The notes beneath the pieces were generated by a model. The model was not told the DNA's origin. It saw nothing but the letters and a program-made list of their open reading frames with translations, and ran no database searches. Both the position numbers and the translations under genes were made by a program. A stretch of 64,000 bases of DNA from Thiorhodovibrio winogradskyi (GTDB lineage: Bacteria; Pseudomonadota; Gammaproteobacteria; Chromatiales; Chromatiaceae): NCBI RefSeq assembly GCF_036208045.1, contig NZ_CP121472.1, forward strand, positions 2,553,531 to 2,617,530, written 5' to 3'. Every line of letters begins with the position of its first letter. Within the stretch, counting starts at the first letter, position 1. Shown in pieces: positions 1 through 64,000 of this stretch.

Positions 1-148
1 TGTTATCCAGCTCTGCAGCTTTGACATCAACAGGTTTAACGGCTATCGCATCGGCGGTCATATTCATGGGCGACTCTGAAGATTGGACAGGAGGCGTATC
101 TGCCACCGGCGTCTTGGCGGCCGTGGCGACCTCGTTTGAATTGTTCAT
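1..148 (-). CDS. pstB: PstB phosphate ABC transporter ATPase, N-terminal end only
   Basis: Open frame running off the window start; 49 codons are visible, beginning MNNSNEVATAAK and continuing through a polar leader to the edge. It lies immediately downstream of pstA in the same direction, where PstB, the cytoplasmic ATPase of the high-affinity phosphate importer, normally sits. No Walker motif is inside the window, so the call rests on gene order. A second in-frame ATG at position 67 (MNMTADAIAVK) is an equally plausible start, because neither has a strong Shine-Dalgarno sequence; the long polar leader before it may be untranslated. Confidence 0.6.
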   Translation of the reverse strand, partial: MNNSNEVATAAKTPVADTPPVQSSESPMNMTADAIAVKPVDVKAAELDN

Positions 149-245
149 GACAGGCTCTGTGCGCTTGGGCTCTTGCGACGGTTGAATCGCACTGGTTTTA
201 CTCCAGTCGTTTTTACCCCAGTGATGGCACCCGTCGCACTGACGA

Positions 246-2076
246 TTACCAACGCCGCTCAAAACGGCGGCGCAACAAGACGGCGGCGAGATTCATCAGG
301 ATAAGGAAGGCGAGCAACACCATGATGGCCGCCGAGGTGCGTTCGACGAAACCACGCTCGGGACTATCGGCCCACAGGAAGATTTGCACTGGCAGCACCG
401 TGGCGGCATCGGTGAAGCCCTGGGGCACATCGACGATGAAGGCGATCATGCCAATCATCAGCAAGGGCGCGCTCTCGCCGAGCGCCTGGGCCATGCCGAT
501 GATGGTGCCGGTCATCATGCCGGGCAAGGCCAGCGGCAGCACATGATGGAGCCGCGTCTGCAGCGGCGAGGCACCCACGCCGAGCGCGGCCTCGCGAATC
601 GAGGGCGGTACGGATTTTAGCGCCGCGCGGCTGGCGATAATGATGGTCGGCAGGGTCATGAGTGTCAGCACCATGGCCGCCACCAGCGGGGTCGAGCGCG
701 GCACGCCGAAAAAGTTAATGAAGACCGCCAAGCCGAGCAGGCCGAAGACAATGGATGGCACGGCCGCGAGGTTATTGATATTGACCTCGATCAAATCGGT
801 GATGCGATTCTTGGGCGCGAATTCCTCCAAATACAGGGCCGCGCCCACCGCGATCGGGAAAGAGAACAACAAGGTCAAGGCCAGGGTGTAGAAAGAGCCC
901 ATCACGGCGCCGGCAATACCGGCCAGTTCCGGCTCGCGCGAGGTGCCGTTGGTGAAGAAGGGCCAGTTGAAGCGCTTGGTGATCAGCCCGGCTTGCTCGA
1001 GCTGCAAGACCCAGGCGATTTGCTGATCACTGAGCCGCCGCGCATCCTGTGGCGTGGTCAGTTCCAGCGTCTGCCAACTGCCGGCCTCGGCTGGCGCCGA
1101 GGAGACCGGCGGCACCAGCACGACGCCGCGCGCGCCGCCGGCCTCAATGGCCACCAGTTTAATCAACCCGTCGTTAATGCGCAGCAGAAAGCTTGGCGCC
1201 TCGACGCCGAGCACCAGCTCATCGGCACCCTCAATCTCCGCCCGCAGCGCCTGAATTTGGTTCTCAAGGCGCTCAACATCACGTTCATTGCGCGCGATCT
1301 CACGCTCCGCCTCGCCCTCCTGGTCAGGGGTCAGGTCACCCTGCTTGAGCAAGGCGGTCTGATCATCGCGAGAGCGCTGCAACAGAACCTGCTGGCGCGC
1401 CAGACGCTCGGCGCTATCGCTGAGCCGGCCGCGCGCCCGTTCCAGCAATGGCAGCAGGCCATCATCCGAGACCCGAACCACGACCGCGTTGCCGGGCTTG
1501 TCCAACTCGCCCTCCAGGGTCGCTGTCCCCTGGCCATCGATGCGTGAAATGGGAGTGGAGCGTCCCTTCATGAACATGTCGATATCATCATCGACCAGCA
1601 GACGCACCGGGCGCTGGTGACCAATCACGCCGGGATCCTTGGTCACCATCTGGCGCAGTTGCAAGGGAGCGCCTGGACTCAGCAGCTCGCCGAGTTCACG
1701 GCGCTCAGTACGCCCGGTCACCGACGGAAACTCCGCGCGCAAGGCATCCTGGGCGAGTTTCAGGAAATTGACCCCGCGCAGTTGTTGTGCGACCTCGGAG
1801 TCGTCTAGCTCGCCCTCGCGCAACCGGCCCGTTGGATCGATCATCTCGGCATCGAAAGCCACCGGCAACTCAAGGTAGGACTGCAAGAAAGCGGTGTAGC
1901 CATTGCTGACGATATTGAGGAAAAGGATCAGCACAAAACTGAGCCCGAGCACCACGGCGCTGGCGCCGAGCAGACGGAACAAGCGCTCGGAACGGTAACG
2001 CCGTTTCAGGCTGGTCTCTACAATTTCGCGCGGGCTGCGGCGCGAGCCGCTGGTGTTGGCGGCAGCAGTGCTGGTG

Positions 2077-2084
<8 letters not shown>
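246..2084 (-). CDS. pstA: PstA phosphate ABC transporter permease with large N-terminal extension
   Basis: Inner-membrane permease subunit of the Pst phosphate importer. The 612-residue product is roughly twice the length of E. coli PstA. It has an N-terminal membrane segment (about residues 38-60), then a long soluble region of about 320 residues including a charged coiled-coil stretch (about residues 215-290), then the classical permease half (about residues 385-610) with several hydrophobic segments and the inner-membrane signature EAALGVGASPLQT. The extended form matches the DUF3333-containing PstA proteins of proteobacteria. The start overlaps the end of pstC by 8 bp, so the two permeases are translationally coupled. 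Confidence 0.93.
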
Positions 2085-3468
<1,384 letters not shown>

Positions 3469-3551
3469 GGCGGCGAGCGATCTTTAGCAAAAGGGAAAAC
3501 AGCCATCAAGAAAGACGCCAACAACCCCCGCGGGTCGCTGGCGTGCGTGGA

Positions 3552-3585
3552 CCGCGATACCGCCCGAGCGGCGGCGGCATCGCGG
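3552..3585 (-). terminator. GC-rich hairpin between pstS and pstC
   Basis: CCGCGAT at 3552-3558 pairs with ATCGCGG at 3579-3585, and CCGCC inside it pairs with GGCGG, giving a long GC-rich stem. There is no T tract, so it is better read as an mRNA-stabilising or attenuating intercistronic stem than a full terminator. It begins 17 bp after the pstS stop codon. Confidence 0.55.
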
Positions 3586-3601
3586 GGTCAAGCCAAGCTC
3601 T

Positions 3602-4645
3602 TTACTTGGGGCTCGACATCGGCTCCATGGCCTGTGATGACTTCGCGATCTTTGCGCGCATGTCATCGGGCAGCGGGATCAGACCCTTGCCTGGCAGGTA
3701 GCCGTCCGGACCCCAGGCGTTCTCGCTGGTGAAGGCGGTCACGTACTCTAGAATGCCAGGAATGGTGCCGACATGGGCGTTCTTGACATAGAAGTAGAGC
3801 GAGCGCGAAACCGGATAGGCACCGCTGGCGATGTTATCGAAAGTCGGCTCGACGCCGTCAATGATGGTGCCTTGCAGCTTGTCGGAGTTTTGATCCAGGA
3901 AGCTGAAGCCAAACACGCCGAGCGCATCGGCGTTCGAGTCGAGCTTCTGTACGATCAGGTTGTCATTTTCGCCGGCCTCGACATAGGCGCCGTCTTCACG
4001 CACGGTGCGGCAAATGGCCTTGTACTTCGACTTGTCTTCGCCCTTGATCGCGGCAATCCAGTCAAAGCTCTTGCAGCCGCCTTCCATCGCGATCTCGGCG
4101 AAGGCGTCACGCGTGCCGGAGGTCGGCGGTGGGCCGAGGACCTCGATGGCGACATCGGGCAGATCGGGATTCACCTCTTTCCAGGTTTTGTAAGGGTTGG
4201 GAACCAGCTTTTCGCCGCCATCCGGGTCCGGCACGTCCTTGGCCAGCGCCAGCCAGACGTCGCGCAGCGACAGCTCGAACTGATCGGCCTTCTTGGAGTT
4301 GGCGATGGCGATGCCGTCGTAGCCAATCACCACCTCGGTGATCTCGGTGACTCCGTTCTCCTGGCACTTCTCGAACTCGGAGACCTTCATCCGACGCGAT
4401 GCATTGGTGATATCCGGCTGGTCGACACCAACGCCGGCGCAGAACAGCTTCATGCCGCCGCCAGAGCCGGTGGACTCGATTTTTGGCGTGTTAAACTCAG
4501 TGGCGTTACCGAAGTTCTCGGCAACGGTGGTCGCGAATGGGAACACAGTCGAGGAGCCGACAATGTTAATGGTGTCGCGCGCCATGGCTTGGGCGGACAG
4601 GGAAAGCGCGCCAAGGACGGCGAGGGTGACTGCGGTTCTTTTCAT
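3602..4645 (-). CDS. pstS: PstS periplasmic phosphate-binding protein
   Basis: Periplasmic solute-binding protein delivering phosphate to PstCAB; 347 residues. A clear Sec signal peptide (MKRTAVTLAVLGALSLSAQAMA) is followed by the phosphate-binding hallmark IVGSSTVFPF (about residues 28-37), an STGSGGGMKLFC segment and a later TSGTRDAF segment (about residues 177-184), the loops that hydrogen-bond phosphate in this family. The start is supported by GGAG 7 bases upstream and by a Pho box about 57 bp upstream. It is the first gene of the pst operon. Confidence 0.95.
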   Translation of the reverse strand: MKRTAVTLAVLGALSLSAQAMARDTINIVGSSTVFPFATTVAENFGNATEFNTPKIESTGSGGGMKLFCAGVGVDQPDITNASRRMKVSEFEKCQENGVTEITEVVIGYDGIAIANSKKADQFELSLRDVWLALAKDVPDPDGGEKLVPNPYKTWKEVNPDLPDVAIEVLGPPPTSGTRDAFAEIAMEGGCKSFDWIAAIKGEDKSKYKAICRTVREDGAYVEAGENDNLIVQKLDSNADALGVFGFSFLDQNSDKLQGTIIDGVEPTFDNIASGAYPVSRSLYFYVKNAHVGTIPGILEYVTAFTSENAWGPDGYLPGKGLIPLPDDMRAKIAKSSQAMEPMSSPK

Positions 4646-4701
4646 GGATAGACTCCATCGTCAGGTGAATGAAGCGCGAATTTTCGGTTGTTAGCGTTGC
4701 C

Positions 4702-4734
4702 ATGGTATGACCGTTTTATTACGATTTAGTGACG
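4702..4734 (-). promoter_or_regulatory. Candidate PhoB-binding Pho box upstream of pstS
   Basis: On the minus strand three 11-bp units follow one another: CGTCACTAAAT, CGTAATAAAAC and GGTCATACCAT. Each has a GTCA/GTAA-type core followed by an A/T-rich spacer, which is the 7+4 geometry of PhoB boxes. A TAACAA sequence about 10 bp downstream could serve as the -10 element, and pstS starts about 57 bp downstream. Confidence 0.6.
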
Positions 4735-5074
4735 CCCCGAGTGAAGGATCAACGGGGCGTCAGTTCCGTCATAGGCGCCAGTCTGTCGCTCCGTGAAAAT
4801 AGCGACAAGGACAAGGAAGGTCCAAGAAATTGGTGGAGTCGCTCGGGCACGCGAGCATTCATTGCGTTGTCATCAATCTTTTGTGCAGAATCCCCTCATG
4901 TCAGCTACACTGGCCGGTTTGGCCGCTGAGCATTTCAGTTGCGAAATCTGGATTCAGTGCCAGTTGGGATGGCGGATGGGCATCGAGTAACTTGGGCAGG
5001 CGTTATGACGGGCTTGGGCTTCGATCAGTCAGCGCTGTTTTTCAATCTGGTTTGGATGGAGTCTGAGCAAGGCC
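4735..5074. other. Intergenic region between pstS promoter and glycosyltransferase
   Basis: About 340 bp between divergent genes. No open frame here has both a credible ribosome-binding site and protein-like composition, and no tRNA or clear terminator was seen. It presumably contains the promoter of the gene starting at 5075. Confidence 0.4.
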
Positions 5075-7399
5075 ATGCGTGTCTTGATGATGTCGGATGT
5101 CTATTTCCCCAGGGTCAACGGGGTTTCGACATCCATTCAGACCTTTGCGCGGGAGTTCGCCGCCGCTGGTCACCAAGTGACCCTGATTGCCCCGGATTAC
5201 GGCACGCAGAGCCCGGAGCCTTTCGCGGTCATTCGCATTCCCTCGCGCTATCTGCCGTTCGACCCGGAGGATCGCATCCTGCGCTGGGGAAGGTTGCCGG
5301 ACCACCATGCGACCCTGTCCGACGCGGGCTTTGATCTGCTGCATGTCCACACGCCCTTCATCGCGCACTATGCGGGTCTGGCGTTGGCGCGGCGCTTGGG
5401 TGTGCCTGTCATTGAAAGCTATCACACTTTTTTTGAGCAATACCTGGATAAATACGTCCCTCTGGTGCCCGGCGCCTGGATGCGCTATGCCGCGCGGCGT
5501 TTCTCCACCAGCCAGTGCGAGGATGTCGATGCCCTGGCCGTGCCCTCGCACGCCATGCTTAAGGTGCTGCGTGGCTATGGCATCGACACGCCCGCCGAAG
5601 TAGTGCCGACCGGGATTGACACAGGCCAGTTCAGTCAGGGCGACGGGGTCGGATTTCGCCAGCGATTTGGTATCGCGCCGGATCGACCGCTCTTGGTGCA
5701 TGTCGGGCGCCTGGCATTCGAGAAAAATGTCGACTTTCTGCTACGCATGATGGTGAAGGTCAAGCAAGACTGTCCGCGAGTGCTGCTGGTCATCGCCGGA
5801 GAGGGACCGGCGCGCGCGATGCTGGAAGGTCTGGCGCGCAAGCTAGGTCTGGCCGAGCAAGTGCGTTTTCTTGGCTACCTGCTGCGCGATGGCTCGCTCG
5901 AGGACTGCTACAGCGCTGGAGATGCCTTTATTTTCGCCTCCCGCACCGAGACCCAGGGTCTGGTGTTGCTCGAGGCCATGGCGCTGGGTACGCCAGTGGT
6001 TTCCACCGCTGTCATGGGCAGTGCCGAGGTGCTGAAGGATGGCGAAGGTTGTCTGATCGCCGAGGAGGATGAGGATCTCTTTGCCAAGAAGGTGCTGCGC
6101 GTGCTAACGGATCAATCCTTACGCGCGCGACTGGGCAATAAAGCGGTGGCCTACGCACAGGGTTGGTCCGCGCCCGCGCTGGCGGAGCGCATGCTGACCT
6201 TCTATCGGCGGGTCATCGACCAGCACGGCACCGGCAGGTCGGCTACGTCCCCATCGACTGCGTTGGGCGGTTATAAGGAGGGGGTTGGAATGGCGGATCG
6301 GCTCCCACTGCCAGCCGCTGATCTGGCGTTGGCGCTCGACATGGCGCGACACTTTCCGGTCTGTGAGCAGCCGCTTGAGGTGCGGCCGCTTGGTGCCGGT
6401 TTGATCAATACCACCTTTGCCGTCTCTGCGCGCTGCGGGCAATTCGTGTTGCAGCGAATCAATTCGGCGGTTTTCGCAAATCCGCCATTGATCATGGACA
6501 ACATCTCGCGTCTACAGTCCGCCGCCGCTGGAGCCGGTCCTAGCGCACCGCGTTTGCCAAAACTTTTCCGGGCCGCGTCCGAGGCGCTTTATACACGAGA
6601 TCAGCATGGCGGCTACTGGCGTTTGCTCGAGCGGGTGGAAGATGCCATCACCCTGCCTGCCGTGACCGAGCGCACCCAGGCGGCCGCCATTGGCCGCCTA
6701 CTGGGGCAGTTTCATGGCTTTGGCGCGCGCCTGGCCATGGCGGATTTTCATGTCACCTTGCCTGGCTCGCATGACACCCTGGCGTTTCGAGCAGCCTTGG
6801 ATGCGGCCTTGCGCGAGGCGGATCAGCAGCGCTCGGCGAGCGAGGAGGCCGAGGTCTCGGTGCTGGTCGAGCAAGTGCGCGCGCGCGATCATGCCCTGGG
6901 GTGCCTGCGGGATGCCTTCGCGGCTGGTTTCATCCGCAAAACCCTGATTCATGGCGATCCCAAGCGCGATAATGTGCTCTTTGATCGCCAGGGACGTGAG
7001 GCGTTGTGTTTGATCGACCTTGACACAGTGCAACCCGGTTTGATTTTGCACGATATCGGCGATTGTCTGCGTTCCTGCTGTAATCGCGTGGGGGAGGGGG
7101 GCGCGCCGGAGCAGGTGCGCTTCGATGCCCAACTCGCCGAGGCCCTGCTAGGCGGCTACACGCAAGCGGCGCCTGGCCTGCTCGGAGCGGCCGAGGTTGA
7201 ACTGTTGTTCGACGCGCTGCGTTTGATCCCGCTGGAGTTGGGTATCAGGTTCCTGATTGATCACCTGCGCGGGGATCGCTACTTTCGCGTGCGCTATCGC
7301 GGCCAGAATCTGCGCAAGGCCCAGGCGCAGTTGGCGTTGGTTGCCGACATCGAGCGCCAGGAGCGCGATTTGCGCCGCCTTGGCCGCGGCCTGGGCTGA
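5075..7399 (+). CDS. GT4 glycosyltransferase fused to an aminoglycoside-phosphotransferase-like kinase
   Basis: The 774-residue product has two enzymes in one frame. Residues 1-390 are a GT4 glycosyltransferase: N-terminal MSDVYFPRVNGVSTSI nucleotide-sugar fold, a glycine-rich HVGRLAFEKN segment and the retaining E-x7-E signature in RTETQGLVLLEAMALGTP. Residues 406-774 are a phosphotransferase of the APH/choline-kinase type with the Brenner motif LIHGDPKRDNVLFD and a downstream IDLDTV metal-binding aspartate. Together they suggest sugar phosphorylation and transfer to a lipid or polysaccharide acceptor; the substrate is unknown. A strong internal Shine-Dalgarno AAGGAG (6275-6280) precedes an in-frame ATG at 6290 at the domain junction, so the kinase may also be made alone. 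Confidence 0.85.
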   Translation: MRVLMMSDVYFPRVNGVSTSIQTFAREFAAAGHQVTLIAPDYGTQSPEPFAVIRIPSRYLPFDPEDRILRWGRLPDHHATLSDAGFDLLHVHTPFIAHYAGLALARRLGVPVIESYHTFFEQYLDKYVPLVPGAWMRYAARRFSTSQCEDVDALAVPSHAMLKVLRGYGIDTPAEVVPTGIDTGQFSQGDGVGFRQRFGIAPDRPLLVHVGRLAFEKNVDFLLRMMVKVKQDCPRVLLVIAGEGPARAMLEGLARKLGLAEQVRFLGYLLRDGSLEDCYSAGDAFIFASRTETQGLVLLEAMALGTPVVSTAVMGSAEVLKDGEGCLIAEEDEDLFAKKVLRVLTDQSLRARLGNKAVAYAQGWSAPALAERMLTFYRRVIDQHGTGRSATSPSTALGGYKEGVGMADRLPLPAADLALALDMARHFPVCEQPLEVRPLGAGLINTTFAVSARCGQFVLQRINSAVFANPPLIMDNISRLQSAAAGAGPSAPRLPKLFRAASEALYTRDQHGGYWRLLERVEDAITLPAVTERTQAAAIGRLLGQFHGFGARLAMADFHVTLPGSHDTLAFRAALDAALREADQQRSASEEAEVSVLVEQVRARDHALGCLRDAFAAGFIRKTLIHGDPKRDNVLFDRQGREALCLIDLDTVQPGLILHDIGDCLRSCCNRVGEGGAPEQVRFDAQLAEALLGGYTQAAPGLLGAAEVELLFDALRLIPLELGIRFLIDHLRGDRYFRVRYRGQNLRKAQAQLALVADIERQERDLRRLGRGLG

Positions 7400-7500
7400 T
7401 TTTGGATGCGGCGCGTGCCGAGTGTTTTGCCTTGGGTGCTTGTCTTGATATTGCCGCACCGGTCCGGATATTTCAGCTTAAAGGAACCGGGAGTTAGAGC

Positions 7501-8376
7501 TTGAAAAGACAGATTATCATTGGCTGTGGCTATATCGGACAGTTGCTGCTACGACCGCTTGGAGAGCAGTGCGCGCATCCAGATCCGGCCATTGGCATTG
7601 CCCGCCAGGATGCGACTCTGGCCGCCATTGCCGCGGCGGGTGGTGAGCCACTGCGGCTTGATCTGGATCGTGATCCGCTCGACTCTATTCCGAGTGACGC
7701 GGCTTTGGTGTTTCATTTCGCGCCCCCGCCGTCGCAAGGCGCGCGGGACAGTCGCACTGCTCGCCTGATTGAGCACTTTAGGCGTCATGGTCACCCCGAG
7801 AGGCTGATTTATATTAGTACCACAGGGGTGTATGGGGACTGCGAGGGCGCCTGGGTTGATGAGAACTGGCCACTGCGCCCGGCGGCGCAGCGCTCCGAGC
7901 GTCGCGTCCATGCCGAGCGCCAACTGCAAGACTGGGCGGAGCGCAGTGGCGCGGATCTGATTATTTTGCGCGTGGCTGGTATCTATGCCGCCGATCGTCT
8001 GCCGCTGGAGCGCATCCGCCAGGGCGCTCCCGTGGTAAAAGCCGAGCAGGCGCCCTGGTCGAACCGCATCCATGCCGAGGATCTGGTCGAGGTCTGTCTG
8101 GCCGCCGCGCGGCGGGCGCCGGCCGGTGCCATTTACAATGTGTGCGATGGGCATCCAAGTACCATGACGGATTACTTTCTACAGGTGGCAGAGGCCGCCG
8201 GCTTGCCGCCACCGCCGCAGATCGATCTGCGGGAGGCGCCGGAACATCTATCCCCAGGCATGCTCTCCTACATGCGCGAGTCGCGGCGGTTGGATAATGC
8301 CCGCCTGCGTGAGGAGCTTGGCATTGCGTTGCGTTATCCCGATTTGACCGCTGGGTTGGCGGGGCTGCGTACCTAA
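7501..8376 (+). CDS. NAD(P)-dependent SDR/epimerase family protein, YeeZ-like
   Basis: A 291-residue extended short-chain dehydrogenase/reductase-type protein. The N terminus IIIGCGYIGQLLLRPL is a Rossmann nucleotide-binding loop, YISTTGVYGDCEGAWVDE carries the conserved segment before the active site, and RVAGIYAADRLPLERI is typical of the YeeZ-like subgroup. The tyrosine of the usual YxxxK is not obvious; RRVHAERQLQ occupies that place, so catalysis is uncertain. The start is TTG with GGGAG about 9 bases upstream. The substrate is unknown. It lies 100 bp after the glycosyltransferase/kinase and may be in the same transcript. Confidence 0.75.
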   Translation: MKRQIIIGCGYIGQLLLRPLGEQCAHPDPAIGIARQDATLAAIAAAGGEPLRLDLDRDPLDSIPSDAALVFHFAPPPSQGARDSRTARLIEHFRRHGHPERLIYISTTGVYGDCEGAWVDENWPLRPAAQRSERRVHAERQLQDWAERSGADLIILRVAGIYAADRLPLERIRQGAPVVKAEQAPWSNRIHAEDLVEVCLAAARRAPAGAIYNVCDGHPSTMTDYFLQVAEAAGLPPPPQIDLREAPEHLSPGMLSYMRESRRLDNARLREELGIALRYPDLTAGLAGLRT

Positions 8377-8518
8377 GGGCCGCGTGGGAACAGTGCGGGA
8401 GCCAACAATGCGAAGGCTGGCACGCTTTAAGGTCGCGGCGGATTGCTGGGCTACCGCCCAAGCAGCAGGATTGCTAGACTCAAGGACGAATCTCAACCTC
8501 TTCATTCAGGAATCAAGC

Positions 8519-8920
8519 ATGCACAGATTCTCTTACCCCCAGTCTCTTGCCGCGGCTGCTACCGCTGCTGTCACGCTCTTGTCTGGCGCTGCACTTGCGG
8601 CAGATCCTGAAGACTTCCACTTTGACACCACCGAGAACCTGTACCAAGTCTGCTCGACCCCGTCAGACTTGCCCGAACATGTCCCTGCCGCATTAGCGTG
8701 CCGCGCATTTATCGAAGCCACGGTTCAGTACCACGACCAGATTGTCGGACGCGAAGACGTCAAGCGTCTGGTTTGTTATGACACGACCACCACCGTTGAG
8801 GATGCTCGCCAAACATTTATCAGCTGGGGCAAGAAAAACCTGCGCCAACAAAAGCTGAAAACCGAGCAGCCCGTTGTCGGTCTAATGCGTTCCCTGGCCG
8901 AGGCCTATCCTTGTCGTTGA
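8519..8920 (+). CDS. Exported Rap1a/Tai family protein
   Basis: A 133-residue protein starting at ATG 8519 with GGA 8 bases upstream; the longer frame upstream lacks a start site. The signal peptide runs to about residue 24 (SGAALA). The mature part has a pattern of cysteines (YQVCS, LACRAFIE, LVCYD and the terminal PCR) and the C-terminal helix segment QPVVGLMRSLAEAYPC, matching the Rap1a/Tai immunity-type fold. Members protect against type VI amidase effectors in Serratia, but most homologues, including orphan copies like this one, have no demonstrated role. No T6SS gene is nearby. Confidence 0.65.
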   Translation: MHRFSYPQSLAAAATAAVTLLSGAALAADPEDFHFDTTENLYQVCSTPSDLPEHVPAALACRAFIEATVQYHDQIVGREDVKRLVCYDTTTTVEDARQTFISWGKKNLRQQKLKTEQPVVGLMRSLAEAYPCR

Positions 8921-9125
8921 GTGCAATTTTTGCTTGCACCTCCGGCTATTGAAGATCCCCTTCAACAAAACCAGACGCTTGAGGATCCTTTGCACTTCAG
9001 CGCCGCAAGTGGGTCAAAGAGCCTTGGATGACCGTGAAGGCGCGCGACTTCCATGCCTGCAACCCGTTATGAACGAAAACTCATCGCGGCTCCTCCGAGA
9101 CGCGATTCATGCGAGGAATAAGACC

Positions 9126-9362
9126 ATGAAACATTCTTCATGCATCGCAACCGCCGGTGCCCTGGCCATTACCTTGTTCCTGAGCGCTTGTGGGACTACC
9201 ACAGGTTCTCGGTCTGGGAGCGGCGCGCTGATGGGAGCGGCCGGCGGTGCCTTGGTGGGCTCGCTATCGGCAAATGCCGGTGCTGGCGCGCTCATTGGAA
9301 CCGGCGTCGGAGCATTGGGTGGTTATTTGTATGATCAGCATGAGAAAGGCTATATCGACTAG
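9126..9362 (+). CDS. Small glycine-zipper lipoprotein
   Basis: A 78-residue protein starting at ATG 9126 with GAGGA upstream. It has a lipoprotein signal ending LFLSACG, so Cys21 is likely lipidated, followed by a glycine zipper with GxxxG spacing (GALMGAAGGALVGSLS and GALIGTGVGALGGYLYD), as in the SlyB/OmpA-like glycine-zipper families of the outer membrane. It is the first of two tandem paralogues. Exact function is unknown. Confidence 0.75.
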   Translation: MKHSSCIATAGALAITLFLSACGTTTGSRSGSGALMGAAGGALVGSLSANAGAGALIGTGVGALGGYLYDQHEKGYID

Positions 9363-9406
9363 CCGATCATGATCATGTTGAAGCCGATCAATTATTAGAG
9401 GTGATC

Positions 9407-9706
9407 ATGAAGATTCGAAAAACTGGAATGTTGTTGGCACTCGGGGCCGCTGTAACTCTGATGCTGGCAGGATGCTCGACGACGACGCCCCAAAGCCGCA
9501 CGGGTGAGCGGGTGTTGGGCGGAGCAGCGCTGGGCGCGGCAGCCGGTGCCGCGGTTGGATCGCAAAGTGCCAATGCGGGCAGGGGGGCTGCGATTGGAGC
9601 GGGAATTGGAGCCCTGGGTGGGGCCATGTATGACGCTGATCAAAAGAGCCGGAGGGCACCGCCGCAGCGGTACCGAGCTCAACCTTACCGTGTGCCCAAT
9701 GGCTGA
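9407..9706 (+). CDS. Second glycine-zipper lipoprotein, paralogue of the preceding gene
   Basis: A 99-residue protein. The ATG at 9407 is preferred over the in-frame GTG at 9401 because GAGGTG lies just upstream of it. The lipoprotein signal ends TLMLAGCS; the glycine zipper (VLGGAALGAAAGAAVGSQS, GAAIGAGIGALGGAMYD) is clearly related to the preceding gene, including the shared SANAG segment. A basic proline/tyrosine-rich tail follows the zipper and is absent from the first copy. Likely envelope-associated; function unknown. Confidence 0.75.
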   Translation: MKIRKTGMLLALGAAVTLMLAGCSTTTPQSRTGERVLGGAALGAAAGAAVGSQSANAGRGAAIGAGIGALGGAMYDADQKSRRAPPQRYRAQPYRVPNG

Positions 9707-9756
9707 ACGCGCACAGCTTCATCCTTGATGGACAACAGCAAGTGACGTGACGCTGA

Positions 9757-11010
9757 ATGGTCAGTTTTCTTGCCTCACTCTGGCAGATTCTGCTTGAGCT
9801 TTCGCCCTCGCTGTTACTGGGGTTGCTCATCGCGGGTCTGATGCATGCCTACTTGCCCGATGGCTTCGTCCATCGTGGCTTGAGCGGCAATGATTGGGGC
9901 AGTGTCACCCGTGCCTCCCTTATCGGCGTGCCCCTACCTTTGTGCTCCTGCGGCGTGATTCCGACCGCCCTGGGACTGCGCAAGGAGGGCGCGTCCCCTG
10001 GAGCAACCACCTCGTTTCTCATTAGCACGCCGCAAACCGGGGTGGATTCCATTCTGGTTAGTGCCGCCTTTCTTGGCTGGCCTTTCGCGATCTTTAAGTT
10101 GATTGCTGCTTTCGTCACCGGAATTGTCGGTGGACTGCTAACGAATCGCTTCGCGCCCGCGCCGTTATTGGCGGGATCAGGTCACTCTGGGCTGGCTCCA
10201 GGGTCCGAAGGCGGGGATAAAAAGCGCGGTCTGCTCGGCGCCTTGCGCTATGCGGTCTTCGATCTGCTTGGCGCCATTGATCGCTGGTTGGTCTTTGGCA
10301 TCATCGCGGCCGCGCTGGTCACCACCTTGACGCCCGAGGACTTCTTCGCTAGTCAGAGTTGGTCGAGCGGCCTGCTTGGCATGCTGGTGATGCTTACTAT
10401 CTCGCTCCCCTTGTATGTATGCACCACGGCCTCGGTGCCCATCGCGGCTTCCCTGATCGCTGCTGGCTTGCCAGCCGGTTCGGCCCTGGTCTTTCTGATG
10501 GCCGGGCCAGCGACCAATATCGCCACCATCGGAGCGGTTTATCGCACCTTGGGCATTCGGGTGATTACCATCTACTTGGGCACTGTGATCCTAGCCAGTC
10601 TCGGCTTCGGGTTGTTATTCGATCAGATCCTCAATGTCAAACTGGGTGCGGTCGATGCGCATGCTGAGCACGCTGGCTGGCTCAGCTATCTGTCAACCGC
10701 GCTGCTGCTGGCTTTGCTGGCCTTGCTCGAGTATCGTCGCCGGCAGCAGCGGCAACTGGCACAACAGGCGGCGAATCAGATTGCCCGAGGCGGCGATGAT
10801 GTGCTGATGCTGGAAGTCACTGGCATGACTTGCGGACATTGCGTTGCCAGCGTGAAGAAGGCACTGGAGGCCATTGATCAGGTCGAGGAAGCCACGCCGG
10901 AACTCAGTTCAGGGCGGGTGTGGCTGCGAGCGTCCGGCGTTGAGTTCGCGAGCTTGCGCCAAGCGGTCGAACAGGCTGGATTTCAGCTCAAGATTTGCAG
11001 CACCGAATAG
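9757..11010 (+). CDS. SO_0444-type Cu/Zn efflux permease fused to an HMA metal-binding domain
   Basis: A 417-residue membrane protein of the DUF318/YraQ-like permease superfamily, closest in pattern to the SO_0444/SO_0445 copper/zinc efflux group. The permease part (about residues 1-325) has multiple membrane segments with the signature VPLPLCSCGVIPTALGLRK near residue 60 and a second half-repeat around SLPLYVCTTASVPIAASLI. The C terminus (about residues 345-417) is a heavy-metal-associated domain with MTCGHCVASVKKAL, whose CxxC would bind a soft metal ion. Export of copper or zinc is inferred from these motifs. Confidence 0.8.
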   Translation: MVSFLASLWQILLELSPSLLLGLLIAGLMHAYLPDGFVHRGLSGNDWGSVTRASLIGVPLPLCSCGVIPTALGLRKEGASPGATTSFLISTPQTGVDSILVSAAFLGWPFAIFKLIAAFVTGIVGGLLTNRFAPAPLLAGSGHSGLAPGSEGGDKKRGLLGALRYAVFDLLGAIDRWLVFGIIAAALVTTLTPEDFFASQSWSSGLLGMLVMLTISLPLYVCTTASVPIAASLIAAGLPAGSALVFLMAGPATNIATIGAVYRTLGIRVITIYLGTVILASLGFGLLFDQILNVKLGAVDAHAEHAGWLSYLSTALLLALLALLEYRRRQQRQLAQQAANQIARGGDDVLMLEVTGMTCGHCVASVKKALEAIDQVEEATPELSSGRVWLRASGVEFASLRQAVEQAGFQLKICSTE

Positions 11011-11121
11011 GTTACTTTCATCCCTGAAACGGGCATTAACAAGTCAAGGTGGCAGGCGCGACACATGATGTCATCTCCCGCAAGCAATTCTGTTGGCTGT
11101 TTGGATAGGAGCTCATCAAGC

Positions 11122-11532
11122 TTGAAGATCAAAAATCTGATGAGCAGCCCCGTGGTCACTGTCGAGATGGACGACAGCCTGGCGGTGGTGAAGGAGATCT
11201 TCGACAACACCCATTTTCATCATCTTGCCGTGCTTGAAGAAGGCAGGTTGTATGGCGTGCTCTCGGATCGGGATCTGTTCAAGGCCATCAGCCCTGGCGT
11301 TGGCACGCCAGCGGAGAGCAATCAGGATCGCGCGGCGCTTAGCCGTCGTGCGCACCAGATCATGTCGCGCCGTCCCGTTGTCATTGAGCAGGAACAGGAC
11401 GTGCGCGATGCGTTGCGCCTGTTTGAGGACCATCATGTTGCCTGCCTGCCGGTGGTCGATGGCGACGAGAATCTTGTCGGCATCCTGACTTGGCGCGATC
11501 TTCTGCATACCATGCGTTCTTTGCTGGCCTGA
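11122..11532 (+). CDS. CBS-domain pair protein
   Basis: A 136-residue protein made of two CBS domains (about residues 1-60 and 75-136), with the typical starts IKNLMSSPVVTVEMDDSL and QIMSRRPVVIEQEQDV and the GVLSDRDL and GILTWRDLL segments. CBS pairs bind adenine nucleotides and report energy state; no partner enzyme is fused here. The TTG at 11122 is preferred over an upstream ATG because AGGAG lies at 11107-11111 and the protein then begins at the first CBS strand. It is convergent with nrdB, 35 bp away; a palindrome, TGAAGCGCTTCA, sits at the junction. Confidence 0.8.
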   Translation: MKIKNLMSSPVVTVEMDDSLAVVKEIFDNTHFHHLAVLEEGRLYGVLSDRDLFKAISPGVGTPAESNQDRAALSRRAHQIMSRRPVVIEQEQDVRDALRLFEDHHVACLPVVDGDENLVGILTWRDLLHTMRSLLA

Positions 11533-11567
11533 TCGCAAAGGGCGCTCCTCATCTGAAGTGAAGCGCT

Positions 11568-13034
11568 TCAATCCCAGGACAGGGCGCCACCTGTCTGGTA
11601 CTCGGTGACCCGGGTCTCGAAGAAATTCTTTTCTTTTTTCAGATCCAGCACTTCTGACATCCAGGGGAAGGGGTTGGTCGCTCCGGGATAAGGCTCGGCC
11701 AGGCCGATCTGCGCGCAGCGCCGGTTGGCGATGAAGTGCAGATACTCCTTGAACATGGGGGCGTTCAGGCCCAGCACGCCGCGCGGCATGGTGTCTTGGG
11801 CGTATTGGGCTTCGAGCTCGACCGCCTCTGTGATCATGTCGCGCAATTCCTGTTTGAAGGCGCCGCTCCATAGATGCGGGTTTTCGAGCTTGATCTGATT
11901 GATGACATCGATGCCGAAGTTCATGTGCATGGACTCATCACGCAAAATGTATTGGAACTGTTCGGCGGTGCCGGTCATCTTGTTGCGCCGGCCCATGCTG
12001 AGCACCTGCACAAAGCCAACGTAGAAGAAAATCCCTTCAAAGATCACATAAAAGGCCACCATCTCGCGCAGCAGGCGGCGGTCATTGGCTGGGGTACCGG
12101 TTTTGAAGTGCGGATCGGCCAGATATTGAGTGAAAGGCAGCGCCCATTCGGCTTTGCGCGCGACCGAGGGCACTTCGCGGTACATGTTGAAGATTTCGCC
12201 TTCATCCAGCCCCAAGCTTTCCACCACGTATTGATAGGCATGGGTGTGCAGCGCTTCCTCGAAGGCTTGGCGCAGCAGATATTGGCGGCATTCGGGATTG
12301 GTGATATGCCGATAAACAGCCAGCACCAGATTATTGGCCACCAGGGAATCGGCGGTCGAGAAAAACCCCAGGTTGCGCTTGATGATGGTGCGCTCGTCCT
12401 CGGTCAGGCCATTGGGGTCTTTCCACAGGGCAATATCCGCATTCATGTTGATTTCCTGCGGCATCCAGTGGTTGGCGCAGGCATCCAGGTATTTCTGCCA
12501 GGCCCAGTCGTATTTGAAGGGGACCAACTGATTGAGATCGGCATGGCAGTTAATGATGCGCTTGTCATCGACGCGGATGCGCCCGGCGCCCATTTCCAGG
12601 TTTTCCAGGCCGGTCGCGCCGCCGGCCGGTTGGTTCTTTGATGCCAGTTTTGATGTCGGCTCTGATATGGGCGTTGTCGCGGCTGTCTTTCCGCGAGCCG
12701 GGCTGGCATCCGGAGTCTGCCAGACCCTGTCATCCTCATCGGGCAGCAATGTCGTTTGCAAAGGTAAGGGGTTGGGATTCACCACCGGGGCCGAGCCAGC
12801 GGTAGCCATCAGGGCGCTGTTATCAACCAGTCCCAGACCGGGGCGGGGTGTGGCTGGCGATGCAGCTGTGACAGTTGTGTCTTGTGCATCATGACCTGGG
12901 CTTTCTCTGTCGCGCCAGGCGCTGGATTCCGCTTCGATCTCCGCCGGGTTGTCCGCATCCGGATCGCGGGCAGCATCCAGATACAGTGGGTGACGGGGTT
13001 TTAGGTCGACAAGGGGGTCTTCCCAGTTCAGCAT
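11568..13034 (-). CDS. nrdB: Ribonucleoside-diphosphate reductase class Ia, beta subunit
   Basis: Radical-generating subunit of aerobic ribonucleotide reductase, working with NrdA to make dNTPs. The product from ATG 13034 (GGAG just upstream) is 488 residues. The ligand and radical set is intact: EEALHTHAY gives the glutamate, histidine and the tyrosyl-radical position equivalent to E. coli Y122, with [10 protein letters not shown] and [10 protein letters not shown] giving later ligands. Unusually, about 150 residues of polar low-complexity sequence (proline, alanine, aspartate rich) precede the catalytic domain. The longer upstream frame is not needed. Confidence 0.93.
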
Positions 13035-13107
13035 GGTTGGTTCTCCTGGGCTGTGGATGGTCGTCGGGAGGTGGCGGAAATCCTGTGGGTGGCCTCTGGT
13101 CTTAGGA

Positions 13108-16047
13108 TTACTGGCAGCTCTCGCACCCGGGATCGTCGATGGAGCAGGCGTTCGGGGCGCCTGCATGAAATGAGGCGCCATTGCCCTTGCCATTCGGCTT
13201 GCCACCATGGGCGGCGCGATAGCTGCCGCCAACGGCGCTTAACTGATTGGCGCGGTGGCTGTCGCTCATGGTCGATTTTTCAACATGGGTTGCGCCCATG
13301 GAACGCAGGTAATAGGTGGTCTTCAACCCCCGTGCCCAAGCCAGCTTATAGAGGTTGTCGAGCTTTTTGCCATTGGGCTCGCTCATATAGAGATTCAGGC
13401 TCTGGGCCTGGTCGAGCCATTTTTGCCGCCGCGCGGCGGCTTCGACCAGCCAGCGCGGGTCGATCTCAAAGGCGGTGGCATAGAGGGCCTTTAGCTCATC
13501 GGGAATGCGATCAATGGGCTGCACCGAGCCGTCGTAGTATTTGAGATCATTGACCATGACGCTGTCCCACAGGCCCAGGGCTTTGAGATCGGCCACCAGG
13601 TAGGGATTGACCACGGTGAACTCACCGGAAAGATTGGATTTGACGAACAGGTTTTGATAAGTCGGCTCAATGGACTGACTCACGCCGACGATATTGCTAA
13701 TGGTCGCGGTCGGGGCAATGGCCAGGCAGTTGGAATTGCGCATGCCCTGGGTGCGGACCTTCTCGCGCAGGCCAGTCCAATCCAAGGTACAGTCGCGGTC
13801 AACTTGCAGATAACCGCCGCGGCCCTGTTCGAGTAACTCCAGTGAGTCAATGGGCAGAATGCCCTGGCTCCAGAGTGAACCGGCAAAGCTGGTATAAGGG
13901 CCACGCTCGGCGGCTAGATCCGCGCTGGCCTCGATGGCGTGATAAGACAGGATCTCCATGCTCTGATCGGCAAAGCGCACCGCTTCTTGGCTAGCGTAGG
14001 GAATGCGCAGCTTAAAGAGCGCATCCTGAAAGCCCATGATGCCCAGTCCCACCGGGCGATGACGCAAATTGGAACTGCGTGCTTGGGGAACATTGTAGAA
14101 GTTGTAATCAATCACATTGTCGAGCATGCGCATGGCGGTGCGCAGGGTCTTTTTGAGCTTCTCGGTATCGAGTCCGCGCTCGCTCACATGGGCTGCGAGA
14201 TTGACGCTGCCCAGATTGCACACGGCAATTTCCTGGTCATTGGTATGCAGGGTGATTTCAGTGCAAAGATTGGAGCTATGCACCACGCCTGCATGCTGAT
14301 TGGTATAGCGCAGGTTGCAGGGATCTTTGAAGGCAATCCAGGGGTGCCCGGTCTCAAACAACATGGCCAGCATTTTGCGCCACAGATCAACCGCCTTGAT
14401 GGTCTTGCCGACCTTTAATTCACCAGCGGCGGCGCGCGCCTCATAGGCCAGATAGGCTTGCTCGAAGGCCAGCCCGGTCAGGTCATGCAGATCCGGTGTT
14501 TCATCGGGGGAGAACAGCGTCCAGTCGCCTTCTTCAGCGACGCGCTTCATGAACAGGTCCGGCACCCAGTTGGCGGTGTTCATGTCATGGCAACGGCGGC
14601 GGTCATCGCCGGTGTTCTTGCGCAGTTCCAGGAACTCCTCGACATCAATATGCCAGGTCTCGAGATAGGCACAGACGGCCCCCTTGCGCTTGCCCCCCTG
14701 GTTCACGGCCACGGCCGTGTCATTCGCCACTTTCAAGAAGGGCACCACGCCCTGACTCTTGCCATTGGTGCCTTTAATGTGGGCACCCATACCGCGAACC
14801 CGGGTCCAGTCGTTTCCAAGACCACCGGCGAATTTGCTCAGCAGTGCATTGTCCTTGATGGCGCCATAGATGCCGTCGAGATCATCGGGCACCGTGGTCA
14901 GATAGCAGGAACTCAATTGCGGGCGCACAGTGCCGGAGTTAAACAGGGTTGGCGTCGAACTCATCAAGTCGAAGCTGGAGAGCAAGTCGTAGAACTCAAT
15001 CGCGCGCGCTTCGCGGTCGATTTCATTGATGGCCAAGCCCATGGCGACGCGCATGAAAAAGGCCTGGGGCAGCTCAAAGCGCGTGCCGTCTTTGTGGATA
15101 AAATAACGGTCGTAGAGTGTTTGCAAACCAAGATAGTTGAATTGAAGGTCGCGTTCTGGCTTGAATGCGGCGCCGAGACGGTCGAGGTCGTAGCGGGTGA
15201 GCTCCGCGTCGAGCAACTCCAGCTCGGCGCCCCGCTTGATGTAGGCGCGGAAATAGCTTCCGTAGGTATTCGCCCAATCGGATGCTGACATTGTCATGCT
15301 TGGCAAGCCGAGAAAACCCAGTGCCTCCTTGCGCAGGCTTGCGAGTAGCAGCCGGGCGGCCACTTGACTGTATCCTGGTTCCCGCTCAATGAGAGCGCGC
15401 GCGGCCATGATGAGCGCTTGATCGACATCTCTCTCCGAGACACCATCGAACAGATTGCGGCAGGCATCATCCAGCACCAGTTGTGGTTCAACCGCATCAA
15501 GTCCGGCACAGACCTCGGTGACCAGCGCTGCCAGCGCCGCTTGATCGAGCGGTACCGAGCGTCCATCACTGAGGGTGACTTGGAGACCCTGGGTGGCCTG
15601 CACGGCTTCGGACTCTCGTACCCGGGCGGCACGCTCGCGCGCCCGAGAATCGCGATAAAGCACATAATCGCGGGCGACCTTATGCTCTCCGGCGCGCATC
15701 AGTGCCAGCTCAACCTGGTCCTGGATGTCTTCTATGTGCACGTTTCCACCGCCGGGCAGTCGACGGGTGAGGGCGGCCGTGACCTGTTCGGTTAGTTGCT
15801 CGACACGATCATGAACGCGGCTGGAGGCGGCGGCCTGGCCACCTTCGACTGCCAGAAAGGCCTTGGTCATGGCCACCTTGATTTTGTTTGGATCGAAATG
15901 GGTGACCTTGCCGTTGCGGCGAATCACCTGTACCTGCCCTGGCTTTGGTCCCAGCCCTGCCGGGGTCGCGAAGGGGGGCGCGACACCGGCCAGCGAAGGC
16001 TGCGGCGGAAGCTGTTCAACCGGGGCGGTGGGTGTCGCTGTGGTCAT
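13108..16047 (-). CDS. nrdA: Ribonucleoside-diphosphate reductase class Ia, alpha subunit
   Basis: Catalytic subunit, 979 residues from ATG 16047, which has GGAGGA upstream; the frame extends further but without support. A proline-rich leader of about 35 residues is followed by an ATP-cone ([20 protein letters not shown], about residues 40-130), which gives allosteric control, then the ten-stranded barrel with the substrate-binding and active-site cysteines ([26 protein letters not shown]). The C terminus [12 protein letters not shown] carries the CxxC pair that re-reduces the active site. nrdB follows after 73 bp. Control by NrdR and DnaA is suggested by upstream sites. Confidence 0.95.
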
Positions 16048-16212
16048 GGTGGAAATCCTCCGATGGGTCAATGTCTGGGACGCATGGGCATTTGCCCACT
16101 GGCGGTTTTTTCGCGGGGTGATAGCTGTGCCCCAAGGTACCCAGGCAATAGATGACATATCCACTGGGGTATGTGGGCAGCATCGCGAGCAGGCGGCGCA
16201 AGTTTGGGCGAC

Positions 16213-16260
16213 AAACAATATCTAGTGTCTGGGTGGCATGTCAACCACAATATATTGTGG
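16213..16260 (-). promoter_or_regulatory. Pair of NrdR boxes upstream of nrdA
   Basis: Box 2 at 16245-16260 is a perfect palindrome, CCACAATATATTGTGG, close to the known NrdR consensus ACACWATATWTTGTGT. Box 1 at 16213-16228 (AAACAATATCTAGTGT) is a degenerate copy. They are offset by 32 bp, about three helical turns, as is usual for paired NrdR boxes. NrdR represses nrd genes when dATP/ATP levels are high. Confidence 0.75.
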
Positions 16261-16298
16261 ATAACTACAGTGATGGCTTCGGTAAGCCTTGTGGATAA
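16256..16298 (-). promoter_or_regulatory. Two DnaA boxes upstream of nrdA
   Basis: TTATCCACA, the strong DnaA box, occurs twice on the minus strand at 16256-16264 and 16290-16298, the first overlapping NrdR box 2. E. coli nrdAB is also controlled through DnaA boxes upstream of its promoter, which ties dNTP synthesis to replication initiation. Confidence 0.6.
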
Positions 16299-16452
16299 CC
16301 TGTGGGCCAAACAGGTGCGTAGCGCTCCAACGGCCCTTGATCAGGGGCTTTGGCCTGGCTAACGGATAACCCCACCGGGCTTGGGCGAGACAAGACGGCA
16401 CCTAGGGTGCGATACTTTTTTCCAGAACCAACAAAAAAGGAGGAGAGCGTCA

Positions 16453-17373
16453 ATGAACAACAGAAGATGGATAGGAGACGGCCAACTGAGGCCTGCGTTG
16501 GCGTGCGCTGTCATAGGCGGTTCGTTAGCGCACCGGGCATCTACCTGGTCGAGCTTGGCACTGCTGGTCGTGCTGACTTCGGCATGGGTGCCGGTCGTGG
16601 CTGGAGAGTTGGAGTTGGAGGCGGCGCTGGCGGAATATGAAGAAGCATTGTCAAAGCAGGCCGATCCGGAAAACGGACGCAAGGTCTACTTGACCTGCGC
16701 GGTTTGTCACCGCCCCGAGGGCTGGGGTACGGTCGATGGTGTCTATCCACAGATTGCCGGGCAGTTGCCGTCCGTCATCATCAAGCAGCTCGCGGATTTT
16801 CGTGCCGGCAATCGCGACAACCCGCTGATGTATCCCTTTTCAGTGCCGCGCATTCTTGGCGGCCCGCAGCAGATGGCCGATGTCGCTGCCTATGTGTCGC
16901 AACTGCCGATGACACCGCACAATGGCGTTGGACCCGGTGTGGATCTGGAGCTCGGCAAGCAGCTTTTCGGTGATCGTTGCGCCGAGTGTCATGGTGAGCG
17001 AGGGCAGGGCGATGCCGATGCGCATATTCCAGCCGTCGCTGGTCAGCATTTTTTGTACCTAGTGCGCCAGTTTGAAGCGATTCGCAGTGGCCAGCGCAAA
17101 AATGCCGATGAGGAAATGGTAAAGCAGATCAAAGGCTTTAGCGCTCGTGAGGAAAGCGCTGTGTTGGATTATGTCGCGCGCCTGCGCCCGCCGGAAGACA
17201 AGCTCGCGCGCGAGGGTTGGGCGAATCCGGACTTTCCCGGCTATGTCCGCGAGGCCATGCGCGGTGTCCCGCCGCTGCCGCCTTTCCCTGTGCGACCGCC
17301 AGAGCCGCCGCAACCGCCACAGCCACCAGCTTTCCCGCTGAGTTCTGACAGACCTCATGGTGTTGGCAATTGA
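16453..17373 (+). CDS. Dihaem c-type cytochrome, cytochrome c4-like
   Basis: A 306-residue protein from ATG 16453 with AAGGAGGAG upstream; the frame opens earlier but without a ribosome-binding site. A long N-terminal region with a hydrophobic segment at about residues 33-50 acts as signal or anchor. Two haem c sites are present, CAVCH at residues 82-86 and CAECH at 176-180, each in a class I cytochrome domain with later methionines (RDNPLMYPF; NADEEMVKQ) as candidate axial ligands. The last 30 residues are strongly proline-rich (PPLPPFPVRPPEPPQPP). It is probably a periplasmic electron carrier. It is divergent from nrdA. Confidence 0.85.
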   Translation: MNNRRWIGDGQLRPALACAVIGGSLAHRASTWSSLALLVVLTSAWVPVVAGELELEAALAEYEEALSKQADPENGRKVYLTCAVCHRPEGWGTVDGVYPQIAGQLPSVIIKQLADFRAGNRDNPLMYPFSVPRILGGPQQMADVAAYVSQLPMTPHNGVGPGVDLELGKQLFGDRCAECHGERGQGDADAHIPAVAGQHFLYLVRQFEAIRSGQRKNADEEMVKQIKGFSAREESAVLDYVARLRPPEDKLAREGWANPDFPGYVREAMRGVPPLPPFPVRPPEPPQPPQPPAFPLSSDRPHGVGN

Positions 17374-17587
17374 CAATGCCCAGCCTCGTGACCCTGGAAA
17401 CAATGGTTGCCTTTGTCCGGGTGGTCGGGACAATGCAAGGTGAGCGCGGAAATGCCTGGTCGGCAGCCGAGCCAGAACTTTCAGCGTTGCTGACACTGTC
17501 AGTCAGTGATGCGGTAACGCTGGCAATGGCTTGAAGGCTGGCTTAGGCATTGGCTGTTAGATTGGCACCAGAGAACTTGTTGCCCAA

Positions 17588-17809
17588 TTGAAGACCTTTG
17601 AGTTCAGCCTATGGATCCCACGCGAGGATCTGCTCGCCTTCTACGAAGGCCGCACACGCCGTATCAGTGTGTTGGCTAACAATGGCCAGCGTATCGAATT
17701 GCCGGCGGAGTTTTTTCGCCGCTTTGTCGATCATCGGGGTATCAAAGGGCGTTTCCGTGTGATCGTTACCGATGAACATCGCATGGTCGACATCCAGCGC
17801 CTCACGTAG
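17588..17809 (+). CDS. DUF2835 family small protein
   Basis: A 73-residue soluble protein with the pattern IPREDLLAFYEGRTRRISVLA, RIELPAEFFRRFV and GIKGRFRVIV seen in the gammaproteobacterial DUF2835 family; function unknown. The start is TTG, since no ATG lies in frame before the conserved part, and the ribosome-binding site is weak (AGAGAA). Confidence 0.75.
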   Translation: MKTFEFSLWIPREDLLAFYEGRTRRISVLANNGQRIELPAEFFRRFVDHRGIKGRFRVIVTDEHRMVDIQRLT

Positions 17810-18046
17810 GTGACAGACCATGAATCAAAGACTTCTAAATCCTGGTCGTCATCCGTTGTGCCAGCGAATGTAAAGGCGAATTAGACAGCCTTCTCGCCGA
17901 ACGGGTAAGATTCCGCCCTGGATCGGGTTTGGATCGGGAGGCTGTCGCGACCATCGGGGCTGGCTCGCGTACCCTGTTCGTCCAAGCAGGTTTTGTCCGC
18001 CTTCGCGCGATCCTGTCTCGCACCATTCTGCTTTCGGAGATTTCCT

Positions 18047-19201
18047 GTGCAGTCAACCGCCATTTTGGTCCTGGAAGACGGTTCCGTCTTCCGCGGGAGC
18101 GCCATCGGCGCGCCTGGGGAAGCCGCCGGTGAGGTGGTGTTTAACACTGCCATGACCGGCTATCAGGAGATCCTGACCGATCCGTCCTATCTACGTCAGC
18201 TTGTCACTCTCACCTATCCGCACATCGGTAACACCGGGGTGAATGATGAGGATCAGGAGTCGCCTCGGGTGCAAGCGGCTGGACTCATTGTGCGTGATGC
18301 GCCCATGGTGGCCAGCAACTGGCGCCGCCAGCAGGATCTGGGAGAGTATCTGCGCGCGCAGGGCACGGTCGCCATCAGCGAGGTTGACACCCGCCGCCTG
18401 ACGCGGCTGCTGCGCGAAAAGGGCGCCTTGAGTGGCTGCTTGCAGGCAGGCGACGGATTGGATGAGCCCAGCGCGCTGCGCAAAGCGCGGGACTTTCCCG
18501 GGCTGAAGGGCATGGATTTGGCACGGGAGATCAGCACGCCCGAAGCTTACAACTGGACGGAAGGCGTCTGGCAGCTTGATGCCAGTCGGCGCGAAATCGA
18601 CGCAGCTGCCCTCCAGTCGGGGGATCCCTTGCGCGTGGTGGCCTACGATTTCGGCGTCAAGCGCAACATCCTTCGCATTCTGGTAAGCCTGGGTTGCCAG
18701 ATCACCGTGGTGCCCGCGCGAACGCCCGCCGCGGATGTTCTTGCCATGAACCCCGATGGTGTCTTCCTGAGCAATGGTCCCGGCGACCCGGAGCCCTGTG
18801 ATTACGCCATCACGGCGATCCGCGAACTGCTCGATAGCGACATGCCGCTCTTCGGTATCTGTCTTGGTCATCAATTGCTCGGGTTGGCCTGCGGTGCCCG
18901 CACGGTGAAAATGAAATTTGGCCACCATGGTGCCAACCATCCTGTGCAGGACCTGGCAAGCCGCCGGGTGATGATCAGCAGCCAGAACCACGGTTTCGCG
19001 GTCGATGAACAAAGTCTGCCGGAGACTGTCATGCCAACGCATCGCTCGCTGTTCGACGGCTCCTTGCAGGGCATCCACCATCGCGATCATCCGGCCTTCG
19101 GTTTTCAGGGGCATCCGGAGGCGAGCCCTGGTCCGCATGATATCGCGCCGCTGTTCGCGCACTTCATCGACCTGATGCGCGCGCATCGCCGCGCCGCCTG
19201 A
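18047..19201 (+). CDS. carA: Carbamoyl-phosphate synthase small subunit
   Basis: Glutamine amidotransferase subunit that supplies ammonia to CarB for arginine and pyrimidine synthesis. The product is 384 residues from GTG 18047, which has CGGAGA upstream and gives the usual family length. The N-terminal small-subunit domain begins [15 protein letters not shown]; the class I amidotransferase triad is intact, with the nucleophile Cys in [12 protein letters not shown] and His/Glu in [14 protein letters not shown]. carB follows after 74 bp, forming the usual operon. Confidence 0.96.
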
Positions 19202-19275
19202 AGCAGCCTTTCTGATCGTCATTACCCATACTTCATCCTCAACCCCGCCATCGCCGTGCCAGCAAGGGCCAGTTC

Positions 19276-22200
19276 ATGCCAAAGCGTACCGACATTCACA
19301 GCATTCTGATCATTGGCGCCGGGCCCATTGTGATCGGACAAGCCTGCGAGTTCGACTACTCCGGAGCCCAGGCGTGCAAGGCGCTGCGCGAGGAGGGCTA
19401 TCGCGTCATCCTTGTCAACAGCAATCCGGCCACCATCATGACCGACCCGGAAATGGCCGATGCGACCTATATCGAGCCGATCAACTGGCGGGTGCTCGAG
19501 CGCATCATCGAGACCGAGCGCCCCGATGCCCTGCTGCCGACCATGGGCGGGCAGACGGCGCTCAACACCGCGCTGGATTTGGCCCGTCACGGCGTGCTCG
19601 AACGCTTTGGTATCGAGATGATCGGCGCGACGCGGGAAGCGATTGATAAAGCCGAGGACCGCGATCTGTTCCGTCAGGCCATGCGCCGCATCGGGCTCGA
19701 TATGCCGCATTCGGCCATGGCTCACAGCCTGGAAGAGGCCTTTCAGGTGCAGGGGCAGATTGGCTTTCCCGCCATCATCCGCCCGTCCTTCACCATGGGC
19801 GGCAGCGGCGGCGGCATTGCCTACAATGCCGAGGAGTTCGAGGACATCTGCCGCCGTGGTCTGGATCTGTCTCCCACGCGCGAACTGCTGATCGAGGAAT
19901 CCGCCCTCGGCTGGAAAGAATACGAGATGGAAGTGGTGCGCGATCACGCGGACAACTGCATCATCGTCTGCTCGATCGAGAACTTCGATCCCATGGGAGT
20001 ACACACGGGCGATTCCATCACGGTCGCGCCGGCACAGACGCTGACCGACAAGGAATACCAGATCATGCGCGATGCCTCATTGGCGGTGTTGCGCGAAATC
20101 GGGGTTGATACCGGCGGCTCCAATGTGCAGTTCGCTATCAACCCGGCCGACGGGCGCATGATCATCATCGAAATGAACCCGCGGGTGTCGCGCTCCTCGG
20201 CGCTGGCCTCCAAGGCCACTGGCTTCCCCATCGCCAAGGTCGCGGCCAAGCTGGCGGTGGGTTATACCTTGGACGAACTGCGCAACGAAATCACCGGCGG
20301 CGCCACCCCGGCGTCCTTCGAGCCGACGATTGATTACGTGGTCACCAAGGTGCCGCGTTTCGCGTTCGAGAAATTTCCCCTTGCCGATGCGCATCTGACC
20401 ACCCAGATGAAATCCGTCGGCGAGGTGATGGCTATCGGTCGGACCTTTCAGGAGTCGCTGCAAAAAGCGCTGCGTGGGCTGGAGACCGACAAGGATGGCC
20501 TCAATCCCATGCTGGATCTGGCCGATCCGGCCTCGATTAAACGCCTGCGCACCGAGATTGCCCAGCCGGGCGCGGAGCGGATTTTCTATTTGACCGACGG
20601 CCTGCGCGCCGGCATGACAGCCGAGGAAATTCAGGAACTCTCCGGTATCGATCCTTGGTTCATTGCCCAGATTGAGGAACTGGTCGCCATCGCCCACGAG
20701 GTCAAGGTTCAGGGGTTTAATGCGCTCGATAAAGCCCGACTGCGCTTGCTCAAGCGCAAGGGCTTCTCTGATCGGCGCCTGGCGGCGCTGACGGGCGTGA
20801 GTGAACAGCAGTTGCGCGCGCGGCGCTGGGATTTTGGCCTGCGACCTGTGTTCAAGCGAGTCGATACCTGCGCGGCGGAATTCGCTGCCAGCACCGCCTA
20901 CCTGTATTCAACCTACGAGGAAGAATGCGAAGCGCTGCCAACTACTGCCAGGAAAATCATGGTGCTTGGTGGTGGACCAAACCGTATCGGCCAGGGAATT
21001 GAGTTTGACTACTGCTGCGTGCACGCTGCTTTCGCGCTGCGCGATGATGGTTTTGAGACCATCATGGTCAACTGCAACCCGGAGACTGTTTCGACCGATT
21101 ATGACACCTCGGATCGACTCTATTTCGAGCCGCTGACGCTTGAGGATGTGCTTGAAATTGTCGATAAGGAACAGCCTGCTGGTGTCATCGTCCAATACGG
21201 CGGCCAGACCCCGCTCAAGCTCGCGCGCGATCTCGAAGCCGCCGGCGTACCCATTATCGGCACTTCGCCGGATTCCATCGATCTGGCTGAGGATCGCGAG
21301 CGTTTTCAGCGGCTCATCCATCAGCTTGAGCTAAAACAGCCGCCGAACTGTACCGCGCGCAGTGAGGAAGAGGCACTCAAGCTAGCCTCCTCCATCGGCT
21401 ATCCGCTGGTGGTGCGACCCTCTTATGTGCTCGGTGGCCGTGCCATGGAACTGGTCTATGACGACCAAGAACTGGCGCGCTACATTCGCTCGGCGGTCAG
21501 TGTGTCAAACGAATCCCCGGTGCTGCTCGACCGCTTCCTTGAAGACGCCATTGAGGTCGATGTCGATGCTCTGTGCGACGGCGAGCGGGTGCTGATCGGC
21601 GGCATCATGGAGCATATCGAGCAGGCCGGCGTCCATTCGGGCGACTCTGCCTGCTCCTTGCCGCCTTACACGCTGTCCGCCAGTATCCAGGATCGGCTGC
21701 GCGAGCAGATGACCCGCCTGGGTCTGGCGCTCGGCGTACGTGGCCTGATGAACGCCCAGTTCGCAATCAAGGGCGATGATATCTACATTCTGGAAGTGAA
21801 TCCGCGTGCTTCGCGCACCGTGCCCTTTGTGTCAAAGTCCATCGGCCTGCCCCTGGCCAAGGTCGGCGCGCGCTGCATGGTCGGGCGCAGCTTGACCGAG
21901 CAGGGCTTGAGTGCCGAGGTTAAACCCAAGCATTTCTTCGTCAAAGAGGCGGTCTTTCCCTTCATCAAATTTCCCGGCGTCGACACAGTGCTCGGCCCGG
22001 AAATGAAATCCACTGGCGAGGTGATGGGGATAGGCGAGACCTTTGGCGAGGCATTCGGCAAGGCAGTCGAGGGTGCTGGCACCCAGCTGCCGCGGCCCGG
22101 TAATGCACTGCTCAGCGTTCGTGATGCCGACAAGCGCCGACTCGAGCGCGTTGGGCGTAGCTTGATCTCGCTTGGTTTTCAACTCCATGGTACCCACGGC

Positions 22201-22482
22201 ACTGCCGCGGCCATGCGCGCTGCAGGTCTGCCCTGCGAGGGAGTCAATAAGGTCAAGGAAGGCCGGCCGCATATTGTTGACATGATTAAAAATCAGGATA
22301 TCAGCTTCATTGTCAACACCACGGAAGGCGTCCAAGCCATCACCGATTCGGCCGAAATCCGTCGTGCCGCCCTGCAATACAAGGTGAGCTATACCACCAC
22401 CATGGCGGGGGCCGAGGCGACCTGCCTGGCCCTTGAGCAGTCTGGCGCACTGCGCGTCAACAGATTGCAAGATCTTTACTGA
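19276..22482 (+). CDS. carB: Carbamoyl-phosphate synthase large subunit
   Basis: Synthetase subunit that builds carbamoyl phosphate from bicarbonate, ammonia and two ATP. The 1068-residue product is full length and shows the internal duplication: two ATP-grasp halves beginning [20 protein letters not shown] and [20 protein letters not shown], each with an RPSF/RPSY strand and an EMNPR/EVNPR metal-binding loop. The C-terminal allosteric domain (about residues 940-1068), with [15 protein letters not shown], binds effectors such as UMP and ornithine. Confidence 0.97.
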
Positions 22483-22637
22483 TTACAGGGTCTTTACGCC
22501 CCGCGACGACAGGGTTAGGCTTTCTTTTCATCCGGGTGACGACACCCTCCACCGTGCTCGCCGACCTGGCTCGCCGACCTGGTTCGCCACCGTCGCGCCG
22601 GCATGGTTTGATCACTACCGACCGAGGATACCAGAGC

Positions 22638-23114
22638 ATGAACAAAGTCCCTCTGACCGTCAGGGGTGCGGAGCAGTTGCGTGAGGAATTGGACCGGCTC
22701 AAGCGGGTCGAACGCCCTCGCGTCATCGAGGCGATTGCCGAGGCACGCGCCCACGGCGACCTCAAGGAAAACGCCGAGTACCACGCCGCCCGCGAACAAC
22801 AGGGCTTCATCGAAGGGCGCATTGGTGACCTCGAAGGGAAGCTGTCCAATGCCGAGATCATTGATGTGACCAAGTTGCCGGCCACTGGCAAGGTCATGTT
22901 TGGCACCACGGTCGTGGTGCTGGAAATTGAAAAAGACGAGGAACACACCTTTATCATCGTGGGTGACGATGAGGCCGATATCAAACGCGGCATGATTTCT
23001 ATCAGTTCACCGATCGCCCGTTCCCTAATCGGTAAGAGCGAAGGTGATCAGGCGGTGGTGGATGCACCAGGTGGCGCCCGCGAGTTCGAAATTTTGGAGG
23101 TGCGTTATGAATAG
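22638..23114 (+). CDS. greA: Transcription elongation factor GreA
   Basis: Cleavage-stimulating factor that rescues backtracked RNA polymerase. The 158-residue product starts at ATG 22638 with GAGGAT upstream. The N-terminal coiled coil carries the signature [25 protein letters not shown], whose tip acidic residues (D and E of GDLKENAEY) act in the polymerase active site, and the C-terminal FKBP-like domain ends [10 protein letters not shown]. Position after carAB is common in gammaproteobacteria. Its 3' end overlaps the next gene by 8 bp. Confidence 0.96.
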
Positions 23115-23463
23115 ACGCAGGTCAGCCATTGGCGCCGGAATCAAAATCCTGGTCTTTGTTGCCCTGTGGCTGGGGCTGACCTCCGCAGCCTGGGCGCTAC
23201 GCTGCGGCAACCACCTGGTCTCGGAAAAGGATCCAAGTCAAAAGCTGGTGCAATACTGCGGGCAGCCAACCAGTGTTGAGAGGCTCAAGGATCGCCGAGC
23301 CGTGCGGACCTATGACAGTCAGGTCGGCGGTTATGTCACGGATTACCAGTCCATCCCTTATGAGATCTGGACCTACAATTTCGGGCCCCAGCGTTTCATG
23401 ATGCGCATCACGGTGCGCGAGGGTCTCATCACCCGCATCGAATCGGCCGGCTACGGTTACTGA
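23107..23463 (+). CDS. DUF2845 family exported small protein
   Basis: A 118-residue protein starting at ATG 23107, with GGAGGTG inside the end of greA as ribosome-binding site, so the two are translationally coupled. A signal peptide runs to about residue 30 (TSAAWA), then [23 protein letters not shown], a two-cysteine segment typical of DUF2845, and a C-terminal beta-rich part ending [19 protein letters not shown]. Predicted periplasmic; function unknown. Confidence 0.75.
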
Positions 23464-23548
23464 GAGCCGACTTCAGTTTCTGGCGTTTCCATGGATTACA
23501 ATATGTGTTCATCCAGCACGAATAAGTGAAGGATGAAGATGCACGCAT

Positions 23549-23575
23549 AAAAAAAGCGCGGCAAGTGCCGCGCTT
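23549..23575 (-). terminator. Rho-independent terminator on the minus strand
   Basis: AAGCGCGGCA and TGCCGCGCTT form a near-perfect GC-rich stem (23554-23575), followed on the minus strand by seven T residues (top-strand A run 23549-23555). The plus-strand side has no T tract, so it terminates minus-strand transcription although no minus-strand protein gene precedes it. Confidence 0.65.
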
Positions 23576-23636
23576 GAAATACCACCAAAGGAGGATGGAG
23601 GAGTGTACCAAGGATCCTGCGGATCATCAGTACATC
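23549..23636 (-). ncRNA. Candidate small RNA with C-rich anti-Shine-Dalgarno segment
   Basis: A minus-strand transcript would start near 23636, downstream of a consensus TTGACA (23663-23668), and end at the strong terminator at 23549-23575. Inside it is CTCCTCCATCCTCC, which is complementary to Shine-Dalgarno sequences, as in loops of some regulatory RNAs. The -10 element is poor, so the 5' end is a guess. Confidence 0.3.
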
Positions 23637-23750
23637 AATAGTTTCTAAAATACCGATCTTCCTGTCAAGGCGGATTCGGTCCTCTGAGCCAAATTTATTG
23701 TGCTGTGAGCATCCAAACAAGCAGTCAATCTTTAAGCTAGGAACGATTTT

Positions 23751-25322
23751 ATGAGCCCTGAACAGGGAGTTGTGCCGCAAGCCGGGCGTCTTGCGGCGAC
23801 CTTGGCCGCGTTGCGCGATAGGCGCGTGATGGCATTGGTGCTTCTCGGCTTTTCAGCCGGCATGCCCATTCTGCTGATTTTTTCCTCACTGTCGCTCTGG
23901 TTGCGGGAGGCGGGCGTCGAGCGCGGGGCCGTGACCTTTTTCAGCTGGGCCGCGCTCGGGTATTCCTTCAAGTTCATCTGGGCGCCTTTGGTCGATCAAA
24001 TTCCGCTGCCCATGCTCACGCGCCTGCTCGGTCGCCGCCGCAGCTGGCTACTGGTAGCCCAGATTGCGGTGATCTGCGCCATCACACTGATGGCGATGAA
24101 TGATCCATCCCAGGGGTCTGATACCTTGGTGATGATGGCATTGGCGGCCGTGATGCTGGGTTTTTCCTCTGCCACCCAGGATATAGTGATCGATGCCTAT
24201 CGCATCGAAATTGCCGAGGTTCGCATGCAGGGCGTGCTATCAGCGGCCTATATTGCTGGTTACCGCGTGGGCATGGTGGTCGCTGGCGCCGGGGCGCTCT
24301 ACCTGGCCGCTCGTTTTGGCTCGACAGCGGACAGCTATTCCTATGCAGCTTGGCAGCTCACCTACCTGGTCATGGCAGCCACCATGCTGATTGGTGTAGT
24401 CACCACTTTGGTGGTGTCAGAGCCTGCTGTCCGTGCGCGGCAACATCAGGGCTTTGGTGCCCTTGACTACAGCCGTCTGGTGCTGGTGTTTTTGGTGTCC
24501 GCGGCGGCCTTTGTGGCGGCGTTTTTTTTGGCTGGACACAGTTTTACAGCGGTCAAACAGGGCCTTGGCAATGACGCTCTGATCAATTTTCTGCTCGAGA
24601 CCCTGCACTTTGGATTCGCCGTGGCCTCGGCCCTGGCGGTTGGCTGGTTGCTGGTGCGCCTAGGCGCTGTTGACCGGCGGATCGCGCGGGCAACCTGGGT
24701 CGAGCCAGCGCTGGATTTTTTCCAGCGCTATGGCCTGCGCACCGCGCTGCTCTTGCTGGCGCTGGTCGGGCTCTATCGCATTTCCGACATTGTGCTGGGC
24801 GTCATCTCCAATGTCTTCTATCAGGATATCGGCTTCACCAAGCCGGAAATCGCCACGGCGGTCAAAACCTTTGGCGTGGTGGTGAGCATTGCCGGCGGAT
24901 TTATCGGCGGCTTAATGGCGACACGTTTTGGGGTAATGCGCATTCTAATGCTGGGTGCCGTGCTCTCGGCGGTGACCAACTTGCTGTTCATCGTCCTGGC
25001 GCATGTCGGCCACCAGTTACCCATGCTGTATGTCACCGTCGGGGCGGACAATCTCGCCGGCGGTCTCGCCAGCGCGGCCTTCGTGGCCTTCCTGTCGAGT
25101 CTGACCAATGTCTCATTCACGGCCGTTCAATATGCCTTGTTCAGCTCCCTCATGACCTTGTTGCCTAAAGTGCTTGGCGGCTACTCCGGCTCAATGGTGG
25201 ATGGAATCGGCTACCCGAACTTCTTCCTCTTCACAACCCTAATCGGCGTGCCGGTGCTGCTGCTCGTCTGGTTTGCACAGCGCAGCTTGAAAGTGGCCGA
25301 AACGCCCCCGGTGAAAAAGTGA
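23751..25322 (+). CDS. ampG: AmpG-like MFS muropeptide permease
   Basis: A 523-residue major-facilitator protein of the PAT/AmpG family, which imports anhydro-muropeptides from the periplasm for peptidoglycan recycling. The N terminus has the family pattern GFSAGMPILLIFSSLSLWLREAG, WAPLVDQIPLPMLTRLLGRRRSW and SSATQDIVIDAYRIE. Some fourteen hydrophobic segments can be counted, including NVFYQDIGF before segment 10. Start ATG 23751 with AGGA upstream. Related carriers in this family can have other substrates, so the muropeptide role is by homology. Confidence 0.85.
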   Translation: MSPEQGVVPQAGRLAATLAALRDRRVMALVLLGFSAGMPILLIFSSLSLWLREAGVERGAVTFFSWAALGYSFKFIWAPLVDQIPLPMLTRLLGRRRSWLLVAQIAVICAITLMAMNDPSQGSDTLVMMALAAVMLGFSSATQDIVIDAYRIEIAEVRMQGVLSAAYIAGYRVGMVVAGAGALYLAARFGSTADSYSYAAWQLTYLVMAATMLIGVVTTLVVSEPAVRARQHQGFGALDYSRLVLVFLVSAAAFVAAFFLAGHSFTAVKQGLGNDALINFLLETLHFGFAVASALAVGWLLVRLGAVDRRIARATWVEPALDFFQRYGLRTALLLLALVGLYRISDIVLGVISNVFYQDIGFTKPEIATAVKTFGVVVSIAGGFIGGLMATRFGVMRILMLGAVLSAVTNLLFIVLAHVGHQLPMLYVTVGADNLAGGLASAAFVAFLSSLTNVSFTAVQYALFSSLMTLLPKVLGGYSGSMVDGIGYPNFFLFTTLIGVPVLLLVWFAQRSLKVAETPPVKK

Positions 25323-26001
25323 AAAGCACCAAGGGGGCAGAGGCCTTGATCATAATACAGGCTAAAATCTAATACTCCTGTCGGGTAATTTGCCTGTGAC
25401 TCTCAAAAAAACATTGGGTTAGCTTAATCCAGTGCTGGCTGGAGGATCCGATGGCCCGACTTATGATCCAGGCCGGATCAGAGTACCAGATGATCACCAG
25501 AAGGCGAGGGCGGTTGGTCAGCCTTGCTCAGTGCTCGGTCTCGTCTTCCGAATAAATATTGCGCAAATAAAAAACAATAAAATCTTTAAAAACAGTACCC
25601 TAAAAGTTTTTTACAAGCGGAAAGCACATGACTACGACTTTTTTAAGTCGTTGATTTTGTTCGGTCTTTAACTTTTGTTTTCCCGTTTAAAATCAATAAG
25701 TTACGAATTGTAGTCATGTATAGTATTTTTGTGTCTCGTATATCATTACAGCCGCAACCCGCTGCAAAATGTTGCAAAGATCCGCTATAATAAGATCCTC
25801 ATAGCAAGAATGCGCACACGACCAGCAGCCAGAATTCGCCTAACAGGCATCCCACAAAACTTTGCTGCGAAGCAGTAGCTTTGTGCTTTACCCTAAAACA
25901 CATGGATTCATCACCCGTGGTGGCTGGAACCATGAGCGTTAGGGTGGATCGGTACCATGAGCCTTATGCTGCAATACCCCCTCATTGTTGAATGAGTATA
26001 T
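25323..26001. other. AT-rich gene-free region before tRNA-Ser
   Basis: About 680 bp without a supportable gene. The block from about 25540 to 25760 is much more AT-rich than its surroundings. It contains a perfect hairpin ACGACTT-TTTT-AAGTCGT (25634-25651) nested within an inverted repeat CATGACTAC (25627-25635) / GTAGTCATG (25710-25718). A TATAAT at 25796-25801 could be a promoter -10 for the tRNA precursor or for another small RNA. Confidence 0.4.
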
Positions 26002-26091
26002 GGAGAGGTGCCGGAGTGGTCGAACGGGCTTGACTCGAAATCAAGTGACTCCTTACGGGGTCCGTGGGTTCGAATCCCACCCTCTCCGCCA
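26002..26091 (+). tRNA. tRNA-Ser (anticodon CGA)
   Basis: A complete class II tRNA: acceptor stem GGAGAGG/CCTCTCC, D-arm, anticodon stem CTTGA/TCAAG with loop CTCGAAA (anticodon CGA, codon UCG), a long variable arm GTGACTCCTTACGGGGTCC, T-arm GTGGGTTCGAATCCCAC, discriminator G and encoded CCA. Its last 14 bases form one end of the integrated element that follows; the gene stays intact after integration. Confidence 0.95.
26078..26091 (+). repeat. attL core repeat
   Basis: CACCCTCTCCGCCA, the last 14 bases of tRNA-Ser including CCA; identical to 32008-32021. Confidence 0.85.
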
Positions 26092-26145
26092 TCTAATTGT
26101 GTAATGCTCTGATCCTTCAGGATAATTTCTAGAGCTTTCTCGATT

Positions 26146-26170
26146 CGCCCCACATTCCGCCCCACACTCG
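26146..26170 (+). repeat. Left copy of a 25-bp putative integrase arm site
   Basis: Contains CGCCCCACA twice, 13 bp apart, and ends in CTCG. It matches 31870-31894 at 22 of 25 positions in direct orientation; the other copy lies just upstream of the integrase. Two related sites placed near both element ends fit arm-type binding sites for the integrase. Confidence 0.5.
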
Positions 26171-26466
26171 GACAGCGCTCGGGTTAACGCTGGGGGTAAC
26201 ATTTCGCGGGCGTTAAGGGGGGCTGTCGGGTATTTGGCGCCCGGGCGAGTGAAATCAGCCGGGTCAGCACCCGACCGGGCGAGCCGGTGACGCTGCTCGC
26301 ATTAAACAATCTGTGACGCCGCGTCTCATAGGCTGCAATCTATCTGGCACGGCTTGCATGGTGCTGCGGTTGTCGATGAATGAATCTTGCATGACGCGCT
26401 CACAGGCTCATAGAGCCGTTGCAGGTGTCGGGCGGGTAATCGAGCAGGGTCAGCCGTGCGGGCCGC
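26171..26466. other. Gene-free left end of the element
   Basis: About 300 bp after the left arm site. No credible gene, hairpin or promoter was recognised. Confidence 0.4.
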
Positions 26467-27081
26467 TCAGGCGGCTTTCCGCGAGTGCTGGCGGGCTTTC
26501 CGCGCGGGTGCGGTTGGCTCGGCTTGCGCGTCATCCTCGGCGGGTGCTGTCGGCCGGGCTTGTGCTCCCGCGCTGGCAGGTTCCGCGCTCAGTTCATCAA
26601 GCACCTGATTGAGCGAGTCTTGCAGGTGCAACTCGACGTCGCGCAGCTCATTGGCGCGTAGCAGAGTCGGGGCGATGCGAGAAGGGATCGACAGCAGGCG
26701 CGACTTCACCCGGCCGGCTTCATCTGCCCATACCTGGGCGACTTCCTTCACGTCGAGCAGCTCGCCGCGCGGGCCAAGGCCGCACCAGTCAGGCCAGAGG
26801 CTGTCATCGGGCAAGCTGGGCCAGAGGCCGGGTGGTTCGGGCAGGACATGCCAAGCGGCGAGTGCTTGCCGTTGCTGCTCGGCGAGTGCTTGCCGGTGCT
26901 CGGCTGCGAGGAATTGATCGGCGCGAGCTGCAAGCACGTCGGCATGGGCGAGCAGTCGCTCGGCATCCTCGGGCCGGTCTTGTTCGGCCGCGCGGATCGC
27001 TTCGTCGCTCTCGGCGATGGCGGCTTGCATCAATGCGGCCGGGTCATACAGCTCGGGCGTCGTGAGTGATGTCGCTAGCAT
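26467..27081 (-). CDS. Hypothetical helical protein of the integrated element
   Basis: A 204-residue protein starting at ATG 27081 with GGAG 7 bases upstream. The N-terminal half is alanine/glutamate-rich helical sequence. A central part (about residues 105-165: GELLDVKEVAQVWADEAGRV, KSRLLSIPSRIAPTLL) resembles the C-terminal helical segment of small-terminase (Nu1-like) proteins, but I would not assign that function. The tail is low-complexity, with QARPTAPAEDD/QAEPTAPARK repeats and a basic end suggesting nucleic-acid contact. It would be the last gene of the island operon. Confidence 0.65.
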   Translation of the reverse strand: MLATSLTTPELYDPAALMQAAIAESDEAIRAAEQDRPEDAERLLAHADVLAARADQFLAAEHRQALAEQQRQALAAWHVLPEPPGLWPSLPDDSLWPDWCGLGPRGELLDVKEVAQVWADEAGRVKSRLLSIPSRIAPTLLRANELRDVELHLQDSLNQVLDELSAEPASAGAQARPTAPAEDDAQAEPTAPARKARQHSRKAA

Positions 27082-27183
27082 GGGTCAGCTCCTGGGGTTG
27101 ATTGTTCAACAAGTTTCGCGACACAAACTGTCGCAAATTGCGGGGCTCGAAACACCCGCAGGGTGGACGGCTCGGAAGTACCT

Positions 27184-27399
27184 TCAGGCATGCACATGCA
27201 CTGTCCAGCGGCCGTCGTCTTGCCGCTGGACGCGAGAGCGGGGGAACACCCGCAGAAAGCTGTCACGCTTGCAGGGCATGCAGTTGATCGCGACCGTTTG
27301 ATTGACCAGGGCGAGCACTTGGCCATAGCGCTCGCGGATGTCTTGATCCATCCGTTCGTCGGTGATGTCGGCATAAGGGCAGTTCGGGTCGGCTTGCAT
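27184..27399 (-). CDS. Small hypothetical protein of the integrated element
   Basis: A 71-residue frame starting at ATG 27399 with GAGGA 8 bases upstream. It begins MQADPNCPYADITDERMDQ and contains a CMPCKRDSFLRVFPRSRV segment with a CxxC. No family recognised. The alternative overlapping 120-codon frame (27075-27437) has no better signal and odd composition, so this one is preferred. Between its end and the next gene is a short stem, GCGACA/TGTCGC (27118-27134). Confidence 0.55.
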   Translation of the reverse strand: MQADPNCPYADITDERMDQDIRERYGQVLALVNQTVAINCMPCKRDSFLRVFPRSRVQRQDDGRWTVHVHA

Positions 27400-27482
27400 G
27401 GGTAAATCCTCTCAGTCAGTTGTCTCGATTGATCCACCGGGGGGTCGCCCGGCTTGCTGCTCGGTCAGCTGTCTCGGTCGAT

Positions 27483-27727
27483 CCACCGGGGGCTAACCCG
27501 GCTGGCATCGGCTTTGCTCAAAGTGCTCAAAGTACTTTGAGCAAACAGCCCTGCTCAAAACCCTCAATCCCTGCTCGCTGTGGTGCGTGCTCAAAGTCCC
27601 CCCCTATAGGGGGGGGGACGTGGAGCGCGCACCGCTCAGGGGTGCGCGCGGTGCTCAATGTCTGGACTTCGAGCGGACTTTGAGCACTTTGAGCAAAGCC
27701 GATGCCAGCCGGGCAAGCCCCCGGTGG
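27483..27727. repeat. Iteron-like cluster within a 51-bp inverted repeat, candidate origin of the element
   Basis: Two inverted arms (27483-27533 and 27677-27727) match over 51 bp except for two adjacent bases. Each arm ends in two tandem copies of the 9-mer GCTCAAAGT (27516, 27525; inverted 27677, 27686). Further copies lie at 27534 (inverted) and 27589, with degenerate ones at 27553, 27653 and 27666. A C6-TATA-G-run palindrome lies at about 27599-27617. The cluster is directly 3' of the replication gene, where iteron origins often lie. Confidence 0.55.
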
Positions 27728-27736
27728 GATAGCAGG

Positions 27737-30013
27737 TCATGCCGCTGCCGCCAGGCCGGGCTCGACGCCCTCGAACTCGGCAGCGGCTCCCGCTGCCGCC
27801 GCTGCATCGGCTCGACCAGTCTCGGCATAGACGCGCCCGGCGGGGGTGATCACGAGCCACTCCTCCTCTTGCCGGCGGGCATTCCTCCGGGTCTCGACGG
27901 CTAGGTATCCCGAGCGCTGGAGATCGCGCACCATGGTCTGGATCGCGCCATCGGCGAGGCCGGGATAGCCAGGCTCATCAGCGAGCTGCTTGTACGCCCG
28001 CAGCGGGCTATTGCGCGCCGGGCTAATGCGCTCGCCGCGCTCGCCGAACTCGGCGATCAGCCGCAGGATCGCGCGCCGCTCCTCAATGTCGAGCGACAGC
28101 TCCTCACCCTCGCCCTCGGCACCCGCGAGCACCAGACTGGTGATCGGCTCGCCGCGTGCGCCGGTACCGACATCCACCACGCGCGCCCGCAGGCGCAGCG
28201 GGGGCGGGGGCTCGATGTCCTTGGCGAGCGGGGCCGTGACAGTGATCGGGTTGGCGGGCAGGCCGTCGGAGCGGATGTCGAGCTGCATCTCCACCGCGCC
28301 GGGTAGCGCGCTCGATCCTCGGGCACCCGCAGAGCGATCCTTGCCCAAGTGATGAATCAGCAGCACGGTCATGCCCGCGCGCTGGAGCTGCCCGCAGGCG
28401 TCGATCAGCGCGCCCATGTCGCGGGTGCTGTTCTCGTCGCCGGTCATGCTGCGGGCGAGGGTGTCGATCACGATCAGCCGGTAGCGCGCGCCCATGTCGA
28501 TGCGCCGGCGGATCACAGGCACCAGCTCGGCGAGCTGCTCGGGATCGTCGAGCCGGATCGGTAGCGGCTCAATGTCGAGGCCGGGCAAGCCCCCGGTGGG
28601 GTCGCGGTCATGCGCCCGCAGCCATGCGGCGAGTCGCACCAGCAGGCCATGCTGCCCCTCGGCGGCGATGTACAGCACGGGCGCCTGGGTGACGGCATAG
28701 CCGTGCCACTCGGGCAGGCCGGCGGCGATATGGCAGGCCATGTCCAGCGCCACGAACGACTTGCCCGATTTCGCCGCGGCGATCATGGCCACCAGGGTGC
28801 CGCCACCCGGCAGCCAGCGGTCGACCAGCCAGGGCTGTCGGAGCGCCCGCGCGAGCGCGCGCTCGAACCCCTCGGCGGTGATCAGCGCCTGCACCAGCCG
28901 GGCCGGCGGGGGCGAGCCCCCGGTGGTCGGTGCCGGGTCATTGCTGGCGAGGATGTCGCCGAAGTCGCGGGTCATCTCGCTGGCCATCTCGGCGCGCACC
29001 TTGCCTATTTGCGGCAGCAACCACTCGCGTGCACCCTCACTGCCGCCTCCTCGGCGCTCCAAGGCCGCTCGGCTGATGCCATGCGCCGGGTCGATCAAGA
29101 TGTCGAGGATCAGATCATCGCTGGCGCCGGTGGCGATCAGGTCGCGCAGCGCGCCATAGACCGCGCGCGAGCGGTCACGCCCATAGGCATCGATGCCGGG
29201 CTCGCCATGCTCGGGCCGGGCGATGCCCTGCTCGATCAGATCGCGCGCCCAGCGCGATAGGCGGGCCATGACGGCCGCGACAGTGCCAGGGGTGTCATGA
29301 CCCACCGGGGGCTCCCGCGCGGGCTCCTGGGGCTCACTAGCGAGGTCTCGGGCGAGATAGCGCCGCAGGATCGGTGCCGGGTCGGCAGGTGAAAGATCGG
29401 CGGGCGAGCCGGGCAGGCGTCGGGCGGTGATGGTCAGGTACTGGCCGGGTGCGTAGACCTCGACGCCCTGGGCATGATCGACGCGCGTGCGGTCGAGATC
29501 GCCCTCGGCGAGCATGTGCGCGCCGTCGAGGCCGGGCGACAGCTCGGCATAGGACGGCCAGTCGATCATGACGTCGAGCGCGAGCGCGGTCTGTGGGTCG
29601 CCGGTGCGCACGTCGAGATGGTGGTCGAGATCGACAGCCCATGTGCCAGTTGGCAGGCGGATGCCGATGCCATCGAGGCCATGCTCGCGGGCATAGGCGA
29701 GCGCGGCAGCCGCTGGCACGCCCCCCGCCTCCTTGCGCGCGAGCGCCGCGCCGGGCCGGCGGGCATCGACCGGCGGTTTCTTGGGTTTTTTGGCGCCATC
29801 TGGCCAGATATGCCGGTAGGGATACCAGATCGACTGCTCGACCAGCGAGGCCGGCAGGTCGCTCAGTCGCGGCAGCGGCAGGCGGTATGGTCGGGCAGAG
29901 CCCCCGGTGGTACCATTCGCGTGCGCGTCGGTGCGCTCATCTGCATGTTCTCTCTCGCGTTTCTCGCCCCCGGTGCTGTCACCCACCGGGGGCTCGCCTC
30001 CTCCCTCCCTCAT
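27737..30013 (-). CDS. Primase/RepA-helicase-like replication protein of the element
   Basis: A 758-residue protein starting at ATG 30013 (GGAGG upstream), which overlaps the stop of the HTH gene as ATGA; an upstream GTG is less likely. After a disordered leader, residues about 50-240 resemble a bifunctional primase/polymerase N-terminal domain, with the acidic AVDLDHHLD motif. Residues about 400-600 form a RepA/AAA_25-type helicase with Walker A AAAKSGKS (K418), Walker B LIVIDT (D517) and the LLIHHLGKD sensor segment. A winged-helix-like C-terminal part (about residues 640-740) may bind DNA. It probably replicates the excised element from the adjacent iteron cluster. Confidence 0.8.
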   Translation of the reverse strand: MREGGGEPPVGDSTGGEKREREHADERTDAHANGTTGGSARPYRLPLPRLSDLPASLVEQSIWYPYRHIWPDGAKKPKKPPVDARRPGAALARKEAGGVPAAAALAYAREHGLDGIGIRLPTGTWAVDLDHHLDVRTGDPQTALALDVMIDWPSYAELSPGLDGAHMLAEGDLDRTRVDHAQGVEVYAPGQYLTITARRLPGSPADLSPADPAPILRRYLARDLASEPQEPAREPPVGHDTPGTVAAVMARLSRWARDLIEQGIARPEHGEPGIDAYGRDRSRAVYGALRDLIATGASDDLILDILIDPAHGISRAALERRGGGSEGAREWLLPQIGKVRAEMASEMTRDFGDILASNDPAPTTGGSPPPARLVQALITAEGFERALARALRQPWLVDRWLPGGGTLVAMIAAAKSGKSFVALDMACHIAAGLPEWHGYAVTQAPVLYIAAEGQHGLLVRLAAWLRAHDRDPTGGLPGLDIEPLPIRLDDPEQLAELVPVIRRRIDMGARYRLIVIDTLARSMTGDENSTRDMGALIDACGQLQRAGMTVLLIHHLGKDRSAGARGSSALPGAVEMQLDIRSDGLPANPITVTAPLAKDIEPPPPLRLRARVVDVGTGARGEPITSLVLAGAEGEGEELSLDIEERRAILRLIAEFGERGERISPARNSPLRAYKQLADEPGYPGLADGAIQTMVRDLQRSGYLAVETRRNARRQEEEWLVITPAGRVYAETGRADAAAAAGAAAEFEGVEPGLAAAA

Positions 30014-30261
30014 GATGCCGCCCTCCGGGTCTGGAGCCACGCGCGCTCGTCGCTGGCGAGGATCCTCGTCGCCCTGCCGCCTAGGCGGGTCAGGCGCAGC
30101 TCGCCGCGCTTGGCCAGGGCATAGACGGTCGAGCGATGTAGCCGATAGCGCGCGGCGAACTCGGTCACGGTCGAGGCCGGTTCGAGCGCGGTCGGTGGTG
30201 TCTCGGCAGGTGCTGGGGCGGGTGCGCGATAGCCGCGCGGTCGAATAATCGTGCTGGACAT
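30010..30261 (-). CDS. Small HTH protein, excisionase/AlpA-like
   Basis: An 83-residue protein starting at ATG 30261, with AGGAG 8 bases upstream; the frame extends further but unsupported. After a proline/alanine-rich N terminus it has a MerR/excisionase-type helix-turn-helix, TVTEFAARYRLHRSTVYALAKRG followed by ELRLTRLGGRATRIL. It overlaps the replication gene by 4 bp (ATGA), so both are co-expressed. It may act as excisionase or as regulator of the replication gene. Confidence 0.7.
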   Translation of the reverse strand: MSSTIIRPRGYRAPAPAPAETPPTALEPASTVTEFAARYRLHRSTVYALAKRGELRLTRLGGRATRILASDERAWLQTRRAAS

Positions 30262-30552
30262 GATGTCGGCTCCTATCGTCATGTGTCGCGATAGGATGCT
30301 ACGCACGTGCACGGTGATCGTCTAGTTATGTCGCTGATTCTGCGATTCTTTCCCGTTATCGAACACTGAGAGATATACAGGGATATTGGCAGGGATAGGC
30401 GTTATATTCGCCAGACTGTTAACGCTTATGCGACAGACTCTGACTTGATCTCGATCAGGGAAAGTGCAAATTGTTGGACGGGTTATGATCCACCGGGGGT
30501 CCACTCGGCTTGCATCGGCTTGCCGATGTCGACCGGGCAAGCCCCCGGTGGG
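30262..30552. other. Spacer between integrase and the HTH/replication operon
   Basis: Gene-free; it should hold the promoter of the leftward HTH-replication operon. Two copies of the CCACCGGGGG family lie here in opposite orientation (30490 and 30541), just beyond the end of the integrase gene. No clear sigma-70 promoter was identified. Confidence 0.4.
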
Positions 30553-31791
30553 TCAGCCGCGCTCAGCGCGCCGCGCGTCCAGATCGACCACGGCAGCCGG
30601 CGGGCGGGTGCACCAGCTCGCCCATTGCTCCATCATCTTGCGCCGCTTGGCGAACAGATCGCCTCTGGCATAGGCGGCTTCGGTCTTGTCGCCAATGACA
30701 TGCCCGAGTGCCGCCTCGGCGATGTTGGTTGGAAAACTGGAGACTTCTCCCGCCCAATCGCGGAACGAACTTCTAAGACCGTGCGGAACATAGTCGCCAC
30801 GGTCACCCGCCACACCATAGCCGCGATCCCTCATTGCCTTGAGCAGTGCCATGTTCGACAGCGGTCGGCCGCGCCGCTGGCCGGGAAAGACCCAATCATC
30901 GACGCGCGGCAGTTGGTTCAGGATCGCGAGTGCTTCATCGGCCAAGGGAACCCGGTGCTGCCGCTTGGCTTTGGTGCGCGCGGGTGGGATTGTCCAGACG
31001 CCCGCGTCGAGATCAATCTCGCACCAGCGCGCTTGCAGCACTTCATTCGTGCGGCAGGCGGTTAGGATCGTGAAGCGCAGCGCCATCGCGCTGATGCCCT
31101 CAGCTTCAACCAGCTCGGCGTAGAAGGCCGGAACCTGGGCAAAAGGCATGGCCGGGTGATGCCGGGTCGCCCCTCCGTTGCGCTGGCGTTTTACCTTCGA
31201 TGCCGCTGGCAGGATCTTGTCGAGATGCCCGCGCCATCTGGCCGGGTTAAGCGGATCACGCCATTGCATCGCCGCTGCATAGTCGAGGATGTTCTCGATC
31301 CTGCCCTGCACGCGCTTGGCGGTTTCGGTCTTGCTGTTCCAGATCGGCGAGAGAATCGCGAGCACTTGCTCGGTGGTGATGTCGCAGACAGGCATGGAAC
31401 CGATGACGGGCCGCGCGTAGGTCTTCATCGTCGCGAGCCATTGCCGCGCGTGCTTCGGGTTTGTCCACTCGCGCCGCTTGGCGCGGATGTAGCGCGCCGC
31501 TGCTTGGGTGAAGGTAAAACCCACCGGGGGCTCCTCCTCGGCGGGTGCTTGCTCCAAGGGGTCGATGCCCTTGCGGATCAGGGCTCGCAGCTCGGAGGCT
31601 CGCTCGCGCGCTTGGGCGAGCGGCAGATCGCCGAGATTGCCAAGCGCCATGTCTCGGCGCCTGCCGCCTATCTGGAAGCGCAGGAACCAGGATCGCTTGC
31701 CGGTCTTGCTCACGGCCAGAATCAGCCCATCGCCATCGGAATGTCGGCCAGGCTTTGCCGTCGCCGCTTGCCGTGCTGTCAGTTTTGCCAC
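30553..31791 (-). CDS. int: Tyrosine-type integrase, P4 family
   Basis: A 412-residue site-specific recombinase that would insert the element into tRNA-Ser. The N-terminal DUF4102 arm-binding domain (about residues 1-85: GRHSDGDGLILAVSKTGKRS, FLRFQIGGRRRDMALG) is followed by a SAM-like core-binding domain and a catalytic domain with the tetrad: Arg in TACRTNEVL, HxxR in HGLRSSFRDW, His in ALGHVIGDKTEAAY and its final Tyr. The linker after the arm domain contains EEEPPVGF, encoded by one of the dispersed motif copies. It sits at the element end opposite the tRNA gene. Confidence 0.92.
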   Translation of the reverse strand: MAKLTARQAATAKPGRHSDGDGLILAVSKTGKRSWFLRFQIGGRRRDMALGNLGDLPLAQARERASELRALIRKGIDPLEQAPAEEEPPVGFTFTQAAARYIRAKRREWTNPKHARQWLATMKTYARPVIGSMPVCDITTEQVLAILSPIWNSKTETAKRVQGRIENILDYAAAMQWRDPLNPARWRGHLDKILPAASKVKRQRNGGATRHHPAMPFAQVPAFYAELVEAEGISAMALRFTILTACRTNEVLQARWCEIDLDAGVWTIPPARTKAKRQHRVPLADEALAILNQLPRVDDWVFPGQRRGRPLSNMALLKAMRDRGYGVAGDRGDYVPHGLRSSFRDWAGEVSSFPTNIAEAALGHVIGDKTEAAYARGDLFAKRRKMMEQWASWCTRPPAAVVDLDARRAERG

Positions 31792-31848
31792 GTCGATGCC
31801 CTCGCGTCGGTACCGGGCAAGCCCCCGGTGGTCTCGCCCCTCTGGACT

Positions 31849-31894
31849 GTGTGGGGCGAGGTGTGGGGTCGCCCCACACCTCGCCCCACACTCG
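31849..31894. repeat. 43-bp palindrome and right arm site upstream of the integrase
   Basis: A perfect 20-bp inverted repeat (31849-31868 and 31872-31891) around a TCG spacer, built from CCCCACA units. Its right half, extended to 31894, is the second copy of the 25-bp arm-like site found at 26146-26170. Its place 58 bp before the integrase start also suits an integrase operator. Confidence 0.55.
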
Positions 31895-32007
31895 AACGGC
31901 GATCATACGCGACGCAAAACGACAAGCATAGACTAAATGCTTGATCTTTCGAGCCCCTTGGAACCTCAGTCGCCCTCAGTAACCCGTATTCTGGCCAGAA
32001 CGGCAGA

Positions 32008-32021
32008 CACCCTCTCCGCCA
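32008..32021 (+). repeat. attR core repeat
   Basis: CACCCTCTCCGCCA, identical to the 3' end of tRNA-Ser at 26078-26091; marks the far end of the integrated element. Confidence 0.85.
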
Positions 32022-32046
32022 AATCAATAGGTTACGGAATCTTGGT

Positions 32047-33629
32047 GTAACTTCTCAATCTCTCATGGCACCGCGCCGCCTGTCGCCGCGGCACGCTCGC
32101 GAATGATGTCAGGCAACGGCGGGATGTTGTGATGCCCTCCAATGCGATCATCGAGGTAGTCCCAGAAGGAAAGGCCGAGCTTGCGGCAGGTCTTTTTCAG
32201 GCTGGCAAAGCCGTCGCGACAGCTTTTGCCGAGTTCGCTGCGCGTCCCGCCGCTGATCTTGCGCCACTTCACATAGCCGCGGATGTCACCCTCGGAGCCG
32301 TTGGTATGCAGCACGATCTCCGGGCGTTTTAGAACCAGCAGCAGTTTCTGCTTGTGACGGTGCAGGCGTTTGAGCGTCTGATTGAGGGTGGCAAAGGAGG
32401 TCTGCTCAGTGAAGATCGTCTCAAAGCGCGCCTCAAGGACCGGGATTAACGCGGGATCGGGATCACGCTGATAGGCCTTAAGGTCGGCATACAGATCCCA
32501 GATCTGCCCGCGCACCCGCTCTTGGTCCAGACGATGCTGGTCATTGAGTGGGATGAGCTGATGCACCAGCCGCTCGGCATGCACCCAGCACAGCGCATGG
32601 AGCAGGATGGCGAATTGCCGGCTCCGTCACTGACGATCACTGGAGGAAGTTAATGCGACTCTTGCTGCCGGTGCTGGCAAACCACGCGAACCAGTCATTG
32701 CCGATCTGGGTGACATCGCCGTTGTGGCCTTGATGGCGCGCGCCGGAATGATGTAACGGCTGACCTCTAGGCCGGTGGTCAGCAGTTGGTCCTTCTCCGC
32801 GAAGAAGTCCTCATTGCCACCGCTGAGCAGGGCGTCGACCTGGCCCACGGAGATGTCGATGCCCCATTCCCGCGGCTGCTCGTGCAGCAGGGGCTGGGTG
32901 ACATGGCAGTGGTGATATTGATAGAGCATGTAGCGACGCAGCTCGGCGCCGAAGTGCTTGCCGTTGAGACTGGCGGGCAATTCCCCAAGCAGATACTCAC
33001 CCTCGGGGGTCTGCCACACTTCCAAGCGATAGCAGGTGTTGTGCGCTTGGATGCGCAGGTCTTGGACGACGAAGTCGCGATAGCCCTTGAAGCGTGAGTC
33101 TTCGGGAACCGCAACCGATGGCGCGACGGCGAGTGTCTCGTGAATCGGCAGTTGCTCGGTTTTGTTGCGCTTGGAGGAGCCGGGACGCTTGGGCGGTGGG
33201 CGCTTATCGCTGCCTTCTTCATCATCGCCGCTTGCTTGCGTATCGCTGCTTGCTTGACCATCGCTGTTCGCTCCACCGTCTCCGTCTCCGTCTTCAGCGT
33301 CAGTATCGGGTTCATCGCCGGTCTTGGTCCCTTGTTCCATTCCGCTTGGCTTGAACTTGGGCTTGGTCTTTTGTCCTTTCAGCACCGCGATTTCATCGCG
33401 CAATTGCTGAATTTTCTCCGCTTGTCGATGCGTCTGCTCAAGCAGTCGTTCGATCTGTGCCAGCAACTGTTCCACCAGCGGCGTGCACTCGGATGCAGCA
33501 ACCCTCGGAAGTGGATCGTTACCAGGCATGGGACGGAATAAATGGCTCGTTGTGGCGATTTCTTGTCAAGGATTCTACCTTATCTTGCTAGCCAGCTGTT
33601 ATCTTTGCCATTGCTTTTTGAGAAGTTAC
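32047..33629 (-). mobile_element. Degenerate IS66-family insertion sequence, ISBst12-like
   Basis: Terminal inverted repeats begin GTAACTTCTCAA at both ends (32047-32058; complement 33618-33629) and match again at ATGGCA six bases further in. IS66 ends typically begin GTAA. At about 1.58 kb with only a tnpC-like gene it fits the ISBst12 subgroup, which lacks tnpA and tnpB. No 8-bp target duplication is visible. Confidence 0.75.
32063..33529 (-). pseudogene. Frameshifted IS66-family transposase (TnpC)
   Basis: The frame starting at 33529 gives a coiled-coil N terminus (VEQLLAQIERLLEQTHRQAE), an acidic/serine linker and the domain through SVGQVDALLSGG and SRYIIPARAIK. It then loses frame: HNGDVTQIGNDWFAWFAS continues in a second frame, VIVSDGAG in a third, and FAILLHALCWVHAERL in a fourth segment that joins the 173-codon C-terminal frame (32063-32584) with HTNGSEGDIRGYVKWRK. 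At least three indels near 32620-32740 disrupt the DDE catalytic region, so it is inactive. Confidence 0.88.
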
Positions 33630-33691
33630 GAAGCGTGCCTCTATCATGTTGAGATTATGGAAAAAAATGGCTAGCCTGACGGCTATGGGGT

Positions 33692-33728
33692 GCAGGGGGG
33701 ATACCCCCCTGCTCGCGCGCGATTTTTT
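33692..33728 (+). terminator. Perfect GC hairpin near a T run
   Basis: GCAGGGGGG (33692-33700) pairs with CCCCCCTGC (33704-33712) around ATA; a T7 run follows at 33722-33728 after CGCGCGCGA. The gap between stem and T run makes termination uncertain. The rest of 33630-33870 holds no gene, only a CAAGCTGGGG tandem near 33841-33870. Confidence 0.45.
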
Positions 33729-33870
33729 TGCCAATCACATTATGTGATTAGCCTGCCCTTCGGCACCCGTGTGAATTGGATACCACGGAGGCTGTCGGTT
33801 CCTGCTTCCCTGACTGGGATCGCCAAGCGCGCATCGACTGTCAAGCTGGGGCAAGCTGGGGCAAGCTGGA

Positions 33871-34764
33871 CTATTCCGTGAATCCTTGGTCTCGCAGTCT
33901 CGCCTTCAACTGGGCAAGCTCGGCCAGCGCGGTCTCCTTGGCGCGGCGTTCCTGCTCGGCGTTGGCGCGCTCCTGCTTGGCCTTGTCGCGTTCCTGCTCG
34001 GCGTTGGCGCGTTCCTGCTTGGCCTTGTCGCGTTCTTGTTCAGCCTCGGCGCGCAGCTCGGCGAGGTAGGATTGAATGCTGTGCTGCTCGCGCAGAAATT
34101 CCAGGCGCGCCTGGTAGGCGTGATAGGCGCGCTCTTTGTCGGAGAAGGCTTTGAGGGTGCTCATGGCTTGTTTCATCTCCTTTGTCTGCATCCAGGGCGG
34201 CAGGGCGTCGGCGTCGAGCTGCTCGCCGTCCTTGAAAAATTTCAGCCAGCGCTCCTGTTCGGTTTGGATACTGTCGGCGTGAAATTTGTTCAATTCCAGC
34301 AGCCAGATGCCGCCGTGGTCGAGCAGCAGGCGCCCGAGGCTGTCGCGCAGGCGAAACTCATGCATCCACTCGGCACGCTCCGGCAGGAGATCCTCGCCAA
34401 GCAGCCAGATGCCGTGGGTTGGCCGTAGTAGGTTGTATTTCTCGCCATCGCTCAGTTGCGCGCTGTAGAGATCGGTCCAATTGTAGAGGATGCGCGCCGG
34501 CAGATCGGGATGGGTCAGCAGTTGGATCTCGACTTGATGCAGACCGCCGCGCTGATCGCGCGCCTTCACATCGACGATGCTGAGTTTGTCGTTGAGGTAT
34601 TCCTTCTCGTTGTAAGGATTGAGCAGCTCCACCTCGGTGATCGGTGTGGCGAGCGCCGAGCCCAAAATGGCGTTGAGAAAGTGGATCAGCAGCGCGCGAT
34701 TGCTCTCCGCACCAAGCAAGGCTTTGAAGACGCAATCGATTTTCGGGTCGATGGGATGCTTCAT
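33871..34764 (-). CDS. Rpn family PD-(D/E)xK nuclease / putative transposase
   Basis: A 297-residue protein of the Rpn (recombination-promoting nuclease) group. It begins HPIDPKIDCVFKALLG, as usual, and shows the catalytic set D65 in KLSIVDVKARD and E79-I-Q81 in HQVEIQLL. The C-terminal 70 residues are a highly charged coiled coil containing two 14-residue repeats (EQERDKAKQERANA) that correspond to a 42-bp DNA repeat. Rpn proteins cut DNA and promote RecA-independent recombination; several have been linked to phage defence. A poor ribosome-binding site precedes the start. Confidence 0.85.
   Translation of the reverse strand: MKHPIDPKIDCVFKALLGAESNRALLIHFLNAILGSALATPITEVELLNPYNEKEYLNDKLSIVDVKARDQRGGLHQVEIQLLTHPDLPARILYNWTDLYSAQLSDGEKYNLLRPTHGIWLLGEDLLPERAEWMHEFRLRDSLGRLLLDHGGIWLLELNKFHADSIQTEQERWLKFFKDGEQLDADALPPWMQTKEMKQAMSTLKAFSDKERAYHAYQARLEFLREQHSIQSYLAELRAEAEQERDKAKQERANAEQERDKAKQERANAEQERRAKETALAELAQLKARLRDQGFTE
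33947..34030 (-). repeat. 42-bp tandem repeat inside the Rpn gene
   Basis: Two adjacent copies (33947-33988, 33989-34030) differ at one base, and a partial third copy follows. In frame, they encode the 14-residue charged unit, so copy-number change lengthens the coiled coil without a frameshift. Confidence 0.85.
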
Positions 34765-34774
34765 GACGGCAATT

Positions 34775-35068
34775 CTAGCCGATCACACGCGCGCGAAATA
34801 GGCGAAATGGCTTAAAAATCAGTATGTTCGCTTTCATTTCAGATCCCGGCATCGAAACCAACCGATGCAATCGCCTGTCGATGCGCACCAGCCAAAGCCG
34901 CTTTCGCTGGTCATCCTGGTAGGACACGAGATAGCCCTTGTCCGCCCCTGCGACATAGAGCTGATGCTGTGCCAGGGTCAGATTGGCAACAGCACCTTGG
35001 CCGTTCTTGGTTTGACGGACCTCGGGATCACGCCCGAGATGGCCGATCAGTTGGGCTTTGTTCAGCAT
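34775..35068 (-). pseudogene. ssb: ssb-like fragment
   Basis: From ATG 35068 (GGAG upstream) the first 33 residues match the start of single-stranded DNA-binding protein (MLNKAQLIGHLGRDPEVRQT, then NGQGAVANLTLA). After this the similarity stops: the OB-fold core and the acidic C-terminal tip are missing, and the remaining 64 residues are unrelated to SSB. It is therefore an N-terminal fragment joined to other sequence. The chimaeric frame may still be translated. Confidence 0.6.
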
Positions 35069-35070
35069 GA

Positions 35071-35241
35071 TCATTCTCCAGGGTGGGATGACAACGAACG
35101 CCGACGCTGATAAGTCGGCGACTCCAGAGGATGCGGTTCCGGCGGCGGCAGTGGCGCGACACGCGTGCCGAGCAGCCAGTCTGCGAGGTGCCAGAACAGC
35201 ACCTTCCAGCGGCGGGGAATCCGCCACGGATGTTGTTGCAT
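35071..35241 (-). CDS. Small hypothetical protein upstream of the ssb fragment
   Basis: A 56-residue frame from ATG 35241 with an excellent GGAGG 7 bases upstream. It has one amphipathic/hydrophobic stretch (WKVLFWHLADWLLGTRV) and a proline-rich tail. Its stop codon overlaps an ATG of the ssb fragment's frame as ATGA, pointing to translational coupling. No family recognised. Confidence 0.5.
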   Translation of the reverse strand: MQQHPWRIPRRWKVLFWHLADWLLGTRVAPLPPPEPHPLESPTYQRRRSLSSHPGE

Positions 35242-35683
35242 AGGAAACCTCCTCGCCGGTGGCGGTCTGCACAGGGCAGCCACTCCAGGCGAATGGACGG
35301 GAAGAGGAAAGCCCCGGGTGGGGTGATGGAATGGACGCGGTTTGGAATCCTCAGTGAGGATCAGACTTATGGCGTTATCGGTCTGAAACGCCGCCGGCAG
35401 CAAGGGCCGGCGAGCGAAGAAATCGTGATCGGCAAGGGCGTCCGGCTGTTCCGCGGTCCCTCAACCGTTCTCTGCGAGTATTGCCGCCTGAATGGTTTCG
35501 CGCAGCCATGAAAGCGCGGGAGAAATGGCGCTGTTTCGCGACGCAGAGGAGGATGGCCGGGTTGGCCAGCGCGTTGGTGGCCAGGAGAGACCCAGCGGGA
35601 TGGCAGCTTGCCCGAGGTTGCGGATGCCCCCATGAAGTGAGGACGTCACGAAAATGGCCGAACCGGCACTGAGGAGGCCCCAA
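35242..35683. other. Gene-free stretch before the SOUL protein
   Basis: About 440 bp; several short frames overlap here, but none has both a ribosome-binding site and protein-like composition. It must contain the promoter for the gene at 35684. Confidence 0.4.
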
Positions 35684-36358
35684 ATGCGAACAAGAGATCC
35701 CTTACTGATCGGGCTGGTGTTGGCGGTGCAAGGTTTTTTACCGGGAGGACAGGTGATGGCCACCGAGGAACCCGATTACGCCGTCGTTAGCGAGGGACCG
35801 GTGTTCGAGGTCCGGCGTTACGCCCCGCAAGTGCTCGCCGAGACCGAGGTGACCGGCCGTTTCGATAAGGTCGGCGGCGAGGCCTTTCGGCGTCTGGCCG
35901 ACTTTATCTTCGGCAACAATCAAGCGGCCGAGAAAATCGCCATGACGGCGCCGGTCAGTCAGACGCCAGTGGTTGCCAAGGCGGACAAGGGCGGAACGCG
36001 CATCCCGATGACCGCGCCGGTCAAGCAACAAGCGGCGCAAACCGCGAGCGAGACCTACCGGATCAGCTTCGTGATGCCGAGTCGCTTTACCCTCGACACT
36101 CTCCCGCGTCCCCGAGACCCGCGCATCAAACTGCGCGAGGAACCCGAACGACTGATGGCCGTGCTGCGCTATTCCGGCGGCTGGGGTGAGAGCCGCTATC
36201 TTGAGCACGAACGAAAACTGCTTAAAGCGGTTCAGGCGGACGGCCTCACGCCCATCGGGACGCCCGTCTATGCGCGCTATAACTCACCGTTTTCTCTGCC
36301 GTTTCTGCGACGCAACGAGGTGATGGTTGAAATCGACGAGCCCAAGGAAAGCCCGTGA
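35684..36358 (+). CDS. SOUL family haem-binding protein, exported
   Basis: A 224-residue protein from ATG 35684 with GAGGAGG upstream. A signal peptide (about residues 1-25, ending QVMA) precedes the SOUL/HEBP domain: EEPDYAVVSEGPVFEVRRY, IAMTAPVSQTP and the repeated IPMTAPV motif, and YSGGWGESRYLEHERKL. SOUL proteins bind haem or tetrapyrroles; the periplasmic bacterial forms have no firm role. It has no obvious operon partner. Confidence 0.85.
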   Translation: MRTRDPLLIGLVLAVQGFLPGGQVMATEEPDYAVVSEGPVFEVRRYAPQVLAETEVTGRFDKVGGEAFRRLADFIFGNNQAAEKIAMTAPVSQTPVVAKADKGGTRIPMTAPVKQQAAQTASETYRISFVMPSRFTLDTLPRPRDPRIKLREEPERLMAVLRYSGGWGESRYLEHERKLLKAVQADGLTPIGTPVYARYNSPFSLPFLRRNEVMVEIDEPKESP

Positions 36359-36805
36359 TGGCGCGATCATCCCGGTCAGCGACCGGGTGAAAGCATGTCT
36401 CAGCCTTGAGTGACAGCAGATCAATGTTGCGGCGTTCTTGATCACTCGCGTGTTTCGCTGGATAACAGCGAACAATGTGATGGCGCAGAAGACATGCGAT
36501 GTTGAGAAAGTGGTTTTTTCCAACCGCGCATGGAAAGTTGCCGTACCAGACAACTGGGCGAAGGGATTCAGAGCTTCCGCCCGGTGCACCAAAATATTCT
36601 CCGCCTCATGAGCACCTTGTCAGCAGGCAGCCGATGGCGACCTGCTTGGGGAGTCCGACCACGACAGCATTTTCTGACAGCGCGGGTCATCGGAAATCCA
36701 CTTTCGGCCACATGCGGACGCTCATTCCCGGTCGAGGGGCGGCGGCAATCCAACGGTTAGCGGACACTTGTTTGAGAATCGCGCGCAGACCGACGCTAAT
36801 CGCTT
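36359..36805. other. Gene-free stretch
   Basis: About 450 bp between the SOUL gene and the first toxin-antitoxin remnant. I see no protein with support, no RNA gene and no clear terminator. Confidence 0.4.
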
Positions 36806-37086
36806 GGTCAGCTTTCCACGTGCTTGAGGTCTCGATAAAAATTCTCGTGTGGGCAGACCATCAGGAGCTTGACGGTGTCCGCGTCCGTGATCCGGTAGGC
36901 GACCAGTCACAGTTGGTTGGCCATACGGAACTGATAGACCCGGACACCGGCGAGATCACCGACCTTGGCCTCTCCGATCGCGGGATCTTGCGCAATGATC
37001 CTCACCGCTTCGTCGAGATCGACCTTCTGTCTGCGATGGAGTTTCTTGACCGCGCGAGCGAAGGTCGGTGTAACGAGCAGGCGCAT
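36806..37086 (-). pseudogene. Broken ParE/RelE-type toxin
   Basis: Read with one correction the product begins MRLLVTPTFARAVKKLHR and continues GDLAGVRVYQFRMANQL, stop, LVAYRITDADTVKLLMVC, PHENFYRDLKH, a full-length RelE/ParE toxin. Two lesions are present: two extra bases (GC) shortly after the ATG at 37086, in a CGCGC run, and an in-frame TGA at 36907-36905. The ATG overlaps the antitoxin stop (TGATG), the usual coupling of such modules. Confidence 0.75.
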
Positions 37087-37295
37087 CAGCCGAACTGGTA
37101 CTCGCCAACCGCCTCTTCCTGATCGGCGATCAGGATCTCGCGAATCACCGAGAATTGTAGGTCAGGGTTCTCCGCGGCGATCTTGCCGATCCGCGACCAA
37201 TATTCGATCTGCTTGGGCACCGAGCGATGTTCAACCCGGGCATAGTGCTTCGCCTGGCTGACGAACTCTTCGGGCAGCTTGACGTTGACGGCCAT
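37086..37295 (-). CDS. ParD-like antitoxin of the broken module
   Basis: A 69-residue antitoxin with an N-terminal ribbon-helix-helix-like segment (MAVNVKLPEEFVSQAKHYAR) and VPKQIEYWSRIGKIAAENPD, the pattern of ParD-like (PF11903-type) antitoxins. GGAG is 6 bases before the ATG. The reading frame is intact although its toxin is destroyed, so it may persist as a stand-alone regulator or as protection against a related toxin. Confidence 0.8.
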   Translation of the reverse strand: MAVNVKLPEEFVSQAKHYARVEHRSVPKQIEYWSRIGKIAAENPDLQFSVIREILIADQEEAVGEYQFG

Positions 37296-37503
37296 TAAGG
37301 ATCTCCTTTTTGGCGCATTTTAGCGCTATAGGGTACTTAAAGGAACATCTCGGCGTTCCAAGGAAGACTGGTCGGGCAGAAACCACCGCTGAAGCTCCAA
37401 GAAATCTGGGCGATTCGCATTCGGCTGCAACTCAGCAAGCGTCTGCGCGACCTTGCGCTATTCGACCTGGCCATCTACAGTCTGCTGCTGGTAGGGCGGG
37501 AGT

Positions 37504-37824
37504 TCAGGCGATTGTCTGAATTCCCTTCTTCTCGATGATATTTAGAAGCCGAAGCGCTGGCCCGCCGGGACGCTTAACGCCGCGTTCCCAGTCCGAGACC
37601 AAGTTCTTGCTGACATTGAGATACCGGGCAAACACTGGCTGAGAAACGTGCTCGCGCTCACGCAGTGCGCGAATGGCCTCGGGAGAGAGGGGTTCGACCG
37701 GTGTCAGGCAGGCGTCATCGAATTCGCGCATGGTCTGCTTATCGATGGCGCCCACCTGGTGGAGCGCTTCCATAGTTTCGTGTAGCGAGGCCATTGCGTC
37801 GCTACGATACTGTTTCGCCATCAT
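37504..37824 (-). CDS. HTH antitoxin of a RelE-type module
   Basis: A 106-residue protein from ATG 37824 (GAGGTT upstream). Its C-terminal half is an XRE/HigA-type helix-turn-helix: LSPEAIRALREREHVSQPVF, ARYLNVSKNLVSDWERG, then KRPGGPALRLLNIIEKKG. Its start overlaps the end of the toxin reading frame by 23 bp, so toxin precedes antitoxin as in higBA-like systems. It would bind its own promoter and neutralise the toxin; the toxin frame has a nonsense codon. Confidence 0.85.
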   Translation of the reverse strand: MMAKQYRSDAMASLHETMEALHQVGAIDKQTMREFDDACLTPVEPLSPEAIRALREREHVSQPVFARYLNVSKNLVSDWERGVKRPGGPALRLLNIIEKKGIQTIA

Positions 37825-38188
37825 CTTCAACCTCTGAGAATTGCCCGTTCTGGATCAGCGCGGAGAGTTGGCTGTCTGTCAACTCAAGGACGTACCGTGC
37901 TGCCTTCTTGAATGTTGCTTCTTCCTCATCGCTGATATTGGTCTGCTGGCTCTTGGCGAATCCGTAGATGAAGAAGGCACGATGCGCCTGACGGTAAAAG
38001 ATCAGAGTCCGGTAGCCACCTGATCAACCTTGCCCAGAGCGCGCAACACGCTGTTTGATGACTCCACTGCCGAGATTAGCATCGATCAAACCCTGCTCTG
38101 CTCGCGGGACAGCTTCGCGTAGCATGTCATCCCGGATCTTCTGCTTGCGCGCAAAGCGCTCGAACCAAGCGTTCTTGAAGATCCTCAC
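37802..38188 (-). pseudogene. RelE-type toxin interrupted by an in-frame TGA
   Basis: The frame from GTG 38188 reads VRIFKNAWFERFARKQKIRD and continues ANLGSGVIKQRVARSGQG, stop, SGGYRTLIFYRQAHRAFFIY, GFAKSQQTNISDEE, matching the PF06296 RelE-like toxin family throughout. The only lesion is TGA at 38026-38024, where related proteins usually have a lysine codon (GKSGGYRT). The rest is open to the TAG at 37804-37802. Confidence 0.8.
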
Positions 38189-38339
38189 GTACCCTTGTGC
38201 TCCCGTTATCCATCACACTTAGTATGATAGATCAAAATCAACCGAAATGCAGGCGATATATCCCATGCGGCCTTGATCATAATCCGGTTGCGCCAGGCAA
38301 AGCTTGGAAGGAGGGGAAGAGAGCGAACGGATAAACAAA

Positions 38340-38875
38340 TCTGAAACTTCTTATTGCGACCCACCGGGTGAAAGTCCCGAGCCGGCAAGGTTTGGCCATC
38401 CACCGGAACCGAGTGTGGCGTGGTGCGGGAGCGATCCCGCCTGCGAAGCGAACACAGGGGGCTTGTAGGCTGAGTGATAGAGCCCCGACACTGATGCTAG
38501 CGGAGCCGACGTAGTCCGAAGACCGGAAGGCAACAGTCGCGGCATTGTTCTGGCCTGATGCCGGGACTCCGCCGGGGTCTGAGAGCAGGGCATGCACGCA
38601 CGGGTCGCCCAGGAACCTGGGAGAGCTCAGTCGTTCCATGCCGGAGATGCTGTGCGGGCGCCGCAGAAGAAGCCGCCCAGGCTCGTGAGCGGTTGTCCGA
38701 CTGTTTACACGCAGCACTGGCTATGGGCGAACGGCGACCGGGTCAACGAACAAGACGCAGTGCAGTATGTGCGCGACAATTTTGGCTATGCGCCAGAGCA
38801 AAGTCCGTGTTTGTCAAAGGGCAAGAGTTGCTATGTGCTTGACGAACATCGCACAACGGGCGTTGTTCGACTGCC
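38340..38875 (+). other. Group II intron-like remnant
   Basis: GCGACC followed by GGGTGAAAGTCCCGAGCCGG (about 38356-38385), then a GC-rich folded stretch with AAGGTTTGGCCATCCACCGG and AGTCCGAAGACCGG, resembles the 5' RNA domain of bacterial group II introns. An open frame at 38592 leads toward 38880 but lacks any reverse-transcriptase motif. It appears truncated by the neighbouring transporter gene. The 38189-38339 spacer holds nothing else recognisable. Confidence 0.45.
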
Positions 38876-40108
38876 TCAGGCTCGCACGGCAACCCTGTCC
38901 ACCGTGACGCCCTCACCTGGGGCTTTTCGTAGATCGGGCAGAAACACCGCGAGCAGACCGATCAGCGGCAGAAAGGCGCACATCTGGTAGACCTGGACAA
39001 TGCCCCAGAGATCGGCGAGCTGCCCCAATACGGCAGCACCAATGCCGCCCAGCCCGAAGGCGAGCCCAAAGAAGAGCCCGGAGACGGTGCCGATGCGCCC
39101 TGGGATGAGTTCCTGGGCATAGACCACGATGGCCGGAAAAGCCGAGGCCAGCAAAAAGCCGATGACCAGTGTCAGCCCCACCGAGGCGCCCAAGCCGACG
39201 TAAGGCAGGGCCAGTGTGAAGGGCGCGACCCCAAGAATCGAGATCCAGATCACCCGTTTGCGTCCGATGCGATCACCGAGCGGACCGCCCAAGAGGGTGC
39301 CGACCGCGACCGCGAACAGAAAGAAAAAGAGGTGATATTGCGCCGTCTGGGTGTCGATCTTGTACTGGTGCATCAAATAGAAGATCAGATAGCTGCTGAT
39401 GCTGGCCAGATAGAAGAACTTGGAAAACATCAGGGCGAACAAGACGGCAAGGGTGCGCGCGACCCGCCCCCGCGGCAGCCCATGATGGGTGACTGGGGCG
39501 CTGCGTTTTGGGTCGCGCTGCTGGCGACGATACCAAAAGCCCACGCCCGTCAGCACCAGCATGGCCAGGAGGGCGAGCAGCGAGAAGAAGGCGATGCTGC
39601 CCTGGCCATTGGGCAGCACGATCCAGGCGGCGAGCAAGGGGCCGACCGCCGTGCCGGCGTTGCCTCCGACCTGAAAGATCGACTGTGCCAGCCCGTGACG
39701 TCCACCCGAGGCCATACGCGCCACGCGCGAGGACTCGGGATGAAAGATCGAGGAGCCCGAGCCCACCAGGGCGGCCGCCATCAGCACCAGCGGAAAGCTG
39801 GATGCCTGCGACAAGAGCAGCAATCCGAGCAGGGTGCAGCCCATGCCAAAGGCCAGCGAGAAGGGCTGGGGATGGCGGTCGGTGTAGTAGCCGACGAGGG
39901 GTTGCAGCACGGAGGCGGTACACTGAAAGGTCAGGGTGATCAGCCCAATCTGGCCGAAGCTTAAATGGAGCCCGGATTTGAACAGCGGATAGATGGCCAG
40001 CATCAACGACTGCATGGTGTCGTTGAGAAAATGCGCGAAGCTGATGGGCAGGAGCACCCGAAAGGCGGTGCGATCAGCCAGGTCGGCGGATGGGGTGTGG
40101 TCTGTCAT
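38876..40108 (-). CDS. MFS exporter, fosmidomycin-resistance (Fsr)-like
   Basis: A 410-residue major-facilitator protein with about twelve membrane segments, starting at ATG 40108 (the frame opens earlier without support). The N terminus FAHFLNDTMQSLMLAIYPLF and SSIFHPESSRVARMAS are hallmark segments of the Fsr group, along with QVGGNAGTAVGPLLAA. Fsr homologues export fosmidomycin and other small toxic compounds; the natural substrate here is unknown. Its neighbour at 40264 is in the same direction, about 155 bp upstream. Confidence 0.85.
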   Translation of the reverse strand: MTDHTPSADLADRTAFRVLLPISFAHFLNDTMQSLMLAIYPLFKSGLHLSFGQIGLITLTFQCTASVLQPLVGYYTDRHPQPFSLAFGMGCTLLGLLLLSQASSFPLVLMAAALVGSGSSIFHPESSRVARMASGGRHGLAQSIFQVGGNAGTAVGPLLAAWIVLPNGQGSIAFFSLLALLAMLVLTGVGFWYRRQQRDPKRSAPVTHHGLPRGRVARTLAVLFALMFSKFFYLASISSYLIFYLMHQYKIDTQTAQYHLFFFLFAVAVGTLLGGPLGDRIGRKRVIWISILGVAPFTLALPYVGLGASVGLTLVIGFLLASAFPAIVVYAQELIPGRIGTVSGLFFGLAFGLGGIGAAVLGQLADLWGIVQVYQMCAFLPLIGLLAVFLPDLRKAPGEGVTVDRVAVRA

Positions 40109-40263
40109 GGCGCGGTCGAAGTCGAATGACGGAGGCAACAACGGCGAGCGGCTGATAGGCGATGGTTGCGCCAGCAGCCGACGGCCTTGATGGGAAACTT
40201 GGCGGGATGGAGAAATCGGGTCACCCAGGGGAGGCAGCCGACGCAAATGACGGGGCGGTGTCA

Positions 40264-40665
40264 TCAAATGACCGCGCACCGATCATCCTGGCAGCGCTTC
40301 TTCCAGCGACGCTGGGCAAACCAGGCATAGCCGAGTTCCATCACGGGAAGCAATCGCAGGCCCCGTGCCAAGGCGGCCAGCAGAGACCAACCCGGGAGCG
40401 CGGACCAGAGCACGACAAAGGCTTCGGCACCAGTGTGAATACGTGATCCCTCAAGCACATGAAACCGCGCCATAGCGGACTCGCGGCGGATGCCAAGCGA
40501 TTCGCAGGTACCCGGGGCGGCATCAATATCGATCCAGTCCACTGGCCGGCGGGGCCTGAGGCGTTGATAGTGAGCGATCTCCTGGCGGCAGAGCGGACAG
40601 CCGCCATCGTAGAGCACGCGCAATAGCGGGTTGAAATCCTGAATGGAGGTATCTTGGTTGGGCAT
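40264..40665 (-). CDS. DCC family thiol-disulfide oxidoreductase-like protein (DUF393)
   Basis: A 133-residue protein from ATG 40665. It carries the family motif LYDGGCPLCRQE (Cys23 and Cys26, as in thioredoxin-like CxxC), RPVDWIDIDA, and a hydrophobic C-terminal part LPGWSLLAALARGLRLLPV. DCC proteins are predicted thiol-disulfide oxidoreductases without a settled role. It lies between the exporter and a small unknown gene on the same strand. Confidence 0.82.
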   Translation of the reverse strand: MPNQDTSIQDFNPLLRVLYDGGCPLCRQEIAHYQRLRPRRPVDWIDIDAAPGTCESLGIRRESAMARFHVLEGSRIHTGAEAFVVLWSALPGWSLLAALARGLRLLPVMELGYAWFAQRRWKKRCQDDRCAVI

Positions 40666-40750
40666 TGGCGGAACGCCGTGTCTTGTTTGAGGTTGGCTTG
40701 AATTGGGGCCAACCGGGCGTGCGCCCAAGGGGACTTGGTGCGGATCTGCC

Positions 40751-40990
40751 TTACGCTGAAGTCGCATCGGCGAGTGGCTTGCGGGCCACCAAGTCGATCA
40801 ATGCCGCCTGGCCGACATGGCCGGTGCCTTCGCGCAACTCACTCTGGTATTCCGCAAGCCGCAGAATCTCAAGCCCGGCGAAGGCGTCGCGCAGGAGTTT
40901 TAGCGTGTAGAGCAGCTTGGCACAGGGTAGGCCGCCGCTGCGAAAGGCCAGCTGCGCCGGGGTAAAGCCATGCAGCAGGAGGTCCCACAT
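40751..40990 (-). CDS. Small hypothetical protein
   Basis: A 79-residue frame starting at ATG 40990 with a strong GGAGG 6 bases upstream. Sequence is helical and mixed: MWDLLLHGFTPAQLAFRSGG, then LLYTLKLLRDAFAGLEILRL. No family recognised. Together with the DCC protein and exporter it may form a three-gene minus-strand operon. The 204 bp between it and the helicase gene hold no clear feature. Confidence 0.6.
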   Translation of the reverse strand: MWDLLLHGFTPAQLAFRSGGLPCAKLLYTLKLLRDAFAGLEILRLAEYQSELREGTGHVGQAALIDLVARKPLADATSA

Positions 40991-41194
40991 GCATGGCCTC
41001 CGGTGGGGGATGTCAGTTCAGGCGAGACGCTGAATTCTTGAACTGCGCCAAATACTGGAAGTGAGCGCGGCCCAGATCCTTGTCATCCAGCCCGAACAGC
41101 CGGGAGTACGTTCGAATACGTCATGAAGGCCGCAGAATCTTGCTGCTCGGACATCAGGGGCGCGGAACGCCGGGTGAGCTTGCGTTGTCTGTAC

Positions 41195-42874
41195 TCAAGC
41201 CAACGGAAAAATCCGCTCCCGCACCACCGGATTGCTCTCCGCGCAGACCACATCCAGATGCACGGTCGCGCGCGTGAGCCCGCAGAATAGTACCTGCAAC
41301 TCGCGCTGAAGATCGGTCTCGCGCGGATCGACATCGACCAGAATCACCGCCGCCGCCTGCTGGCCTTTGAACCGCCGCACGGTATCGAACAAAATCTGCC
41401 CGTCAGAGTAGATCTGATTGCCGAGTAGATCGTAGGTATTGGTAAAGCGCCTCAGAGTATGATTCCCGACCCGCGCGCAGACCTTCAGCGCCGTGCTGCC
41501 GACACCCCGACAGGATAGAATCGCAATATCCTGCGGCTGAAAACGCTGCTTTAGCCGTTGCCCGACCAGGCGGCCGACCAGCTTCGGCTGCTCACTTGAC
41601 TCCTGATAGGGCGTCACCTGCACCCCCAGCCCCGGCAGATCGTTCGCGCCAGTGAATTTGAACTCCGGCAACGCCTGGCGGATAAAGCGCGCGATGGTCT
41701 CTGGCGAACGGTAATTCAGCAGCGACTGGTAACCGACAAAGTCCTGCTCCTGCAACGCCATGGGCGTGGTCGAACGGACATTCTGATTCGGGTCCTCCAG
41801 CCACAGCATGGCCGCGTCCTCGCGCAGAAACAGCCGCACGGCCTCGAACCAGTCGCCCTCGAAATCCTGCGCTTCATCGACAATCAGCGTATCGAAGCGC
41901 CAGTCATCCGCCGGCTCCTGCGTCAGCGCCTGTTCCTCCACCTGCTTGGCCGCCGCCGTCCAAAAGGCTGGATCGCTGTGCATGTCCGCGAAATTGAGCG
42001 TCACGCCGCGCGCCTTCAGAAAGCGGTCACAGAAGCCATACCAGGTCTCCACCATCCCGCCGCGCCCGACCAGATGCTTCAGCCGCTCCGCCAGCGGGCG
42101 GTTGAAGCACAACAACAGCGGCCGCTGCCCGCGCTTCAGACAGTCATCGAAGAAATGCCGCGCCACCAGCGTCTTGCCATTGCCGGCGGTGGCCAGCACA
42201 TGCAGGCGCAACTGGCGCATGCGGATATTGGCCAGCACATCAAGCAGCCCGTGGGACAGGCGGGTATGGCGCCGCTCCTGCTCGCCGATATAGGCATGCA
42301 CATCCGGCACCACCTCGAAGGTCTGGTGGAAGAATCCCGCCACCTGCTGCGCCCGCGCATCCTGGCTTGCCGGCCCCGGCGGTAGAATGGCCTGAATGCG
42401 CTCAGCCAGGCGCTCACGCTGCGGGGCATCGACAATGCGCTCGGCATCCAGGCCCGGCGCCGTCAGCTGGCGCACGGCATGATCCGGGCAGTAGATCAGA
42501 TACTCGAGCTCCAGGCGCTGCTGCTTGCCGAGCTGATAAGTGAACTTGTCGCGGATGCTGTCGAGCGAGCGCTGAATCTGCTCACCGACATTCTTGCGGC
42601 TGTCGCCATAGTGCTTGATCAGCTGGCCATCGGCTTCTTCCAGCGGACCGTTCTTCTGCTCGATGCACAGCACCTGCCCGGCGCGGTTCAGCACCACGAA
42701 GTCGATCTCGCCGTAGACAGTGTGGCCCTTGTACTGGCGAGTCCAATGCACCCCATGAAAGACCGTGTAGGCAGCGGGCAGGCGATCGCGCAGGACGGCG
42801 AGGGTGGCGATCTCCGGCTCGTGGGCGCCGGAGAGTGCCAGGCGGGTCAGGTCGGAGGGGATGATGGTGGCCAT
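41195..42874 (-). CDS. NERD-domain SF1 helicase
   Basis: A 559-residue protein with an N-terminal NERD nuclease-related domain (residues about 15-120; E56-I-D58 and IEQK at 71-74 are PD-(D/E)xK-type residues) and a UvrD/Rep-like superfamily 1 helicase: Walker A ATAGNGKT (K234), Walker B VDEAQD (D333), motif LNYRSPETIARFI, and FDTVRRFKGQQAAAVILVDV and CGLTRATVHL near the end. NERD-helicases are frequent in defence and mobile regions; a role in DNA repair or anti-phage activity is inferred. The first 310 bp are repeated downstream. Confidence 0.88.
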   Translation of the reverse strand: MATIIPSDLTRLALSGAHEPEIATLAVLRDRLPAAYTVFHGVHWTRQYKGHTVYGEIDFVVLNRAGQVLCIEQKNGPLEEADGQLIKHYGDSRKNVGEQIQRSLDSIRDKFTYQLGKQQRLELEYLIYCPDHAVRQLTAPGLDAERIVDAPQRERLAERIQAILPPGPASQDARAQQVAGFFHQTFEVVPDVHAYIGEQERRHTRLSHGLLDVLANIRMRQLRLHVLATAGNGKTLVARHFFDDCLKRGQRPLLLCFNRPLAERLKHLVGRGGMVETWYGFCDRFLKARGVTLNFADMHSDPAFWTAAAKQVEEQALTQEPADDWRFDTLIVDEAQDFEGDWFEAVRLFLREDAAMLWLEDPNQNVRSTTPMALQEQDFVGYQSLLNYRSPETIARFIRQALPEFKFTGANDLPGLGVQVTPYQESSEQPKLVGRLVGQRLKQRFQPQDIAILSCRGVGSTALKVCARVGNHTLRRFTNTYDLLGNQIYSDGQILFDTVRRFKGQQAAAVILVDVDPRETDLQRELQVLFCGLTRATVHLDVVCAESNPVVRERIFPLA

Positions 42875-42877
42875 GGG
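42568..42877 (-). repeat. 310-bp direct repeat, copy 1 (5' end of the NERD helicase)
   Basis: Matches 44038-44347 over 310 bp without gaps, with a small number of substitutions. It covers the first codons of the helicase gene through VGEQIQR and three bases before the start. Confidence 0.9.
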
Positions 42878-42990
42878 ATGGCTGTCCTGATGGGAAATGG
42901 GCGGACTTTGTCGAGAGCGTTGGGATAACAGGCACGTATCTCGCCATATTTTTCATTCTAAAAATATTCAGTTTGGTGCCTCATTATTTT

Positions 42991-43209
42991 CTACGCAGCC
43001 TCGGCTTGCGAGTAATGAAGTACAATCAGATCCTCTTCAAGAATTCCAAGCATTGCGTAAGCTTTGCCATTATTGTCACAGAATTCAACTTCATAAGCGG
43101 ATTCGCCAAGTTGGTCAACCACGGTTCCAACTTGTCCTTTAATTAATCCTTCTTCTGGTATATCGCGAAGTAAAGCAACAACATCCAGATCTTGAATTTT
43201 ATTGGTCAT
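42991..43209 (-). CDS. DUF4926 family protein
   Basis: A 72-residue protein, MTNKIQDLDVVALLRDIPEE followed by KGQVGTVVDQLGESAYEVEF, a compact beta-rich fold typical of DUF4926, often found beside toxin-antitoxin and accessory genes. GAGGG lies about 10 bases before the ATG. Its DNA is visibly more AT-rich than the neighbours, which suggests recent transfer. Function unknown. Confidence 0.8.
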   Translation of the reverse strand: MTNKIQDLDVVALLRDIPEEGLIKGQVGTVVDQLGESAYEVEFCDNNGKAYAMLGILEEDLIVLHYSQAEAA

Positions 43210-43214
43210 CTTTG

Positions 43215-43406
43215 TTAACCCTCATAAAATGAAACAAGATGTAAGACGCGGGACAGTCCGATGGTGGCGTCTCCTTGATGTCGAGTGTCCAGCTCTTTGC
43301 GGAAGCGGGTCAATAGCGCGGTCAGGCGATTCCAGGAGCGATTGGTGGCTTCGTTGATGCGCTCGCCTTTGGGCAGGTTGTAATCCTCGGCGCGGGTGCC
43401 AGGCGG
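43215..43406 (-). pseudogene. N-terminal remnant of an Eco57I-type/PglX-like methyltransferase
   Basis: A 63-codon open stretch directly after the VapC stop, without its own start, reads YNLPKGERINEATNRSWNRL and TALLTRFRKEL. This resembles the region just before the methyltransferase core in large type IIG restriction-modification enzymes, but the rest is missing. It ends 5 bp before the DUF4926 gene. Low-confidence assignment. Confidence 0.35.
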
Positions 43407-43727
43407 CTAGGGATCGAGGTTCGCGACGCGGGCGATCAGCTCTGGTGGCAGGAGCAGACCTTCGGTTTTGATGGTCGTGAAAACTTGGTTATCAACGGTG
43501 TGCCATGGAATAAGGCGGAGATCGGCCAGATCCTCCAGAGCCGCATCGGGCTTCTCGCGGGCGAGCACGGCAGCGACTTCCGCAAGAAAGTGCGGGGGCT
43601 GCCACAGCCGATAGTGATCGGTGTCGATACCAGCGAGTAGAGCCAAGGCTGGCTCAACGTCGTCTTCGTCCTCGCGTTCGCGAAAGAACCATTTCAGGGC
43701 GACGCTGGCATCGACGATCAGGTTCAC
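43407..43727 (-). CDS. vapC: PIN-domain VapC-like toxin
   Basis: A 106-residue PIN-domain ribonuclease. The first acidic residue is in NLIVDASVALKWFF (Asp6) and a glutamate follows in PPHFLAEVAAVL; the C-terminal acidic positions are less clear (HTVDNQVFTTI), and the protein is shorter than typical VapC (about 130), so it may be truncated at the 3' end, where a methyltransferase remnant begins in the same frame. It starts with GTG overlapping the antitoxin stop by 4 bp (GTGA). Confidence 0.7.
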   Translation of the reverse strand: MNLIVDASVALKWFFREREDEDDVEPALALLAGIDTDHYRLWQPPHFLAEVAAVLAREKPDAALEDLADLRLIPWHTVDNQVFTTIKTEGLLLPPELIARVANLDP

Positions 43728-43957
43728 GGGCGACCCTCGCGCCTGGCAGCAGCGATGTCTGCCTCGGTTCTGATTGGCGCCCGTGTCCGGCGGTCGAGGA
43801 TTCGGCTGATTGCCTTATGGCGTTGCCCTTGGCTTTCGGCGCGAGCGATTGCCTGGCGCATCAAATCAGCGATGATGGCGTCTTTATCCTGGTCAGCAAA
43901 GACGGCGTTGAAGGCTTGTTCCACCTGGTCTGGGACTTTGAATTGAATGGCGGTCAT
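43724..43957 (-). CDS. vapB: Antitoxin of the VapC-like pair
   Basis: A 77-residue protein with a short N-terminal DNA-binding-like segment (TAIQFKVPDQVEQAFNAVFA) and a charged C-terminal toxin-binding part (TRAPIRTEADIAAARREGRP). AGGA lies 9 bases before the ATG. It is coupled to the PIN toxin by the GTGA overlap and would act as both antitoxin and autorepressor. Confidence 0.75.
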   Translation of the reverse strand: MTAIQFKVPDQVEQAFNAVFADQDKDAIIADLMRQAIARAESQGQRHKAISRILDRRTRAPIRTEADIAAARREGRP

Positions 43958-43993
43958 GAATTCGCTTTCCTCGAATGGGCGGTTTTGAGTCTA

Positions 43994-44344
43994 CTACGGC
44001 AAGTAGATATACAAACCAAGCACATCGACCGGCAAGAAGCGCTGAATCTGCTCACCGACATTCTTGCGGCTGTCGCCATAGTGCTTGATCAGCTGCCCAT
44101 CGGCTTCTTCCAGCGGACCGTTCTTCTGCTCGGTGCACAGCACCTGCCCGGCGCGGTTGAGCACAACAAAGTCGATCTCGCCATAGACTGTGTGGCCATT
44201 GTACTGGCGAGTCCAATGCACCCCGTGAAAGACGGTGTAGGCCGCCGGCAGGCGATCGCGCAGCACGGCGAGGGTGGCAATCTCTGGCTCATGGGCGCCG
44301 CTCAGTGCCAGGCGGGTTAGGTCGGAGGGGATGATGGTGGCCAT
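43994..44344 (-). pseudogene. Duplicated N-terminal fragment of the NERD helicase
   Basis: A 116-codon frame whose first 102 residues match the NERD helicase at 42874 almost exactly (MATIIPSDLTRLALSGAHEP), with substitutions such as K49N and I71T. After GEQIQR it diverges into about 14 unrelated residues. It lacks half of the NERD context and the whole helicase. The ATG and upstream bases are preserved, so a truncated NERD polypeptide could still be made. Confidence 0.85.
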
Positions 44345-44347
44345 GGG
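44038..44347 (-). repeat. 310-bp direct repeat, copy 2
   Basis: Second copy of the 5' end of the NERD helicase; same orientation as 42568-42877. The 1.16 kb between the copies holds DUF4926, the methyltransferase remnant and the VapBC-like pair. Confidence 0.9.
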
Positions 44348-45038
44348 CTCGCCTGCCTCCGCGCCGTTATGATGTTGATCTTGCCAGTGGCTACGGCTAC
44401 GGCTTCGCCCGAAGTTGTTGCAAGCTTAGCTCCGAAGCAGAAACCCGCGCACAGGCCGCGCCCGTTGCGGTTCACCTACCGGTCTCGATGTCTTGAGAAC
44501 AGATTTTCTTGTGTTACGCAAGTCCTTGCGTAAGTAGTGCGACATGGATGCGACATTGAGCATCTCCCAGTGATTGCCTTCATGTGGATTTAGGCTTAGT
44601 CTACACGGAAAAATCCGTGTTGATCACGTCTGGCCTGAGCCATGGCTCCCTGCCGCAGCTTGTGAGGCACTGTAAATTCGTTTTATTTATGGCGCTAAAG
44701 CCACAATTATTAGTTATTTGTAGCCATTATATCGCAACTTGAGCGATAACTGCGCGCGTTTTGGCTCCGCTTTGTTGAAGCATGTCTGACCTCTCCGCAG
44801 GCATGGATGATCCATCATGATCTGTTACCGAAGGCAACGAGGCGCTTAATGCGAACCTTTCGATTTGATGTGTTGTGTCAGCTTAATTGCCTTCGCCAAG
44901 CGGCCAGGGCGGCCAAAGGAGATGCCTCCCACGTCGTGCGTTGGAAAACGAAGGGCGGTTTTTGGTTTACGCGCCGCTTTGTGATTGCTTGCCAGCAAAC
45001 ATTCCTAGAAAGTTAGCTCGATATCGCAGCATCCCGCC
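44345..45038. promoter_or_regulatory. Gene-free leader of the ssp/dpt operon with several dyad repeats
   Basis: About 690 bp. It contains a perfect inverted repeat TTACGCAAG-TC-CTTGCGTAA (44514-44533), a direct repeat TGCGACAT (44538-44545, 44549-44556; 11-bp period), a hairpin ACACGGA-AAAA-TCCGTGT (44603-44620) and an inverted repeat TATCGC/GCGATA (44730-44748). These could be operators for the defence operon; no regulator gene is adjacent. A 69-codon frame at 44807 lacks support. Confidence 0.35.
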
Positions 45039-45959
45039 ATGAAGCTCAAACACCAGCAAACCAGCTTCGGTCGCCACGAGACTTTTCCGTTGCGCGTCGG
45101 CTGGTTGCCGAAGAGCCTGATGGCGCTGCGGCAGGATGCAGATGTATTCAACCAACATGAGCAGGCGATGCGCACCCTTGGTGTTGGGCGCAACATGGTG
45201 AAGGCCATTCAATACTGGCTGCGTGTCTGCAACTTGGTTGAGTTTGACACGAAGCAAAATGCCGCGCCTGCGTGTATCACCGCCTTGGGTGATGCGCTGC
45301 TTGGTGAGCGCGCCGATCCCTATCTAGAAGATGACGCGACCCTGTGGATCATCCACTGGCTAATTGCTTCCAATGCTGAGATGGCGACCGGTTTTTTTTG
45401 GTTCTTCAACCGCTTCGCCGCGCCTCGCTTCAAAGACGCCGATGCGCTTTTGGCGATGAAAGACTTTGCCGCCACCGAGTTGCATCTGACGACTCGTGCA
45501 GAAACTACCCTCAAATCTGATATATCCACCCTGCTGCGCCTCTACGCCGCCGTGCCGGGGCGCACCGATGAACATCTCGATGCTTTGCTCGCACCGCTGG
45601 GTCTGGTCGAAGCCGATCCGGACGGGGGCTACCGCAGTCCGCGCACTTCGCGTCCTTTTATGCCCCAATTGGCGCTGGATTTTGCCCTCGCGCAGCGCTT
45701 TGCCGCCGAGCCCGATCTTCAAGCCCTCCCGGTGCGTTCCATCCTCTATGCCGAGGGCGCTTGGGCCGCGCCTGGCGCGGTGTTCCGGCTAAATGAAGAA
45801 GGACTGATGACGCAGCTTGAGCGGCTGATCGCCACCCGTCCCGATCAGTACGCACTGCGCGACACCGCGGGTCTGCATCAACTGTTCTGGCGCGATCGTG
45901 AGCGTCGCCCGGAGCCGTTAGCAGTGTTGCGGGACTACTATAGAAGATACTTTTTGTGA
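45039..45959 (+). CDS. sspB: SspB-like DNA phosphorothioation protein (DUF4007)
   Basis: A 306-residue DUF4007 protein, the first gene of the modification module. SspB is the nickase that opens one strand for sulfur insertion at the Ssp recognition site. Diagnostic segments are SFGRHETFPLRVGWLPKSL near the N terminus and LGDALLGERADPYLEDDATL with WIIHWL (D93). The stop overlaps the sspC start (GTGA), so translation is coupled. The identity follows from DUF4007 plus the sspC-sspD neighbours. Its ribosome-binding site is weak. A related, divergent protein is encoded at 59590. Confidence 0.85.
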   Translation: MKLKHQQTSFGRHETFPLRVGWLPKSLMALRQDADVFNQHEQAMRTLGVGRNMVKAIQYWLRVCNLVEFDTKQNAAPACITALGDALLGERADPYLEDDATLWIIHWLIASNAEMATGFFWFFNRFAAPRFKDADALLAMKDFAATELHLTTRAETTLKSDISTLLRLYAAVPGRTDEHLDALLAPLGLVEADPDGGYRSPRTSRPFMPQLALDFALAQRFAAEPDLQALPVRSILYAEGAWAAPGAVFRLNEEGLMTQLERLIATRPDQYALRDTAGLHQLFWRDRERRPEPLAVLRDYYRRYFL

Positions 45960-48900
45960 CTAATTACATTGAGTCACCTGTGCTCGCCGAGTGCATCGAG
46001 ATCGAGTCGGTTTATACCCGAGCGATCAATCTCGCCCGCGATGGCGGAGCGTTAGAACTCATCGCCGCCTATCGGCCTACCTCCCGCACCCGGCAATGTC
46101 TGAGCCAGATAGCCGCTGGACTGACCGCAGAACCCCGGCCACGCGCGCTCGCCGCCATTGGTCCCTACGGTGTTGGTAAGTCTGCTTTCGCACTGTTCGC
46201 CGGCGCGTTGCTGTCCGACCCGCATTCCGAGGCCGCGCAGACCGCTGGGCGGGTGTTGCGCGGAGTCGATTCCGAATTGGCTGATCAAATCACTAACGCG
46301 ATCGCTTCGAGCAGCGGGTATCTGCGCGTCGCCATCAGTGGACTGCCAGACAGCCTGCAACGCCAGTTTCTGCTGGCACTTGCCAGCGCCGCCGAGCAGG
46401 CCAGCCTGGATGCGCGCCTGCGGGAAAAATTGCTGAGCCAGGCCGAAGCCGGCCCGCCGATGGATGAAGTCGTGCGCCTGCTGAAACAGGTTCAGAACGC
46501 CTGGAAGACAGCCGGCGGGCAGGGTGTCTTGATAGAAATTGACGAACTCGGCAAATTCCTCGAATACGCCGCCTTCCATCCCGAACGGCCCGAGCTGCAT
46601 CTGCTGCAACTGCTTGCCGAGCACAGCTGCGAGCCCGAACCTATTCCGGTGCAGATCATCGTCCTGTTACACCAGGCCTTTGAGCACTATGGCGCGCGCT
46701 TAGGCACCGAGTTGCGCGATGAGTGGCAGAAAGTTCAGGGCCGCTTCGAGACCATTGCCTTTCTCGAAACTGCCGAGCAAGCTCTGCGGGTGCTCGCCGC
46801 CGCCTTCGTGCGCAAGCCGAAGCTACAGGAACTCCCCAAGGATATCCGGGAGCGGCTTGCCCATGTCACTGCGCTCCTCGCCGAGCAGGGTGCCCTTCCG
46901 CACGGCCTTGAATCCGCCGAAGCCGAGGAACTCTTTACTCGCTGTTACCCTCTGCACCCATTCAGTCTGCTGATCCTTCCCACTCTGTGCCAAAAAAATG
47001 CTCAGAATGAACGAACGCTCTTTTCCTACCTCGGCAGCGGTGAGCCCTTTGGTCTGCAAGAGCGCCTGGGCCGTCTGACTTTGGGCGAATGGATCTGGCC
47101 TTGGGATCTATACGACTATTTCATTCTTAACCAGAACGCCGGCCTTGGTGGCCCCTTCGCCGACCATTGCTGGGCCGAAGTGGTTACTGCGCTTGAACGC
47201 CTGGAGATCAGTGCAGAGGACCCGAATGGTCCAGACCTTATCGCGCTGTTAAAAACCATCGGCCTCTTCAACCTGATCGGCGCCCAGCGCGGATTCAAAG
47301 CCAGCCCTGCCTTGCTGAAAGAGATGTTCAAGCAACTTCCAGCTTTGCTCGAACGGCTCCAGGCCTGCTCGGCCATTCACTTTCGCCAATTCAGCCAAGA
47401 TTTCCGTGTCTGGGCGGGGTCCGACTTCGATCTGCGTGCAGCGCTTGCCGAGGCAATCGCTGCTCAGGCGGGGCGCTCGCTCGCCGACACCTTAAACGCT
47501 CTCACTCCGCTGAAGCCAATCATTGCAAGAAGGGTCACTATCGACAATGGCACACTGCGTGCCTTCATCCCCCGGTTTACCGCTGCCGAGCGTTGGAAGC
47601 CCGCGCCGGCCAATCCCCAGGAGCTAACCCTGTGGTTTTATCTTGCTAGTGCGCAGGAGGCGCAGCCGCCGGCGGATTTGCCCAGCGGTATTCTCGCCTT
47701 TTGCCCCTTCACCGAGCGGCTGCGAGAACTGATTGACGAATGGATGGCCCTGTGTGAATTACCCAAACAACAAGCGGCGCTGCATCAAGACCCGGTCGCC
47801 GCGCGCGAGCACCGCGCTTGGCTCAGCCATGCCGAGCAGGAAGCCCATCAGATCATTCGCAGTCTGACCGCGGAACCCGAGCGGCTGCGCTGGTTCAGCG
47901 ACGGTAAAGAACAAGAGATCAACCACCGCCGCGACCTGCAAGCCCTGCTGTCGGACTGGGTCGAACGCCACTACAACCAAACCCCGCGCTTGAACAATGA
48001 GCTGATCAACCGCGATGCCCCCTCGCCGAGCGCCAACCTCGGGCGCAAGCGGTTGATCGCCGCCATGCTCGGTGCCGCTGACAAGCCTGGTTTGGGTATC
48101 GAAAAAACTCCCGCCGAGAAAAGCCTGTATCTCAATCTGCTTGACGCAACCCGGCTGCATCGCGAAGAAAACGGCCATTTCGGCATTTATCCGCCCGAAC
48201 CCGGTGCTGATGGCGGCGGCGACCCCTGTGGCTTGCGCCCGCTGTGGGACGCCATCAATGAGACCTTGGGCCAAAGCGGTGAGCGCCAGGTGCCGCTGAC
48301 TGAGCTTTACACGAATTTGAGCCGCCGGCCTTTTGGTGTGAAGCTCGGCTCGCTGCCGGTGCTCATCATTGCTTATCTGATCGCCCACCAACGCGAAGTG
48401 GCGCTTTATCAGGAGCGCGTCCTATGCGATAGCCTTACCCTGGATCAGGCCGAACTGCTGTGCCGTCGCCCTGACCTGTTCGCGCTTGAGCGCTTCGATT
48501 TAGGCGGCCTGCGTGGCGAATTGTTTGATCGCTACCTTCAATCCATCATCGGGCGGGTGCCGGACGACCCCAGCCTGCTTGGCATCGTCCGCCCGCTGGT
48601 GAGCTTCCTCAACGGGCTACCCGACTACAGCCAGCACTGCACAGACCTGTCTGAGCGCGCCAAAGACGTGCGGCGCGCCATTCAGCAGGCCACCAGCCCA
48701 GGAACGCTGCTGTTTGAGGATCTACCGCGCGCCTGCGACATCCCGCCAAGGGGCTTGATCAATCTTGAACGCACCGCGCTGGAAGACTTTCTTAACCATT
48801 TGATCGAGGCCCTTCGCGAGCTGAAGTACGCCTATTCCGCGCTGCGCGACGATTTTCAGCGTCAGCTTGCTCAAGCGCTGCTTTACGACCCGCCAGAGGA

Positions 48901-49411
48901 CTTGGCCGAGTTACGCAAGACCATTGCTGGGCGTTACCAGGGGCTTGAGGAGTTAACGCCAGATCGCCGGGGCTTGGGCGCCTTCATTCTCAGGTTGTGC
49001 GACAACCGCTATGACAGCGATACCGCTTGGCTCGAATCTGTCGCCACCCTCGTCGCCAATATGCCGCCGGCGAAATGGCGTGACGAACACCGTCGCGAAG
49101 CCGCGCTGCGCCTGCGGGCGCGAGCCGAACAGGTGCGGGACCTAGACTGTCTGCGCGGCGTTGCGAGTAATGCATCTAGCCCGCAGGCCGTGTTGCTAAA
49201 GCGCGTCCAATCTCATCAGGGTGAGATAAGCCATGTGATTCATCTCAGTAGCCAGGAGCAAGAGCGCGCCAGCATCAAGGCGCAGGACATTGCCAAACAA
49301 CTGAGTGACATCGGTCCGAACGAGCAGCTCGCCGTGATCGCCGCGCTGCTGGAACAACTGTCACCTCAAACCCCTCCCGCAGCAAGCACTGAAGGAATTG
49401 TCCATGACTGA
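45956..49411 (+). CDS. sspC: SspC-like P-loop ATPase of DNA phosphorothioation
   Basis: An 1151-residue ATPase starting with GTG overlapping the sspB stop. It has Walker A GPYGVGKS (residues 69-76) and a distinctive Walker B DELGKFLEYAA (D196), also known from BrxC/PglY-type ATPases of other defence systems. The remainder is largely helical, with no nuclease motif seen. In Ssp systems SspC provides ATPase activity with SspB and SspD. Its end overlaps sspD by 8 bp. Confidence 0.85.
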   Translation: MTNYIESPVLAECIEIESVYTRAINLARDGGALELIAAYRPTSRTRQCLSQIAAGLTAEPRPRALAAIGPYGVGKSAFALFAGALLSDPHSEAAQTAGRVLRGVDSELADQITNAIASSSGYLRVAISGLPDSLQRQFLLALASAAEQASLDARLREKLLSQAEAGPPMDEVVRLLKQVQNAWKTAGGQGVLIEIDELGKFLEYAAFHPERPELHLLQLLAEHSCEPEPIPVQIIVLLHQAFEHYGARLGTELRDEWQKVQGRFETIAFLETAEQALRVLAAAFVRKPKLQELPKDIRERLAHVTALLAEQGALPHGLESAEAEELFTRCYPLHPFSLLILPTLCQKNAQNERTLFSYLGSGEPFGLQERLGRLTLGEWIWPWDLYDYFILNQNAGLGGPFADHCWAEVVTALERLEISAEDPNGPDLIALLKTIGLFNLIGAQRGFKASPALLKEMFKQLPALLERLQACSAIHFRQFSQDFRVWAGSDFDLRAALAEAIAAQAGRSLADTLNALTPLKPIIARRVTIDNGTLRAFIPRFTAAERWKPAPANPQELTLWFYLASAQEAQPPADLPSGILAFCPFTERLRELIDEWMALCELPKQQAALHQDPVAAREHRAWLSHAEQEAHQIIRSLTAEPERLRWFSDGKEQEINHRRDLQALLSDWVERHYNQTPRLNNELINRDAPSPSANLGRKRLIAAMLGAADKPGLGIEKTPAEKSLYLNLLDATRLHREENGHFGIYPPEPGADGGGDPCGLRPLWDAINETLGQSGERQVPLTELYTNLSRRPFGVKLGSLPVLIIAYLIAHQREVALYQERVLCDSLTLDQAELLCRRPDLFALERFDLGGLRGELFDRYLQSIIGRVPDDPSLLGIVRPLVSFLNGLPDYSQHCTDLSERAKDVRRAIQQATSPGTLLFEDLPRACDIPPRGLINLERTALEDFLNHLIEALRELKYAYSALRDDFQRQLAQALLYDPPEDLAELRKTIAGRYQGLEELTPDRRGLGAFILRLCDNRYDSDTAWLESVATLVANMPPAKWRDEHRREAALRLRARAEQVRDLDCLRGVASNASSPQAVLLKRVQSHQGEISHVIHLSSQEQERASIKAQDIAKQLSDIGPNEQLAVIAALLEQLSPQTPPAASTEGIVHD

Positions 49412-50195
49412 CCTCGCCGCAAAACCACCTGTTCGCCATCTGCTTGGTCTCTCCGGTGGCAAGGACAGCTCCGCGCTTGCCATCTATATGCGTGACCGAG
49501 TGCCGGAGATGGAATATTTCTTTGCCGACACTGGGGCGGAATTGCCGGAGACTTTGGAGTTTATTGATTTGCTCCAAGATTATCTCGGAAAACCGATTGT
49601 GCGCTTGAATTCCGCGCGATCATTCGATTACTACCTGAAATTCCATAAGAATTATTTACCATCACCAAAGCAGCGGTGGTGTACATTCAACCTTAAGCTT
49701 TTACCATTTGAAGAGTTTGTCGGAAACGATAAAGTGATCTCCTATGTGGCTATTCGTGCGGATGAGCCAGATCGCGCTGGCTATATTTCCAGCAAACGGA
49801 ATATAAGGACGCGCTTTCCTTTCAAGGAAGACGGTCTTACTAAAGACGATATTCAGGACATACTCGAATCAGCTGGCCTTGGTATGCCGCGCTATTACGA
49901 ATGGAGAAGCCGGTCAGGGTGTTATTTTTGCTTTTTTCAGCGCCGTGAGGAGTGGGCCGGATTGAAACAATATCATCCGGATTTGTACGAGCGGGCAAAA
50001 GCCTACGAAAAAGCCGATGAGGAAACGGGTAAGGTATACACATGGAATCAATCTGGCACGCTCGATGAGCTTGTGGAGCGCGCCGAGAAAGCCGAGCCGG
50101 TGTCTCTAAAAAACAAGCCATCAAGGAAGCTTATCGATAGATTTGGTAACAGCGAAGATGATGAAGACCATGGTTGCATCCTTTGCAGTCTATAG
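49404..50195 (+). CDS. sspD: SspD-like PAPS-reductase-family sulfur transfer protein
   Basis: A 263-residue protein starting at ATG 49404 (GAAGGA upstream). It has the ATP-pyrophosphatase PP-loop SGGKDS (residues 17-22) and conserved cysteines in RWCTFNLK, SGCYFCFFQRREEW and the terminal GCILCSL, the pattern of DndC/SspD proteins that adenylate the DNA phosphate and pass sulfur. The DNA here is more AT-rich than in sspC or dptH, pointing to a different history. Only 2 bp separate it from the next start. Confidence 0.88.
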   Translation: MTDLAAKPPVRHLLGLSGGKDSSALAIYMRDRVPEMEYFFADTGAELPETLEFIDLLQDYLGKPIVRLNSARSFDYYLKFHKNYLPSPKQRWCTFNLKLLPFEEFVGNDKVISYVAIRADEPDRAGYISSKRNIRTRFPFKEDGLTKDDIQDILESAGLGMPRYYEWRSRSGCYFCFFQRREEWAGLKQYHPDLYERAKAYEKADEETGKVYTWNQSGTLDELVERAEKAEPVSLKNKPSRKLIDRFGNSEDDEDHGCILCSL

Positions 50196-50197
50196 CA

Positions 50198-52576
50198 ATG
50201 GAAAAAGATATAGAACGACTGTTCAAGGGTATCAAAACAGGTTCCTTACATGGGAAGCCAGCGCTACATAAACCGCTCCTTCTTTTGGTTGCGCTGGCCC
50301 GATGTGATCGGGACGAGCCGCGTATGGAAAGGTTCGTAGTATGGGATAGAGAATTAAAGACTATCTGTGCGGAATTCTATCCGGAAGCATTAGAAAACCA
50401 AAATACACATTATCCTTTTGGTAAGTTGGAAAATGATGGAATTTGGGAAATTGAGTTAAGTCAGGAACTCAAGCGTACTAGCGTTGGGCACTTGTTTCGA
50501 TCCGAGTTGATTGCTCGCAGCATTCGCGGTGGCCTAAAACAAGAAATATACGATGAGTGTCAGAAAGAAAAGAAAATCTATCATCAGCTTGCAGCGCTGT
50601 TGCTTGAGCGCTTCTTTTTGCCAGAGCAACACGAGCAACTCCGTCATTTCTTGGGGTTAAGCGCAAGATCGTCAGACGGCAAAGGGACGTCAGCAACAGC
50701 GACTCTCGGTTGCAGGAACCATGCTATGAATACTCAACAAGTAAATAATGTTGCTGAAACAGCGGCGCAAGAAACTCCGCATCAAAACCCTTTTGTTGCG
50801 TATCTCAACTCTCTGCATAACATCGGTGCATCGGGGGCGAATGCACTCGCTGAGTCGCAGGCGCTGAATCAGTATTTTGCCGAATTGTACGAGCCCTTTC
50901 CGGTCGTCGCTGATGTTATTCAAACACTTCGCGGCCCGACTGATCGTGTGGTGGTTCTGACCGGTCACGCGGGCGATGGGAAATCGACGGTTGCGCTCGA
51001 TGCGCTAAAACAACTGCGCGGTCTGCCAGCAAATCAGCCTTTGCAGAAAGCCCTGAAAGAACGTGAACACATTGATGATGCCCGTATCAGCGGACGCGGC
51101 ATTGATGTGATTAAAGACATGAGTGAGCTAAGTGGCGACCAGCGGCTGGAATGGCTGCGGCTTGCTTTTGGTGAGCCGGGTTCTTGGTTGATTGTGAGCA
51201 ACACCGGGCCGCTGCTGAACAGCTTGCGGGTTTTTGCCGAGGAGAGGGAAGCGCTCGACGGCATCGAAAGCCGCATTCTCAAGGCGCTGAATTTGCCCTA
51301 TGTCGATGGGGAGCTTGAATCTCACACTCTGTCGGTATTTCCCAAGGATCTGGTCATTATCAATATGACCAGGCTCGACAACGTGACTCTGGGCGCACGC
51401 ATTCTTGGGCGGATGGTTCGACATCCAGGCTGGGGAGCATGCGAGTCTTGCGCGATTCGCGAGGCATGTCCGCTGATTCTCAATCGCGATGCGGTTGCAC
51501 ACAACGGTGCGGCGACCGAAGAGCGGGTACGCTTGGTCTATCAGCGGTTGACGGCCTACGAGCAGCGCCTGACGTTGCGGCAGATGGTGGCTCACCTGGC
51601 GTTTTCACTGACCGGCGGCATGAGCTGCCAGGCAGCGCAGGAGTCAGTTGGCACTTCTACTGCGAAAGGCGCGGAACGCGGCACGGCTGGTCTCGAGAGC
51701 ATTCTGTTCAGTGAGACCTTTTTTGGCTATCGCATGGGCCAATACTGTCCGGATGCGAGGAATCTGCGCGCGGTCGAGCTTTTGCGCCGGCAGGTGTTTG
51801 GTGGTCCTATCGGGGCCGATTTTGCAGGTCAACTTGGTCGCGGCCAAGGCAGTCTGTGGGCCGAGTTGCCTCCTGCGTTGAATCACCTAAGCCGCTATTG
51901 GGCAGGCCGGGCCGGGGAATCCGTTGGCGTGCGCTGGCGTTTTGCCCAAAGGCGAATGCTTTATCTGTTTGGACTTTCCCGCGTAAATCAAAGCGCGAGC
52001 GCTCAAGTATTTCTAGGGTCGTTTCTACAGTCGCCGCGTTTACGAGACTACGACCGCTGGACGCAGGAAAGTCGTTTATCCCTGCATATCATCGAGCAGA
52101 AAAGATTGCGTGACGCCTGTCTGCGTGTCTTGCTAGAGATATTTTCAGGGTTTAGCGCCGGCCAGTTTTCTGCGCAGCATAGCCGCCTGTATTTGACTCT
52201 GCGCCGACCTGATCGGGCCGTTGTTCAGCCAACGCAGTTGGTCATGGGCACGCTGGACTTCGATCAATTCGAGCTTGGCTATGACTCGTGCCGAAGGGTG
52301 CCACAGCTCGTCTTTCCCCAAGGCAATCTCCGCTTAGATCTTACGCTTCCGCTGCTGGATTTCATTGAATTGCGCCACTGCGGCGAACTGGGGAGTGAGC
52401 TGTCGCAGATTCACTTAGCCCAATTGGAATGGTTTGGTGCCGAATTGTTGAAGTTCGCTTCACAATATGCGAACGATGCGGAAATTCATATTCTAAGAGC
52501 GACGATCGACGGTCAGGTCGAGATGAGTCGGTATTTTATCGATGAGGCTGCTCAGCGACTGGAGATCTACCAATGA
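50198..52576 (+). CDS. dptF: DptF-type restriction protein with an N-terminal sulfur-binding-like domain
   Basis: A 792-residue protein. Residues 1-150 resemble the sulfur-binding domain (SBD) that recognises phosphorothioated DNA in McrA-type enzymes: HKPLLLLVALAR (24-35), the YPF motif (72-74) and NDGIWEI (79-85). From about residue 177 it matches DptF, with Walker A GHAGDGKS (256-263), VIVSNTGPLLNSLRVF-type strands and the cysteine cluster WGACESCAIREACPL. An in-frame ATG at 50726, with CAGGAA 7 bases upstream, begins the DptF part, so two products are possible. The stop overlaps dptG (ATGA). The 50198 start has a weak ribosome-binding site. Confidence 0.8.
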   Translation: MEKDIERLFKGIKTGSLHGKPALHKPLLLLVALARCDRDEPRMERFVVWDRELKTICAEFYPEALENQNTHYPFGKLENDGIWEIELSQELKRTSVGHLFRSELIARSIRGGLKQEIYDECQKEKKIYHQLAALLLERFFLPEQHEQLRHFLGLSARSSDGKGTSATATLGCRNHAMNTQQVNNVAETAAQETPHQNPFVAYLNSLHNIGASGANALAESQALNQYFAELYEPFPVVADVIQTLRGPTDRVVVLTGHAGDGKSTVALDALKQLRGLPANQPLQKALKEREHIDDARISGRGIDVIKDMSELSGDQRLEWLRLAFGEPGSWLIVSNTGPLLNSLRVFAEEREALDGIESRILKALNLPYVDGELESHTLSVFPKDLVIINMTRLDNVTLGARILGRMVRHPGWGACESCAIREACPLILNRDAVAHNGAATEERVRLVYQRLTAYEQRLTLRQMVAHLAFSLTGGMSCQAAQESVGTSTAKGAERGTAGLESILFSETFFGYRMGQYCPDARNLRAVELLRRQVFGGPIGADFAGQLGRGQGSLWAELPPALNHLSRYWAGRAGESVGVRWRFAQRRMLYLFGLSRVNQSASAQVFLGSFLQSPRLRDYDRWTQESRLSLHIIEQKRLRDACLRVLLEIFSGFSAGQFSAQHSRLYLTLRRPDRAVVQPTQLVMGTLDFDQFELGYDSCRRVPQLVFPQGNLRLDLTLPLLDFIELRHCGELGSELSQIHLAQLEWFGAELLKFASQYANDAEIHILRATIDGQVEMSRYFIDEAAQRLEIYQ

Positions 52577-54186
52577 GCGTGAAAATTGAAGAGACCATGC
52601 CACTCCAAGAGCTTCTAGCTCCGTTTCCTTCGCAAGAAAAAGAAGACAGCAATAGCAAAAGCAATCCCGCGCTGCGTCTTTACGGTCGGCGTTACCATAA
52701 AGATCAAACACCCATCGAGTATCTCGCGGAGTTTCTTTTGGTTTTTGTTTCACCGAAGTGTAACCCCGATTCTGAGGAAAATGGCGAATTCAAATTTCGC
52801 GCCTGCGAAGGCATCGGACCTCTCGAAGAGTATTGGCCGAAGGATCGTGTTTCGTTAAAGCTGTTTGCTTTTTTCCCTTCTTCAAAGCTCGAAACTCGCC
52901 ATCCCGTTCATCGCCAAGCGTATCTCGCAGCTATTGATCAACTTCGTTCCGCAGTAAAGGGTACCCAAGCTGAACAAGAAGATACCGTGCGTCTCATTCA
53001 AAGCCTGTTTGGTGGCTTTGTTGGCGTTGCGAAAAATCGGACTTGGGCGACTCATACCTTTCTGCCTGTATCCAATATGCTGTTAGCCAGAGAGCTTGAT
53101 TGGCAGCATTCGAAGGCGTTGGGCAATCAGGAACTGAATGAATGGCATCAAGCTGAAGACTGTTTTGTCACGGATCGACATAACTTTATGGCTCGTGGTG
53201 GTGAACTCCTGTTTCTTCAATTAGCCAATCTTTTCAGCGATCCAGAAGCACCCGAGATTACTGAGATTGTTAAACGACCGGAATATAGGCATGTATCTCA
53301 TCTTAGGTTGCAGGAGATTGAACATCAGCTACAGGTTGATTTACGTGCAATTCTCGAAGATGCAATTCGCCCGCTGAATTCACTGGCCAATATGATTGAA
53401 CGCAAGCTTTGCGATTATGAATTTCGCAAACAGAAGGGTTCGGCAAAACTAGGCTGGGTCCCAGCTGTTTCAAGGGTTGAAGCGCTGCTGTTTGCCTCGG
53501 AAATGAACAATATTTGTTCCATGCCATTGAGTTCATTGGAAAAGCTTGATTTATTGCAAACGCTTTGTTCTTTCCATGTCTTGCGCAGCCTTTGTTTTCA
53601 GGCATCAAGGGCCGACAATCAGACAATCAAAACATCTGGTTTTACAGGAAATTATTGCTGGATAGCCAGTGATCCGTCAGCGCCGCCACGCACGGCGATT
53701 CGGCAATTGGCTGAAACAACGCTTGGTCGAATTGACGCGCTGCTTTATCGGGTATTGAGGCGCAAAGACTTGATGCCGCAAGGGGTCAAGTCAAGTATGA
53801 ATGAAGCAGATAAGAATGGCTTTGAGATTTTTAAGCGAATCGCAAAAAAAATTGGTCTTGTAATACCTCCAACAGGACGGGGCGAACGCTTTGTTCTAAA
53901 CCCCGGTCACTTGCGCTTTTTGGTAGCAGCTCTCGTCCGACCCGGCGAATACCTGCGCCTAAACGACTTCTATCATCGTGTTTTTGCGCATTACGGCATT
54001 GCGTTGGGCGGGGAGCCTTTAGCAACCGCCCAAGCATGGTCTGGCGGTAGCGAGCAGAAATCCTATGGCTTGGATGTCAGCATCGCTTGGGTGGAGGAAG
54101 CACTGCAACAGGGCGGCTTTTTGATCGAGTTATCGGATGCTGTCTCTATCGTGCATAACCCAGGCGCTGGGGAGGATCGATTTTGA
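52573..54186 (+). CDS. dptG: DptG-type phosphorothioation-dependent restriction protein
   Basis: A 537-residue protein, coupled to dptF by ATGA and to dptH by an overlapping TTG start. It has no catalytic motif I recognise; segments such as PALRLYGRRYHKDQTPIEYL and ESLFGGFVGVAKNRTW-like text (QSLFGGFVGVAKNRTWATH), and DRHNFMARGGELLFLQLANL match the DptG family by pattern. DptG is needed with DptF and DptH for restriction of unmodified DNA. The DNA is AT-rich relative to dptH. Identity rests partly on position. Confidence 0.8.
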   Translation: MSVKIEETMPLQELLAPFPSQEKEDSNSKSNPALRLYGRRYHKDQTPIEYLAEFLLVFVSPKCNPDSEENGEFKFRACEGIGPLEEYWPKDRVSLKLFAFFPSSKLETRHPVHRQAYLAAIDQLRSAVKGTQAEQEDTVRLIQSLFGGFVGVAKNRTWATHTFLPVSNMLLARELDWQHSKALGNQELNEWHQAEDCFVTDRHNFMARGGELLFLQLANLFSDPEAPEITEIVKRPEYRHVSHLRLQEIEHQLQVDLRAILEDAIRPLNSLANMIERKLCDYEFRKQKGSAKLGWVPAVSRVEALLFASEMNNICSMPLSSLEKLDLLQTLCSFHVLRSLCFQASRADNQTIKTSGFTGNYCWIASDPSAPPRTAIRQLAETTLGRIDALLYRVLRRKDLMPQGVKSSMNEADKNGFEIFKRIAKKIGLVIPPTGRGERFVLNPGHLRFLVAALVRPGEYLRLNDFYHRVFAHYGIALGGEPLATAQAWSGGSEQKSYGLDVSIAWVEEALQQGGFLIELSDAVSIVHNPGAGEDRF

Positions 54187-57100
54187 ATTTGTTCAACGCA
54201 ACGCTTACGGATTATGTCACCAGCGAATGGGATCGTGTGTTGAGCGATCCGGGCGGTCCGCGCGAGGCGCGTTTCATCGTGCAGAGCTTGGCGCCGGATA
54301 ACACTTTCGCGTTCTTCGAGGCGTTGGAGCAACACGCGGACAAGTGGCGAGCGAGCACGCGGATCGAATGCCATTTTCGGGTAGCAACCGGTCTTTGGGA
54401 AGACTGGTATCGCGGCGGGCGGCGGGCGGAACTGGATCAGGACATGAAACGGCTCGGCGGCGTGGGGGAGGATGGCGAGCGGCGCTGGATCGATCAAGAT
54501 GATCGCTTGACTTGGTATCGCAATCGCACCCGCAGCGCTGGGGATGATGGGCTGGTGGTGGTGCTGGTCGGGCTGAATCATGCTTCGGATCAGGGCGGGT
54601 TGGCGAGCTTCCATTGCGTCGATGAGTCGCGCATCTGGCAGGCAATGGGGCAGTGTTTTCTGCCGTGGGTGCATCGGCTGAACGAAGATTTTGCTTTGGA
54701 GGCAACGCCGAGCGAGATGGAACGCTTGGACGCGGTCTTGCAGGAGTTGTTCGCGGTGCGGCCCCGGCAGTTGGAGCGGCTGGCGGGCTTTCTGGAGGCA
54801 GAAGTCATTCAGGATGGCCGCGATCTGTTCAATTTGACGGAGGTGACGGAGCGCTTCTATGCGGCGCTGCCGTTCTGGAATATTCCGCCGTTCTTCGACA
54901 TCGGTTCGGCGAAGGCGAGCCGTGCGCAGATCACCGCGGCGGCGGATTTCATCTCCCACCGGCGTTTCAAGAGCAAGGCGGAGCAGAAAAAGGCGGTCAA
55001 GAAACTGGAGGATGCGCTCGCGAATGGCGGGCTGGCGGTGCCGCGCACGTGCGAGGATCTGCCGCTCTATGAAACGGCAGAGGATTATCTCGATACCCTG
55101 AAGACCTTTATTTGCGATGGGGACACCCAGGCGCGTGATCAGTTATTGCAGACCGATCTCGGGCCGGTGCTGAAATTGCTGAAGCAGCGGGAATCCAAGC
55201 CAAAAGCACCTAAGAAACCCACGCGACTAAAGCGGCTCAGTCTGGAGAGTTTGCTTGAAGCGGTGTGGCAGACGCTGAAGGATGTCGCGCGAACGCCGGG
55301 CGAGCCGCTGTGGGAACAGTTGCAGGGAATTCGCATTGAGGTGCAGAGCTTTCAGCATGATCTGAAATCCGACGATAGCGGTGGTGTTGGCGCCAATCTG
55401 CTCGCGCAGGAATTGCTGCAAAGCTGTCTTGGCGGGCTGCCGGAGCTGTTCGAGGGGCTGGAGTTGCGCCTGCCGGTCGATAGCGATCAGGCCGAGCGCT
55501 CGCCGTCAAGCTGGGAGCGGGTGGTGCCGATTCGGCTGCATCTGCCGCTTGCGGAAGGAGACGAACCGCCACTGAAGTACGGCACCAGCCGGGCGCGACC
55601 GCATTTGCAGTTTAAGGTGTTCGTCGATCTGATCGACGATGAGGAGGGCTATGCGCGGCCCTTCCAGTGGGCGCTGGAGCCGACCGCGCCTGAGCGGGTG
55701 CTGATCGAGTGCGCGCGCACGGTGCTGGCGCGCTGGAACGAGGCACCGCAGCCGCATCAGCTCTTGCCGGCTTTTCGCATCCCGGATGTAGAGATGACGG
55801 CGCTCTTTTATGCCGCCGATGCCGAGGAGGCCAATCGCCTGGTCGGCCATGCGCTGAACCAGCTTGAACTGCTGAATCTGTTCGATGGGCTGTCGCCGGC
55901 GCAGGTCGATGCGCAACTCTGGGAGCAGGTGCTGGCCTTGTCAGCGGCGTATCGAACCTGGCTGACCTATTGTGTCGAGCAGGGTTTCTATCGGGCGATG
56001 GCGGATTATTTCCTGCCGTTGTTGCAGCACTATCAGGCGCTGGCCGCGCGGGTGCTGGATCCGCGATTACTCGGTAGTCAGGAGCTGTTGAACCGGCTGT
56101 ATAAGGCGTTTCTGTTGGTTGATCGGCAGATGGCACCGCAGGATGGGTTTTTACATTCGGCGCTGGTGCTCGGCATCAGCCCGCCGGTGCTGGAGCTGAT
56201 GGCCGGGCGGCTGCGCTTTCTCGGCGATGGCTTCCCGGAGGTGGCAGCGGCCTTGGTGCTCGGGCGCGAGGCTGACGCGGCTTTCGGGCAGTTGCTGAAA
56301 CTGGTGGAGATGCATCGCCCGCTCGCCGGGCTGGTGGTCGATCAGCACAAACACTTATCGGCGGAGATCAAGTCCTTCGGGCTGCTGCATTATCTCGGGG
56401 AGAAACGCGCGACGGCGAAGAGTCTGGCGGTGCAGACGCTGCTGCGCGATGAGGAAAGCGATGACGATGATGATGTCAGCGACAGCATCGCGGCGACCGA
56501 GGAACAGGAGATCGTGCTGCGGGTGCTGGAGGATTATCTTCAGCTTTATCCCTTTGCCGAGGATGGGCTGCGCATTCTGGCGCTGCATGTGGCCGAGCTG
56601 GGGACCATTCTCTCGGGTGTGCACCTGTTCCTGAAACGCTATCTGAAAAAGACCAGCAAAGATTGGCCGGCTTTTCATTGCGAGGTCATGGTCTATACCA
56701 CCTCGTCCTCGCCCATGGCGATGGAAAACCGGCTCGCGGCCTGGCGTCATCAGGTGGCAGAGACTTATCGCGAAAGTGGCCGTCCGCTGGTGCTCTCGGT
56801 CGGGCATCGCTACGCGCCGGGGCGCGAGGCAATGATCGAGCGGCTCGGTCAGGAGGCGCGGCTCTATGACATTGCCTTTTTGTTCCGCTTTCTGGAGGGC
56901 CAGCTTGCCGGGGAGACGGAGCCGGCGCTGCCGTTTGCGTTCGATTTTAATGCAACCAACATCGGGCAGTTTCCTATCAGCGAGTATCCGCGCCCGATTC
57001 GCGCGACCGACCCGACCCGGCGGCAGAGTCTGCTGAGTAATCGACGCCTTCGCATTCAAACCCATCATGCCGATCTGTCGGCGCGGCTGCGGCATCCGCA

Positions 57101-59603
57101 AAATGGGCATCGGGATCATCTGGTGTTTGGGCGGATTGATTACACTCCCTGGCAGCCAGTGGTGCAGACGCTGCATCGCCATGCGCAATGGGTAGCCTGC
57201 ATTGATCCCTTTATCGACAAGCAGTTGCTGCGCGTGTCCGAGCACGGGGATGAGCGCAAGATTGTCGGCTTCACCTCTGGGCTGGGCGATTATGGCGAGC
57301 TGAATCTGTCCATTTCCACTGAGCAGGACACGCTCAAGGCGCTGGCCGAGCGCGTGCATGGCGAGCTGATCGAGCTTCTGCCCTATCAGGATGGCCCGGC
57401 GCTCCAGGCGATGTCCGCTCGGGTGGTGGCGGAGGCTGAGGAGATCATCGGCTTGTCGTCCTTGCGTGCCGTGGTGGGGCAGGGCGAGCGCATTCGCGAG
57501 GTGGTCGGTTTCGCGGCCATTCGCCGCGCGCTGGCGGCACCGCCAGGGACGGTGAGCCAGTTATTGCCGGCGGATGCGCTGCTGCATTGGTTTGCGGACA
57601 GTGCATTCACGCATCGGCCCGATCTGCTGCAATTGTCTCTTGAACTGCGCGGGGATGATCTGCCCTTGGTGCATGCGACTGTGATTGAGTGCAAATTCGC
57701 GCTGCACAATCCGGTGCATCTCGCGCATGCGAGCGATCAGGTGCAGGACGGATTGGCGCATCTGACGCAGCTTTTCGCGCCCAATCGCGACGATCTGCAT
57801 CGCTACAGCTTTGATCGCCGTTACTGGTGGGCGCAGTTGCAGCGCGCGCTCGCCTCGCGCGTGGTGGTGAATCTGCCCGAGCAGGCATGGCTGCAGCTTG
57901 ATCAGGCACTGGAGAATCTGGCCGAGGGCTATTTCGAGATCGCCTGGCAGGGTGCGCTCTTTACTTTCTGGACCAATGAGCCGGGTGCGGAGCCGGTGCT
58001 CACACCGCTCGCGCTGCCGGCGGGGGTGATCCGTGCGCCGTTGCGCTCGGATGATGATTTCGTCATCTATCAGGTCGCGCTCGGCCATGTCGGGCTGATG
58101 CGGTTGTTCGATGAAACCGCCCCACTCGGGCAGATCGATCTTGGCGATGCGGCCGCGCGAGTGCGGGCAACGGCGGTGCGTGCGGGCAGCGGGGAGGCCG
58201 AGGTGCCGCCGCTGACGGCAGAAGCCGGGGCAGAAGCGGCGCTGGCCGCCGCAGAAACGGGCCGTCGGGACAATGTGGTGTCGCTGGCGGATCGTCCGGG
58301 CTTCCGAACCGTTCCGCCGCGCCCGCCGAGGTTGGTCAGCCATCGCCCGTTACCCGACAGCAGGGTGGCCGATCCCTATCAGGGCAATCTGGCGGTGGCC
58401 TATCCTGCTGATCAGGAGCGGGATGCCGAGAGAGAGCCGCCGCTGCGCATCGAGTCGGTGGTGGCGGCCAGTGCCGAGGTGCCGGAGCGCTTGCTGCTCG
58501 GCACCAAAGCCGACAATACACCGGTGTATTGGCATTATGGCCATGAGCGCCTGCCGAATCGTCATCTGCTGGCCTTTGGTTCCTCCGGGTCTGGTAAGAC
58601 GTATGCGATCCAATGCTTGCTCGCCGAGATGGCGGCGCAGCGCCAGCATGCGCTGATCGTCGATTACACCGATGGCTTCCTGCCGGGGCAGGTCGCACCG
58701 CTGTTCGAGACGATGGCGGCACCGCACAGCCATTTTGTCCGTACCGCGAAGTTGCCCTTGAATCCTTTCCGCCGCCAGCAGCTCGTTGTCGATCCCAATG
58801 CGCCGCCGGTGCCGGAGAACCCCTATGAGGTTGCGACCAGGGTCGCGAGCATCTTCAGCTCGGTTTACGAAAGCATGGGCGACCAGCAGTTTTCCACGCT
58901 CGTCAGCGTGTTGGAGGCTGGCGTTTCGAGCGGTGGCGGCTTTTCGCTGTCCTGCTTGCCGGAGCGCTTGCGCGACCACAATCAGTATGGCGTGACCCTA
59001 GCGAGCAAATTGGAGCCGCTCATCAAGGCGGATCCGTTCCGCGAGGGCGATGGTCCAGCCTGGCAAGACATGCTCGCCGACCCTGAGCATTGGGTGCAGA
59101 TTCTACAATTGAAAAGCCTGGGCCGGGAAATCCAGAAGCTGGTCACCGAGTTCGCGCTCTGGGATCTGTACGACTATGCAGGCACCCACGGCAGCACCCA
59201 GCGCCCGATTCCGGTTGTGCTAGATGAAATCCAAAACCTTGACCACCGCCCCGATTCGCCCATCGACAAGATGTTACGCGAAGGGCGGAAATTCGGCTTG
59301 TCGTTGATTCTGGCCACCCAGACGACCAGTAATTTCAACAACGAACAGCGCGACCGCCTGTTCCAGGCGGCGCACAAGCTGTTCTTCAAGCCGGCGGATA
59401 CCGAGATCGACCGTTTCGCCACCCTGCTCGGGCAGATCACCAGTCAGTCGAAAGCCGATTGGGCCCAGCGCCTGGCGCAATTGAAACGCGGCTATTGCTG
59501 GTCCCTGGGGCCGGTGGAAACCAGCAGTGGCGCGTTAAAGACGGTGCCGCTCTTGGTGAAGGTGAGTGCGCTGGAGGAGCGAGTGTTTGATGCAAGCAAT
59601 TAA
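54183..59603 (+). CDS. dptH: DptH-type large restriction ATPase with HerA/FtsK-like C-terminal domain
   Basis: An 1806-residue protein, typical size for DptH, starting at TTG 54183 with GGAGG 6-7 bases upstream. The first 1300 residues are mostly helical, with no motif I can name; an acidic serine/aspartate stretch lies near residues 758-770 (DEESDDDDDVSDS). The C terminus is a HerA/FtsK-type translocase: GSSGSGKT (1466-1473, K1472), LIVDYTDG, the Walker B segment PIPVVLDEIQNLDHRP and SLILATQTTSNFN. It probably drives DNA translocation or damage during restriction. Its end overlaps the next gene by 14 bp. Confidence 0.88.
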   Translation: MNLFNATLTDYVTSEWDRVLSDPGGPREARFIVQSLAPDNTFAFFEALEQHADKWRASTRIECHFRVATGLWEDWYRGGRRAELDQDMKRLGGVGEDGERRWIDQDDRLTWYRNRTRSAGDDGLVVVLVGLNHASDQGGLASFHCVDESRIWQAMGQCFLPWVHRLNEDFALEATPSEMERLDAVLQELFAVRPRQLERLAGFLEAEVIQDGRDLFNLTEVTERFYAALPFWNIPPFFDIGSAKASRAQITAAADFISHRRFKSKAEQKKAVKKLEDALANGGLAVPRTCEDLPLYETAEDYLDTLKTFICDGDTQARDQLLQTDLGPVLKLLKQRESKPKAPKKPTRLKRLSLESLLEAVWQTLKDVARTPGEPLWEQLQGIRIEVQSFQHDLKSDDSGGVGANLLAQELLQSCLGGLPELFEGLELRLPVDSDQAERSPSSWERVVPIRLHLPLAEGDEPPLKYGTSRARPHLQFKVFVDLIDDEEGYARPFQWALEPTAPERVLIECARTVLARWNEAPQPHQLLPAFRIPDVEMTALFYAADAEEANRLVGHALNQLELLNLFDGLSPAQVDAQLWEQVLALSAAYRTWLTYCVEQGFYRAMADYFLPLLQHYQALAARVLDPRLLGSQELLNRLYKAFLLVDRQMAPQDGFLHSALVLGISPPVLELMAGRLRFLGDGFPEVAAALVLGREADAAFGQLLKLVEMHRPLAGLVVDQHKHLSAEIKSFGLLHYLGEKRATAKSLAVQTLLRDEESDDDDDVSDSIAATEEQEIVLRVLEDYLQLYPFAEDGLRILALHVAELGTILSGVHLFLKRYLKKTSKDWPAFHCEVMVYTTSSSPMAMENRLAAWRHQVAETYRESGRPLVLSVGHRYAPGREAMIERLGQEARLYDIAFLFRFLEGQLAGETEPALPFAFDFNATNIGQFPISEYPRPIRATDPTRRQSLLSNRRLRIQTHHADLSARLRHPQNGHRDHLVFGRIDYTPWQPVVQTLHRHAQWVACIDPFIDKQLLRVSEHGDERKIVGFTSGLGDYGELNLSISTEQDTLKALAERVHGELIELLPYQDGPALQAMSARVVAEAEEIIGLSSLRAVVGQGERIREVVGFAAIRRALAAPPGTVSQLLPADALLHWFADSAFTHRPDLLQLSLELRGDDLPLVHATVIECKFALHNPVHLAHASDQVQDGLAHLTQLFAPNRDDLHRYSFDRRYWWAQLQRALASRVVVNLPEQAWLQLDQALENLAEGYFEIAWQGALFTFWTNEPGAEPVLTPLALPAGVIRAPLRSDDDFVIYQVALGHVGLMRLFDETAPLGQIDLGDAAARVRATAVRAGSGEAEVPPLTAEAGAEAALAAAETGRRDNVVSLADRPGFRTVPPRPPRLVSHRPLPDSRVADPYQGNLAVAYPADQERDAEREPPLRIESVVAASAEVPERLLLGTKADNTPVYWHYGHERLPNRHLLAFGSSGSGKTYAIQCLLAEMAAQRQHALIVDYTDGFLPGQVAPLFETMAAPHSHFVRTAKLPLNPFRRQQLVVDPNAPPVPENPYEVATRVASIFSSVYESMGDQQFSTLVSVLEAGVSSGGGFSLSCLPERLRDHNQYGVTLASKLEPLIKADPFREGDGPAWQDMLADPEHWVQILQLKSLGREIQKLVTEFALWDLYDYAGTHGSTQRPIPVVLDEIQNLDHRPDSPIDKMLREGRKFGLSLILATQTTSNFNNEQRDRLFQAAHKLFFKPADTEIDRFATLLGQITSQSKADWAQRLAQLKRGYCWSLGPVETSSGALKTVPLLVKVSALEERVFDASN

Positions 59604-60498
59604 CGATAACACGCTTTTTCATACAGAAGCTGCGAACAGCTTACGCTTGCCGCTGAACTTCCCGCAAACCTTCCTTCCAGAGCGGCGTCTGCTTGCGGCG
59701 CTGCTTGAGTTTGCGCAAGGGTCAGGTGTCGGTGACAAGGAGACCATCAGCGCCGCGACCGGAATTCCAACTGGACGTTCGACCGGTAAAGTCGTGCCGC
59801 TGATTCATTATGGTCTGGGGATGGGGTTGTTGACCGCCGCGCGAGAGGGGAGTCAATGGCAGCTTGAGCTGACGACGCTCGGCGCGCAGGTGCGCCGCGA
59901 GGATCCTTACCTCAGTGAGCCTGTGACCCAATGGCTGCTGCATTTGATGCTGTGCCGACGGGCTGATCTGGGTCAGCCGGCGAGCGGCGTTGCGGATGCC
60001 TGGTTCCTGCTGCTCGCCGAGGGACCCTTGCTCTTTGGCCGCGAGTTTCGCGTGGCCGCTTTCCATCAGGCTCTGGCGCAGCGCCACGGCGGACTCGGGT
60101 ATCTCAAAGGCCTGTCGACGCTGGTGCCGAGAATGTACACCGAATCCGCTTGTTTTGGCGATGCCGGTGTGCTGCTTCCCGTTATTGGGGAGGAGGGGGC
60201 CTTTGTTCGTGCGAGCGCCCCTTGTGATGGCAGCTTTTATCCGGCTTATGCGCTCTCTCTGTGGCAGCAGTGGGATGTGCTCTTTGGCGATCACACGCAG
60301 ATCAGCTTCGACGAGTTTGATCGTGCGACGCGTTGGTCAGCCCTGCTCGGTTGGGGGCCGGAGGCCAGGAGCGATTGGTTGCAATGGCTGGTCGGGCAGG
60401 GCTGGTTGCAATTGGATCGCTATACCGGGTCGCCGGTGCTGTTGCGCCTGATCGATAGCGAACGGCTCACGGCGTCTTTGTATTCAGGGTTGGTTTGA
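59590..60498 (+). CDS. Second, divergent DUF4007/SspB-like protein
   Basis: A 302-residue protein from ATG 59590, inside the end of dptH, with GGAGGAG about 10 bases upstream. It shares with SspB the motif DPYLSEPVTQWLLHLML (D105), comparable to DPYLEDDATLWIIHWL (D93) there, and the order of a winged-helix-like N-terminal part (ISAATGIPTGRSTGKVVPLI) before it. The HETFPLR signature of SspB is replaced by FPQTFLPERRLL, so it is a paralogue in a different subfamily. Coupled to dptH and followed by an SspC-like ATPase. Function unknown; a partner or sensor role is inferred. Confidence 0.65.
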   Translation: MQAINDNTLFHTEAANSLRLPLNFPQTFLPERRLLAALLEFAQGSGVGDKETISAATGIPTGRSTGKVVPLIHYGLGMGLLTAAREGSQWQLELTTLGAQVRREDPYLSEPVTQWLLHLMLCRRADLGQPASGVADAWFLLLAEGPLLFGREFRVAAFHQALAQRHGGLGYLKGLSTLVPRMYTESACFGDAGVLLPVIGEEGAFVRASAPCDGSFYPAYALSLWQQWDVLFGDHTQISFDEFDRATRWSALLGWGPEARSDWLQWLVGQGWLQLDRYTGSPVLLRLIDSERLTASLYSGLV

Positions 60499-60524
60499 TT
60501 CTGAATGAGGAGAGGGAAGAGGCC

Positions 60525-63500
60525 ATGCAAATCGGCAACCTGGTGCATTTCAATGAGGAGCGTTTCTTCGACGGGGCGGTACAACTGCGCTGGGTGCAGG
60601 AACGCCCTGAGCGCGCGCGTGCGGCAGCCGAGGCCTTCGTCTTCCATGGCCCGAAGTTTCACGGTGCTAGCGATGCGGTGGCGGATGGTATCGAGAGTGC
60701 CTATCGACTGACGGATACGGCAAGCTTCGTTGCTGGACTCGTCGGGTCTTTCAATGCCGGGCAGCGCGGCGGCGAGGTCAATCCTTTCTGTCTGACGGTG
60801 GCGGGCTATGGCACCGGTAAGTCGCATCTGGCCACCGCGCTGGCCGCTTTGCTTGGCGCGCCGGGTGAGCCGCCCGCCCGGCAAGTACTCGCGCATCTTG
60901 CCGAAGCCGACAGGGATCTTGCCCGTCAGATCGAGACCGGGCTCGCTGAGCTGAAGCACCCGGTGTTGGTGCTTTGCCTCGATGGGATGGCCGGCTTTCA
61001 TCTCGGGCAGGCGCTGAATGCGGCGGTACTCGCACGCTTGGCGCAGTATGGTCTGGATGCCGGCGCGATTCGCGAACTCTCGCCGCGTTTTCAGGTCGCC
61101 GAGCAGTTCGTGCAGCGCAATTATTCGCTGCGCACCGATGCTTTCTCGCAGCGGCTGCCCGGTCTGGATTTGGAGTCTATCGTCGCCCGTTTGCGCGAGC
61201 AAGATGACACCGTCTATGCGGAGGTTGATACCCTCTATGCGGAAGCCAACGGTATGCCGATTCCGGCAACAGGGCAGGAGTCGGCGCAGGATTTGATCAA
61301 CACCCTCGCGGATGTTTATTGCGGAGCGGATGGTCCCTTCGCGGGGGTGTTGATTCTGTTCGATGAGTTTGGGCGTTATCTTGAATATGCCGCCGAAAAA
61401 CCACGCTTGGCCGGCGATGCGGCCTTGCAGCAGTTGTATCAGGGCGTGCAGGACAATGCCGCGAAGGTGCGCTTTCTCGGGCTGATTCAATACGAGTTAA
61501 AAGCCTATCTGCGACGTTTTGGCAGCGCGGATCTGCGCCATTTACAGCGCTACATTACCCGTTATGACGCCGCCGAAAAGCGCTATCTGTCGACCAATCT
61601 GGAGACCTTGTTCGCGCACATGATTGGCAAGGATGCCGCTGTCGAGACGCTGTGGCAGCCGACTGAGGCGGTACGCGCGCAACAGTTGAGCTGGCAGCGC
61701 CTCAGCCGTGCTTTGCCGGGTTTTGACCGGCTGCCGGTGTGGGCTGATCCACAACGCTTCGCGCGGGTGATCGTTGCAGGGGCCTGGCCGCTGCATCCGC
61801 TGGCGACCTGGTTCCTGACTCGACAGCGCGATGTGGTGCAGTCGCGCTCGGCGCTGACCTTTATCAAAGATGTGATTGGCGCTATCGCCTCTGAGACCGC
61901 AGTACAAGCCGACGGACGGCCACGCCAAGTGAGCGCGGCGGAATTGGTGTTGCACAGTTTACTGCCGGAGCTGATCGCCGCCGAGCAGCAGACCGGTTCC
62001 ACGGTGGCCGAGACCTTGCAGATGCTGCTGGAGAAATTCCGCGCTCATCTCGGTGACGAAGAGCGACGAGTCCTGGCTGGCACGGCGGTGCTGGAGAAGA
62101 TGCGCGTTGGCAAGCAAACGCTCGCCGAGGCCGATGCGCTGCTTGCCGAAGCGACAGCACTGCTGGAGCCAAGCGTCAAGATTGCCCTCGCGCGTCTGAC
62201 CGATGAGTTGGGTGCGCTGGAATGGAATGCCGATCTCGGGCAGTACGAGCTGATCGCCGATGCCTCCACGCGCGGGCAGTTCCAGCACTGGCTGCGCGCG
62301 CGTCTGGCCGCCGTGACGGCCGAACAGGCGCGGCAGTTGTTTGTGGCACGTGCGGCGGCTGTGGTGTCGGATCTGGGCGACCGGGAAACGGACTTTGCCC
62401 AGCGTCGGAACATTGCCACGCCGGACTGGTGCTTTGCTTCCCAACTCGCGCATCGGCACAGCCTAGCCAAGGCGCTGGAAACGGCCTTTGCCGACTGGAA
62501 GGTTGCGGTGGGGCCAAGAGATCCGAAAGGCCGGCTGATTTTTCTGTATCTGCATAGCGAGGACGATCAGGCTGAGATCGATGCGCTGGTGTGCGCGAAT
62601 TTTCAGCAACAGTTGGCGCAGCACCGCCTCGACCTGGCGCCCATCTGGGTGGTGGGTGTTGCCGACGAAGATGGGCGCATCGCGGCGCAGCTTGGGCGCT
62701 TGCAGGTGTTTGATGATCAGTTGAGCGCGGATGATCAGGAGCGGTTTCGGCGCTTTCTGCCTGAAGAACGCCAGCGCGCCACGGAGGTGCTGAAGGCGGC
62801 GGTGCAGGAGACGATCCGTGCGCGCCTGTATTGGGTGGCGGGCTTGACGGAGTTGCCCCAAGGTCGGCTGAATCAGGCCGGTGCCGAGATTTTTGCCCAA
62901 GTCTATCCTAAGGCGCTGCCCTTTCCCTTTGACGGCTTTGCCACCAGCGCCGGCGGCGGTCCGGCCGATGCGGCGCAGTTGACGCGCGGGCTGATCGCCC
63001 ACCAGGTCGATGGCGCCTGGGTGCAGGCGCAACCCAAGCGGCTGCAGAACCGGGTGAATACGCTGCTGGTGCAGAGTTGGCGTGCGCTGCCGAGCAGCGG
63101 GCAGCTGGCTGAGCCAAAGCAGGAGCAGGTGAAAGTCGCCTTTGAGGCACTGAAGCAGGCCCATGGCGAGCAGCCAGAGCGCTCGCTGTGGGAATCCTAT
63201 CGCGAACTGATCGCGCCGCCCTATGGCATGAACGCAGCCTCGGCGGGCATTTTGCTCGGGCTGCTGATCGGTGGCCAGCATCCACCACGCCGCTTGGAGC
63301 AGGGCGGTGAGCTGGTTGCGGCGGCGGATTGGGTGACAGCCGCCTTTCCGGTGCAACGCGGTCGGCATCAGCTTGAGCTGGCGCTGCTTGAGAAGACTCG
63401 GCTGCGTTTTCTGGCCGAAGATAGCGAGGGGCGCTGGCGGGAATTCCTTACGCGCTGGGAGACGGAAACCCGCTATGAAAAGTTGGTTGAGCTGGCGCGG

Positions 63501-64000
63501 AATGCCGAAAAGATGCGCCGGGCTGATCCTATCCCGGAGATCCTCGAAGGTCGCATTCCCTATCTGGTGGATAAGTCCACTGAAGCCGAGCGACACTTGC
63601 GCGAGTTTCGCGTCCAGATCGAAGGCTGGGAGCAGCAGCTTGAGCGCGCCGCGCGGCAGAATCAGGTGGGCGAGCTACTGAAGACTGCCGCCGCGCTGGC
63701 CCGCGCACGCGAGGATGCGGACGACGAGCAGCGCTGGCCCGCGAGACTGGGCGAGGATTGCGAGAAGCTGCTGCTGATCGGGCGCGAATTGGTCGGCGAG
63801 CACATTGGCGACTGGATTCCCCGCCAAGGCTGTCAAAATGTGACCGATGTCGGCGGATTTCGCACCCGCATGGACAAAGCGATCAAAAGTCTGCGCCAAC
63901 TCGGTTTCACGACCGAGGCCCAAGCGCTCGAAGAGCAGGCCAATCGCGCCATCATGCAGGTCGAGAACCGTCAGCAGTTTCGACTCATCCTCGACGAGAG
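60525..64000 (+). CDS. Second SspC-like P-loop ATPase, cut by the window end
   Basis: A frame of at least 1158 codons from ATG 60525 (AGGAGAGGGAAGAGG upstream), open to the window edge. Walker A GYGTGKS is at residues 94-100 and Walker B DEFGRYLEYAA starts at D280, nearly the DELGKFLEYAA of SspC. A long helical C-terminal region follows, including charged coiled-coil-like sequence (EGWEQQLERAARQNQ). It begins 26 bp after the second DUF4007-like gene, so the pair repeats the sspB-sspC order. BrxC/PglY-type ATPases share this signature, so it could belong to another defence type. Confidence 0.72.
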   Translation, partial: MQIGNLVHFNEERFFDGAVQLRWVQERPERARAAAEAFVFHGPKFHGASDAVADGIESAYRLTDTASFVAGLVGSFNAGQRGGEVNPFCLTVAGYGTGKSHLATALAALLGAPGEPPARQVLAHLAEADRDLARQIETGLAELKHPVLVLCLDGMAGFHLGQALNAAVLARLAQYGLDAGAIRELSPRFQVAEQFVQRNYSLRTDAFSQRLPGLDLESIVARLREQDDTVYAEVDTLYAEANGMPIPATGQESAQDLINTLADVYCGADGPFAGVLILFDEFGRYLEYAAEKPRLAGDAALQQLYQGVQDNAAKVRFLGLIQYELKAYLRRFGSADLRHLQRYITRYDAAEKRYLSTNLETLFAHMIGKDAAVETLWQPTEAVRAQQLSWQRLSRALPGFDRLPVWADPQRFARVIVAGAWPLHPLATWFLTRQRDVVQSRSALTFIKDVIGAIASETAVQADGRPRQVSAAELVLHSLLPELIAAEQQTGSTVAETLQMLLEKFRAHLGDEERRVLAGTAVLEKMRVGKQTLAEADALLAEATALLEPSVKIALARLTDELGALEWNADLGQYELIADASTRGQFQHWLRARLAAVTAEQARQLFVARAAAVVSDLGDRETDFAQRRNIATPDWCFASQLAHRHSLAKALETAFADWKVAVGPRDPKGRLIFLYLHSEDDQAEIDALVCANFQQQLAQHRLDLAPIWVVGVADEDGRIAAQLGRLQVFDDQLSADDQERFRRFLPEERQRATEVLKAAVQETIRARLYWVAGLTELPQGRLNQAGAEIFAQVYPKALPFPFDGFATSAGGGPADAAQLTRGLIAHQVDGAWVQAQPKRLQNRVNTLLVQSWRALPSSGQLAEPKQEQVKVAFEALKQAHGEQPERSLWESYRELIAPPYGMNAASAGILLGLLIGGQHPPRRLEQGGELVAAADWVTAAFPVQRGRHQLELALLEKTRLRFLAEDSEGRWREFLTRWETETRYEKLVELARNAEKMRRADPIPEILEGRIPYLVDKSTEAERHLREFRVQIEGWEQQLERAARQNQVGELLKTAAALARAREDADDEQRWPARLGEDCEKLLLIGRELVGEHIGDWIPRQGCQNVTDVGGFRTRMDKAIKSLRQLGFTTEAQALEEQANRAIMQVENRQQFRLILDE

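What the first reader, a model, noticed from the sequence alone, without database searches (positions are those of the whole stretch)
59590..64000. Second SspB/SspC-like pair appended to the restriction end of a phosphorothioation operon
The operon opens with sspB-sspC and closes with a divergent DUF4007-like gene plus a large P-loop ATPase. Both members share signatures with the first pair: DPYL..TxWxxH in the DUF4007-like proteins, and DE(L/F)G(K/R)(F/Y)LEYAA in the ATPases. They are translationally coupled to dptH. Known layouts are SspBCD plus SspE or SspFGH, and Dnd plus DptFGH; I do not know of one with a duplicated B/C pair after DptH. The pair may read modification state, supply a second specificity, or switch restriction on.
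Basis: partly seen in the sequence, partly recalled or inferred. Interest (0 to 1): 0.85.

Follow-up and report, generated by a model that had tools for sequence, protein, structure and literature searches.

The report
Restriction module with own SspBC-like pair
In many unrelated bacteria, the part of a sulfur-based DNA defence system that attacks foreign DNA carries its own distant copy of the two-protein machine that the sulfur-writing part uses to find its target, a layout I could not find described.

Summary
Downstream of sspBCD and an SspFGH-like cassette lie B2 (59590-60498) and C2 (60525-64000, stop at 65396 beyond the window). B2 is a divergent SspB/DUF4007 relative: profile match E 7e-17, predicted fold matching the SspB crystal structure at Z 21.1 over 276 residues. 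C2 is a divergent SspC/BrxC-type AAA+ ATPase with intact Walker motifs.

The pair is not a local add-on. F-G-H-B2-C2 recurs in several phyla. Sampled through G, 9 of 11 loci of this FGH clade carry the pair; 0 of 10 loci of the canonical SspFGH kind do. B2 and C2 vary together with G and H (r 0.86-0.96) far more than with SspB/C/D (0.42-0.53), and sspBCD modules have been swapped between the two FGH types. The pair therefore belongs to the restriction side.

Most likely it is a dedicated site-finding/licensing machine for FGH; this function is inferred. The closest parallel is the DndD-DndE pair and its nuclease-side duplicate PbeC-PbeD. My searches of the held papers found no description of the layout.

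The parts
45039..45959 (+). sspB: DUF4007 / SspB, modification side (the first 'B')
   Evidence: Pfam DUF4007 229 bits, PADLOC SspB 1.4e-74
45956..49411 (+). sspC: ATPase of the modification side (the first 'C')
   Evidence: PADLOC SspC, E 0
49398..50195 (+). sspD: PAPS-reductase-like sulfur transferase
   Evidence: PADLOC SspD 1.2e-105; ATG at 49407 is a likelier start
50174..52576 (+). F: SspF-like P-loop NTPase with an N-terminal sulfur-binding domain (about residues 21-166); ATG at 50198 likelier start
   Evidence: PADLOC SspF 9.9e-27; NCBIfam NF045808 1.4e-21, 76.9 bits, below its cut-off of 180; McrA 5zmo 4.1e-8
52573..54186 (+). G: SspG-like
   Evidence: PADLOC SspG 1.2e-14
54183..59603 (+). 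H: SspH-like; PD-(D/E)XK-like signature (D1131, D1147, E1169-x-K1171, Q1186) and C-terminal HerA/FtsK ATPase
   Evidence: PADLOC DndH 4.5e-50 and SspH 4.3e-26; residues kept in at least 97% of 44 and in all of 9 H proteins of the two types
59590..60498 (+). B2: second, divergent SspB-like triple-winged-helix protein; overlaps the H stop by 14 nt
   Evidence: PADLOC SspB 4.1e-6; hhalign to SspB 7.4e-17; fold Z 21.1 to 6lb9
60525..64000 (+). C2: second, divergent SspC/BrxC-like AAA+ ATPase; continues past the window to 65396. Residues after about 1505 are an extension absent from the six other homologues
   Evidence: PADLOC SspC 1.4e-16; hhalign to SspC 5.8e-30; N-terminal 930 aa match BrxC at Z 18.5; alignment

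Best explanation
B2-C2 is a standing part of a distinct clade of SspFGH-type restriction module (F-G-H-B2-C2). It is the restriction side's own version of the SspB-SspC site-finding machine. Shown: homology and fold of both proteins, intact ATPase motifs, conserved gene order and overlap across phyla, co-inheritance with G and H rather than with SspBCD, and absence from the canonical SspFGH loci examined. Inferred: C2 forms an ORC/Cdc6- or BrxC-like ATP-driven assembly on DNA, B2 gives it sequence or structure recognition through its winged helices, and together they find target sites and license or deliver the FGH complex (H carrying the putative PD-(D/E)XK nuclease and HerA translocase) on DNA lacking phosphorothioate, while SspB-SspC-SspD mark the host's own sites. 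In this genome the sulfur-binding domain at the start of F may read the mark.
For: Homology: (20 of 20 C2 proteins, own included, hit an SspC model). Fold: B2 model pLDDT 93.2, SspB 6lb9 Z 21.1, next FokI 8.4; C2 1-930 model pLDDT 86.5, pTM 0.57, BrxC Z 18.5, archaeal ORC2 13.6. ATPase motifs: K99, D280, E281 in 20 of 20. Linkage: H found upstream of C2 in 52 of 62 loci and B2 in 58 of 62, partial frames counted; B2 starts within 16 nt of, or overlaps, the H stop in 41 of 49 loci where both were called. Sampling through G instead of C2: 9 of 11 strong-G loci (own included; in G026 on two contigs) have B2 and C2; 0 of 10 weak-G loci examined, 8 of them beside sspBCD (1 of 11 not fetched). Two inheritance blocks in 21 loci without fused SspD: sspB/C/D r 0.69-0.83, G/H/B2/C2 0.86-0.96, across 0.41-0.53. 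Tree of G+H: 8 canonical loci all without the pair, 36 of the other clade all with it except G448, most of the 36 having been found through C2; on the SspC tree the two types interleave (at least 4 changes).
Against: No experiment and no complex prediction; the role is inferred from relatives. G448 keeps sspBCD, F, G, H and the methyltransferase without B2/C2 and shows no B2 or C2 remnant at E <= 0.01, so the pair can be lost. G091 lacks H as well. Canonical SspFGH protects from phage without such a pair in the cloned genes (PMC8092258, sections read). With fused SspD included (25 loci) the blocks are less clean: sspB-sspD r 0.57 lies below the cross values of 0.60-0.75, while G/H/B2/C2 stay at 0.89-0.97. 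On the SspC tree the observed 4 changes equal the lowest of 1000 shuffles (mean 7.5), so writer and attacker types are still loosely linked. A residual B2-SspB correlation after controlling for H (0.23, p 0.003, 29 loci) vanished with corrected distances (0.11, p 0.12, 24 loci), so there is no sign that B2 tracks SspB's specificity. Several residues invariant in my SspB set (R19, W22, K25, N52, M53) are not kept in B2.
Confidence: 0.52

Rival explanations
1. B2-C2 is a second modification specificity: it shares SspD with SspB-SspC and puts phosphorothioate at another motif or on the other strand.
For: B2 has the SspB fold and C2 the SspC relationship; SspB and SspC are the target-handling partners of SspD in the known system (PMC12707154 passages). 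One SspD gene lies in this operon and could be shared.
Against: B2/C2 are inherited with G/H (r 0.86-0.96), less with SspD (r 0.43-0.46). sspBCD modules are exchanged between FGH types while B2-C2 stays with one FGH clade. Residues invariant in SspB are lost in B2.
Confidence: 0.13
2. B2-C2 is a brake: it binds FGH or unmodified host sites and prevents FGH from damaging the host until infection.
For: SspFGH alone damages E. coli cells without phosphorothioate (PMC8092258), so a safety device would be useful; the coupling to H is tight.
Against: G448 keeps F, G, H with intact nuclease and Walker signatures and has no B2/C2. The canonical loci examined manage without one.
Confidence: 0.17
3. B2-C2 is itself an effector: B2 nicks DNA as SspB is reported to do, and C2 drives it along DNA, giving the module a second way to damage unmodified DNA.
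For: SspB is reported as a nickase (PMC9240713 and PMC7188994 passages). The equivalents of SspB D93 and H106 are invariant in B2 (D105 and H118, 35 of 35).
Against: The SspB catalytic residues were not available to me. The equivalent of invariant SspB H13 is Pro in 16 of 35 B2 sequences, this one included, and His in 15. H already carries a conserved PD-(D/E)XK-like signature.
Confidence: 0.13
4. B2-C2 is a passenger: an unrelated defence pair that happens to sit in the operon.
For: Other genes do insert at this place, for example BrxD-like ATPases and a BrxHI-like helicase in L076.
Against: Conserved order with overlapping starts in several phyla and closely parallel histories with H (C2-H r 0.95-0.97).
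Confidence: 0.05

Closest known systems
SspABCD-SspFGH (Wang et al. 2021, PMC8092258)
   Same: sspBCD next to F, G, H; H with C-terminal FtsK/HerA and the same PD-(D/E)XK-like residues; F, G and H profiles match those of G386/G265 at E about 1e-16 to 1e-27, G only in its C-terminal part
   Different: Three restriction genes; no B2/C2 in 10 of 10 weak-G loci examined; F/G/H form a separate deep clade; no sulfur-binding domain found in F of the 9 canonical-type loci listed
PbeABCD / CxC ABC ATPase-DndE systems beside Dnd (Rakesh et al. 2024, PMC10853773, section 16)
   Same: The site-scanning pair of the modification module has a paralogue on the nuclease side (DndD-DndE and PbeC-PbeD)
   Different: There the pair is an ABC ATPase plus ribbon-helix-helix protein; here it is an ORC/Cdc6-type AAA+ ATPase plus a triple winged-helix protein, joined to FGH
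BREX-Related Capture (BRC) system (Rakesh and Krishnan 2026, PMC12839542, section 36)
   Same: HerA/FtsK translocase together with a DUF4007 protein and a BrxC-like ORC/Cdc6 ATPase
   Different: BRC has PglZ and DUF6079, and no phosphorothioate genes are listed among its seven components; none of 20 C2 proteins hit DUF6079 at E <= 0.1, and no operon protein hit PglZ
BREX type 4
   Same: SspB/SspC/SspD homologues (DUF4007, BrxC, PAPS reductase; PMC12839542 passages)
   Different: PglZ in all and BrxL in 96% of the taxa surveyed there; no operon protein here hits either. No second B/C pair is mentioned in the passages I saw
SspB (PDB 6lb9, 6juf)
   Same: Fold of B2 (Z 21.1, 276 residues); shared T-F, D-P and W..H positions
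   Different: 15% identity; B2 has its own invariant G-x-x-x-G-K motif where SspB has G-x-G-x-N-M-V

Membership tests
SspB / DUF4007 | Match to the Pfam DUF4007 model at its gathering score | tested here: not met
   B2 18.9 bits against 27
SspB / DUF4007 | SspB fold (three winged-helix units) | tested here: met
   6lb9 Z 21.1, rmsd 3.5, 276 aligned; hhalign 98.8%, E 7.4e-17
SspB / DUF4007 | Nickase activity and its residues | not testable with these tools
   Residues are not given in the passages I could read; activity needs an assay
SspB / DUF4007 | Residues invariant in SspB (16 sequences) | tested here: inconclusive
   Equivalents of D93, H106 and F16 kept in 35 of 35 B2, of T15 in 29 and of W103 in 28; R19, W22, K25, N52, M53 not kept
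SspC / BrxC-type ATPase | Profile match to SspC | tested here: met
   20 of 20 C2 proteins hit PADLOC SspC PDLC02779; hhalign 99.8%, E 5.8e-30 over 777 columns
SspC / BrxC-type ATPase | Intact Walker A and B | tested here: met
   GYGxGK(S/T)H and DE(F/L)G in 20 of 20
SspC / BrxC-type ATPase | ORC/Cdc6-BrxC fold of the N-terminal part | tested here: met
   BrxC 9zll_D Z 18.5, 456 aligned; archaeal ORC2 Z 13.6
SspFGH system | F, G, H next to sspBCD | tested here: met
   sspC and sspD in 19 of 19 further stretches fetched, sspB in 18 of 19
SspFGH system | Three-gene restriction cassette | tested here: not met
   Five genes F-G-H-B2-C2
SspFGH system | Full-length PADLOC SspF/SspG/SspH matches | tested here: inconclusive
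   Partial matches only, best E 9.9e-27 (F), 1.2e-14 (G), 4.3e-26 (H)
DptFGH / DndFGH | Match to curated DptF/DptG/DptH models (that NCBIfam holds such models is recalled, not shown by a call) | tested here: not met
   No such NCBIfam hit at E <= 0.1 for F, G, H; the HerA part of H does hit PADLOC DndH at 4.5e-50
BREX type 4 | PglZ and BrxL | tested here: not met
   No PADLOC hit to either among the 10 operon proteins
BRC system | DUF6079 ATPase and PglZ (that Pfam holds DUF6079 is recalled) | tested here: not met
   No DUF6079 hit in 20 C2 proteins; no PglZ hit
PbeABCD | CxC ABC ATPase with DndE (whether PADLOC holds Pbe models was not checked) | tested here: not met
   No DndD, DndE or Pbe hit among the 10 operon proteins

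The most novel reading that the evidence does not exclude
Phosphorothioate defence of the Ssp kind has a second architecture in which writer and attacker each own a paralogous AAA+/triple-winged-helix site finder: SspB-SspC for writing, B2-C2 for attacking. The attacker thus judges sites by itself and can be combined with different writers, as the swapped sspBCD modules suggest.
Probability: 0.45. Interest if true: 0.76.

Novelty: new variant of a known kind. Interest (0 to 1): 0.62.

Why it matters
I found no account of how SspFGH-type complexes find unmodified DNA in what I read. This clade has a defined, removable pair of genes that is the obvious candidate for that step, natural loci with it (most of the clade) and without it (G448, and canonical SspFGH), and a known relative (SspB-SspC) to compare with. 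It also repeats, with other proteins, the logic proposed for Dnd/Pbe systems, where the scanning pair exists once for writing and once beside the nuclease (PMC10853773, section 16). If the pair sets the attacker's target, writer and attacker specificities could be studied apart.

Tried and rejected
Rejected: B2/C2 as a chance or local feature. Rejected: H as DptH by curated models. Rejected: membership in BREX 4 or BRC. Dropped: a claim that B2 co-adapts with SspB; partial Mantel 0.23, p 0.003 with raw distances (29 loci) fell to 0.11, p 0.12 with corrected and trimmed distances (24 loci).

Led nowhere: the PADLOC SspH model matched 353 of 369 genomes and 8 of 14 control genomes, mostly through its C-terminal part in frames of about 770 residues, which I take to be FtsK. 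Plasmid searches found one weak C2 match (Thermomicrobium roseum plasmid, 27.9% over 26% of the query) and none for G. PHROGs: no hit for six operon proteins. The B2 and C2 profiles found no SspB or SspC in the PDB by sequence.

Rows dropped: for distance tests and trees I left out L090, L064, L076, L085 and L103 (the same contigs as G741, G343, G122, G070 and G075) and also L097; L087 was left out as well; loci with short or missing genes were left out too. One search kept L087. still held both G741 and L090, which are one locus. G512 (weak G match) was not fetched. In one search a locus was labelled by the presence of B2, with G448 and G091 set apart by hand. All gene calls in scripts are longest-ORF calls; distances between genes inherit that. 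The C2-based scan finds only loci with C2, so the with/without counts rest on the G searches. The sspD search took 27 of the 53 loci without sspBCD genes in the flank; stretches were then fetched for 19 of its 22 positive genomes. In the family searches some matches are cross-matches to SspB or SspC themselves (for example G096, G127; G116).

VIA-align and Foldseek lists for C2 show BrxC and ORC; no SspC structure was listed.
Full report
The window lies at 2553531-2617530 of a 5.48 Mb contig. I took the stretch beyond its end, because C2 is cut at 64000. The genes on the + strand are sspB, sspC, sspD, F, G, H, B2, C2, then a DUF3553 gene (L004:6992-8221) and a TIGR04096 methyltransferase (L004:9058-11730). 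L004 position 1 is window 58471.

The observation. B2 begins at ATG 59590 and overlaps the H stop by 14 nt. C2 most likely begins at ATG 60525 and ends at 65396. The shared motifs quoted are present. BLASTP between the two pairs is weak (E 2e-4 and 3e-4), but profiles settle the matter: B2 against SspB E 7.4e-17 over 270 columns, C2 against SspC E 5.8e-30 over 777 columns. All 20 C2 proteins scanned, the own one included, hit an SspC model.

Fold. AlphaFold2 gives B2 at mean pLDDT 93.2. Its best PDB matches are the two SspB entries (Foldseek E 5e-7; VIA-align Z 21.1, 276 residues, 15% identity), far above FokI at Z 8.4. The first 930 residues of C2 (pLDDT 86.5, pTM 0.57) match BrxC best (Z 18.5) and ORC/Cdc6 proteins next. 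The Walker motifs are kept in 20 of 20. B2 keeps the equivalents of SspB D93 and H106 in 35 of 35 but has lost others that are invariant in SspB, and has its own invariant G-x-x-x-G-K motif. It is a distinct, constrained paralogue, not a spare SspB.

Distribution. In the bacterial family of the window, C2 is matched in 21 of 146 genomes and B2 in 15 of 146, own genome included, partly by fragments and partly by cross-matches to SspB or SspC. The order sspBCD-F-G-H-B2-C2-methyltransferase is seen in the own genome, G138, G070, G122, G036 and G075 (G075 is cut at the contig start and its F lies in two frames; in G036 sspC and H each lie in two pieces), with cut or decayed copies elsewhere. A scan of GTDB genomes with the C2 alignment gave 62 loci in Gamma- and Betaproteobacteria, Desulfobacterota, Bacillota, a planctomycete and others; some are the same contigs as the G genomes. 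H was found upstream of C2 in 52 of 62 and B2 in 58 of 62, partial frames counted; of the 10 loci without H, six have under 2.2 kb of sequence before C2 and four (L091, L097, L118, L121) do not. B2 lies within 16 nt of, or overlaps, the H stop in 41 of 49 loci where both were called. Of 27 genomes (out of 53 loci without sspBCD genes in the flank) searched for sspD, 22 hold one at E <= 1e-6, one of them weakly; 5 do not. The 19 stretches fetched around such sspD genes all hold sspC and sspD, and 18 hold sspB. The module is thus tied to Ssp phosphorothioation.

Is the pair obligatory? Searching through G, which does not presuppose C2, gave 11 loci with a strong full-length match and 11 with a weak C-terminal match. 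The strong ones are this clade: 9 of 11 have B2 and C2 (in G026 on two contigs). G448 has sspBCD, F, G, H and the methyltransferase but no B2/C2; G091 lacks H too. The weak ones are of the canonical SspFGH kind (G386 and G265 match the PADLOC SspG model at 6e-205 and 5e-200); of 10 examined, 8 of them beside sspBCD, none has B2/C2, and one was not fetched. Two of the ten, G539 and G790, show no sspBCD in the stretch and are only loosely of this kind. In a tree of G plus H the 8 canonical loci form one deep clade and the other 36 another; G448 sits inside the second, next to L067, which has the pair, so it is a loss.

Which side does the pair belong to? Distance matrices of 21 loci fall into two blocks: sspB/C/D with r 0.69-0.83 among themselves, and G/H/B2/C2 with 0.86-0.96; across blocks 0.41-0.53. 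With four loci of fused SspD added (25 loci) the G/H/B2/C2 block stays tight (0.89-0.97) and cross values are 0.60-0.75, but sspB-sspD drops to 0.57, so the writer block is less clean there. On the SspC tree the restriction type changes at least 4 times among 46 labelled tips (8 canonical, 38 of this clade), with two mixed clades at support 1.0. Four is the lowest value of 1000 shuffles (mean 7.5), so the linkage is loose rather than absent. B2 and C2 therefore travel with the attacker more than with the writer. I looked for a further bond between B2 and SspB and found none that survives corrected distances.

How it most likely works. Known: SspFGH damages DNA without phosphorothioate and lowers phage replication (PMC8092258, sections read). 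Shown here: H of both types shares a PD-(D/E)XK-like set (D1131, D1147, E1169, K1171, Q1186; kept in at least 97% of 44 and all of 9 sequences) and a HerA ATPase; F in this genome starts with a sulfur-binding domain. Inferred: C2 assembles on DNA as BrxC/ORC-type ATPases do, B2 recognises the site, and the pair loads or licenses FGH at sites without the mark. That step is the least certain one. The rivals are a brake, a second writer and a nicking effector; each has a clear test.

Comparison with what is known. The nearest system is SspFGH, from which this differs by two genes and a deep split in F/G/H. The nearest idea is the duplication of the DndD-DndE pair on the nuclease side (PbeC-PbeD; PMC10853773, section 16). 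A DUF4007 protein, a BrxC-like ATPase and HerA also meet in the BRC system (PMC12839542, section 36), with PglZ and DUF6079 and with no phosphorothioate genes among its listed components. Searches of the held papers for SspFGH, DUF4007, SspB with nickase, SspB with SspC, TIGR04096 wording, SspF/G/H, and phosphorothioation with BrxC and HerA found no description of this layout; I judged most hits by their listing, and read passages or sections of seven papers (PMC8092258, PMC10853773, PMC12839542, PMC9240713, PMC12707154, PMC7188994, PMC13251355) and no supplement. Most subscription papers and all bioRxiv preprints are missing from that library. I rate it a new variant of a known kind.

Noticed in passing
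window 50198-50780 and F of L083, L093, L095, L101, L102, L168: The front end of F is exchangeable: a sulfur-binding domain here and in several relatives, a protein-kinase domain in L083, L093, L095, L101 and L102 (F cut at the locus start there), NERD plus kinase in L168 (G741), and no such extension in others. This looks like a slot for different triggers.
   Followed up: partly
L004:9058-11730: A TIGR04096 'phosphorothioation-associated' methyltransferase follows the module in many loci and also accompanies canonical SspFGH in G028, G590, G715 and G874. Its role is unknown.
   Followed up: partly
L076:1711-8736 and 14535-19974: In Thiocapsa imhoffii three BrxD-like ATPases and a BrxHI-like helicase sit between H and B2, and a periplasmic-binding protein plus a hybrid histidine kinase sit between C2 and the methyltransferase. 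L060 and L092 have genes of similar length at the first place.
   Followed up: partly
L004:6537-8221; L052:8498-10194: The last 110 or so residues of this C2 are absent from the six other C2 proteins but form a separate small frame next to a relative of the DUF3553 gene in G076 (73% identity). A small two-gene unit seems to have been fused onto C2.
   Followed up: partly
L166-L167 (G091): sspBCD, a separate 188-aa frame matching the sulfur-binding domain, F and G, but no H, B2 or C2; frames of 779 and 479 aa follow instead.
   Followed up: no
L220-L223: In Ruminococcus and related Bacillota the sspD frame is 576-590 aa, about twice the usual length.
   Followed up: no
L046-L049, L053-L056: Decayed copies of the operon in relatives (G118, G131, G081, G102, G038, G071), often with pieces of C2 or the methyltransferase left, suggest frequent loss.
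   Followed up: no
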